Of a stretch of DNA of 46,034 nt, positions 1 to 46,034 are shown one piece after another (the stretch's first letter is position 1; each line of letters starts with the position of its first letter). Location: the NCBI GenBank assembly GCA_037447655.1, contig JBBHKE010001682.1:1-46034 (forward strand). The letters run 5' to 3'. A model generated the notes under the pieces. That model ran no database searches. It saw only the letters and a program-made list of their open reading frames with translations, and was not told where the DNA came from. A program made the translations under genes and the position numbers. Origin of the DNA: Zygnema cylindricum. Its lineage: Eukaryota; Streptophyta; Zygnematophyceae; Zygnematales; Zygnemataceae.

Positions 1-435
1 CCGATGAGGAGATGCACTTCTGGATATGTATTATATGTGGGTGATGGGGCTTGCTGTTGGAGTAGCAAACAGCAAAAAGTTATTGCTCAGTCCACCATGG
101 AGGCTGAGTATATGGCCTCTTGCTCTGTTGTAAAAGAATTGATGTGGGTCAAGTCTTTGCTTGGTGAGCTTGGTCACCTTAAGAGTGGTGTGCAGAATTA
201 TTTTTGTGATAATCAGGCAACAATCGCTATTTTTGCCAATACTAAACATCATTTAAAAGTAAAACACATAGACATCAGACTCAGCTTTGTTAGAGATAAA
301 GTAGAAAACAAAATAATCAGTTTAGAGTACCGACCAGATAGTGAGATGGTAGCATATATGATGACCAAACCTGTGACTTCCCCTAAACTAATATTCTGCA
401 GGGAGAAGTGCGTTCTGAAATTAAAGATTGACTAG
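1..435 (+). CDS. Copia element A1: C-terminal RNase H part of the polyprotein, cut by the window edge
   Basis: RNase H removes the RNA strand of the RNA/DNA hybrid during reverse transcription. The frame is open to the left edge, so this is the tail of a longer polyprotein. Visible copia RNase H signatures are STMEAEYMAS (acidic residue region), FCDNQATIAI (catalytic Asp) and KHIDIRLSFVRDKVENK. The usual ADMMTK box before the C-terminus reads AYMMTK, so a conserved Asp is lost. The frame ends with KLKID and TAG, directly followed by the polypurine tract AAGGGGAG (441-448) and the 3' LTR, the normal order for a copia element. It is a close relative of the tails of D and A2. No stop breaks this stretch, but the rest of the element is outside the window. 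Confidence 0.85.
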   Translation, partial: PMRRCTSGYVLYVGDGACCWSSKQQKVIAQSTMEAEYMASCSVVKELMWVKSLLGELGHLKSGVQNYFCDNQATIAIFANTKHHLKVKHIDIRLSFVRDKVENKIISLEYRPDSEMVAYMMTKPVTSPKLIFCREKCVLKLKID

Positions 436-664
436 AAAATAAGGGGAGTGTAGAAATTAATGGTCCATTTTTAGTATTTTCTAGGTCTAAATAGAAATAT
501 AGAAAAAAGCCGTGGCAATCTACCTCTAACTTCTTTTTCCAACTCTCAAACTTGTCTCAGTGACTGAGAAATTGGAGAGGGAGCTAGAGCCATGGCTACC
601 TAGGCTATCCAAAGGTTTACGGGAAATTTATATTAGTTTATTTATCATTAGGGGTTTATTTAGT

Positions 665-750
665 AAAAGGATATATGTTCCCACCAGGATTTGATCCTAG
701 TACCCAACGGACGTTAAGCTGCCGGTAGCCGGTAGCCTTAAAACGTTCAG
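665..750 (-). other. Antisense tRNA-like cassette in LTR A1
   Basis: Read on the minus strand: an A-box-like block TTAAGGCTACC (about 731-742), a B-box-like GGATCAAATCC (687-697) and a TTTT run (665-668). The same arrangement recurs in the other LTRs of this window, always opposite to the element. Here the A block is the weakest part. Function is inferred. Confidence 0.6.
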
Positions 751-1320
751 TCTAAATGTTACGATACAGAATATAGGGTTTGATATTTAATTAAACTTTA
801 CCACGTAGGATAATTCGTTTAACTGAAACTATTTACGCGATACATTGATCATGTAATGTAAAAGTACGGTTTGCGGTACGGATAAGAAACGAATACCGCG
901 CATTTGTTTCTTTAGCGAAACGAATACCGCGCAGGTATTTATTACGGCTACGATTAAATGGGAATTTGATCGGACGGCCAAAATGAACGCCGAGATCGCG
1001 GAATAGGATTTCGGCGGTTTATGGTCATCGCCACATCGGATGACACGTGGCGAAATTGCGTTGGATCGCGGTATCTCCGGGGATTACGGCACCGAATCCG
1101 GATATGACATGTGTCGACTTTTAGGCCATGTCGTACAATGTCCGTACAAAAAGTACACCGGCAGCTGTACTTTTGTGTACGGAGGTGTAATTTGATTGGC
1201 TCTGTACATCAGTAGATAGAGTCTGTGAGAGAGATAGGACTTAGAAAAATTAGGAGATAGGACCCTCTCTCCCAAAGAGCTTCTGTACAAAAAGGTCAAC
1301 TTTGACCCTCCATAACTTAC

Positions 1321-1424
1321 TGCTCAGGGGAGCAAATTCAGAGATTCTTTTTGCTATCGACTTAGGGGAGTCTTGCCTTTACATGGGTGAAGGTGGTCAG
1401 AGTTTTTGTCTGCCAGGGTGGCAG
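1321..1424 (+). other. Conserved hairpin series in R/U5 of LTR A1
   Basis: Four short stems follow one another: TGCTC/GAGCA (1321-1334, loop AGGG), GACTT/GAGTC with one G.T pair (1359-1372, loop AGGG), CCTTTAC/GTGAAGG with one G.T pair (1376-1393, loop ATGG) and CTGCCA/TGGCAG (1410-1424, loop GGG). The same ladder with different stem bases is seen in families B, E and D. It would lie near the 5' end of the genomic RNA. Confidence 0.65.
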
Positions 1425-1517
1425 TTGTTCTTGCTGAAACACAAAGGGGTCAGGGTTATTGTAGAAGCTTCTTGGAAGTTGTCCACTCTGAGGACTTATG
1501 GAGGTCTTAGAGTTACA

Positions 1518-1904
1518 AAATCCACCCTCCCCCAAATTTTGCCAAAAACCACTTGTCCCTATTAAAGTTTTCATAACTCCTACATTTTCTCCACTTAAAT
1601 GATTATCTATGGTAACTACCCCTTTTTATGATTTTTCCCCGATTTCCCCCTTTCAGATCCATATAAGTCTTTTCACTATCACTTTTCATTTTTTATTCCC
1701 AAAAATTATTTCTTCTCCCCTAAACCTCTCATTAAAATTTCTTGTTCTCCCATATCCTTTGGAGCCCCCTCTAGATTTACTTCTCCCCTTTCCATGGAAT
1801 CCGTTGAAGTCTCCTCTTTCGACCTGTTTTTTGTCGCCAAAATATCTATGGAAGTATCCTCAATATTCTGATTTTTTCCCTTTTTCATATTTTAATTCTT
1901 GATA
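1518..1904. other. Pyrimidine-rich remnant between A1 and the E1 gag relic
   Basis: The plus strand is strongly C/T-rich. Read on the minus strand it gives broken charged Lys/Glu-rich frames that continue from the gag relic at 1905, so it is probably more of the internal region of E1. No gene, promoter or RNA could be recognised. Confidence 0.4.
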
Positions 1905-2852
1905 TTACTTTCTCAGTTCTAAGTCATTTACCCTACACTCCTTGACCTCCTCATCGTACTTACCTCCCTCAAGTACCTCCTTTCTCTTTACTTCCCTCAT
2001 ACCTCCAAAAGCACACTGTTGCTTTCGTGGAATATCTGTGTGTTTTTCTCTCTTCCCCAAACTACGGATGTGAAGAAGCTCTAAAATATCTTCAATCTCT
2101 TTCTCCTCTTCCCCTTCTTCCTCCTCGTCCACATTCCAACTTCTAATTTCTTTCAAACAAGGACATTCCTCCATATAGTGACCCGGTTCCTTACAAAAGA
2201 AGCTAACCCCTCCTTTCAAAGCTCCCCTTTCTTTTCCTCTCCCTCTCTTTCCACCGAAGTTCCGATAAGGTTTATCTTTGTCTTTCTTCCTCTCATCACG
2301 CTTCCGCGATTCACCAACATTCCCCTCTTCACGCTTCCGCCAGTCACCACCGGCTGTTAGTGGATTCACCCTGTCACTTCCCTTAGGAAGCTCTAAAGTG
2401 TTTTCCCTCACAAGAATCATCCCCATGGTAATGCTCCAAGTCCATGAGGAGCCATCCTTATCGTGCATACGGTTAATGATGTTTTCGTACTCATCTGGGA
2501 GTTTCATAATTAGTGTGTTAATCTTTCTCTCCTCAGATTATACATATCCTACACTACCAAGCTCAACATATAACGCAGCAATATTATTGCAAAACTCAAT
2601 CATATTACCGCCTTTATAAACATATGCCTCTTTTTCCTGTTTTACTAATTGTTGCTTCGGTATAGTTTCACTCTTATAAGTCTTAATTAGTGCTTCCCAA
2701 ATTTCTAAGATTTGGTTAAGACTATAAGAGTGATAGCTATAGAATTAGACACATTTCTAGGTATGAGATGTTTTGCTACAGTGTTTTTACACTCCCAAAT
2801 TTTACTATCATTTTCTTCACTTTTTGGTTAAATTATACCCCCTACAGGTGGA
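1905..2852 (-). pseudogene. Copia element E1: gag relic with zinc knuckle
   Basis: Gag packages the element RNA in virus-like particles. Read on the minus strand the relic runs from just inside the E1 LTR end to a Lys/Glu-rich tail. A 200-residue open part (2507 to 1905) aligns with the gag of element B: it starts MKLPDEYENIINR and has a zinc knuckle FFCKEPGHYMEEC. The first knuckle Cys is replaced by Phe, so the CX2CX4HX4C box is incomplete. Upstream, 2508-2852 carries the preceding gag segment in shifted frames (EENDSKIWECKN, then several stops), and most of the N-terminal linker is deleted. The gag ATG itself lies in the E1 LTR and is now separated by the insertion of B (ATG complement near 9084-9086). 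No protease follows. It is a dead copy related to, but clearly different from, B. Confidence 0.75.
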
Positions 2853-2869
2853 TGAAATTCTATGGGCTC
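2853..2869 (-). repeat. Last 17 bp of the E1 LTR, split off by element B
   Basis: The sequence between the gag relic and B begins TGAAATTCTATGGG and joins without loss to 9084 onward. The rejoined order matches the E2 LTR end at 10525-10545. The final five bases GGCTC (2865-2869) are the left target duplication of B. Confidence 0.8.
2865..2869. repeat. Target site duplication of element B, left copy (GGCTC)
   Basis: GGCTC directly abuts the left LTR terminus (TG at 2870) and is repeated at 9079-9083 directly after the right terminus. Five bp is the normal Ty1/copia duplication length. Confidence 0.92.
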
Positions 2870-2995
2870 TGAAATTCTGTGGTCTCCATTGACCCACAGA
2901 ATGAGCAGCCTATGTAAAGCCTCTAGGATAATATTTGCCCCTTCTACTTTCCCGCTGAATAAGCGCCGCCCAGGCACACAAATATTCAGACCACT

Positions 2996-3066
2996 CTCAC
3001 CCTTGTGAGGACAAGACTCCCCTGAGTCAAACGCAAAAAGAATCACTGAATTTGCTCACCCGAGCA
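2996..3066 (-). other. Conserved hairpin series in R/U5 of LTR B
   Basis: Three stems: TGCTC/GAGCA (3053-3066), GACTC/GAGTC (3015-3028) and CTCAC/GTGAG (2996-3009). In the element sense their loops are GGGT, AGGG and AAGG. A weaker GCC/GGC stem follows at 2969-2979. Stem 3 uses bases different from families A and E but remains paired. Confidence 0.65.
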
Positions 3067-3090
3067 GTAAGTTATGGGTGGTCAAAGATG

Positions 3091-3099
3091 ACCTTTATA
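3091..3099 (-). promoter_or_regulatory. TATA-like box of LTR B
   Basis: On the minus strand CTATAAAGG lies between the GTAC cluster (3206-3253) and the hairpin series (3066 downwards). This is the expected place for a Pol II core promoter, with transcript start near 3060-3066. The identical box in the active 5' LTR is about 5320 bp to the right. Confidence 0.55.
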
Positions 3100-3205
3100 G
3101 TTACAAGCTCTCTTAGAGAGAGAGGTACCTAAATATTACTAAGTCTCGGTCTGCCTACTCACGACTACCTACTATTAAACCCTAGTCCAATAGGAACACT
3201 ATAAA

Positions 3206-3253
3206 GTACAAGAAGGTACAATGGGCGATGTACTTATTGTACAACTATTGTAC
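3206..3253. promoter_or_regulatory. GTAC cluster in U3 of LTR B
   Basis: Five GTAC tetramers start at 3206, 3216, 3230, 3239 and 3250, within 48 bp. The spacing is irregular, which argues against a simple tandem repeat. GTAC is the known core of SBP-domain binding sites in green plants. Regulation here is inferred. Confidence 0.45.
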
Positions 3254-3545
3254 GACAAGGTCTACAAGGTGACACCTGTCATATCGGAAGCCATGGTTCC
3301 TCCTCCCATCTTCTCCGGTATCAAATAATGTGGCGCCACGTGGCACCGCGTGACGCTATATCCGTATGCCGCCAAAAAGCTCACTTCGCGTGGCGGCTAT
3401 AATGCCGGCCGTCCGATCAAAACATATTTTACACGGTTCAGATTCGCGTACATGCAGAAATTGCTCCTTTTGGTTAGTCTGCTGTTAATTAGCTGTTTCG
3501 TTAATGTTTATATATTTATGAAACCCGTCACGTGTATCGTTTCGT

Positions 3546-3623
3546 AACGCCTTAATGGTTAAGGCGTTAGGCTACAAAGAATCTAGAGGTCACGGGTTCA
3601 AACCTAGACCTAGGCATCATTTT
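3546..3623 (+). other. Antisense tRNA-like cassette in LTR B (3' copy)
   Basis: On the plus strand, opposite to the element: A box TGGTTAAGGCG (3556-3566, fits TRGYNNANNNG), B-box-like GGTTCAAACC (3595-3604) and TTTT terminator (3620-3623). The A box is the right half of a perfect hairpin: 10-bp arms AACGCCTTAA (3546-3555) and TTAAGGCGTT (3559-3568) around TGG. The region resembles a degraded Ser/Leu-type tRNA (GGTTAAGGCG D-arm). The T stem pairs imperfectly, so it is unlikely to be a working tRNA. Confidence 0.72.
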
Positions 3624-3759
3624 AGCCAAAATACCCTTAACTGCAAAAACTGCCACTTTCTAAATATGGCGGCAGCCATGGCGCGCCTTTGATCCTTACT
3701 CTCTTTCTTTAAAACAAAACTAAATAGGGAAGTGAACTATTAATTACCTCTTTTCAACA

Positions 3760-3767
3760 CTCCCCTT
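3760..3767 (-). other. Polypurine tract of element B
   Basis: AAGGGGAG on the minus strand lies directly before the 3' LTR start TGTTGAAAAG. The same octamer precedes the 3' LTRs at 449, 18070, 29358 and 43755. It is the plus-strand primer of reverse transcription. Confidence 0.85.
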
Positions 3768-3772
3768 AATTC

Positions 3773-6700
3773 CTAGTCACTTTTCAATTTTAATCCACAG
3801 TTTTCTCTGCAATAAATCAACTTAGGGGAAGGCACTGCTTTTGTCATCATGTCTGCAATCATTTCTCTATCAGTTTTATGAACTAGTTTAATAATTTTAT
3901 TTTCTACCTTCTCTCTCACAAAGCTTAGTCTAATATCCATATGCTTAGCTTTGAAGTGATGTTTCGGATTAGCTGCAATCGAGATAGCAGCTTGATTATC
4001 ACAAAAAACATTTTGAGTTCCAAACTTCATGAACCCAAGTTCTTCAAGAAGAGATTTAACCCACATTAATTCTTTGGTGGCAGCACAAGAAGCCATGTAT
4101 TCAGCCTCCATAGTGGACTGAGCAACTACTTTTTGTTGCTTGCTACTCCAACAACATGCACCGGATCCAATTTGCAACACATATCCAGTCGTACACCTCC
4201 TTAAAGGCACATCTCCATAACTGGCATCACTCCAAGTGGTGATATCAGTGTGCTCCCCTCCCAAATGCAACCATAACTCCCTTGTCCCCACCAGATACCT
4301 CATCACCCTTTTGGCAGCCTCCCAATCTCTCTTTCTTGGTTCATTTAGATTTCTACTAAGGACACCTACAGCTGCAGCTATATCCGGACGGGTACAGTTC
4401 ATAAAATAAATTAAACTGCCTACAATCTGCCGATAAGGGATATTTTCCATAAATTTTCTTTCTATCTCGTCCATCTCATCATTAATGATGAATATTCCTC
4501 CCTCTTCACTCCCCTCACTCACTTTCTTCAAATCCATGGGAGTAGTACATCCGTTTGCTTTCTCCATTTGAAATTTTTCTAGCATATTACCGATTGCTTC
4601 TTTTTGAGTGAGTCTTATAATTCTATTCCCTCTATCTCTCTCCATCTGAATTCCCAAAATGTACTTTGCTTCTCCAAGATCTTTCATATCAAAACTGCTT
4701 CTAAGATCTCGTTTTAGTTTGTTAATTTTATCTAAGGACTTGCTTAAGACCAACAAATCATCAACATAAATAGCAATAAATATCACTCCATTCTCATCCT
4801 CAAATAAATATATAGAGTGATCTGAACTAATTCTGATATACCCCAAACCGGTCAGAAATTCGTCGAGCTTTATATTCCACTGTCGCGGGGCTTGCTTAAG
4901 CCCATAGAGTGATTTTATCAGTTTGCAAACTTTGTTTTCTTCCCCACTTTCCACGAATCCTTCCGGTTGCCTCATGTAAATTTCTTCTTCCAACTCTCCG
5001 TGCAAAAAGGCAGTTTTAATATCCATCTGGTGGATTTCCATATCCTCCGCTGCGGCTATACTTAAAAGGATTCTAACAGAAGGAAATCTGACTACAGGTG
5101 CAAAGGTTTCTTCGTAGTCTATCCCCTCTTTTTGTGTATAACCTTTTGCAACTAACCTAGCTTTGTACCTCTCAATGGTATTATCCGGGTTTAATTTAAG
5201 TTTAAACACCCACTTACATCCGATCGGTTTTCGGTCCGGTGGACAATCTACCAACTCCCATGTATTGGCTTCCATGATAGAGGCCATTTCTTCATTTATA
5301 GCTGTGATCCACCGGCTACTTTCTGGAGTGTTTATGGCCTCTAAGTATGTTTGAGGTTCATCTGGGTGAGACATCTTTGTGAGTTGGTTATTTACTTGTC
5401 TTTCTTGAAGTCGTTTACTACTTCTTCTTCCCCCTTCAAAATCGGACGCCGGTATGGAAGGCATCCTCGGGTTTCGTTTTGGGAGATTTTCAGCTTCCCT
5501 ATCTTCCAATTCCGGTGTCTCATCAAATTCCTCATCGGTTTCCACTTCGTATTGTGGCGTTGCCTCGGATGTTGTCCTTTCCTCCTTCTCCTTTGTTAAA
5601 TCTGCAGATTTTTCTTTTTCTCCCTCTTCCTTCTCTTCATTTTCAAAGTCAAAGTCAGAAAACTGATCCGTTTCAAATCTGATTTTGACTTCCTTATTAT
5701 ATTTGAATGGATCAATGGACTTCTCTTCATTCATCACCACTATGTGTTTTACCAAAATTATATCTCTCTTTTTCAAGTCATACACTCTGTATCCTTTTGT
5801 GCACTCATCATATCCTACAAGATATCCTGGTTTCCCTCTTCCCTCTAACTTCCATTTAGTCTTATCGGAATCCAAACTGTAGACTTGACTTCCGAACACT
5901 CTCAAACTAGACAAATCAGGCTTTCTTCCTGTCCACCTCTCATACGGAGTTTCCTCCTTATTTGCTGAAGTTAGGACTCTATTTTTGATGAAATTAGCAT
6001 AGTTCATAGACTCAGCCCAAAACTGCAGCCCTATCCTCTTATCACTTAACATACTTCTAGACATATCTCCTAAAGTTCTATTAACTCTTTCTGCTACTCC
6101 GTTTTGTTCCGGATTATAGGGAACAGTTTTCTCATGATGAATTCCTTCTTCTTTAAGATATTCTTCAAAATCCCTTGAGGTGTATTCTTTCCCATTATCA
6201 CTTCTTATCTCTTTTATTGAGGTTTCATGTAGCTTTTCACTCCATACTTTATACTCTTTGAAACATCTTAATACCTCTGACTTATGTCTGAGAAAGTATA
6301 CCTTCGTGTATCTAGACCAATCATCTGTGATAGTTAACATCCATCTCTTCCCCCCATGTGAAGCATACCTAGCAGGTCCCCAAACATCAGTGTGAACTAG
6401 ATCTAATACTTTCTCTCTCCTAAATGTGGTTGCCTTTGGAAATGGAAGTCTATGAATCTTCCCTTGGGCACATCCACTACAATCATCAAAGGTCTCATCA
6501 TCTTCAAAAGTAATACCCTCCACTATTCCCTTTTTCTTCATTTTCTTTAATCTATCTAGATGCACATGCCCCAACCTTTTATGCCAAAGCATCATCTCAC
6601 TTGCACACGAGTAGAGAACACTCTTTTCATTGCAAAGTACAATTCTGAACATTCCTTGACTGCCCTTCTCAGCTATGAAATAAACCTCATTATCAAAGCT

Positions 6701-8209
6701 TGCTGTGAAGATTCCTTTCCTAGTTCCTGTTTCAAACTCCTTTTCATCTAGGACAGCTGTTGAGACTAGGTTCTTCCTAAGTTGTGGAATGTAAAGAACG
6801 TCTGAGAGTGTTACAATTGAGGCCTTTCCATCAACTAGAACCTTCAAGTCAACAGTTCCAACAAGACTTGTGGTTTCTACTCTACCATCTCCGTACTCTA
6901 TCTCAACTGTTGGGATCTTTCTCAGTTTAGTGAACCACCGCTTATCTTTGCACATATGCATTGAAGCCCCTGAGTCTATGATCCACCCATCCTCGGGTGG
7001 ATCCCTCTTACCTCCGAAAGCACACTTTTGTCTCCGTGGAATATCGACATGCTTTTCAGTGTTTTTCGGATTAAGGAGAAGCTCCTCAAGCTCCTCTTCA
7101 GGTTCAGTTTTTTCTTCCACTTCCTCATCAAGAACTTGAGTCAGGAAAGCCTTTTTCTTTCCTCCGTCCTTTGAGGTTCCTTGACCATCTTTCAGTCGAA
7201 GATCTGCAAGTCTGACACAATCTGCCATGTAGTGTCCCGGTTTCTTGCAGAAGTGACATAATCCTCCTCGAGAAGTTCCTCTCCCCTGTCTATCAAATCT
7301 GCCACCTCCTTGTCCTCTTCCACCAAAGTTTCGATAGGGATCTTTCCCTCTCTCCTCATCACGCTTCCGCCAATCAGCTCCTGCAGACAATGCTTGAACA
7401 CTTGGACTCCCTCTCCTAAGCTCTATGGTGCTTTCTTTCACTAAAATCATTCCCACAGTGTCATCCCAATTCCAATTGCTATCTCCTATGTCCTGCAATC
7501 GGTTAATGATATTCTCATACTCTTCAGGTAGTTTCATTATTAGTGTGTTCACTCTTTGTCTCTCAGACCATGAGTTACCTGCACTCTCTAACTCTCCAAA
7601 CAATGCTCCTAAATCATTGCAATAATTATCCATACTTCCTCCCTTATAAGTATAAGCTGCAATCTTATTTTCTGCCAACTGTTGCTGCTGCAATGATCCA
7701 CTCTTATATTTGTTAACTAGTGATATCCAAATCTGAGATGAAGATTTGACATGCATAAGGGGAATGGCAATGCCCTTTGCTACACTTTTAAGAATTAAGA
7801 GCTTAGCAACCTTGTCTTTGTAGTTCCACTTTTCATACTCCGATCTTTCGGTCTGAACCCTTGTCGCCGTTTTTGGTGGTGCTGCTGCCGGTATCGCCTT
7901 CGGCAATGGTGTCACTTGAGTTGCAACTCCTCCCTTTTCTCCTTCCATGACAATCTCCTCTCCTTCCTCATCTTCATCCTCGGTGATGGTGGCAGCTGTT
8001 TTACCAACTGTAGAGGCGGAGGTGCCAGAAAAACGTGTCCCTCCAAACCCAAGTGGAGGTGGGCATCGAATTTGTCCAGACACTATGCCCCATAGATGCT
8101 TCTCAAATAGTTCTCCCTCCATCATCATTTCCCAATAAAGAAAGTCTGATCCATCAAATATGGGCACCCTAGAGGGTGGGCCCATAACCTGAAATTCTGT
8201 GGTCTCCAT
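3773..8209 (-). CDS. Element B Gag-Pol polyprotein (gag, protease, integrase, RT, RNase H)
   Basis: A single 1478-residue frame codes for all replication proteins of a Ty1/copia element. Gag fills about 1-390 and has a zinc knuckle C318-C321-H326-C331. Protease has its catalytic DSGA at 412-415. Integrase follows: H543/H548/C577/C580 zinc finger, then catalytic D608, D671, E707, the canonical D-X62-D-X35-E spacing. Next come the WAES and KPGYLVGY segments, an acidic linker (850-910), reverse transcriptase (Asp in QMDIKTAFL near 1063, active site YVDD 1148-1151) and RNase H (D1328 in TWSDAS, E1368 region, D1404 in FCDNQAA, ADMMTK 1452-1457). Order PR-IN-RT-RH is diagnostic of copia. The chosen ATG (METTEFQ) lies inside the 5' LTR. 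Met9, in the primer-binding site, is an alternative start. There is no separate gag stop, so gag excess must come from another mechanism such as splicing or processing. No stop or missing catalytic residue was found. Confidence 0.96.
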   Translation of the reverse strand: METTEFQVMGPPSRVPIFDGSDFLYWEMMMEGELFEKHLWGIVSGQIRCPPPLGFGGTRFSGTSASTVGKTAATITEDEDEEGEEIVMEGEKGGVATQVTPLPKAIPAAAPPKTATRVQTERSEYEKWNYKDKVAKLLILKSVAKGIAIPLMHVKSSSQIWISLVNKYKSGSLQQQQLAENKIAAYTYKGGSMDNYCNDLGALFGELESAGNSWSERQRVNTLIMKLPEEYENIINRLQDIGDSNWNWDDTVGMILVKESTIELRRGSPSVQALSAGADWRKRDEERGKDPYRNFGGRGQGGGRFDRQGRGTSRGGLCHFCKKPGHYMADCVRLADLRLKDGQGTSKDGGKKKAFLTQVLDEEVEEKTEPEEELEELLLNPKNTEKHVDIPRRQKCAFGGKRDPPEDGWIIDSGASMHMCKDKRWFTKLRKIPTVEIEYGDGRVETTSLVGTVDLKVLVDGKASIVTLSDVLYIPQLRKNLVSTAVLDEKEFETGTRKGIFTASFDNEVYFIAEKGSQGMFRIVLCNEKSVLYSCASEMMLWHKRLGHVHLDRLKKMKKKGIVEGITFEDDETFDDCSGCAQGKIHRLPFPKATTFRREKVLDLVHTDVWGPARYASHGGKRWMLTITDDWSRYTKVYFLRHKSEVLRCFKEYKVWSEKLHETSIKEIRSDNGKEYTSRDFEEYLKEEGIHHEKTVPYNPEQNGVAERVNRTLGDMSRSMLSDKRIGLQFWAESMNYANFIKNRVLTSANKEETPYERWTGRKPDLSSLRVFGSQVYSLDSDKTKWKLEGRGKPGYLVGYDECTKGYRVYDLKKRDIILVKHIVVMNEEKSIDPFKYNKEVKIRFETDQFSDFDFENEEKEEGEKEKSADLTKEKEERTTSEATPQYEVETDEEFDETPELEDREAENLPKRNPRMPSIPASDFEGGRRSSKRLQERQVNNQLTKMSHPDEPQTYLEAINTPESSRWITAINEEMASIMEANTWELVDCPPDRKPIGCKWVFKLKLNPDNTIERYKARLVAKGYTQKEGIDYEETFAPVVRFPSVRILLSIAAAEDMEIHQMDIKTAFLHGELEEEIYMRQPEGFVESGEENKVCKLIKSLYGLKQAPRQWNIKLDEFLTGLGYIRISSDHSIYLFEDENGVIFIAIYVDDLLVLSKSLDKINKLKRDLRSSFDMKDLGEAKYILGIQMERDRGNRIIRLTQKEAIGNMLEKFQMEKANGCTTPMDLKKVSEGSEEGGIFIINDEMDEIERKFMENIPYRQIVGSLIYFMNCTRPDIAAAVGVLSRNLNEPRKRDWEAAKRVMRYLVGTRELWLHLGGEHTDITTWSDASYGDVPLRRCTTGYVLQIGSGACCWSSKQQKVVAQSTMEAEYMASCAATKELMWVKSLLEELGFMKFGTQNVFCDNQAAISIAANPKHHFKAKHMDIRLSFVREKVENKIIKLVHKTDREMIADMMTKAVPSPKLIYCRENCGLKLKSD
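8175..8189 (-). other. Primer-binding site of element B, matching the anticodon arm of initiator tRNA-Met
   Basis: Minus strand GGTTATGGGCCCACC abuts the 5' LTR end. It is complementary to GGUGGGCCCAUAACC of the plant initiator tRNA-Met anticodon arm (from memory) and not to the 3' CCA end. Drosophila copia is the established precedent for priming by a half tRNA cut in the anticodon loop. The site is also translated as V-M-G-P-P of Gag. Confidence 0.8.
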
Positions 8210-9078
8210 TGACCCACAGAATGAGCAGCCTATGTAAAGCCTCTAGGATAATATTTGCCCCTTCTACTTTCCCGCTGAATAAGCGCCGCCCAGGCACACA
8301 AATATTCAGACCACTCTCACCCTTGTGAGGACAAGACTCCCCTGAGTCAAACGCAAAAAGAATCACTGAATTTGCTCACCCGAGCAGTAAGTTATGGGTG
8401 GTCAAAGATGACCTTTATAGTTACAAGCTCTCTTAGAGAGAGAGGTACCTAAATATTACTAAGTCTCGGTCTGCCTACTCACGACTACCTACTATTAAAC
8501 CCTAGTCCAATAGGAACACTATAAAGTACAAGAAGGTACAATGGGCGATGTACTTATTGTACAACTATTGTACGACAAGGTCTACAAGGTGACACCTGTC
8601 ATATCGGAAGCCATGGTTCCTCCTCCCATCTTCTCCGGTATCAAATAATGTGGCGCCACGTGGCACCGCGTGACGCTATATCCGTATGCCGCCAAAAAGC
8701 TCACTTCGCGTGGCGGCTATAATGCCGGCCGTCCGATCAAAACATATTTTACACGGTTCAGATTCGCGTACATGCAGAAATTGCTCCTTTTGGTTAGTCT
8801 GCTGTTAATTAGCTGTTTCGTTAATGTTTATATATTTATGAAACCCGTCACGTGTATCGTTTCGTAACGCCTTAATGGTTAAGGCGTTAGGCTACAAAGA
8901 ATCTAGAGGTCACGGGTTCAAACCTAGACCTAGGCATCATTTTAGCCAAAATCCCTTAACTGCAAAAACTGCCACTTTCTAAATATGGCGGCAGCCATGG
9001 CGCGCCTTTGATCCTTACTCTCTTTCTTTAAAACAAAACTAAATAGGGAAGTGAACTATTAATTACCTCTTTTCAACA
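8190..9078 (-). repeat. Element B 5' LTR (889 bp), the active promoter copy
   Basis: Identical by my reading to 2870-3759 except for one missing base near 8952. It holds the same hairpins, TATA-like box, GTAC cluster and tRNA-like cassette as the 3' copy. The first seven Gag codons (METTEFQ) are in its last 20 bp. It ends in CA/TG termini followed by GGCTC (9079-9083). Confidence 0.93.
8866..8943 (+). other. Antisense tRNA-like cassette in LTR B (5' copy)
   Basis: Same sequence as in the 3' LTR: A box 8876-8886, B-box-like 8915-8924, TTTT 8940-8943, hairpin arms 8866-8875 and 8879-8888. In this copy it lies upstream of the Pol II promoter that would drive the element and points away from the coding region. 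Confidence 0.72.
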
Positions 9079-9083
9079 GGCTC
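9079..9083. repeat. Target site duplication of element B, right copy (GGCTC)
   Basis: Exact repeat of 2865-2869. It marks the insertion point of B in the E1 LTR. Confidence 0.92.
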
Positions 9084-9335
9084 CATTGCCACACAGAATT
9101 CGCAGATAAAAAGAAGCTGATCTAGATAGTGTCGACTCCAAGTTTGTATAAACCCAAATGATTGACCCCTTGACAATCACAACCCCATTATAGCTTCACC
9201 TTTGTGAAATAAGACTTTCTGTGTGCTCAGTTCCACCACAGAATGCAAAGTTAGAATATGAGATTTGGACACATTCACCCACTGTGACTTTTCCTTAGAA
9301 ATGCAGCCACCCAGGCAAGCAAAAACTCTGAACGA

Positions 9336-9370
9336 CTACACCATTGTGTAGCGTGGACTCCCTTGAGTCC
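9336..9370 (-). other. Conserved hairpins in U5 of LTR E1
   Basis: GGACTC/GAGTCC (9355-9370) and CTACAC/GTGTAG (9336-9351). In element sense the loops are AAGG and AATG. The second stem corresponds to CTCAC/GTGAG of family B and CCTTTAC/GTGAAGG of A1, so different bases keep the pairing. Confidence 0.62.
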
Positions 9371-9436
9371 GCAACAACAAGAATCACTGAAAATGATCAA
9401 CTGAATTGATGGTTATGGATGGCCAAAGTTTGCCAT

Positions 9437-9445
9437 TTATATAAG
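9437..9445 (-). promoter_or_regulatory. TATA box of LTR E1
   Basis: Minus strand CTTATATAAATGG lies between the GTAC cluster and the hairpins, the same relative place as in families B and H. This is the clearest TATA box of the E family. Confidence 0.6.
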
Positions 9446-9955
9446 ATGCTCTCTGGGAGAGACGGCTACCTACCCGAAATATTCTAAGTCTTATTCCCTC
9501 TCTACAACCCCTTCTATTAAAGTACGGCGCCAATCACAAGACTGTACCGTACACAAAAGTAGAAGCGTCGGTGTACTTTCTGTACGGCAGCTGTACGACA
9601 TGCGATACAGGTGACACCTGTCACATCCGAGCTTCTTGTCTTGCACTCCGGAAATTCCGCAACCACGTACGATGTCGCCACGTGTCATCCGGAGTGGCAT
9701 CGCCCGAAAACGCCAAGGCGGCCTTTCCGAAATCCCGGCTTGCACCACGGTAGTCAATTCACATCGCCTTTTTATCAGGAACGTCGAAACAAATGTCCGT
9801 AACATTTGTTTCGTGCGACATAAAAGGTACAGCGGGTTCTATGCCAAAGACTCCGTCCTAGTAGTTAAATGGAATCTTTTCCCTATATCTATTCAAATGC
9901 CTATCGTACCCTATATGTCCTAACACTGATCCAAGACTACAGGATAAAGCTATCA

Positions 9956-10018
9956 CCTACCGGTTAATCTAATAGACATTAGGTACCAGGATCAAATCCC
10001 GGAGCCGGTAGTCTTTTT
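9956..10018 (+). other. Antisense tRNA-like cassette in LTR E1
   Basis: Opposite to the element: ACCGGTTAATCTAA block (about 9958-9971), B-box-like GGATCAAATCC (9989-9999) and TTTTT (10014-10018). The flanks CTACCGG and CCGGTAG can pair as a 7-bp acceptor-like stem. The interval between blocks is short for a complete tRNA. Confidence 0.62.
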
Positions 10019-10213
10019 GGAACAGACTAAGGAGTAGCCTATTTTCTGTCATCTTAGACAACATAGGCAGCCATGGTTCTAGCTCTCTCTCCAGTCTTTA
10101 GTGACTACAACAAGTATGGGGACTGGAGAGTGGGGCGAGAAGCAAACTGCCTTTGTTTTAATTCTTCCTTTTATTTTTCCTATTCAGACCTAGAAAATAC
10201 ATAACTTTCAACA

Positions 10214-10544
10214 GTGGAACCGTAGCCGAGAGCCTAGCTCCTCTCACCATAGGTGTTCCTTTACCCTTCTCCCTTAATCCCCTTTCCATGGCAATTATTT
10301 TCCGTTCACCTTCCGTTGCATGTGAACTCTGGTTGGTTTTCTGCGAAGCGCCAGGTTAATTTCCATAGTGAGCTCCACCAAAGCCCATTGGCGGAAACCT
10401 CACTTGTCCCGAAACAATTCCCCATAAGTGCTTTTCGGAAAGCAATCTCTCCAACATAAATCCCCAATAGGTGAAATTTGTTCCATCAAACATAGACACC
10501 CTAGATGGTTGCCCTCCTCCCTCTTGAAACTCTATGGGGTCCAT
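10214..10544 (-). pseudogene. Copia element E2: gag N-terminus, cut by insertion of E1
   Basis: On the minus strand it starts at an ATG inside the E2 LTR (MDPIEFQEGGG) and continues with the signature gag N-terminus PSRVSMFDGTNFTYW and HLWGIVSGQV, which aligns with residues 12-50 of the B polyprotein. A stop follows GGAHYGN near 10356, and further sequence to 10214 is low-complexity linker. At 10214 the E1 LTR begins, so everything downstream of the linker was pushed away or lost. In B and H the LTR is followed by a tRNA-Met anticodon-arm primer site; here the corresponding bases read AGAGGGAGGGCAACC, which does not match it. Confidence 0.75.
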
Positions 10545-10803
10545 TCCCCCACAGAATTCGCAGATCCAAAGAAGCTTATCTAGTTATTGCCGACTCCAAG
10601 TTGATACAAACCCAAATGATTGACCCCTTGACAATCAGAATCCCAATACAACTTCACCCCTGTGAAATAAGACTTTCTGTGTGCTCAGTTCCACCACAGT
10701 TCCACCACAGAATGCAAAGCTAGAATATGAGATTTGGACACAATCACCCACTTTGACTTTCCCTTAGAAATGCAGCCACCCTGGCAAGCAAAGACTCTAA
10801 CCA

Positions 10804-10891
10804 GCTACACCCCTGTGTAGCCTGAGAGTCTGTAGCATGGACTCCACTGAGTCCGCAGCAAAAAGAATCTCTGAATTTGCTCCCCTGAGCA
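10804..10891 (-). other. Conserved hairpin series in R/U5 of LTR E2
   Basis: TGCTC/GAGCA (10878-10891), GGACTC/GAGTCC (10839-10854) and GCTACAC/GTGTAGC (10804-10821). Loops in element sense are AGGG, AGTG and AGGG. An extra 18 bp between stems 2 and 3 is absent in E1, yet both stems are kept. Confidence 0.62.
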
Positions 10892-11479
10892 GTAAGTTAT
10901 GAGTGGTCAAAGATGACCTTTTGTACAGGAGCTCTCTCGGAGAGAGGTGGCTACCTACTAAATTTTCTAAGTCCTATCTCTCTCTAAAAACTCTATCTAC
11001 TGACGTACGGCACCAATCACAATACTGTGTTGTACAGAAAAGTATAGGTGCCGGTGTACTTTCTATATGGCCATCGTAGGACATGGCCAAAAAGTCGACA
11101 CATGCCATATTTGGATTTGTTCCCATAATCTCTGGAGTTGCCTCAATCGAATGTGATTGTGCCACGTGTCATTTCACGTGGCGACGACCGAAAACCGCCA
11201 AGACGCCCATTCCGCGATCTCGGCATGTATTGTCGCCGTTCGATCAAGATCGGTTTTTAAATCCAACCGTCGAAAATCAATGCGCAGTATTTGTTTGCTA
11301 TCGAAACAAATGCGCGATATTCATTTAGTGAAGTACCGTACGCCGTACGTGCATTTAAATTGTGTCTATGTTACATGTATGTTCGCGCCGTTAACTGAAT
11401 TAATGTAATTGTACATCTTTAAATACTTATCAAATCCTTTATGTCTCAGCATTCATCTTAGTCAATATGATAAAGCTTA

Positions 11480-11545
11480 CGGCTAGTGGTGATTTGACGG
11501 ACGATAGGTACCAAGATCGAACCCTGGGTTCGTCAAATCCCTTTT
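11480..11545 (+). other. Antisense tRNA-like cassette in LTR E2
   Basis: Opposite to the element: CGGCTAGTGGTG block (about 11480-11491), B-box-like GATCGAACC (11515-11523) and TTTT (11542-11545). It is the most diverged member of the set but keeps the order and the terminator. Confidence 0.5.
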
Positions 11546-11780
11546 GGTAAATCTACCTAGATTCTACTTCCTTTCTCTCTAGGCAACTTAGGCACCTTAG
11601 GCAGCCATGTCTCTAGCTCCCTCTCTAGCCTTAAGTGACTACGACAAGTGTGGGGGTTAGAGAGCGGAGTTAGTGGCAGACCTCCTCCACTTCTTTTCTA
11701 TTTCACCCTAGAAGAATATCCTAAGAAAAACATTATTATCTACACAATATAGACCTAAAAAATACATATATTTCAACATT

Positions 11781-12203
11781 TCTCCTTTTATTCCCTCGCG
11801 CTGGATCGATGTTGTTTTGCTCGATGGTGTCCGTTCCATCTTCGGTGATATTGTTTTGGCGAACCCTACCTTGGCTACAATTATTGGCCAGGCGGCTCGA
11901 CATGTTGGGGTGGCAGCTTGTGATGACGCTAAGGCGAAAGAGCATGATTATGCCCCCCGGGACCCTATGGATGACTTTATTCTGATAGCGGTCGAGATCT
12001 TTGATTGTTTGGGTGTTGCATTGGACGTGTTTCTCCTTACCTGTGTTCGATGTGCTTTCGAGTGGCGAGGACCTGGGAGCCCTCCTCCTTTTGTGCTAAC
12101 TTCTTTTTATTGTCAATGTTTGTCTCAAGCTGTACATAGAGTGCAGGCTTATATTCTCCTTCGATCGAATATGGCCATTATGGATCGTCGGCGTGTTCCA
12201 TAA
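11781..12203 (+). pseudogene. Unassigned protein fragment, possibly the tail of a non-LTR-like reverse-transcriptase ORF
   Basis: An uninterrupted 140-codon frame enters from the E2 LTR junction with no upstream start and ends at TAA. Seen: RWIDVVLLDGV, FGDIVLANPT, a region rich in Ala and acidic residues, FILIAVEIFDCLG and RVQAYILLRSNMAIMDRR. I do not recognise a firm domain. The layout resembles, from memory, C-terminal tails found after the RT domain in some plant and algal RT-bearing ORFs (FGDVV-DPT and QR-QA-L-RA motifs), but no RT or endonuclease motif is present here. The stop is followed by T-rich sequence like a 3' untranslated region. It was truncated at its 5' side by E2. A broken host exon is an alternative. 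Confidence 0.35.
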
Positions 12204-12609
12204 CTCACTCAAATTGCTCCCACGAGCTGGGGGGACTCACGGGGTTGCTTTTAGTAGATATTCAATTGAGTTGGGGCTAGGCTTATAGCTTTGGCTTTGT
12301 TTGTTGTCGTGCTTCTCATTTTGGGTTTGTATGCTTTCATTTTACTTGCCATTCTTATGTGTTCATGTTGCTATCTTTGTTTTATATTTTTCCCTGCTTG
12401 TAGTTTTTCATTTTTGGCCTTGCCACCCTTTTTGTACTCTCGAAACTCAGATGTTTTACCATCGTGTTTTTTAATTTATCCTGCCTCAATTATTTTCCTA
12501 CGTTTTCTCTCTATTTCAAAGCCAGCATTGATTCTAGCAACAAGTCTTAACGAGGTCTTGTTCATTCTGGGTGTTAGATATTCTAAATTAGCGCCAGTAC
12601 AATTGAAAG
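12204..12609 (+). other. T-rich region after the 11781-12203 frame
   Basis: Strongly T-rich, with a palindromic-looking GGACTCACGGGG segment shortly after the stop. It may be the 3' untranslated part of the same degraded element. No other gene or repeat could be recognised. Confidence 0.3.
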
Positions 12610-12611
12610 CA

Positions 12612-12865
12612 TATCCAACAATCGAAACTAGTACACGCTCATCGTTTTTAGTGTTAAAGATTTTTTCGCCACTTAAAACATCAGCGCACACTTGTCAGAT
12701 TGTCAATCGGTGACCGACAATAGGAAGGTGATAATCTTACCTTCAATTGGAATCGTCAGATTGAGAATCCGTTAAGTGTGCAAGAAGAAAATATGTTTTA
12801 AGTGGCGAAAAAAAAAAAAAAACTAACAACGATGAGTGGTGTAGTTAGACGACCAATATTGGACA
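12612..12865. mobile_element. Small inverted-repeat element (MITE-like, about 255 bp)
   Basis: The inner arms TTCGCCACTTAAAACA (12664-12680) and its complement (12793-12808) are exact. Outside them, 12612-12663 and 12809-12865 continue as imperfect inverted repeats (CTCATCGTT...TAGT, TCG..ACAC). The centre has a second pair CACACTT/AAGTGTG. There is no coding capacity. The outer ends are too worn to fix the target duplication. Confidence 0.55.
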
Positions 12866-13206
12866 AATGGACATACTGCTCGAACTCTAGTCCTTCGAAA
12901 TGCGGCTTTAAGTGAATGGTAATTTTTTAGATGCTTGAAACTCCTTGGGTGTTACACTCTTACTACATAGGTTACTCTCATCCACCCTAAATATGGTCAT
13001 CCCCTTTTTTTGATTTGATTTAGATAGCTCTTAACTCACAAAATTGGTGGCGACGAAATCGTACGACCATGGCGAAGGGTTACAAAACTACACCGGCGCA
13101 TCGTTATTACATACTATAGGGAAACACTTTTATAACAGTCAAAGTTTTTTTTCTCGTCACTTAAAATTCTGATTTTCAATCGTGACGTCATGACCGAAAG
13201 GTACAA
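12866..13206. other. No gene recognised
   Basis: A/T-rich sequence with CGTGACGTCATGA near 13180, a motif also seen inside M1. No open frame, RNA or repeat could be supported. Confidence 0.4.
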
Positions 13207-13209
13207 TAA

Positions 13210-14164
13210 GGGTGCTTTCGCATGTGCTAAAGTTACGATTATTTTATGTCGTTTCATCCATAACTTAGAAAAAACGAAAATATCAGCCGTACCAAAAAAT
13301 TGAAATTACCACCGTACCAGTTGCGTTACCTTAAAACTTTATATGTACTATAGTTTGTCGTCTAGCGAGATGCAATTTGTCGACTAACGCATTTCGACCC
13401 ACTTTCTTGTCCTTTCAGCTCATGTTCAAACTTTACATAAAATCACCTCGCGAGGTGATTTTAAAAAAAATCCATGAGGTGAGCGAATAGGGAGATGCTC
13501 TCGCACGTGTCGAGAGTTTTTTACAATTTATGTGTGCGGAGTACCAAAAAAAAAAAAAACACTACACATTTCCATTCTTTGCGTATTGTTTTCCGTGCGC
13601 TGATTCCCGTATAGTGGCCGTGGAGGGGTCTCGACCAACAGACGCCATTTCGCAAAAGCGAAGTCCGTGAAAGCGCCTCTCTCTCCCTCTCCCACTACCG
13701 CCTCTATCTCACAATTCTTGCAATTAAAAATGTCAATAATGGCATCAAATGAAAGATCGCTAAAAAATATACATTTTTGCCATCTTTGGGCGTATTTTGA
13801 TGGCAAGTAGATTGAGAAAAGACTGAAAAACAGAATTGGGAAACGATGGCGGAAAGTTTTAGAATTTGTGACGTCGACGCTGTCATAAATTGAGCGTGAC
13901 GTCAAAATGTCACAAACCCTAAACAACTACAATGTCACAAGTAGCTATATGTCTACAACCGTCGCTATTTTGTAAACGTCATCAATTGTCGCGGGTTTTA
14001 TAGTCGTCTACAACCGTCACAAATTTCAACCACGTCTACATCTATAACAATTTAAAGTAACAGTTTCATTTTTTTTGCATACGAATGCTCTGAAAGTAGT
14101 ACGGAGAATCTTCGCTATAAACAAAATTACAAGACTAAAGTTTCGGTTACATGCGAAAGTGCCC
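13210..14164. mobile_element. M1: PIF/Harbinger-like non-autonomous DNA element
   Basis: The termini GGGTGCTTTCGCATGT and, inverted, GGGCACTTTCGCATGT match at 14 of 16 positions and are flanked by TAA on both sides (13207-13209 and 14165-14167). A TWA duplication with G-rich ends is typical of PIF/Harbinger and Tourist-type elements. The 955 bp carry no transposase frame. Inside are a 24-bp palindrome (13439-13462), a homopurine run near 13548, TGACGTCA-like motifs near 13870-13900 and subterminal repeats of GTCTACAACCGTC (13952, 14005). Relatives lie at 19065-19250 and 19496-20383. Confidence 0.7.
13439..13462. repeat. 24-bp perfect palindrome in M1
   Basis: AAAATCACCTCG is directly followed by its exact complement with no spacer. 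The block is missing in the relative at 19496-20383, where about 85 bp around it are deleted. Confidence 0.85.
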
Positions 14165-14294
14165 TAATACTTTTGCAGTTTTACCTTCCGATTGCTTGAC
14201 CGCAACAAAAAATACAACGATCCACTTAAGAGTTCGGGTGAGTCTCCATGTACTGAAACTTAAAGAATTTGCTTTGTTTTTTTTGCAAATCCGG

Positions 14295-16065
14295 CGGACC
14301 CGGGTTCCGCTTGTCCCTATGTGTACCAAACGAAGTTGTCACTTAACGGCGTGACAATTGTAGACGTCGACAATGCCCGCGACGGCTGTCAACAGTGTAC
14401 AATCTGTGATGACGCACCAATAGTGCAGTTTGAAGGAGAGAATGTGAGGCTGCGTGAGAGAGGCGGCGTGTGCGACTTCATGGGGCGCCGTCGGAGATTT
14501 CTCACAATTTCGTCAAATGGCATCGTAATTTTCAGACCCTGGACTGAAAATATCCGTACTATCAAAATGCGACAAAACAAAACAAATTGTGTACTTTGAT
14601 GGACGCAAACAGACAAAAAATAACGAATACTGTACCTTTCGCCGTCGCTTGAATTCGTTTGAAATTTGTGTAAAAAAAATTTACGCGATGAGAACACGAT
14701 GTTCTTATTTATTTTCGAAAATACTTTGTTTTAAAACACATCTTCCTTGTATTTTAAAGAAAAGTTTGAAAATGACGTTTTTTGGCGTGGCCGTGGGTGA
14801 AGAACAAAGAAACTGACAACATATAGTACATCTAAATTCGACTGATGGCGCAAAATGTACTTCCCTTCTTTCTATTTGCGGTATTATGCGGTTGAGAACT
14901 TCGCGGTATGGCTCTAAGTTTTCTGGAAAGCGATTGAAAAAATATTACTTAGGATGCATCTCTGTAATGCGAAAGTAGGGTTTTTTCTTAAATGGTTTCT
15001 GTAAAACTTTCAATAGCATAATTTTCTTTCCTACAAAATATGAAAAAAGAGTAGTACATTTTAAATCATCATCAGGGGATATACTGCTGTTATAATCTTG
15101 TCTCTTCGACCAATACTCAAAAAATCATCAAACTCTTTCGTAATGTTTTAAAGACGAATGGTCGAAACAAATAAAATTTGTACATTCGCCCGTATTTACA
15201 AAACAAAAGCGAATTTCAACTTACACTATTATACTATATTTTGCCGTTCCGTTAGGTCTAACGAGCAAAAGTACCAAATTCGATTGGTTTTGTCCATAGT
15301 TCAAAAGTAGGCATTTCTATTGTAGACCTTTTGTGGGCGCCTTTATCGTAAGTTGTGTTATGGGTTTTTCATGTGATCTTCTTAAATCACTACTTTGATC
15401 ATCGGCCGTCCGATCGTCCAAATTTGACGATAGTCCTATCGTAAGTTAAGTTATGGACTTTTCCTGTGATATACTTAGATCGCTACTTTGATCAGCGACC
15501 GTCCGATTGTCCAAATCTGACGGTTTAAATAAAAAATACCTCAAAACTCACGGAAAAATATTTTTTTGTCCGAATGTTTTTCAAAATTTATACATGACGT
15601 TTAATTCTCTATCGATCGATGTGCAACTCAACCTTGTTACTATTTTTTTTTCATTTTGCGACGAATACAATATGGGTCTTAAGGTTATATTGTATGTTTT
15701 GTGTACAATAGGCATATTGTATGGGCCTACTTTCACCTACTTTTGAACTATGGATTTGTCCGTTTCCTCCTGGTTTTGTCCGTTTCCGCCTGGAACGGAT
15801 TTTATTTCGCCAGGGGTCTCAAGATTCCGATGCCATTTCACGTCGAGGGGACGATCGACGCAAATGCGAAGTGCATCTTCGTCAACCGTGAAAGGGCTCG
15901 AAGGCGGTACGTCTACAATGTCACAAAAACTCATGCGACGTCACATGCAGTGACAAAAAATAACGTGCGTCATCACAGATTGTAGACGTTGACAGCTGTC
16001 ACGAGCATTGTCAGCGTATACAATCGTCAGACCTTTAAGTAACTATTTCTTTTCGTAAGCTCGGG
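14295..16065. mobile_element. Fold-back structure with long imperfect inverted arms
   Basis: The left arm 14325-14550 pairs with the right arm 15800-16055 in inverted orientation. The best blocks are ACAATCTGTGATGACGCAC (14399-14417 against 15963-15981) and AATGGCATCG...CAGACCC against its partner near 15820-15840; intervening arm sequence has diverged. The unique centre (14560-15790) has no supported gene. The GTGACGTC/TCTACAAT vocabulary is shared with M1, so it may be an older, larger relative. Outer ends and target duplication are unclear. Confidence 0.5.
15344..15527. repeat. Two-copy tandem repeat, unit about 93 bp
   Basis: TATCGTAAGTT...CGGCCGTCCGATCGTCC at 15344 repeats at 15437 with scattered substitutions. 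It lies in the centre of the fold-back structure. Confidence 0.7.
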
Positions 16066-16249
16066 AAAGTGCCAACTGCTTCTACGTGAAGCGTAAACGC
16101 AGCTAGCAGGGGAGCTGCACTTTACCGTAGCCTTAGAACTCTGGGGACCGCTTTATTTTAGGCAAGGTCCGCCTTTGCCTGTTTTGGTCCTCCTTTGCCT
16201 GTTTAGGTATCAAGTTTTCATCCACTTTCATCCGGGTATGTTATACGGA
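16066..16249. other. No gene recognised; ends at assembly gap
   Basis: Contains a short direct duplication of TTTGCCTGTTT (16172 and 16194 regions). Nothing else could be supported. Confidence 0.4.
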
Positions 16250-16259
16250 NNNNNNNNNN
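16250..16259. other. Assembly gap of ten N
   Basis: Ten N interrupt the sequence. A run of exactly ten usually denotes a gap of unknown size. The sequence on the two sides is unrelated. Confidence 0.98.
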
Positions 16260-16305
16260 AAATCTCACTTGGGGAAACGATGGTTCGCTCGAAATATAGA
16301 CAACT

Positions 16306-16655
16306 GTCCGATCAAAACATATTTTACACGGTTCAGATTCGCGTACATGCAGAAATTGCTCATTTTGGTTAGTCTGCTGTTAATTAGCTGTTTTGTTAAT
16401 GTTTATATATTTATGAAACCCGTCACGTGTATCGTTTCGTAACGCCTTAATGGTTAAGGCGTTAAACTACAAAGAATCTAGAGGTCACAGGTTCAAATCT
16501 AGTCCTAGGCATCATTTTAGCCAAAATACCCTTAACTGCAAAAACTGCCACTTTCTAAATATGGCGGCAGCCATGGCGCGCCTTTGATCCTCACTCTCTT
16601 TCTTTAAAACAAAACTAAAATAGGGAAGTGAACTATTAATTACCTCTTTTCAACA
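16306..16655 (-). repeat. Family-B LTR, U3 half only
   Basis: Nearly identical to 3410-3759 but lacking U5 and R. Its left side breaks 46 bp after the gap, in sequence not found in B. The right terminus (complement of TGTTGAAAAG) is intact and abuts copia C pol at 16656, so a B-type element inserted there. The expected internal part and other LTR are missing, deleted or in the gap. Confidence 0.8.
16441..16518 (+). other. Antisense tRNA-like cassette in the cut B-type LTR
   Basis: A box TGGTTAAGGCG (16451-16461) within the same perfect hairpin, B-box-like GGTTCAAATCT (16490-16500), TTTT (16515-16518). Compared with element B it has a few substitutions (GTTAAACT for GTTAGGCT), but none touches the A box or terminator. 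Confidence 0.7.
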
Positions 16656-18055
16656 GATATAAAGCTCGCTTGGTAGCAAAGGGGTTCACTCTAAAGGAGT
16701 GGATTGACTATGAGGAGACATTTGCTCCAGTTGTTCTTTCCTATTAGTAAGGATTCTCCTCAGTCTAGCAATAATAGAAGATATGGAAATCTTTCAAATG
16801 GATATTAAGATCGCCTTCCTCAATGGTGAGTTAGAGGAAGAAATCATCATGCGGCAACCAAAGCGGTTTGTGGAGGCTGGGGAAGAGAGCAAAGTGTGCA
16901 GACTCATGAAGTCCTTATATGGACTTAAGCAGGCTCCTCGACAGTGGAATGAGAAACTATATGAGTTTCTTAGTGGTCTGGGATATATCCTGATCAGCTT
17001 AGACCATTTATCTATATGTTTGAAGATGAAGATGGTGTGATCTATATTGCAAGTTATGTGGATGATCTGCTCGTGTTAAGTAAGTCTTTGGAAAAGATCT
17101 CAAAGTTAAAGAAAGAACTTAGAAGCAGATTTGACATGAAAGATTTAGGGGAGGCAAGATATATTTTGGGAATTCAAATGGAAAGAGATAGGGGGAAAAA
17201 GATCATTAGTCTCACTCACAAAGAAACAATAGGTAGTATGCTTGAGAAATTCTAGATGGAGGAAGCAAACAGTTGTACCACTCCTATGGACTTGAAGAAA
17301 GTAAGTGATGGGAGTGTAGAAAGAGGAGTGATAATCTTAGATGATCAGATGAGTCCAGAAGAGAGAGAATTTATGAGGACTATTCCTTATAGACAGGTCA
17401 TATGAAGTTTGATAAACTTTATGAACTATACAAACCAGGATATAGCGACAAAAATTGGAGTCCTCAGTAGGAGTCTTAACAATCCTAGGAAGAGAGATTG
17501 GGAGGTAACCAAGAGAGTCATGAGATATCTGGTCTGAACCATAAAGTTATAGTTGCATTTGGGAGGGAAGCACACAGATATCACTACTTGGAGTGATGCC
17601 AGTTATGGGGATGCACTTATGAGAAGATGCATTTCTGGGTATGTGTTGTATGTGGGGGAAGGTGATTGTTGTTGGCGCAGCAAGGAACAAAAGGTGGTTG
17701 CTAAGTCTACTATGGAGGCTGAGTATATGGCCTCTTGTTCTGCTCTGAAAGAACTGATGTGGGTCAAGTCATTGCTGCAAGAACTGGGATATATGAAGGA
17801 GGGAGTGCATGAAGTCTTTTGTGATAATCAAGCTGCAATTTCAATTGGAGCCAATCGAAAGCATCATTTCAAAGCTAAACATATGGACATAAGATTAAGC
17901 TTCGTAAGAGAAAAAGTTGAAAATATAATTTTGAATCTTGTGTATAGACCTGATGAAGAAATGGTGGCTGACATGATGACCAAACCTGTGCCATCTCCCA
18001 AATTAAAATACTGTAGGGAAAAATACAGGTTGAAAGAAAAATTAAAACTAGACTA
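16656..18055 (+). pseudogene. Copia element C: RT and RNase H relic
   Basis: The relic begins mid-RT ([17 protein letters not shown]) where the B-type LTR inserted. It continues with MDIKIAFLNGELEEEI, SLYGLKQAPRQWN, the RT active site YVDDLLVLSKS (near 17055), LGIQMERDRG, PYRQV, TWSDASYGD, STMEAEYMAS, FCDNQAAISI and ADMMTKPVPSPK. Stops are seen after VVLSY (two), at EKF (17253), after RQVI, and in the LV/IKL segment before RNase H, plus a frame change near 17016-17040. Gag, protease and integrase are absent. The last 167 codons (RNase H, 17553-18055) are still open. A polypurine tract AAGGGGAG and the 3' LTR follow. Confidence 0.88.
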
Positions 18056-18069
18056 GAAAATAAGGGGAG

Positions 18070-19064
18070 TGTTGAAAATAACAAAAAATATTTAATATAA
18101 GTTTTTTCTAGGTCTAAAAAGATGAATATAAAAGAGAGCGAAAGCAGTGTGCCTCCTCTCTCCATCCCCCATACTTGTTGTAGTCACTAAAAGGGAGAGA
18201 GAGAATAGTGGAGCCATGGTTGCCTCAGCTCCACTTGTGCAGTACAAGAGTGACCTAAGTCACTTTAACAAAAGGTTGAGTGTGATAGGACTCGAACCTC
18301 CAATCGGTAGAGCATGGCGTAGGCGTTGGCTCTAACTAGTATGTTGTAGAAGTTTGCGAGAGTGTATAGGGTTTGATAAAACTTTAAACAGTGATACGGT
18401 AGCTATTCTGATTAACAAAAATATTAACATAGATACATGGACGAGGTAAATACATTACGGATATAATTCGGCACAAAATAAATGAATCAGACATTTGTTT
18501 CGATAGTCGAGATCAAATACTCAATTCTAAACGGCTCACATCATCGCCGAGATCTCGGAATGGTCACTTTGGCATTTTGTGACGTGGCATGACCTGACCC
18601 CACGTCGAGAGATAACATTTGGTCTTGGGAATTCTGAGGAATGTACGGACAAGTAAAAAGTGGACACGTATCCGTTTAATTGCCTTGTCGTACAAAGGCC
18701 GTACAAAAAGTACATGGGCAGTAGTACTTTCTTCTACTGTATAGTGTTTTGATTTGTTTGTACAGTTAGTAGATAGCGGTTGTGAGAGGGAACTAGGACT
18801 TAGAAAAATCTCGTAGATGGTCTTATCTCTCTTTGAGAGTTTGTATATATTGGCATCTTTGCCACCCTAAAACTTATTGCTTGGTTGGTCGTTTTCATAG
18901 ATTCTTTTTCCTACGGAGTCAAGGGAGTCAAAGATGCAGAGGGGTGCAGTCAGATTGTCAACTTATTTGCTTAGGCAATAGTGGCTGCCATTGAAAGTGG
19001 GTTAGTTAACAACTATCTAGAGGCTTCCTGAATTTTGTAGTCTAATGGAGGTCACAGAATTACA
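18070..19064 (+). repeat. Family-C copia 3' LTR (995 bp)
   Basis: TGTTGAAAATAAC start follows the polypurine tract; ACA end at 19064, before M1-related sequence. It includes the tRNA-like cassette (18270-18340), a GTGACGTGG motif near 18590, GTAC motifs between 18642 and 18735, a TATA-like GTATATAT at about 18843 and a damaged hairpin 2 (GGAGTC/GAGTC no longer paired). It is related to the H LTRs. Confidence 0.85.
18270..18340 (-). other. Antisense tRNA-like cassette in LTR C
   Basis: Minus strand: CTAGTTAGAGCC A block (18328-18339), exact B-box consensus GGTTCGAGTCC (18288-18298) and TTTT (18273-18270). Outside it lie AGTGAC/GTCACT arms (18249-18265), a local palindrome also kept in H2. It is one of the best preserved members. 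Confidence 0.75.
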
Positions 19065-19250
19065 AGAAGTAGCTAGACGTCTACAATCGTCACTATTTTG
19101 TAAACGTCATCAATTGTCGCAACTTTTGTAGTCGTCTACAACCATCACAAATTACACCCACGAATACATCCGTCACAATCTAAAGTAACAATTTTAAATC
19201 TTTACATACGAATGCTTTGAAAGTAGGACGGAAAATCTTCGCTAAAAACA
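19065..19250. repeat. M3: fragment related to the 3' part of M1
   Basis: Matches 13940-14125 of M1 with substitutions: GTCTACAATCGTCACTATTTTGT, GTAAACGTCATCAATTGTCGC, GAATGCTTTGAAAGTAG, GAAAATCTTCGCTA. The terminal inverted repeat is missing. The LTR of C ends at its left edge, so C inserted into this element or next to it. Confidence 0.65.
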
Positions 19251-19495
19251 ATGATGTGATGTCTTTCAGATGGTGATGTTGATGATGATGACGTCTTGTG
19301 TCTTGATGATGATGTGTTTAGACAATGATGTAGGTGGTGACGTTTTGTAGATGATGTGATGTGTCAATGATATGGTTGTGACAGATCTGTCACCTAGTTT
19401 CATGTGACATGTTGTCACAGGTGAATGGAAAACAATGAACACATGCCTGCTCTTCCTAGGTATTCATCAATGTGGGACGCATGCCTTGCAGCAGC
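19251..19495. other. GATGATGT-rich spacer
   Basis: Simple-sequence-like TGATGATG and GATGTGATGT repeats, then GTGACAGATCTGTCAC (an inverted repeat near 19378-19393). No gene is supported. Confidence 0.45.
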
Positions 19496-20383
19496 TTAGT
19501 GCTAAGGTTAGTTATTTTCTGTCGTTTTCCTCCATAACTTAGAAAAAAGTGAGAAAATACGCAGCGGTTGAAATTACCACCTTACAAGTTGCGTTACCTT
19601 AAAACTTTATATGTACTGTAGTTTGTCGTCTAGCGTGTAGTTTGTAGTTTGTCGTCTAGCGTGATGCAGTTCGTCAATTCCATGAGGTGAGCGAATAGAC
19701 AGATGCCGTCGCAAGTGTCAGACGTGTTAGAAGTTTTTGACAGTTTTTGTGCGCGGAGTACCAAAAAAAAACCCACTGCACGTTTTTAGCCTGTGGGTGA
19801 CTTTTTTTTGTGCGCTTTTTTCCTTACAGAGGCCGTGGAGGGGGTCTCGACCAACGGACGCCATTTCTCAAAGGCGAAGTCCACGAAAGCGCCCCTCTCT
19901 CTCTCCCTCTCTCACTACCGCATCTATCTCACAATTCTTGCAATGAAAAAAGTTAATTATGGTATCAAATGAAAGGTCTCTAAAAACGATTTCCTTTGAC
20001 CATCTTTTGGGCACATTTTGATGGCAAGTAGAGTGAGAAAAGACAAAATAACAAATCGGAAAACCATGGCGTAAAGTTTTAGAATTTGTGACGTTGACGA
20101 TGTCATAATTTGAGCGTGACGTCAAAATGTCACAAACCCTAAACATCTACAATGTCCCAAGTAGTTAGACGTCTACAACCGTCGATATTTTGTAAACGTC
20201 ATCAATTGTTGCGAGTTTTGTAGTCGCCTACAACCGTCACAAATTACACCCGCGTCTACATCCGTCACAATCTAAAGTAATGCTTTCATTTCCTTACATA
20301 CGAATGCTTTGAAAGTAGTACGGAAAATCTTCGCTAAAAACAAAGTTACCACACTAATGTTTCGGTTACATGTGAAAGTACCC
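19496..20383. mobile_element. M2: second PIF/Harbinger-like relative of M1
   Basis: Collinear with M1 from TGCTAAGGTTA to the 3' terminus ACATGTGAAAGTACCC (20368-20383), which is followed by TAA as in M1. About 85 bp around the palindrome are missing, and a 25-bp TAGTTTGTCGTCTAGCG segment is duplicated (19618-19666). The 5' terminal repeat is not recognisable. It has no coding capacity. Confidence 0.6.
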
Positions 20384-21198
20384 TAAGTATAATTTGTACG
20401 AATTTAGACATCCGTACGAACATTTGTAGACTTTGAGCCAATGATTGACAGAATGATAGACGCAAAATAACTATACAAATTCGGTTAACCGTTTTGAAGT
20501 TACCCGTTTGTTGATGTTCGCCTAAGAACGGGCCATTCAGAGTTGCAGACAAACATAATCTTAGCCTACTACAGGTTTTTAAAATAGACAACCAAAGATT
20601 TTTAGTTTGTATAGAGATTTTATGTTTGATTGCCAAAATTTTAGGGAGGGAAATAGTGTTATGAACATTATAAGTGATTCGCGGTCTACAAAACTCAAAG
20701 AGCACCATAAAAGGCACAAGAAAAGTCCAAGCGAAGTACATGACGATAAAAGGACAACCAGATGATAAGTGGCGGTATTCTCTTCATAGAAAATGGCCAC
20801 GTGGCACTTTGAGAACTGGTTGTTAAAAGGTACATTAAAAATCGAATACATCGTCCTAACAAAGCTGTTGTCGCATTCTATACATATGGTTAAGTATTGT
20901 AGACAAATATGTTCTCGTTTTGAATGTCATGTCTAAATTTTGGGGAGAACTTTGAATACGACAAAATATGATTGATTTATAGGTGTCGGTGCGATCTCAT
21001 ATGTTTAGATCGAACACTTTATAGCTGTGGAATTTAAACGAATTATGAGCTAGACAATTGAAGGGATTTGAATTGTTAAGAAAATTTTAAAAGTGACCAC
21101 TCTCGCTTCTCACGGAGTGGAGGCCAAAGCCGTGGCATATTGATTAAGGCCTCTTCTCTATCATGCGCCAACACTAATCGTACAGATATGTTTACTGG
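20384..21198. other. No gene recognised
   Basis: A/T-rich sequence. Short frames on the minus strand lack recognisable domains or coding character. Nothing could be assigned. Confidence 0.45.
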
Positions 21199-21545
21199 TA
21201 GTAATATTTTTCACTCTCCATCAAGTCGTGTACCAAGGAATGTAGTGTTGAAAAGTAATTCACAGGTTACTAATTTATTCTATACTCTAGATTAAAGAGA
21301 GAGAGCAGGGAGAGCCACCATGGCTACATCCTTAACAGACAAGGTGCATACTTAGGAGAGAAACGTAGCAATAATATTTTGTTCACTTCTCCATCAGGTC
21401 GTCAGCAAGGAATCTATTGTTGAAAAAGTAATTCTCAAGTCACTAGTTTATTTCTTAGACTCTAGATATAATAGAGAGAGTTAGGAAGAGAGCCACCATT
21501 GTTGCCTCCTTAGCACACAAGGTAAAGACCAAGGAGAGAGAGAGA
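21199..21545 (+). repeat. Tandem duplication across an LTR start, unit about 170 bp
   Basis: Two units each hold a flank (CACT..TCCATCA.GTCGT..CAAGGAAT), an LTR-like start TGTTGAAAA (21246 and 21418), a GAGAGAG block and the AGCCACCAT/GCCACCATGG motif. The duplication spans the boundary between flank and LTR, which a normal insertion would not create. Confidence 0.6.
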
Positions 21546-21890
21546 GAGAGAAAGAAGCAATTAACAAAGTGATTTGACCCCACTAGGATTTGATCCTGGT
21601 CCCTTCACAATCATCACCTAGAGATAGTTGTCAGCCTTATCCGTTAGGTATTGACAATAGGTTAAATAAGTTGGGTGTGATTTGTATTTAAAGACAGTAC
21701 TGATCCAGATACTCCATTTAACGAATTATAAAACAAAACGACGTTGAATTTAAACGGACGTGATTAATAACAACTTCAGATCGAACGGCTCACAGTGGAG
21801 TTGACGCATCGGAGTGGTTATTTGGCGATTTGTGAGCCAATATCGGCGAATGACACGTGGCAAGCCTTAAGTGGACTGTGAAAATTACAA
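21418..21890 (+). repeat. Truncated copia-type LTR (U3 half)
   Basis: LTR start TGTTGAAAAAG, purine-rich block, AGCCACCATTG, antisense tRNA-like cassette and GAATGACACGTGGC (about 21853-21866). Similarity to LTR architecture ends near 21890, before any GTAC cluster, TATA box or hairpins. Confidence 0.6.
21586..21648 (-). other. Antisense tRNA-like cassette in the truncated LTR
   Basis: Minus strand: CCTAACGGATAAGGCTGA (21632-21648) resembles a plant Arg-tRNA D arm (CCTAATGGATAAGGC), B-box-like GGATCAAATCC (21586-21596), then TGGGGTCA like an acceptor 3' side. Only TTT follows, so the terminator is weak. Confidence 0.62.
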
Positions 21891-22303
21891 GAAAAGTGAC
21901 CATGGCAGAGGAATTGAAAGACGTTAATGTTCTTTGGTCTAAAATAGATCGGAGAAGCCACCAAAGCTATCACTTAGAAAGCTAAGGAAAGTCAGGCCAA
22001 TGAACTATCATATTGAAATGTGCACCCTCCTAATGCGTACAGTGACGCAACAAACAACAATTAGGGATCCGTGAAAATCACAACTCACCCTAAGACAATG
22101 CGTACATAGACGTAACCAAATGTATACACAGATGCATTACACAAGTGTAATTAGACGCAACAGCATGAGCACACAAACACATGAATAACATCTAGGGTTA
22201 CATGAAAATCACGAAAAACCCTAGAACAAATGCATAAATAATGCATAATAAACAAGTATATTAACAACCTATATAAATAACAACATATGAATGCATCCCA
22301 CAA
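21891..22303. other. No gene recognised
   Basis: A/T-rich. A duplicated phrase ATNAGGG...GTGAAAATCAC and CTAGGGTTACATGAAAATCACGAAAAACCCTAG lie at about 22060-22090 and 22190-22226. The second is an imperfect inverted repeat (CTAGGGTT/AACCCTAG). No coding sequence. Confidence 0.4.
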
Positions 22304-22786
22304 TGTTAAAATTTGTGTATTTTTTAGGTCTGAATTTATTTTATGTGTTTCTTAGATGGTCTTGTCTATGTCATCCATACTTGTCGTAGTCATTGAAAGA
22401 TAGAGATAACCATGGTTGCCGCCCTGGTCAGAAAGAAACAGGCAGACAAACTAAAAGATGACCAAAATCTTACACCTAACCGGATTTCATACTAAGTCCT
22501 TCAAGATATAAGCCGTAGGACGTAGCCATGCGCCTTATCCCTTAGGTCATGATAAAATGATATACATATGTAGTTTGTTATTTAATTAAAAAGTCACGCG
22601 ATGTCACTTTCACTTCAATAGTCAAAATTGACGAAACGACACATATAGACAATGGCGCTCTCGGTCGCGAATCTAACTGTGTAAATATATGATAGGATGG
22701 ACGTCCTCGCCGCCGCCAAACATGAGTAAATCTTTGGCGGCTTTCAGACATAGCGGGACGCTGTGCCATGTGGCGCCACATCATTG
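22304..22786 (+). repeat. Truncated copia-type LTR (U3 half)
   Basis: TGTTAAAATTTG start, ATTTTTTAGGTCTGAAT and ACTTGTCGTAGTCATTGAAAG blocks and ACCATGGTTGCC match the opening of LTRs A and C. It carries a tRNA-like cassette and GTGGCGCCACAT near 22770, like family B. It stops where the family-F LTR begins, so F probably inserted into it. Confidence 0.55.
22464..22546 (-). other. Antisense tRNA-like cassette in the truncated LTR at 22304
   Basis: Minus strand: ACCTAAGGGATAAGGCG (22531-22546, Arg-tRNA-like D arm), a worn B block GTATGAAATCC (22482-22492) and TTTT (22467-22464). Confidence 0.55.
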
Positions 22787-23659
22787 TGTTGTTATACATC
22801 AACCACTGTAGGTGGAGGAGCAACACTAGTAGTAGAAGTATACATGATACACTCTCAGAAGCTATCAAGAATCCTACCAAAATAGTTGTTTATAAGTGCT
22901 CACCAAATCTTATACAAGCACCCAAACTTCACAAAGCTCTATTTCAATATAGAGCAGCATAAAAACTGAGAACTCCCAAAGTTTCACTACAATTGATGCG
23001 ACAACACTCAAGATATAATACTCAGAAGTTTCCCAAAAACTATCTCCAATTTTCCAACTTAGAATTTTGGATACATAAAAATGTTCTAATTCCTAAGTCG
23101 TATACCAATGCTGTAGCGACAATACAAGTGTACTTGAGAGGTAAGTTAAACAACGAAGCTAACACTAATATTCCAAGCTACCGCTGAGCTATCATTGAGC
23201 TACCACTAAGCTACCACTGTACAATAATCATTACTCAGAATCTATACGAAATAACGTATCAAACATTTTGCGGCTAAGTCCCATGTGATCATCTTATGAA
23301 TCCCGTATGCTGACTAGATTCGTAGCAATGGCAGTTGCTTTGTACTGTACTGAATCACATTAGGATATCCGCGGCTGCGTTGTCCGTACGGACTATATCA
23401 AAGTAATCGTAGCTGCGTTGTTCTTTCTGAATCGCAGGTGCACTCTCTTAACTTCGTCGCACCTGCGTCATCCTGACTGCGTCGCAATTGCCTTGCTACA
23501 TTGTAGCTCCGTTTTCCAAACCCATATGTGATATGTGTATGTGGAAGTAAGTACAATTCCACAATATCTATAATGAGCATTATGTGACGACGCATGTCTT
23601 TGTACATCTCTCTTCTTGTCGTCACACTAATTTATTGAGACTTAAAGTTTTCAAAAATC
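22787..23659 (-). repeat. Family-F copia 3' LTR
   Basis: Right terminus is the complement of TGTTGATTTTTG, next to a polypurine tract AGGGAAG. The left end near 22787 is uncertain. A segment at 23174-23218 (minus GTGGTAGCTTAGTGGTAGC) is shared with the LTR at 45489. GCTGCGTTG/GCGTCGCA-rich sequence lies at 23370-23480. The tRNA-like cassette typical of A to E is not seen in standard form. Confidence 0.6.
23174..23218 (-). repeat. A-box-like short repeats in LTR F
   Basis: Minus strand has four imperfect units of GGTAGCTTAGT; TAGCTTAGTGG fits the Pol III A-box consensus TRGYNNANNNG exactly. The F-type LTR at the right end has the same array at 45867-45904. No B box was found near it. Confidence 0.5.
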
Positions 23660-25940
23660 AACACTTCCCTAAAGCTTTAGACTTAGTGTATCAGCTCAGC
23701 TGTGATGTCAGAGCCAGGTAGCTGGATATCACAGTAGCGCAACATGGCAGCATAAGAGTGCAACATGACAGCATAGCAGAACACTAAGTGAGCTAGTCAC
23801 CTAGTCTCACTAACTAGCGCAACATAGTAGCATTGTAGTTCACCAACTCAGCTGTTCACCCAATCCTTGTGCGTCTTTACAATACTTCACCTTGGGAGCA
23901 GGAAGAGCTTTAGTCAGCATATCAGCGATCATTCTTGCATCTGGCAGATAGCATAATTTAATCACCATTGAGAACACTTTTTCTCTTACAAAGTGTAAAC
24001 TTACATCTATGTGTTTACTTTTGAAGTGATGAATTGGGTTAGAGGCAATGGCAATGGCAGCTTGGTTATCACACTAGATCACCAGTGGACCAACCTGCAT
24101 GTATTGTAGTTCTTGCAACATGGATTTCACCCATAAGAGTTCTTTGAGACGAGCTTGCTGCCATACATTTTGACTCCATTGTGGACTGTCTGTAAACTTT
24201 TGAAGTTTCTTGCTCCAGCAGCAGTTCCTGTTCCCAATTTGCAAAATAAATCCGTGGTGGATTTCAGAATTGGCATCTTGCCATAGCTTGCATCACTCCA
24301 CGTTTGCAGCTTCACTTCTCCTCCGCCTAGTGTGAGTTTGAGGTCTTTGGTTCTTGGAAAATATCTTAAGACTCTTCTTACTGCACCAAAGTCAGATTTT
24401 CTCAGATTTTCTAGACTTGTGCTTAGTACCCCAACAACTACAGCAATGTCAGGACGGGTAAAGTTCATGAAATATATTAAGCTTCCCAGTATCTGTCTGT
24501 AAGGTGTTAGTGTCATAGGATCATTCTCCCTTGACTCTAAGTACTCGCTAACAATAACACCTGGTTTTGTCTGTTCTCCCTCTAACTTTTGTCGCAACTC
24601 TATTGGAGTAAGACATCCTTTTGCCCCCCGCATATGGTACTCATCTAACATGTTTCCAATAACCTCTTTTTTAGTCAATTTTATTACTTTATTACTTTCT
24701 TATTTCTTTCCCTCTCTACCTGGATACCCAAAATATACTTTGCCTCAGTAAGGTCTTTCATCTCGAACTGTGAATTTAGAGCAGTTTGGATTTTTTTAAT
24801 TTCAGCCTTTGATTTGCTAATTCATAGTCAATCATCTACATACCGCTTTATACACTATTCCATCCTCACCCTTTAGAACGTAGACAGAGTGATTAGAGAT
24901 TATCTTTTGAAATCCTTGGCTAGTTAAGAATTCATAAAGCTTCAGATTCTATTACATAGGGGCCTGTCTTAGGCCGTACAGAGATTTTAACAATTTGCAT
25001 ACTAAGTGCTCTTTTCATAGTTCTGCATACATTCACGCTGCTGCATGTAAATGGTCTCCTTTAGTTCTCCATGCACAAAGGCTGTTTTTACATACATTTG
25101 ATGTATTTCCATATCTTGTATAGCAGCTAAAGACAACAAAATCCTAACTTTCCGAAATCTTAAAACCGGAGAAAATGTTTTTTCAAAATCAATTCCCTCC
25201 TTTTGATTATACCCCTTTGCCACAAGTGTGGCCTTATATTGTTCAATGGAATTATCAAGATTTAACTTCACTTTGAGTACCCATTTGCTGCCGATCACTT
25301 TTTGGTCCGGAGGAAGGTCCACAAGCTCCCATGTCTGAGCCACCATGATAGACTTCATTTCATCATTTGTTGCCTCAATCTAGTGGTTCCGCTCTGGTCA
25401 TGAGAAGGCCTCTCGGATGGTAAGAGGCTCCCTTGAGGCTGCCGAGTAGGCAAAGTGAGAACTTGCTTGCAAGCGGCTATTGGATCTTCTTACTCCTAGA
25501 AATTTTGATGCTGAAATTTTTGGATCCCTTACATTGCGCTAGTTGCGCTGATTGCGATCAGTAGGTATTGACTGCAATATGTCTTATTGAAATTGAACTT
25601 GTTGATGAACATGGAGAACGTCAGACTCCATAATTTTCACTGGTGAAAATCGCATATGTTGGACAATTTCATGGATGCAATATAAAATAACATATACTTG
25701 TACTTTTTGCTGCTTTTGGTGCTTTGTCATTTCAAATAAATCTATCGAGTCTAGCTCATCCTCCAAAATGATGTTTCTCGCTACAATTATTAGCTGCCTC
25801 TCATACACAAAAACTCTATAACCCTTTGAGTGATCATCATATCCTAACAAAATACTCGGTAATCCTTTCGGTTCAATCTTTCATAAATCATTAGATATAT
25901 ATAAGATAAGGTATTTATAACCAAAGACTTTGAAATGACT
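23660..25940 (-). pseudogene. Copia family F: integrase C-term, RT and RNase H relic
   Basis: Read right to left. Integrase tail HFKVFGYKYL (near 25930) and MLGYDDHSKGYRV (25850); RT TWELVDLPPDQKVIGSKWV, YKATLVAKGYNQKEGIDFEKTFSPV, MEIHQMYVKTAFVHGEL (25358-25002); RNase H MTKKEVIGNML, PYRQILGSLIYFMN, TWSDASYG (24678-24127). In the RT motif the catalytic Asp of QMDVKTAF is Tyr. Many stops and frame shifts occur between parts; the segment 24680-25000 has the YVDD region destroyed. The tail 23668-23880 has three copies of GCAACATRGYAGCAT. It is clearly diverged from families A to C. The H1 LTR inserted at 25941 cuts the integrase. Confidence 0.82.
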
Positions 25941-26940
25941 TGTTGAAATTAATGGATCTTTGGAGTATTTTCTAGGTATAAATATGTTAGTATAAAACAA
26001 AAAGAATAGGGCGGACATCCTGCCTCCATCACCTTTTTTAACCCCAATACTGGGTCTAGTCACTAAAGGATGAAGAGAGTGGTTGAGCCATGGGTGCCTT
26101 TGTTCAGCATGAATGACTAAAAAGTGAATTATGTCACTCTCAACAAAAGGTTGAGTCCGGCAGGACTCGAACCTCCGACCGGTAGAGTACGGCGTAGCCG
26201 GTAGCTCTAACCAGTTTGTCGTAGAATTCCGTTAAGTTACATAGGGTTTGAATTGTATTTTATGTTATACGTAGTTTTTGTAACCAATTAACTCATATGT
26301 AAACAAAGGAACATACAAAGAATTAAAGTTTCAGTGCGGACGTCATTTCGCACTAAACAAATGATTCAGACATTTGTTTTGAGGGCCAACATTTAATGTC
26401 GAAATTAATCTGACGGCATAAATCACTGGCGAGATCGTGGAATGATCACTTTGGCGTTTATGGACATGGCATGACCTGGCGCCGCGTGTAAGGATGACAT
26501 TCGATCGCAGAAATTCCGGAGAACATACGGACGAGTGGAAAAGTGACACGAGACCACTTAGTGGCCTTGTCGTACACAGGCCGTACAAAAAGGACATCGA
26601 CTATAGTACATTTCTGTACTTTACAGTCGTGTGATTGGTTCATACCTCACTAGATAGGGGTTGTGAGAGGGGTTCAGGACTTAGGAAAATTTGGTAGGTA
26701 GTCACCTCTCTCCAAGAGAGCTTTGTATAGAATTAGCATTTTTGCCGGCTCATAACTTATGGGTTGGTTTTCATTGATTCTTTTTGCTACGGCCTCATGG
26801 GAGTCCATGCTACACACGGGTGCAGTCAAACTGGCAGTTTGTCTTTTTGGGCAGTAGTGGTTGTGGCTTGAAGTGGGTTAGTTAAAAACAATCTAGAGGC
26901 TTTTTGTATTTTGTAGTCCAATGGAGGACACCGAATTGCA
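25941..26940 (+). repeat. Copia 5' LTR of chimeric element H (H1, 1000 bp)
   Basis: TGTTGAAATTAATGG start, GAATTGCA end immediately before the primer-binding site. It holds a tRNA-like cassette (26145-26213), a GTAC block (26571-26632) and a worn hairpin region near 26788-26816. The gag ATG (26921) is inside it. Left 5 bp tgact (25936-25940) do not match the 5 bp after the other LTR (gagga). Confidence 0.82.
26145..26213 (-). other. Antisense tRNA-like cassette in LTR H1, best preserved
   Basis: Minus strand: CTGGTTAGAGCTAC A block (26201-26213), exact B box GGTTCGAGTCC (26163-26173), a CCGGACTCA 3' part and TTTT (26148-26145). The interval between blocks is about 27 bp, which is short for a tRNA with anticodon arm, but GC-rich and paired (ACCGG/CCGGT). 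Confidence 0.76.
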
Positions 26941-28612
26941 TGTTATGGGCCCACCCTCTAGGGTGCCCACCTTTAATGGATCTGGGTTCATCTATTCGGA
27001 AGCCATGATGATGGGGGCTTTGTACGAAAAATGATACTGGGGTATCATTAGTGGACAAGTGAAACGTCCACCTTCGCGAACTCCGCCAAGATTTGGAGGA
27101 TTAAGGTTTCTGGTAGCAGCGACTGCTTCCAGAAAGGAGGCAGATGATGGTGACGACAGTGTGTCCAAAAAGGGGAAAGGGAAGGAGATACCCCTCACCC
27201 CTTTTGCCACGGCACCGGTAGCGGCGGCCATGAAGACCGTGGAGAACAATACTCAAATGTGGGGAGACGTAAACATGGCTTCCACTACTTCAATCTAAGG
27301 CATCTCACTCAAGCTTTGGCCACCCCTCACCTTCACATTTACAAGGCCCAGGAGTTGTGGGTGAGTTTGGTTGAGATCTAGAGAGCTGGTACTATTCACG
27401 AGCTCCAGCTGGCTGAGCAAAAGCTAGTGAGTTACACTTACAAAGGAGGAAATATGATAGATAACTGTAATGATCTTTCTTGTTTGTATATGGAGATGGA
27501 AATTGCCGGATTGACATGTACAATGAAAATGAAAGTTAACGCTCTCATCATGAAGTTACCAGATGAGTATGAGAACATAGTGTAACGAGTACACGAAATG
27601 AATGATAGTTCATGGAAGTGAAATACAGTGGTCCGGAAGATACTTGTGGAGGAAAACACCATGGAGATTAGGAGAGGAGGAAAGAGTAATCAAGCTCTAG
27701 CTACAGGAGGGGACCGATGGGGGAAGGACCCGAAGAAACCGTACAAAGGGGAAAGAGATCATTCTTGAGGACTAAGGCCCCCAAAGGACCTTTGTCATTT
27801 TTGCAAAAAGCCAAGACACTTTATCGCGGATTGTGTTAAGATGTCGGAGATTAGGTACCAAGAGAACCGTGGAGGGGGTTCTTTTAGATGGAAGAAAAAA
27901 GCCCTTGTGGTCACAAAAGTGATAGGAGAAACCGAGGATGAGTCTTTTGAGGAGGATGGGGAGTTTATTCTTGACGAGAGTCTGGAGGAGAAGGAGATTC
28001 CTCGAAGACAAAAGTGTTCCCTTGGAGCAATCCGAGAAGCTCCACAGGAAGGATGGATCATCGACTCATGTGAATCCATCCATATGTGTCATGATAAGGA
28101 ACTCTTCACTAAGCTAAGAAAGATCCCTACTGTAGAGATAGAGTATAGGGACGGGAGAGTGGTTACTATAAATCTAGTGGGGTCAGTAGATCTGAAAGTC
28201 TTAGCGGAGGGTAAGACTTCTATACTCACATTCTCAGATGTACTCTGCATTACTCAGCTAAGTAAAAATCTTGTCTCTACATCTGTATTAGATGAAAAAG
28301 AGTTTGATACCTTCACAAGAAAGGGAGTCTTTATAGCTAAGTATGAGGATGAAGTTTACTTCATGGCAGATAAGGATAGCAAATGAATGTTTAAGCTTAA
28401 CTTGTGTAATGAAAAGAAGAATGCTTACTATGTTGGTGTTCCTAAGTTGATGATTTGGCATAAACGATTGGGGCATGTACATTTTATAGGTCGAGGGAAA
28501 TGAAAAAGCTTAGGGTAGTAGAAGGCATTCAGTTTAGGGATAATGAAATGATGAATGACTGTAGTGGCTCTGCTCAAGGTAAAGCTTATAGACTTCCCTT
28601 TCCGAAAAAGGA
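26921..28612 (+). pseudogene. Element H: gag, protease and pre-integrase relic
   Basis: Starts MEDTELHVMGPPSR, through the LTR end and the primer site, aligning with gag of B, then EALYEK-like MGALYEK followed by a stop (27030). Further gag blocks (LPDEYENI, FTYKGGN, zinc knuckle CHFCKKPRHFIADC near 27790-27830) lie in changing frames. The open part 27841-28386 has protease GWIIDSCESIHM (catalytic Asp kept, the following Gly and Ala replaced), KIPTVEIEYRDGR and LSKNLVSTSVLDEKEF. After a stop the HHCC region WHKRLGHV ... CSGSAQGKAYRLPFPK appears with the last Cys changed to Ser. It breaks at about 28612, where the integrase core should begin. Confidence 0.82.
26941..26955 (+). other. Primer-binding site of element H
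   Basis: TGTTATGGGCCCACC abuts the LTR end. It matches the anticodon arm of initiator tRNA-Met at 14 of 15 positions and encodes the MGPP of Gag, as in element B. Confidence 0.78.
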
Positions 28613-29335
28613 GGAGTGATAATGCTCGATGATCAGATAAGTCCAGAAGAGAGGCAGTTTATGAAGTCTATTCCTTACAGACAGGTTGTAGGAAGATTGA
28701 TTTACTTTATGAATTGTACCAGTCTTGACATAGCTGATGCTTTTGGAGTCCTCATTATGACTTTTAATGATCCCAGAAAGAGAGACTGGGAGGCAGCCAA
28801 GAGAGTAACAAGATACCTGGTGGAAACTTGGAATCTGTGGTTGCATTTGGGAGGGGAGCACACTGACATCACTACTTGGAGTGATGCCATTTATGGGGAT
28901 GCACCTATGAGAAGATGCACTTCTAGGTATGTATTATATGTGGGAGAAGGTGCTTGCTGTTGGAATAGCAAGCAACAAAAGGTTGTTGTTTTGTCCACTA
29001 TGGAAGCTGAGTACATGGCCTCTTGTTCTGCTTTGAAAGAGTTGATGTGGGTGAAGTCCTTGTTGCAAGAATTAGGGTACATGAAGAAGGGAGTGTATGA
29101 AGTGGATTGTGATAATTAGGCTGCAATTGCAATTGAAGCCAATCCAAAACATCATTTCAAAGCTAAGCATATGGACATAAGATTGAGTTTTTTGAGGGAA
29201 AAGGTAGAAAATAAAATTGTGAATTTGGTGTATAGGAGTGATGGGTAAATGGTGGCTGATATGATGAACAAACCTATGCCATCTCCCAAGCTAAAGTACT
29301 GTACAGAAAAGTGTGGATTAAAAGAGAAACTATAA
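28613..29335 (+). pseudogene. Element H: RNase H relic joined directly to the pre-integrase part
   Basis: From GGVIMLDDQISPEERQF the sequence is the RT/RNase H connection and RNase H of a family-C-like element: PYRQVVGRLIYFMNCT, LHLGGEHTDITTWSDAIYGD, STMEAEYMAS, then stop at 29119 in the DN-AAIAI motif and a second stop near 29248. The integrase core and the whole RT (about 2.6 kb in B) are absent between 28612 and 28613. A polypurine tract AGGGGAG and LTR H2 follow. Confidence 0.82.
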
Positions 29336-29543
29336 TTAGACTAGAAAATAAGGGGAGTGTTGAAATCACTAGATTTAGGGGAAGTATTTTCTAGGTGTTA
29401 ATTAAAAGCACCACCCTTGCCTGCCTCCACCTTCTCTGGTAGCCCCATACTTGTTGTTTGTCACTCAGGAGGGAGGGCAGTGGAGCCATGGCTGACTTAT
29501 CTCCATAGGGAGATCTTAAGAGTGACCTAAGTCACTCTCAACC

Positions 29544-29612
29544 AAAAAGGTTGAGTCTGGCAGGACTCAAACCTCCGACCGGTAGGGCAAGGCGTAGCCG
29601 TTAACCCTTATA
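29544..29612 (-). other. Antisense tRNA-like cassette in LTR H2
   Basis: Minus strand: TAAGGGTTAACGGC block (29601-29611, worn), B box GGTTTGAGTCC (29563-29573, one change from consensus), TTTTT (29548-29544). Adjacent AGTGAC/GTCACT arms (29521-29536) match those of LTR C. Confidence 0.65.
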
Positions 29613-30105
29613 AGTTTGTCGTAGTAGTCCGTTTGGATACATGGGGTTTGATAGCTATTTAAACAAAATATAGGCGACTAATCCAATTAACGGAATTACA
29701 AATAGAATACATAGAAACTAGTTTGAGTTTTAGTTCGCGCAAAACAAATGCATCGGACATTTGTTTTTGAACGGTTGTCGTTTAAAGCCAATTTTGATCC
29801 GTCGGCCCGCACAATCGCCGAGATCTTGAAATGGCCGCCTTAGCGGTTTTCGGTCGTGACATAACCTGGCGACACGTGGCACGATGTCATTGAGAAGAGG
29901 AAATCCTGAAGAGCATGAAGACAAGTCAGAAAGACGTCCACTCCAGGACCTTGTCGTACACAGCCTGTACAGAAAGTACATCGGTCCTAGTACTTTTCTG
30001 TACTGTACAGTCTTTTGATAGGTTCCTTACCTCAGTAGATAGGAGTTGTGAGAGGGTTTAGGACGTAGTAGATTGAGAAGGTAGCCGCCTCTCTCCCAAC
30101 AAGCT

Positions 30106-30115
30106 TATATAAATA
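30106..30115 (+). promoter_or_regulatory. TATA box of LTR H2
   Basis: TATATAAATA lies about 100 bp after the GTAC cluster and 66 bp before the conserved hairpin, the same order as in families B and E. Confidence 0.62.
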
Positions 30116-30329
30116 TTGGTATCTTGGCCACTCCATAACTTATTTCCTGGTTGGGCGTTTTCAGTGATTCTTCTTTCTGTGGACTCAAGGGAGTCCAGAC
30201 TCCATAGGGGTGCTGTCAGATTATATATTTACCTGCTTGGGTGGTAGTTGCTCTAGTTGAAAATGGGTTAGCTTAAAACTACCTAGAGGCTTCCTCAATT
30301 TTGGTCCAAATGTGGGACACAGAATTGCA

Positions 30330-31454
30330 GAGGACCCTAAGCTCAGTGTGGGACTTATCTTGGCTTCTTTTGCCTTTTTTTGGCTTTCTCGAGCTGAAGG
30401 GGAACTATCAACTTTTGCTGCGGACGTGGAGGGACAGGCTCCCATTAGAGGTGCCGCAAGGATATTTTTGAGTGACCCTGATTCCCATCTGTCCATCCAG
30501 AAAGGTTCCCCTCTTCCCCATCTAGCCGGAATTCATTTATCACGTGTTCAAATCTGGATGGCATCGTATAAATGGGACCGAGGCATTCTTCTCAGGAAAT
30601 GTGCTGATAGGACGAGAAAAGTGGTTCTTCCTCCGGCAGATCGTGAAACCCTCATTGTTCATCTTCACCAGCAATGCGTGCACTTTAGACAAAAACGGAC
30701 CACATCACTGGTCAAAGGGTCGTTATCGTGGCATGGGTTGCGGGTCTAGGTAAATGGTGTGGTGCAGACGTGTCCTTCTTATGACTGAGTGAAGGCTCAT
30801 TTTGACAAAAAGGGTGGAACGAAATTTTACTCCCTCCCCATACGGGGAATGTTTTACAGATGGTCAACGGATCTGTTGAGACCTCTTCCAAGCAGTCGGA
30901 GGGGAAACCGTTTTGTCTTGGTAATGATTGACACTTCTCCAAATGGATCAAATTGGTTGTTTTCCCCCAAAAAGGAGTCCAAAGCAATCGCGGAGGCATT
31001 CTTGCATAGAGTGCTGTCCCAATTTGGAGCCTCGACCGAAGTTATGATTGGTCACAAGTCTTAGTTTGCCGAAGAATTTTATAACCTTCTGGAGAATTGC
31101 CTCATCGACCACCCGTTGACTAGTCGAGACCACTCCCAAACTGACGGATTGGACGAAACGTGTGTACAAATAGTGAAATGGTCACTACGGAAATATGTAG
31201 TGGAAGAGGATTAGGGGGAATGGAAAAAATAGGTGCCTTTGATTGCCATGGGATAGTGATTCAACAAGCAAGCCTCCCTCTATTCGTATAGCCCTTACTT
31301 CATTCTCTTCGGCCAACATCCCATCCTACCTGGAGTTGCATCTTCTCAGGTGGTTGTACTGTCGGAAATGGACAACAAGGGGACTGTGGGGAAGCTGATT
31401 GCCAACAAAGCCAACGTATTTCACCCGGAAATACCATTGGCTATGGGAAATTAA
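30330..31454 (+). pseudogene. Ty3/gypsy integrase relic
   Basis: Integrase inserts the DNA copy into the genome. Seen in order: a linker, a DRGILLRK strand, the zinc-binding helix region HLHQQCVHF, then the core starting YRWSTDLLRPLPSS (first catalytic Asp) with GNRFVLVMID, FLHRVLSQFGAS, the site of the second Asp reading MIGHKS (Asp replaced by His), a stop, DHSQTDGLDET (Glu kept) and the C-terminal ASLYSYSPYFILFGQHPILPG. This order and the YSP-FGQHP-LPG box are Ty3/gypsy, not copia. Stops and a frame change near 30750-30790 make it dead. LTR H2 cuts it on the left, LTR D on the right. Confidence 0.8.
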
Positions 31455-32517
31455 TGAAACTGTGAGACCTCCATAAGTCCTCAGAGTAGGCAGCTCACTT
31501 AAAGCCTCTAGGATAACCCTGACCCCTTTATGTTTCAGCAAGAATAACTGCCACACTGGCAATAAAAAACTCTAACCACCTTCACTCCTATGAAGAGAAT
31601 ACTCCCTTGAGTTGATAGCCAAAAGAATATTTGAATTTGCTCCCCTGAGCAGTAAGTTATGGAGGGTGAAAGTTGACCTTTTGTACAGAAGCTCTTTGGT
31701 AGAGAGGGTCCTATCTACCAATTTTTCGAAGTCCTATCAGTCTCACAAACTCTATCTATTGATGTACGGACCAATCTTATTACTCTTCCGTACAAAAGTA
31801 CACTTGCCAATGTACTTTCTGTACGAATACTGTACGACATAGCCTAAATGTCGACACGTGGTATATCCGGATTTGCTCCTTTAATCACCAAAGATGCCGC
31901 GATCCAATGTCTTTCTGCCACGTGTCATCCGATGTGGAGATGACCACAAACCGCCGAAATCCTCTTCCACGATCTCGGCATTCATTTCGGCCGTCCGATT
32001 AAATACATATTTAATCGTAGCCGTAACAAATACCTGCACGGTTTTTGTTTCGCTATCGAAACAAATGCGCGGTACTTGTTCCTTGTCCGTACCTAAATCC
32101 GTACTTTTACATAACTGGATCTATGTATCCTGTAAGCAGTTGTTATTAAACGAATTATCCTACGTTATTATATTTAAATAAATATCAAACCCTATATCAC
32201 ACAACAATAGTCTTAGACTTAACGGTTAAGACTACCGGCTACCGTCCATCTATCATAGCGTAGGTACCAGGATCAAAACTCGTTTCCGACATCTACCCTT
32301 TTAGTAAATAAACTTATCGATAAATATAAAATACTCTATTTACTGTAAACCACTGGATAGCCTAGGCAATCATGGCTCTAGCTTCCACTCGAACTTCTCA
32401 GTGACTACAACAAGTGTGGGAGTTGGAGAGAGAAGGTAGAGATAGACTCCCTTGGCTTTTTTCTATATTTTAATTTAGAACTAGAAAATACTTAAAAATG
32501 AACCATCAATTTCTACA
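31455..32517 (-). repeat. Family-A copia 3' LTR of element D (1063 bp)
   Basis: TG at 31455 (complement of TTTCA) and the complement of TGTAGAAATT at 32517. It keeps hairpins TGCTC/GAGCA and ACTC/GAGT and CTTCA/TGAAG near 31586-31655, GTAC motifs at 31763-31835, CACGTG near 31854 and 31920, and the tRNA-like cassette. It is inserted in the gypsy integrase relic. Confidence 0.85.
32220..32302 (+). other. Antisense tRNA-like cassette in LTR D
   Basis: Opposite to the element: TAACGGTTAAGACTACCGG (32220-32238), B-box-like GGATCAAAACT (32270-32280), TTTT (32299-32302). Confidence 0.66.
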
Positions 32518-32530
32518 CTCACCTTATTTT

Positions 32531-35500
32531 CTAGTCAATCTTTAATTTTAGACCACACTTCTCCCTGTAGAAAATTAGCTTACGGGAAGGCACAGGTTTG
32601 GTCATCATATCTGCTACCATCTCGCTATGTAGTCGGTATTCTAAACTGATTATTTTGTTTTCTACTTTCTCTCTAACAAAGTTGAGTCTAATGTTCATAT
32701 GTTTGGCTTTAAAATGATGTTTAGGATTGGCAAAAAAAGCGATTGCTGCCTGATTATCACAAAAAAAATTATGCACACCACTCTTAAGGTGAACGAGCTC
32801 ACCAAGCAAAGACTTGACCCACATAAATTCTTTTATAGCAGGGCAAGATGTTATATACTCAGCCTCCATGGTGGATTGAGCAATAACCTTTTGTTGTTTG
32901 CTACTCCAATAGCAAGCCCCATCACCTACATATAAGACATATCCAGAAGTATATCTCCTCATCGGAGCATCACCATAAGTAGCATCCCTCCAAGTGGTGA
33001 TGTCAATATTCTCCCCTCCCAAATGCAACCATAGATCCTTAGTTCTTACCAAATATCTAAGAAATCTCCTAACTACCTCTCAATCCCTCTTAGTGGGAGC
33101 ATTTAGAATTCTACTCAGCTCTCCTACAGTTGGAGCTAAATCTGGCAGGGTACAATTCATAAAATAGATTAGACTTCCCACTACTTGCATGTAAGGAACA
33201 GTCTTCATGAACTTCTGTTCTTCGAAATTTCTCGTCTAAGAATATGACTTCTTATTCCTCACTCCCCTCACTTACCTTCTTCAACTCCATTGGAGTTGTA
33301 CAACTATTAGCTTTATCTATCTGAAATTTTTCAAGCATGTTCCCTATTGCTCCCTTTTGATTCAATCTTATAATCTTTCTTTTTCGGTCTCTTTCTACTT
33401 GAATTTCCATAATATATTTTGCTTCCCCCATATCTTTCATTTCAAATATCCCCTTAAGATGGTTTTTCAGTTTATTAATTTTTTCCATTGATTTACTTAA
33501 AACAAGCAAATCATCAACATAAATTGCAATAAATATAACACCTTCCTCATCTTCAAAAACATAGATCGAGTGATCTGAGCTCATCCGGATATATCCCAGC
33601 CCGATAAGAATTTCATCAAGCTTCTTATTCCACTGTTGACGCTCCTGTTTCAAACCATAAAGAGATTTAATCAGCCAGCATACCTTACTCTCCTCTCCTT
33701 CCTCCACAAATCCTTCGCGTTGTCGCATGAAGATCTCCTCTTCCTATTATCCACGCAAAAAGGTTCTCTTGATGTCCATCTGGTGCACCTCCATGTCTTG
33801 CGCTGTTGCGAGACTGAGAAGTATGCATACGGAGGGAAATTTGACAATCGGAGCAAAGTTTTCTTCGTAGTCAATTCCCTCATTTTATGTAAATCCCTTT
33901 GCCACTAATCGGGTCTTATATCGCTCAATTGTGTTATCTGGTTTCAGTTTTAATTTGAAAACCCACTTACAACGGATTGGTTTTAGGTTAGGTGGACAAT
34001 CCACCAGCTCCCAAGTATCGGTTGCCATAATTGAGGCCAACTCCTCATTGATGGCTATCTTCCATCGGTTTCTTTCTGGGCAAGTCATCACCTCTCCATA
34101 AGTTCGAGGTTCATCTTGATGAGATAGTTATGTTACCTTGTTATAAATTTGTTTTTCTTGCAATCTTTTGCTACTTTTCCTTTCCTCTTCAAAATTTGAG
34201 GCCGAAATAGATGGTTCTCGTGGGTTCTTTCGAACGATCTCGCCTTTTCCCCTGTCCCTTGATTACGAATCAGTTTCCACCACGTCTTCCGCTTCCAGTA
34301 GAGTTGTCACTGGAGTTTCCACAACCGAGTCCTTTTCGGTCTGATTTGTTCCTGCAAGAATGTCATCTTCTCAAAAACTGGATAGTTAGGAAGCTCAAAG
34401 TCATCGGAATTTTCTGACTCAAATCTGATTTTTACTGACTTCGTGTATTTGAAGGGATCCACAGACTTTCCTTCATCCATAACTACTAGATGCTTTACTA
34501 AGATTATATCTTCCCTTTTTAGATCATTGACTCTATATCCTTTCACATCCTCATCATATCCTAATAGGTATCCCGGTTTTCCTTTAGGATCTATCTTCCA
34601 ATTAGACTGATATGTATCTTGACTGAACACTTCACTGCCGAAAACCTTTAAGTGAGATATGTCTGGTTTTCGACCTGACCACCTCTCATAAGGTGTTTTA
34701 TCTTTTATAGCTGAAGTAAGAACTATGTTTTTCAGGTAATTAGCACAGTTCATTGCTTCGGCCCAAAACCTTATTCCAATCTTCTTGTCCGACAACATAC
34801 TTCTAGCACTATCACTTAGTGTCCTATTTAATCTTTCAGCTACCCCATTGTATTCTGGGTTTTTTAGAACTGTCTTTTGGTGTTGGACTCCATCTTCCCT
34901 CGGAAAATCGTCAAACTGGTTAGAAGTATACTCTCCACCATTGTCTCACCTTTCTCTCTTGATTGGAGTTTCATAGAGTTTTTCGCTCCATGATTTATAT
35001 TGTCTAAAACAATCATGAGCCTTTGACTTGTTTTTCAAAAAATACACCCTGGAATACCAAGACCAATCACCAGTGATAATCATCATAAATCTCTTCCCCC
35101 CCGGTGAGGGCATTTTAGTCGGTCCCCAAATATCTGTGTGTACTAAATCTAAAATTTTTTCTCCCTTAAAAGTGGTTGTTTTGGGAAAGGGTAATCTGTG
35201 TGATTTACCTTGAGCACATCTATTTATATTATCATTCTCATTGAACTGAATCCCTTCCACCACTCCCATCTTTTTCATCTCTCTTAACTTATCTAGATTC
35301 ACATGCCCAAGCCTCTTATGCCACATCATAATATCATGAACACCAGCATAATAAAGTTTCTTTGTTTCATTACTTAAAAGCAGCCTAAACATCCTTTGGC
35401 TACCTTTCTCAGCAATGAAATAGACCTCTTCCTCAAAAATAGCAGTAAAGACTCCTTCCCTAGTGACATTAAAAAAACCCTTATCATCTAATACAGATGT

Positions 35501-36012
35501 AGAGATGAGGTTTTTGTTCAGCTCCGGACTAAACAATACATCGAAGAATCTTACTATAGATGTCTTTCCTTCTACTAACACTTTCAGATCTACCGATCCT
35601 ACAAGAGTAGTGGTGACTATCCTCCCATCCCCGTACTCTATCTCTACGGTGGGAATCTTTCTTATCTTAGTGAACAGGTGCCTATCCTTACACATGTGCA
35701 TTGAGGCACCTGAATCTATAATCCAGCCTGCTTCACCTTTCAATCCACCGTAAGCACATTTCTGCCTTCGTGGAATTTCAACCTCAGTTTTCGCCTCCAA
35801 CTCCTCATCCAAAAGGAGCTCATCGTCCTCATCCTCGGATTCCGCCTCAAGTACCTGTGTGACAAGGGCCTTTTTCTTTCCTCTCGGGGTACCACCGGTC
35901 TGCCCCTCCTTTAACCGAAGCTCGGTTAGCTTAGTGCACTCTGCCATATAGTGCCCCGGTTTCTTACAAAAATGACATAAACCTTTGGGAGCCCTTGGTT
36001 CGAACTCGTCGG
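32531..36012 (-). pseudogene. Copia element D (family A): 5'-truncated Gag-Pol relic
   Basis: Read right to left: zinc knuckle (36012-35940), protease GWIIDSGASMHM, pre-integrase MWHKRLGHVN with the first Cys of the second zinc pair lost (NINRCAQGK), integrase start VHTDIWGP (35947-34946), integrase C-term MLSDKKIGIRFWAE to VVMDEGKS (34798-34307), RT TWELVDCPP and YKTRLVAKGF (34091-33885), RT with YVDDLLVLSKS (33728-33252), RNase H (33052-32531). Frame changes or stops separate these blocks. The catalytic STMEAEY and FCDNQAA of RNase H are kept. Homology to A2 stops exactly at 36012, where gypsy LTR G starts, so the 5' LTR and most gag were displaced to beyond the window. Confidence 0.88.
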
Positions 36013-37080
36013 TGTCAAGCTCATGTTCTTTTTAGGCATACCTTTATATCACCAAGGATTTTCGGTCCCTTTTTACTCTGTACGATCTTTAGAGTACGGA
36101 GGAGTGAGTGCTTTGTATTTCCTCAATTTAGCAAAACGCACTTTATTTGGCGCCAAACGGAGGCCGAAAGACAAAGTTCTACCGTCTCAAAGATTGCAAT
36201 TCCGTTACAGGGAACCATTTGCCACCAGCCTTCGTGGGGGGTACATTTAGGATTGCCACGTAACATTCCGGATTTGCATTTAGATTATGTTGATAGCTGT
36301 CAGTAGGAATTTATTTCATTCTCAACTGACTTTTTGTCCATTAATTACGTTAGGTCAAAGTCTGCCAAGTTAGTGTCATTTTCACGATTTTGTCTTATAA
36401 TTGTGGACCGAATAGTTACTTCCGGCCGCGGATCTAGCCGCAGTCCGGAGCAAAACTTTTTGCCCCGAGTGTAGCATAGATTAATTTATCTTGTGTCAGT
36501 TCAATTACACTTGCTTGCTGCTCGTTGGTTAATAGCGTAGCTTTAACTTTTGGACTTGCAATTTGACAACCTTTGATGTATAAGGCACTTCGGGTCGAAG
36601 GAGACAGGTTGCTTTTCAGTACTGTCTCTTGTGAAAACTCTCAAAAATTCCAACAAACTATCTTTTGGAGAATCTTTGTTTTTTTTTGTAAAAGTCTATT
36701 GGCATCTTGGTTTGGGATTTGTCTTTTGTGGGAATCACAGTTTGGGTGGGTAGTTCGCACTATTTGCTTATTGGGTGATTTTTGGAATTTTTGCTGTTTG
36801 AAACCGAGAAGAGTTTAGCCGGTTCCGAGCAGCGAGCATTGGAGGTTGAAGGAGCACCATACCTATTTCCGATATTATCAAGAGAAGGATCGCCTTTTTC
36901 TCGCTGTCATCGTTTATTGCTGGGGTGTGTTAAGCTTGCTTCGCTATATTTCACATTCCCTTTCTTTTATTCTCTTTTCTAGGACAAGGTGATATTTTTA
37001 AATCAGGAAAGCCAATTCTATTACCTATATATCTGTACGTGGTAGTGCATTTGTGTCTTCATATCTATTTCTCTTGCTTT
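36013..37080 (+). repeat. Putative Ty3/gypsy 5' LTR of element G
   Basis: Starts TGTCAAGCTC at the exact point where copia D homology stops, and precedes a gag-like frame. The right end is uncertain. A candidate junction is near 37079, where TGGGGTCATTCTCC could be a primer site, but I could not match it to a tRNA. No other copy is in the window to confirm the limits. 36008-36012 (gtcgg) would be the target duplication. Confidence 0.5.
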
Positions 37081-37297
37081 GGGGTCATTCTCCCGGAGTA
37101 AACTGGAACCCCTTGGATCAGGACAAAGGGTTTTGAGGGAACAAGTGCGATCGAGTTCTCGTAGAAGAAACACAGTACTGAAAAGCCCACCTATCCGCTC
37201 GGATTAGAGGGGATAAGAGCATTGACTTTGGAACCTCTCTTTTTGGAAGGGAGCCCTAGTTATATTGATTTCTCTTTCTCACGTTACCTCTATTATC
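37081..37297 (+). other. Leader between LTR G and gag
   Basis: No frame of note. It lies between the putative primer site and the gag ATG at 37298. Confidence 0.4.
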
Positions 37298-38345
37298 ATG
37301 GGGGGAGGAGAGACTCCGGATAATGGATCTAGAGAACAGGGTCGGCAGGAGAAGCCCATCTAGGAGGGAAAGGCTCAAATGTCAAAGGAGTCGGTACCCA
37401 TAGAGTCCGTGTTTGATTCTCCGATTAAGGAACCAGTGGGTGTTTCTTCTCCTCCTCTTCCTCCCGACCTGACTCCCGAACATTATCCTTCCTTGGCAGA
37501 GGCCGCTAGGGTCTATGTAGAGGAAAGGAGGGAAGCTCGGGCTCAGGCCCAGGAAAGGAACCGAGTGTCTCCTCGGGCCCGGCTAAAGCGGCAGGCGCAA
37601 AAGGAGCCCCATTTGGGTCCTCTTTCGGAGGTCGGGCTTCACACCAGATCCAAGATTCCCCGGGTCAAGATTTAGATTGACCTCGCGGTTTTGACAGATC
37701 CACGTTCCCCAGGTCATAAGGAACTCCTTGCCCTTCACGACCTCCATGAGTTGAAGGTGAAGAAGGAATTAATACAAAGAGTGGCTCGGACAGATCGAGT
37801 CAGGGTGGTTAGACCCGTGGAAAGGGGTGGTTGAGATTTTGAGCAGCTCCTTGGAGAGCGGCTCTTCACAGTCGGTGCAGGACAAGTCCCAGAGAGCTCC
37901 CTATTCTCGCCCTCCCCTATCCTCCTCTCAGGAAACCGCAACCAGCAGACCTTCCTGGGGCGCACCTCTGTGTGGCCGCGTCGAGAGAAGGGGGTAGCGA
38001 GAGTGACGCTTGAGATCCATTTTGAGAAAAGAGGTTTAACCATAGGGACAACAAAGGGAGATTTGCACCTTTTCCCAAAGAGGAGACGTCTCTAACTCCA
38101 TTGCCCGCCTCCACAAAGAGATCTTTCCCTACCGCAACTCGAGTCCGCCCTATCGAAAGGCTCTCGCGATAAAGACCAACTGATCCAGAGGTTCCCGGTA
38201 CGGACCAAGATAATTTGTTTAGGGGAAGGTGGCAGACCAAACCTGATGATTTTGAAATTCCAGGGATGGAGATAGCGGATCTTACTAAAGTAGTCTAAAG
38301 GGCCAAGGAACTAGTGGAAGTTCTAAAATCACAGGGCCAGGCTAC
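37298..38345 (+). pseudogene. Ty3/gypsy element G: gag-like frame, first part
   Basis: ATG MGGGETPDNGSRE opens a frame broken by one TAG (37361) and then runs 98 residues (37379-37675): Pro-rich VSSPPLPPDLTPEHYPSL, then a charged helix AARVYVEERREARAQAQER likely to form a coiled coil, then a basic stretch. After the stop at 37675 the same type of sequence continues in shifted frames to DLTKVV and AKELVEVLKSQGQ at 38345, where A2 is inserted. The frame resumes at 44813. No zinc knuckle is visible in the window. Assignment to gypsy gag rests on position after the LTR and on composition. Confidence 0.5.
38341..38345. repeat. Target site duplication of A2, left copy (GCTAC)
   Basis: GCTAC abuts the LTR start and is repeated at 44813-44817. 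Confidence 0.9.
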
Positions 38346-39403
38346 TGTAGAAATTAATGGTTCATTTTTAGTATTTTCTAGGTCTAAATAGAAATATAGA
38401 AAGAAGCCGAGGCAGTCTACCTCTAACTTTTCTCTCCAACTCTCAAACTTATCGTAGTCACTAAGAAATTGGAGAGGGAGCTAGAGCCATGGCTACCTAG
38501 GCTATCCAAAGGTTTACGGGAAATTCATATTAATTAGGGGTTTATTTTATCTAAAAGGTATGTGCCGGCCACAGGATTTGATCCTTGTACCTACCGGCCA
38601 GCAGACCGTAAATAGCCGGTTGCCTTAGCCGTTAAGTCTTGGACTAGTGTTACATAGTATATAGTTTGATATTTATTTAAACAGGTATATGTAGGATAAA
38701 TCATTTAACTGTAATTGTTTACGGGATACATAGATCAGGTAATGTATAAGTACGGATTGAGGTACGGACAAGAAAATCAATACCGCGCATTTATTTCATA
38801 AGTGAAACGAATACCACGCATGTATTTATTACGGCTATGATTAAATCCGAATTTAATCGGACGGCCGGAATTAGCGCCGAGATCGCGGAAGAAGATTTCG
38901 GCGGTATGTGGCCATGGCCAAATCGGATGACGCGTGGCGACATTACATTGGATGGTGGAATCTCCGAAGATTATGGCACCGAATCCGGATATGACATCTG
39001 TCGACATTTAGGCCATGTCGTACAATGTCCGTACATAAAGTACACCGGTAACTGTACTTTTGCGTACGGAACTATATCTTGATTGGTTCCGTACATCAGT
39101 AGATAGAGTCTGTGAGAGAGATAGGATTTAGAAAAATTAGGAGATAGGACCCTCTCTCCCAGAGAGCTTCTATACAAAAGGTCAACTTTGACCCTCCATA
39201 ACTTACTGCTCAGGGGAGCAAATTCAGAGATTCATTTTGCTATAGACTCAAAAAAGTTTTACCTTCACAAAAGTGCAAGTGGCGAGAGTTTTTGTCAATC
39301 AAGGTGGCAGTTGTTTTTATTGAAACACGAAGGGGTCAAAGTTATCTTAGAGGCTTCTTGGAAGCTGTCCACTCTAAGGACTTATGGAGGTCTCAGAGTT
39401 TCA
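38346..39403 (+). repeat. Element A2 5' LTR (1058 bp)
   Basis: TGTAGAAATT start, AGAGTTTCA end. It contains the tRNA-like cassette, GTAC motifs from 38749 to 39090, a G-box position mutated to ACGCGTGG (near 38928), and hairpin 1 TGCTC/GAGCA (39209-39222). Hairpin 2 is lost (GACTCAAAAAAGTT). The gag ATG is at 39384. Confidence 0.92.
38553..38637 (-). other. Antisense tRNA-like cassette in the A2 5' LTR
   Basis: Minus strand: CTTAACGGCTAAGGCA A block (38621-38636), B-box-like GGATCAAATCC (38574-38584), TTTT (38556-38553). The T-loop-like ATCAAAT sits between GG and CC. Here the interval between blocks is tRNA-like in length. Confidence 0.7.
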
Positions 39404-42400
39404 GTTTATGGGTCCACCCTCTAGGATACAAATCTTTAATGGAACTGGTTTCATATACTGGGAAAGTATGATGGTAGGAGCTCTATACGAAAAAAGGATT
39501 TGGGGGATAGTGAGTGAACGGTTGGGACGTCCATCAAGTCTTAGAATCCCTCTAGGGTTTGGAGGAAGTAGATTCACTAGGAAAGAGGATCCACCTTCAA
39601 TGGAGGAAACAAAGGAAGGAGAAGTGGTGGACAAAGGAAAGGAGAAGGAGGCGACCACAGCAATAGCAACTGGTTTGGCATTCATGTCACCTATTCCGAG
39701 GAACGAGGAGAATGATACTGAAACCTGGGACTTCAACAATATAGCGGCAAAGCACTTCATCCAACGCCATCTCACTCAAGGTCTTGCATGTCCTCGTTTG
39801 CAGGTAGAAAGGGCATTCGATCTTTGGATGGCTCTCATAGAGATGTACCGGAGTGGTACGATTCAGCAACAACAGTTGGCTGATGAGAAAGTTAAGGAGT
39901 ATGTATAAAAAGGGGGAAAGATTTTGGATTTTTGCAATGTGCTTGCTACACTTTTCATGGAGCTAGAGAGTGCGGGAAAAGTTTTTAGTGAAAAAGAAAA
40001 GGTTAACTGTTTACTGATGAAGTTACCTGATGAGTTCGAGAACATAGTCAACCGTGTGCAGGACTTGCCAGACTCAAGGTGGATATGGAACTTAGTGGTA
40101 GGGATGATTCTCGTTCGAGAGAATACGATTGAGATCCGAAGGGGAGGAAAGAGTGGCCAAGCCTTTGCAACTGCGACCGATTGGAGAAACAAGGATTCCC
40201 GGAAACCGGTCGGAAACTATGGGGGGAGGGAGCAGAAAAATCAGACCGACGATTTTGGACCAAGGGCTCCGAAAGGTTTATGTCATTTTTGTAAGAAACC
40301 TGGGTACTATATGGCAGAGAGTACTAAGATAACCGAGCTTTGGTTAAAGGAGGGGCAGACTGGTGGTACCGCCAGAGGAAAGAAAAAGACCCTTGTGATA
40401 CAGGTACATGAGGCGGAATCCGAGGACGATGACAATGAGCTCCTTTTAGATGAGGAGTTGGAGGCGAAAAACGAGGTCGAAATTCCACAAAGGCAAAAAT
40501 GTGCTTACGGTGGATTAAAGGTGAAACAAGCTGGATTGTAGATTCAGGTGCCTCCATGCACATGTGTAAGGATAGGCACCTGCTCACTAAGATAAGAAAT
40601 ATTCCCACCGTAGAGATAGAGAACGGGGATGGGAGGATAATCACAACTACTCTTATAGGATCGATAGATTTGAAAGTGTTAGTAGAAGGAAAGACATCCA
40701 TAATAACATTCTCCGACGTATTGTTTATTGCGGAGCTGAACAAAAACCTCATCTCTACATCCGTATTAGATGATAAGGGTTTTTTTACTAGCACTAGGGA
40801 AGGAGTCTTTATTGCTTTTTTTGAGGAGGATGTCTATTTCATTGATGAGAAAGGTAGCCATGGGATGTTTAGGCTGGTTTTAAGTAATGAAAAGAAGAAA
40901 CTTTTTTATGCTGGTGTTCATGATATTATGATGTTGCATAAGAGGCTTGGGCATGTAAATGTAGACAAGTTAAGAGAAATGAAAAAAAATGGGAGTGGTG
41001 GAAGGGATTAAGTTCAGTGAGAATGATAATATAAGTGATTGTAGTGGATGTGCTCAAGGTAAAACACACAGATTACCCTTTCCTAAAACAGCCACCTATA
41101 GGGGAGAAAAAATTCTAGATGTAGTACACATAGATATTTGGGGACCGGCTAAAGTGCTTTCACCGGGGGGGAAGAGATTTATGATGACTATCACTGATGA
41201 TTGATCTCGGTATTCCCCAGTGTATTTTTTGAAAAACAAGTCTGAAGCTCAATTTGTTTTAGACAATATAAAGCATGGAGCGAAAAACTCCATGAAACTC
41301 CAATCAAGAGAATACGGAGTGACAATGGTGGAGAGTATACTTCAAACCAGTTTGAGGTTTTTTTGAGAGAATATGGGGTCCAACACCAAAAGATAGTCCC
41401 AGAAAACCCGGAACAAAATGGGGTAGCTCAAAGGTTAAATAGAATACTAAGTGATAGTGCTAGAAGTATGTTGTCAGATAAAAAGATAGGAAAAAGGTTT
41501 TGGGCAGAAGCAATGAACTGTGCTAATTACCTCAAAAATAGAGTTCTTACTTCAGCTATAAAAGATCAAACACCTTATGAGAGATGGACAGGTCGGAAAC
41601 CAGATATATCTCACTTAAAGGTTTTCGGCAATCAAGTATTCAGTCTAGATAATGATCGGTTCAATTGGAAGCTAGATCCTAAAGGAAAACCGGGATACTT
41701 ATTAGGATATAATGAGGATGTGAAAGGATATAGAGTCAATGATCTAAAAAGGGAAAATATAATCTTAGTAAAGCATCTAGTAGTTATGGATGAAGGATAG
41801 TCTGTGGATCCCTTCAAATATACGAAGTCAGTAAAAATCAGATTTGAGTTAGAAAATTCCGATGACTTTGAGCTTCCTAACTATCCAGGTTTTAGAGAAG
41901 ATGACATTCTTGCAAGTACAAATCAGACCAAAAAGGACTCGGCTGTGGAAACTCCACTGACAACTCTACCCGAAGCGGAAGACGTGGTGGAAATTGATTC
42001 GGAATCAAGGGACATGGGAGAAGCCGAGTTTGGTCGAAAGAATCCACGAGAACCATCTATTCCGGCCTCAGATTTTGAGGGGGGGTGGAGAAGTAGCAAA
42101 AGACTGCAAGAAAAACTGGTTAATAACAAGGTAACAAAACTATCTCATCAAGATGAACCTCAAACTTATGGAGAGGCGATGACTTGTCCAGAAAGAAACC
42201 TGTGGAAGATAGCCATCAATGAGGAGATGGCCTTAATTATGGCACCCGATACTTGGGAGCTGATGGATTGTCCACCTAACCGAAAACAAATCGGTTGTAA
42301 GTGGGTTTTCAAATTAAAACTGAACCTAGATAACACAATCGAGCGCTACAAGGCTAGATTAGTGGCAAAGGGATTTACACAAAAGGAGGGAATTGACTAC

Positions 42401-43741
42401 GAGGAAACCTTTGCCCCGGTGGTCAGATTTCCCTCCGACCGCATACTTCTCACTTTAGCAGCAGCGAAAGATATGGAAGTGCACCAGATGGACATCAAGA
42501 CAGCCTTTTTGCATTGAGAATTGGAAGAGGAGATCTTCATGTGACAACTCGAAGGTTTTGTGGAGGAAGGAGAGGAGAGTAAGGTATGCTGGCTGATTAA
42601 ATCTCTTTAAGGTTAGAAACAGGCGCCTCGACAATGGAATAAGAAGCTTGATGAGTTTCTTACCGGTCTGGGATATATTCAGATCAGCTCAGATCACTCA
42701 ATCTATGTTTTCGAAGATACGGAAGGTTTTATATTTATTGCAATTTATGTTGATGATTTGCTTGTTTTAAGTAAATCAATGGAAAAAATTAATAAACTGA
42801 AAACCGATCTTAAGGGGAGATTTGAAATAAAGGATATGGGGTAAGCAAAATATATTTTGGGAATTCAAGTAGAGAGGGACCGAAAAAGAAAAATTATAAG
42901 AGTGACTCAAAAGGAAGCAATAGGGAACATGCTTGAAAAAATTCAAATGGATAAAGCTAATAGTTGTACAACTCCAATGGAGTTGAAGAAGGGAAGTGAG
43001 GGGAGTGAGGAAGAAGGAGTCATAGTCTTAGACGAGGAATTATCTCTTGAAGAACAGAAGTTCATGCAGACTATTCCTTACTGGCAAGTAGTGGGAAGTC
43101 TAATATATTTTATGAATTGTACCCGGCCGGATTTTGCTGCAGCTGTAGGAGTGCTAAGTAGAAGTCTAAATGCTCCCACTAAGAAGGATTGGGAGGCAGC
43201 TAAGAGATTCCTTAGATATTTGATAGGAACTAGGGATTTATGGTTGCATTTGGGTGGGGAGAATACTGACATCACTACTTGGAGTGATGCTAGTTATGGT
43301 GATGCTCCGATGAGGAGATGCACTTCTGGATATGTATTATATGTGGGTGATGGGGCTTGCTGTTGGAGTAGCAAACAGCAAAAGGTTATTGCTCAGTCCA
43401 CCATGGAGGCTGACTATATGGCCTCTTGCTCTGCTGTAAAAGAATTGATGTGGGTCAAGTCTTTGCTTGGTGAGCTTGGTCACCTTAAGAGTGGTGTGCA
43501 TAAAATATTTTGTGATAATCAGGCAGCAATCGCTATTTCTGCCAATCCTAAACATCATTTTAAAGCCAAACACATAGACATCAGACTCAGCTTTGTTAGA
43601 GAGAAAGTAGAAAACAAAATAATCAGTTTAGAGTACAAACCAGATAGTGAGATGGTAGCAGATATGATGACCAAACCTGTTCTTTCCCTTAAGCTAATTT
43701 TTTGTAGGGAGAAGTGGTTTCTGAAATTAAAGATTGACTAG
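39384..43741 (+). pseudogene. Element A2 Gag-Pol relic
   Basis: Gag starts MEVSEFQFMGPPSR in the LTR and runs to a stop at 39906. The next part (39924-40541) has LPDEFENIVNR and a zinc knuckle CHFCKKPGYYMAES, in which the His is Tyr and the last Cys is Ser, so it cannot bind zinc normally. Protease WIVDSGASMHM is intact (about 40530). HHCC residues LHKRLGHV and CSGCAQGK, integrase VHIDIWGP, ENPEQNGVAQRLN (catalytic Glu replaced by Gln), [14 protein letters not shown] and MDIKTAFLH, YVDDLLVL (near 42748), RNase H TWSDASYGD, STMEADYMAS (Glu to Asp), FCDNQAAIAI and ADMMTKPV follow. Stops are seen at least at 41200, 41800, 42515, 42542, 42609 and 42841, plus frame changes near 40540 and 40990. 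Confidence 0.92.
39404..39418 (+). other. Primer-binding site of A2, two changes from element B
   Basis: GTTTATGGGTCCACC abuts the LTR end. It differs from the site of B by G to T and C to T, otherwise matching the initiator tRNA-Met anticodon arm. Confidence 0.7.
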
Positions 43742-43754
43742 AAAATAAGGGGAG

Positions 43755-44812
43755 TGTAGATATTAATGGTCCATTTTTAGTATTTTTTAGGTCTAAATAG
43801 AAATATAGAAAGAAGCCGAGGCAGTCTACCTCTAACTTCTCTCTCCAACTCCCAAACATGTCGTAGTCACTGAGAAATTGGAGAGGGAGCTAGAGCCATG
43901 GCTACCTAGGCTATCCATAGGTTTACTGGAAATTTATATTAGTTAGGAGTTTAATTTATCTAAAAGGTATGTGCCGGCCATAGGAATTGATCCTTGTACC
44001 TACCGGCCGGCAGACACTAAATAGCCGGTAGCCTTAGCCGTTAAGTCTAGGACTAGTGTTACATAGTCTATAGTTTGATATTTATTTAAAGAGGTATATG
44101 TAGGATAAATCATTTAATTGTAATTGTTTACGGGATAGATAGATTCAGTAATGTATAAGTACGGATTGAGGTACAGAAAAAAAATCAATACCGCGCATTT
44201 ATTTCTTAAGTGAAACGAAAACCGCGCATGTATTTATTACGCCTATGATTAAATTCTAATTTAATCGGACGGCCCGAATTAGCGCCGAGATCGCGGAAGA
44301 AGATTTCGGCGGTTTGTGGCCATCGCCACATCGGATGACGCGTGGCGACATTACATTGGATCGTGGAAATATCCAGAGATTATGGCACCGAATCCGGATA
44401 TGACATGTGTCGACATTTAGGCCATGTCGTACAATGTCCGTACATAAAGTACACCGGCAACTGTACTTTTGAGTACGGAACTGTATCTTGATTTGTTCCG
44501 TACATCAGTAGATAGAGTCTGTGAGAGAGATAGGACTTAGAAAAATTAGGAGATAGGACCCTCTCTCCCAGAGAGCTTTTGTACAAAAGGTCAACTTTGA
44601 TCCTCCATAACTTACTGCTCAGGGGAGCAAATTCAGAAATTCATTTTGCTATAGACTCAAAGGAGTCTTACCTTCACAGGGGTGCAGGTGGCGAGATTTT
44701 TTGTCTGTCACGGTGGCAGTTTTTTTTACTGAAACACGAAGGGGTCAGAGTTATCCTAGAGGCTTCTTGGAAGCTGTCCACTCTGAGGACTTATGGAGGT
44801 CTCACAGTTTCA
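43755..44812 (+). repeat. Element A2 3' LTR (1058 bp)
   Basis: TGTAGATATT start after the polypurine tract AAGGGGAG, AGTTTCA end. Unlike the 5' copy it keeps hairpin 2 GACTC/GAGTC with loop AAAG (about 44656-44669). Confidence 0.92.
43962..44046 (-). other. Antisense tRNA-like cassette in the A2 3' LTR
   Basis: Minus strand: CTTAACGGCTAAGGC (44031-44045), B block GGATCAATTCC (43983-43993, one change) and TTTT (43965-43962). Confidence 0.66.
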
Positions 44813-45268
44813 GCTACGGCGCGGGCCGAACCCGTCACGGTTGATTCGGAAGCCTTAGAGGTAAAAAGGCGAAAGCTATGGGAACATGAGCTTCAACGTA
44901 TTCGGGAAGCTGGGTGTAGATCTAGTAGGATTTTCAGCGGGCAGATTCCCCCTCCATCAAGAACCGAGCTGCGTCCTGAAGCTCTGGCTCAGAGGACTTC
45001 TCCCCTTGCCAGCACACAGCCAAAATTTCCTTCGAGAGATAACCGCCAAAAGCCTCTTCTTCAGCGAGAAGGGGGAGGAACCATTGAACGTAACATGAAG
45101 GGTTTGGGTGCAGATTTACCTCCTGAGTCTGTTTCTCTTCCTCGGGAAGAACCTTCTATTTTATCGATGGAGGTCGCTTCCGTCATGAAAGCTTTGGTGG
45201 AGTTACGACCAGACAAGAGGATTCTTATTCCCTTGAGGTCGTTAACGACCCCGTCACCATCCCCCTGA
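44813..45268 (+). pseudogene. Ty3/gypsy element G: gag-like frame, second part
   Basis: Directly after A2, the bases GCTAC plus what follows restore the frame that stopped at 38345: a charged helical stretch EALEVKRRKLWEHELQRI, then Ser/Pro/Arg-rich low-complexity sequence to a stop at 45268. The clean continuation across the insertion supports the identity of the two parts as one interrupted gene. No domain can be named. Confidence 0.5.
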
Positions 45269-45488
45269 AGATCTTCTCCTCCTCTTTCATCTCACCTCCT
45301 GGGTCCTACAAGAGATTCTCGAGACATTTCCGTCTCCTCTCCATCTTCTTCCTTTTCTCCCGCTGTTGTTCTTTGTGGGTCTTTAGATCCGCCTATCTTA
45401 CCCTAAAAATAGGACGTTTACACACCACTTCACCGGCGTTCCCCATCCTCTAGCTCAGGAACTCCCCCTCCTGAGTCCTCCGAAAGGC
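45269..45488 (+). other. Ser/Pro-coding remainder of element G
   Basis: C/T-rich sequence that, in a shifted frame, encodes a Ser/Pro-rich chain (SSPSSSFSPAVV). Probably a frame-shifted continuation of the G gag-like gene, cut at 45488 by the family-F LTR. Confidence 0.4.
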
Positions 45489-46034
45489 TGTTGTTTTGAA
45501 AAGTCAGTTTCGTGCGTACGAGACAGTTTGCCCGTAACTGCTAATTGGATTTAATATGGAGGTTTGAATAGATTCACGGATTGGGGGAGCGAACGGATTG
45601 ATATAATTAAAGTGATGTAAAATACTCATTGAGTGGTGTGAACAAGCTGTGACAAATGGACGGCGGATCGCGAAGCGATCCGATGTAAAATAAACGGAAT
45701 GTTGGAATAGGCGCCGCCAATACTGCGGAGCTGCGACGCAGTTAAGTCAACATAGCTGCGGCTATTTGTATGATCCGTACGGACAAGCGCAGCCAGCGCA
45801 ACCAGCGCAGCCAGCGCAGCTGCGGATAATATGACTAGGATAGATCTCGAGTAATGATGATTGTACGGTAGTGGTAGCTTAGTAGTTGCTTAGTGGTAGC
45901 TTGGTTTCTGACATACGAAGAGTACGGTGTAAATATTATGTACAACAGAGGTTTGTCCTTTTGACTTATTAGTTTATTAGAGTAGATACAGTACGGCTGG
46001 TATGCCTCCGTACTCTGAGTATAACTTGCAGGAC
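45489..46034 (+). repeat. Family-F copia LTR, cut by the window end
   Basis: TGTTGTTTTGAAAAG start matches the family-F start at 23659. Shared blocks include GAGTAATGATGATTGTAC and the GGTAGCTTAGT array (45867-45904). Whether it is a solo LTR or the start of a full element lies outside the window. 45484-45488 (aaggc) would be the left target duplication. Confidence 0.65.
45786..45821. repeat. Four 9-bp units AGCGCAGCC
   Basis: AGCGCAGCC, AGCGCAACC, AGCGCAGCC, AGCGCAGCT in tandem within the family-F LTR. This array is not in the F LTR at 22787-23659. Confidence 0.85.

Follow-up and report, generated by a model that had tools for sequence, protein, structure and literature searches.

We found that U3 in the LTRs of a single large clade of copia elements contains a short cassette that has a recurrent place in the LTR, lies antisense to its element and consists of an A-box-like block, a B box and a downstream T run, with clear constraint on the last two. 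Judged from sequence comparison, this cassette could be a maintained, backward-facing type-2 (tRNA-gene-like) Pol III unit, a reading to which we give an even chance. The window, i.e. the whole stretch of DNA of 46,034 nt that was analysed, is a single contig from a 352.8-Mb genome, and all genome-wide counts given below refer to that genome. The host is probably a zygnematophyte alga: next to one of its tRNA genes lies a piece of ribosomal protein L4 whose top match, 85% identical, is labelled Mesen1, which we read as Mesotaenium endlicherianum.

Cassettes and copia elements of the window

Most of the window is made up of nested copia elements, with one insertion into an LTR (9079) and another adjoining pol (16656). 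The LTRs at 2869-3759 and 8189-9078 measure 890-891 nt each, are 99.9% identical and form the pair of the most complete element, which carries the cassette on both sides. Its open frame of 1,489 codons was counted from stop to stop, and the first codons lie within the end of the 5' LTR. The part of this frame at 3776-4801, which covers reverse transcriptase, matches Pfam RVT_2; it is one of the three window fragments given, the other two (42845-43738 and 17553-18053) matching no Pfam family. After scoring of 7,998 candidates, the best five of 57 protein matches to the frame were 32-36% identical over 72-91%. Open frames of 1,489 codons are also present in several of 118 scored relatives of the window element, and in a second family, frames of 1,454 codons were seen in several of the 132 relatives that were scored; the LTR L085, located beside a member of this second family (G000:C23:54542-55435), holds the cassette. 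Frames were examined for these two families rather than cluster by cluster. In these elements a polypurine tract adjoins an LTR that starts with TG, as is expected of Ty1/copia. The features of the window are as follows.

2869 to 3759, minus strand: 3' LTR of the most complete copia element, from LTR comparison, with its minus-strand start at 3759
8189 to 9078, minus strand: 5' LTR of the most complete copia element, from LTR comparison
3773 to 8242, minus strand: open frame of 1,489 codons, stop to stop, of the copia element with the cassette in both LTRs
3546 to 3623, plus strand: cassette in the 3' LTR of the most complete element, its A/D-arm-like block starting at 3546; as this LTR starts at 3759 on the minus strand, the cassette is antisense
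3595 to 3605, plus strand: B box GGTTCAAACCT of the cassette at 3546
3620 to 3623, plus strand: TTTT of the cassette at 3546
8866 to 8943, plus strand: cassette in the 5' LTR of the most complete element (LTR pair 99.9% identical)
16436 to 16521, plus strand: cassette; the LTR fragment that holds it (16306-16655) belongs to the family of the most complete element
671 to 760, minus strand: cassette with B box GGATCAAATCC and a T run just past the aligned end; LTR start at 449, plus strand
9932 to 10030, plus strand: cassette with GGATCAAATCC and TTTTT; LTR on the minus strand
11456 to 11560, plus strand: cassette with AGATCGAACCC and TTTT; LTR on the minus strand
18266 to 18345, minus strand: cassette with GGTTCGAGTCC and TTTT; LTR start near 18070, plus strand
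21568 to 21655, minus strand: cassette with GGATCAAATCC and no run of four T; degraded LTR, orientation from one weak LTR match
22455 to 22550, minus strand: degenerate cassette with the B-like GTATGAAATCC and TTTT; degraded LTR, orientation from four weaker LTR matches
26142 to 26220, minus strand: cassette with GGTTCGAGTCC and TTTT; LTR at 25941-26940, plus strand
29540 to 29625, minus strand: cassette with GGTTTGAGTCC and TTTTT; LTR start at 29358, plus strand
32207 to 32310, plus strand: cassette with GGATCAAAACT and TTTT; LTR start at 32517, minus strand
38545 to 38645, minus strand: cassette with GGATCAAATCC and TTTT; LTR start at 38346, plus strand
43954 to 44054, minus strand: cassette with GGATCAATTCC and TTTT; LTR start at 43755, plus strand

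All 14 cassettes named in a preliminary description of this DNA are present, and all of them align to one another. As that description had it, a run of at least four T follows the B box in 13 of the 14, the exception being the copy at 21586, and each of the 14 is antisense to its LTR, judged by matches to LTR starts elsewhere in the genome. These matches are strong for 12 cassettes; for the copies at 21586 (one match) and 22464 (four matches) they are weaker, and they adjoin the cassette without covering it. Near 8866, two of 13 LTR matches within 400 nt run in the opposite direction, and the best match over the cassette is on the minus strand. A position upstream of a GTAC-rich block, also claimed at the outset, was confirmed for the six LTRs that hold this repeat (family D10). 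The statement that the LTR families share little else had to be given up: they form one clade and have other conserved U3 blocks in common. Throughout the window, the strict core of the B box (G[AT]TC[AG]A..C) occurs 19 times on both strands, with about 22 expected (2 x 46034/4096). Since this is close to chance, the count is no evidence for the cassette; its fixed place in the LTR is. One divergent copia element on the minus strand, its LTR starting near 23660, served as the single outgroup; between 22300 and 26000, neither strand contains a strict B core.

Three side observations concern the elements of the window. The copia family represented at 42845-43738 has 131 scored copies besides the window's own, which are 94-95% identical there; several have 1,454-codon open frames, and the family has probably expanded recently. 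A short tandem run of A-box-like units (GTGGTAGCTTAGTGGTAGCTCAATGATAGCTCAGCGGTAGC) lies in sense orientation at 23173-23222 on the minus strand, apparently inside a more distant copia LTR, with an 81% match at 45840-45901 on the plus strand. The internal region after the LTR starts with GTTATGGGCCCACCC or a near variant (window 8150-8190, minus strand, and 39404-39440, plus strand), and we take this start to be complementary to a stretch of the tRNA-Met anticodon loop. Priming by half-tRNAs is a feature of Drosophila copia and of Ty5.

Box positions in LTRs sampled blind to the cassette

A polypurine tract followed by the LTR start, AAGGGGAG then TGTNGA, is found clade-wide and occurs 5,859 times in the genome, versus 38 times for the reversed string. 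LTRs were chosen by this tract and start alone, blind to the cassette. The sample comprises 80 LTRs from the first 100 places listed of the 5,859 and represents the first contigs and exact tract matches only; at 80% identity over 300 nt it falls into 32 clusters, which are related by descent and so are not independent of one another.

Read antisense, the strict B core is located at LTR positions 155-265 in 58 of the 80 LTRs and 24 of the 32 clusters; in sense direction it was found there in none of the 80, and dinucleotide shuffles gave a mean of 1.9 and a maximum of 6 of 80. We also searched with a matrix derived from seven distinct B-box sequences, all taken from tRNA genes of this genome. 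The best antisense site of this matrix fell at 155-245 in 66 of 80 LTRs, compared to 13 of 80 on the sense strand and a uniform expectation of 12.3, and its best score exceeded the 95% point of shuffles in 36 of 80 LTRs antisense and in none of 80 sense. Four T follow no more than 36 nt past the B box in 75 of the 80 LTRs (control windows: fractions of 0.21 and 0.18), and the strict core together with such a T run was found antisense in 57 of 80, sense in 0 of 80 and, after shuffling, in 2.1 of 80. Genome-wide, the exact GGATCAAATCC followed after 8-18 nt by four T occurs 5,841 times, versus 63 times for the backward pattern, where the higher figure counts some sites twice via two T positions and refers to matches as such, their location in an LTR not being established site by site. 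Where the strict core is absent at the aligned site (23 of 80 LTRs), mostly one or two changes account for this; in L075, one of these 23, a strict core lies one base off the alignment.

Type-2 Pol III genes have an A box (consensus TRGYNNARNNGG) upstream of a B box (consensus GGTTCRANNCC), and of their signals both the B box and the downstream T run are found in the cassette. The spacing in antisense direction is regular: a TATA-like block lies 41-42 nt (10th to 90th percentile) before T8 of the A box, the B box follows the GG of the A box at a median of 46 nt, and the four T follow the B box at a median of 17 nt. The A-box-like block of the preliminary description does exist, yet it turned out to be the weakest part of the cassette, with the B box and T run being firmer. 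At least six of eight canonical A-box positions are found in a cluster-weighted 0.90 of LTRs, compared to 0.52 of downstream windows and 0.50 of shuffles; when only the aligned site is considered, a fraction of 0.52 reaches six and the mean is 5.26 of 8. As an observation apart from the cassette, a second antisense site, CGATCAAAAC or CGTTCRAAAC, recurs at about LTR position 340-550 in several clusters (sample L050-L129).

Constraint on the boxes and competing readings

Rates of change were expressed as parsimony changes per site per sequence on a tree computed from columns outside the cassette, using 79 LTRs; L099 was omitted because its cassette region could not be aligned. The B box changes at 0.075 and the T run at 0.044, compared to 0.15-0.17 in the adjoining columns, while the A block is moderately conserved (0.113) and the TATA-like block has a rate of 0.091. 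Within a B box, the positions important for TFIIIC are G53, T55, C56, A58 and C61. These five positions (the B core) average 0.038 and the remaining six 0.105; B core and T run thus change roughly four times more slowly than their surroundings. In 20,000 draws, no random set of five neighbourhood columns matched the B-core value, and 0.01% of random eleven-column sets matched that of the whole B box. The column frequencies are 98% for T55, 97% for T60, 94% for A58, 92% for G53 and 89% each for C56 and C61; a purine (A or G) occupies position 57 in 97%, A or T occupies position 54 in 95%, and position 59 is free. All of these columns behave as a B box predicts except for T60, which is more fixed than expected. 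It had been proposed at the outset that boxes no more conserved than the neighbouring U3 would speak against the cassette. For the B box and T run this is not the case, since 0.075 and 0.044 lie well below the 0.15-0.17 of their neighbours; the A block stands out only moderately.

A conserved B box could also serve TFIIIC alone, as an insulator or chromatin anchor of the extra-TFIIIC (ETC) type with little or no Pol III transcription. Such a site would fit to a B box that is more conserved than the A block (0.075 versus 0.113), to the weak canonical A box and to the lack of a cloverleaf, which was seen in none of 12 folded cassettes. TFIIIC binding by itself, however, needs neither the T run, which is present in 75 of 80 LTRs and changes at 0.044 per site, nor a TATA-like block that precedes the A block by a fixed interval, and we regard a pure TFIIIC site as somewhat unlikely.

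Constraint in U3 goes beyond the cassette. Comparably conserved are CCATGGC (0.065), the LTR tip (0.066) and columns 297-360 (0.088), and the B-box window ranks 52nd of 424 when counted from zero. The cassette is hence one among several constrained U3 blocks and not the sole one. As other blocks are equally conserved, the cassette might act on the sense strand, either through sites for Pol II regulators or as a hairpin at the 3' end of the genomic RNA, with the likeness to a B box and T run being coincidental. Among 31 cluster representatives, the T-stem columns pair in 78% of cells versus 68% with shuffled partners and the outer stem in 67% versus 58%, figures that lean on the alignment and do not tell which strand is the RNA. 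A hairpin is strand-symmetric in any case, and the counts of G-U versus A-C (14 versus 8 and 22 versus 25) do not tell the strands apart. T60, moreover, varies as little as the critical positions do. A further point comes from the real tRNA genes of this genome: in only six of 18 unique ones do four T lie no more than 36 nt past the B box, in eight of 18 the 60 nt of flank that were read contain no such run, and the distances are scattered. A nearby T run is hence no rule even among true tRNA genes, which counts against the argument from the T run. On the other side, the variable positions of the B box are those of a tRNA B box (W54, R57 and a free position 59), a T run is what the Pol III reading predicts and was found in 75 of 80 LTRs, and the site was picked out by a matrix derived from real tRNA genes. 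We therefore consider a role confined to the sense strand unlikely.

How far does the likeness to a tRNA gene extend? ARAGORN in its bacterial setting detected no tRNA in the window, and Rfam yielded no match there at gathering score. When 32 cluster representatives were aligned to seven tRNA types of the genome, the mean whole-tRNA score was 27.5 antisense and 26.4 sense, with shuffles at 23.9. Eight of the 32 representatives scored above all 20 of their own shuffles, compared to five of 32 on the sense strand; L082, L089 and L124 exceeded their own shuffles by 4 to 9 points. When the 18 unique tRNAs of the genome were searched with a profile of the LTR A block, the D-arm was located in only four (three tRNA-Arg and one tRNA-Phe), and in the remaining 14 the best match lies elsewhere or is weaker than on the other strand. 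Identity with a tRNA in the fuller sense was thus rejected: there is no model match in the window, no cloverleaf among the 12 cassettes folded and little similarity to a whole tRNA. From the tRNA-like unit proposed earlier, the antisense Pol III signals in the copia U3 hold across clusters, and the full tRNA does not. As a separate observation, ARAGORN reports a tRNA with anticodon CTA (labelled Pyl) at positions 2261-2332 of L019, which otherwise resembles the tRNA-Lys of the genome and is probably a suppressor-type or decayed tRNA-Lys copy.

The remaining similarity could mean that a tRNA or SINE was once inserted into an ancestral LTR and has been carried along as a functionless fossil. The A region does resemble the D-arm of tRNA-Arg(TCT), scoring 10.2 versus shuffled means of 1.8-2.8, though a chance match on the other strand of the tRNA-Cys region reaches 11.6; likewise, the eight representatives that beat all of their shuffles have to be seen against five on the sense strand. 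A passenger would decay evenly, and the slow change of B core and T run, at some 25% of the surrounding rate, makes a mere fossil very improbable. That the cassette attracts copia insertions to Pol III chromatin and so causes the nesting of LTRs in the window, for which the integration of Ty3 at Pol III genes (PMC8632968) offers a precedent, is hardly credible, as an insertion also adjoins pol (16656) besides the one in an LTR (9079) and nesting will arise by chance wherever copia elements are abundant. For the Pol III unit itself, the six of 18 tRNA genes with nearby T and the chance match of 11.6 have lowered our confidence slightly.

A possible function and comparison with known systems

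Why should a retrotransposon keep a backward-facing Pol III unit in its own LTR? If the cassette is such a unit, TFIIIC would bind the A and B blocks and TFIIIB would be placed near the TATA-like block, and Pol III would then produce an RNA of about 95 nt, antisense to U3 and ending at the T run. With less confidence, we propose that the most likely benefit falls to the LTR itself: sitting just upstream of the sense promoter, a bound Pol III complex could stop read-through out of neighbouring or enclosing elements and hold this promoter open, an advantage where copia elements are nested in one another. The sense RNA, which crosses the U3 of the 3' LTR, may be a further target of the short antisense U3 RNA. 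Taken further, we tentatively suggest that an autonomous copia clade runs two polymerases per LTR, Pol II forward for its genome and Pol III backward from a maintained U3 unit, so that an antisense U3 RNA or a standing complex would control the element's own expression or copy number; this wider proposal is perhaps true and rather more doubtful than the unit as such.

MIR repeats are tRNA-derived. A Pol III-occupied MIR antisense to the Pol II gene Polr3e is described as causing transcriptional interference (PMC5358760); unlike the cassette, it is a single mammalian host locus and not part of a mobile element's own LTR. The preliminary description was unable to place a tRNA-like unit antisense to a copia element. 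For a tRNA-like unit in LTRs, a precedent does exist in Helenus/TRIMp3 (Kojima 2024, PMC10886601), though in non-autonomous elements: these are miniatures of 311-1263 bp whose LTRs have a tRNA-gene-like A box and B box, with conservation centred on the boxes and a tRNA function being unlikely. Some fungal Helenus elements have links to copia and use tRNA anticodon loops for priming, and the only plant family given is from Selaginella. According to the argument of that paper, autonomous partners need a promoter for Pol II, and long stretches of LTR common to them and TRIMp3 are improbable. The LTRs in Repbase that resemble part of a tRNA are said there to be "not a few", with only miniatures among them described, so that unreported autonomous cases may exist; the parts of the paper that were searched contain no statement on the orientation of the unit. 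The copia LTRs analysed here share the tRNA-type boxes with Helenus/TRIMp3 (B box present, A box weak), but at least one family differs in having its own gag-pol frame (LTRs of 890-891 nt, 1,489 codons).

Cassandra elements keep a Pol III promoter, that of 5S rRNA, in plant LTRs; they are non-autonomous, and Pol III is the promoter of the element itself, according to the passages of PMC10853983 drawn on here. Unlike in Cassandra, 5S rRNA is absent here, the window giving no Rfam match at gathering score. In bovine foamy virus, the non-coding U3 of an autonomous retroelement harbours a Pol III miRNA cassette, and such foamy-virus cassettes yield miRNAs in animals, some from dumbbell-shaped precursors (PMC7693620). 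The copia cassette is similar in being a Pol III-type unit in the U3 of an autonomous retroelement; the orientation of the foamy-virus cassettes is not stated in the parts of that source used here. Among the matches listed from the open-licence PMC literature, no report describes an autonomous LTR retrotransposon that carries a Pol III unit in antisense.

In the papers considered here, Pol III promoters in LTRs are described from miniature non-autonomous elements, which are thought to make their own RNA with them, and from foamy viruses. New here are the autonomous copia host, the antisense orientation and the retention across the families of a clade. If our reading is true, the antisense unit represents a different use of Pol III, namely as a self-regulating or insulating device of the element, and binding of the thousands of matches to B box plus T run would give the host TFIIIC sites in the thousands. 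The case cautions against regarding B boxes in LTRs as passengers only.
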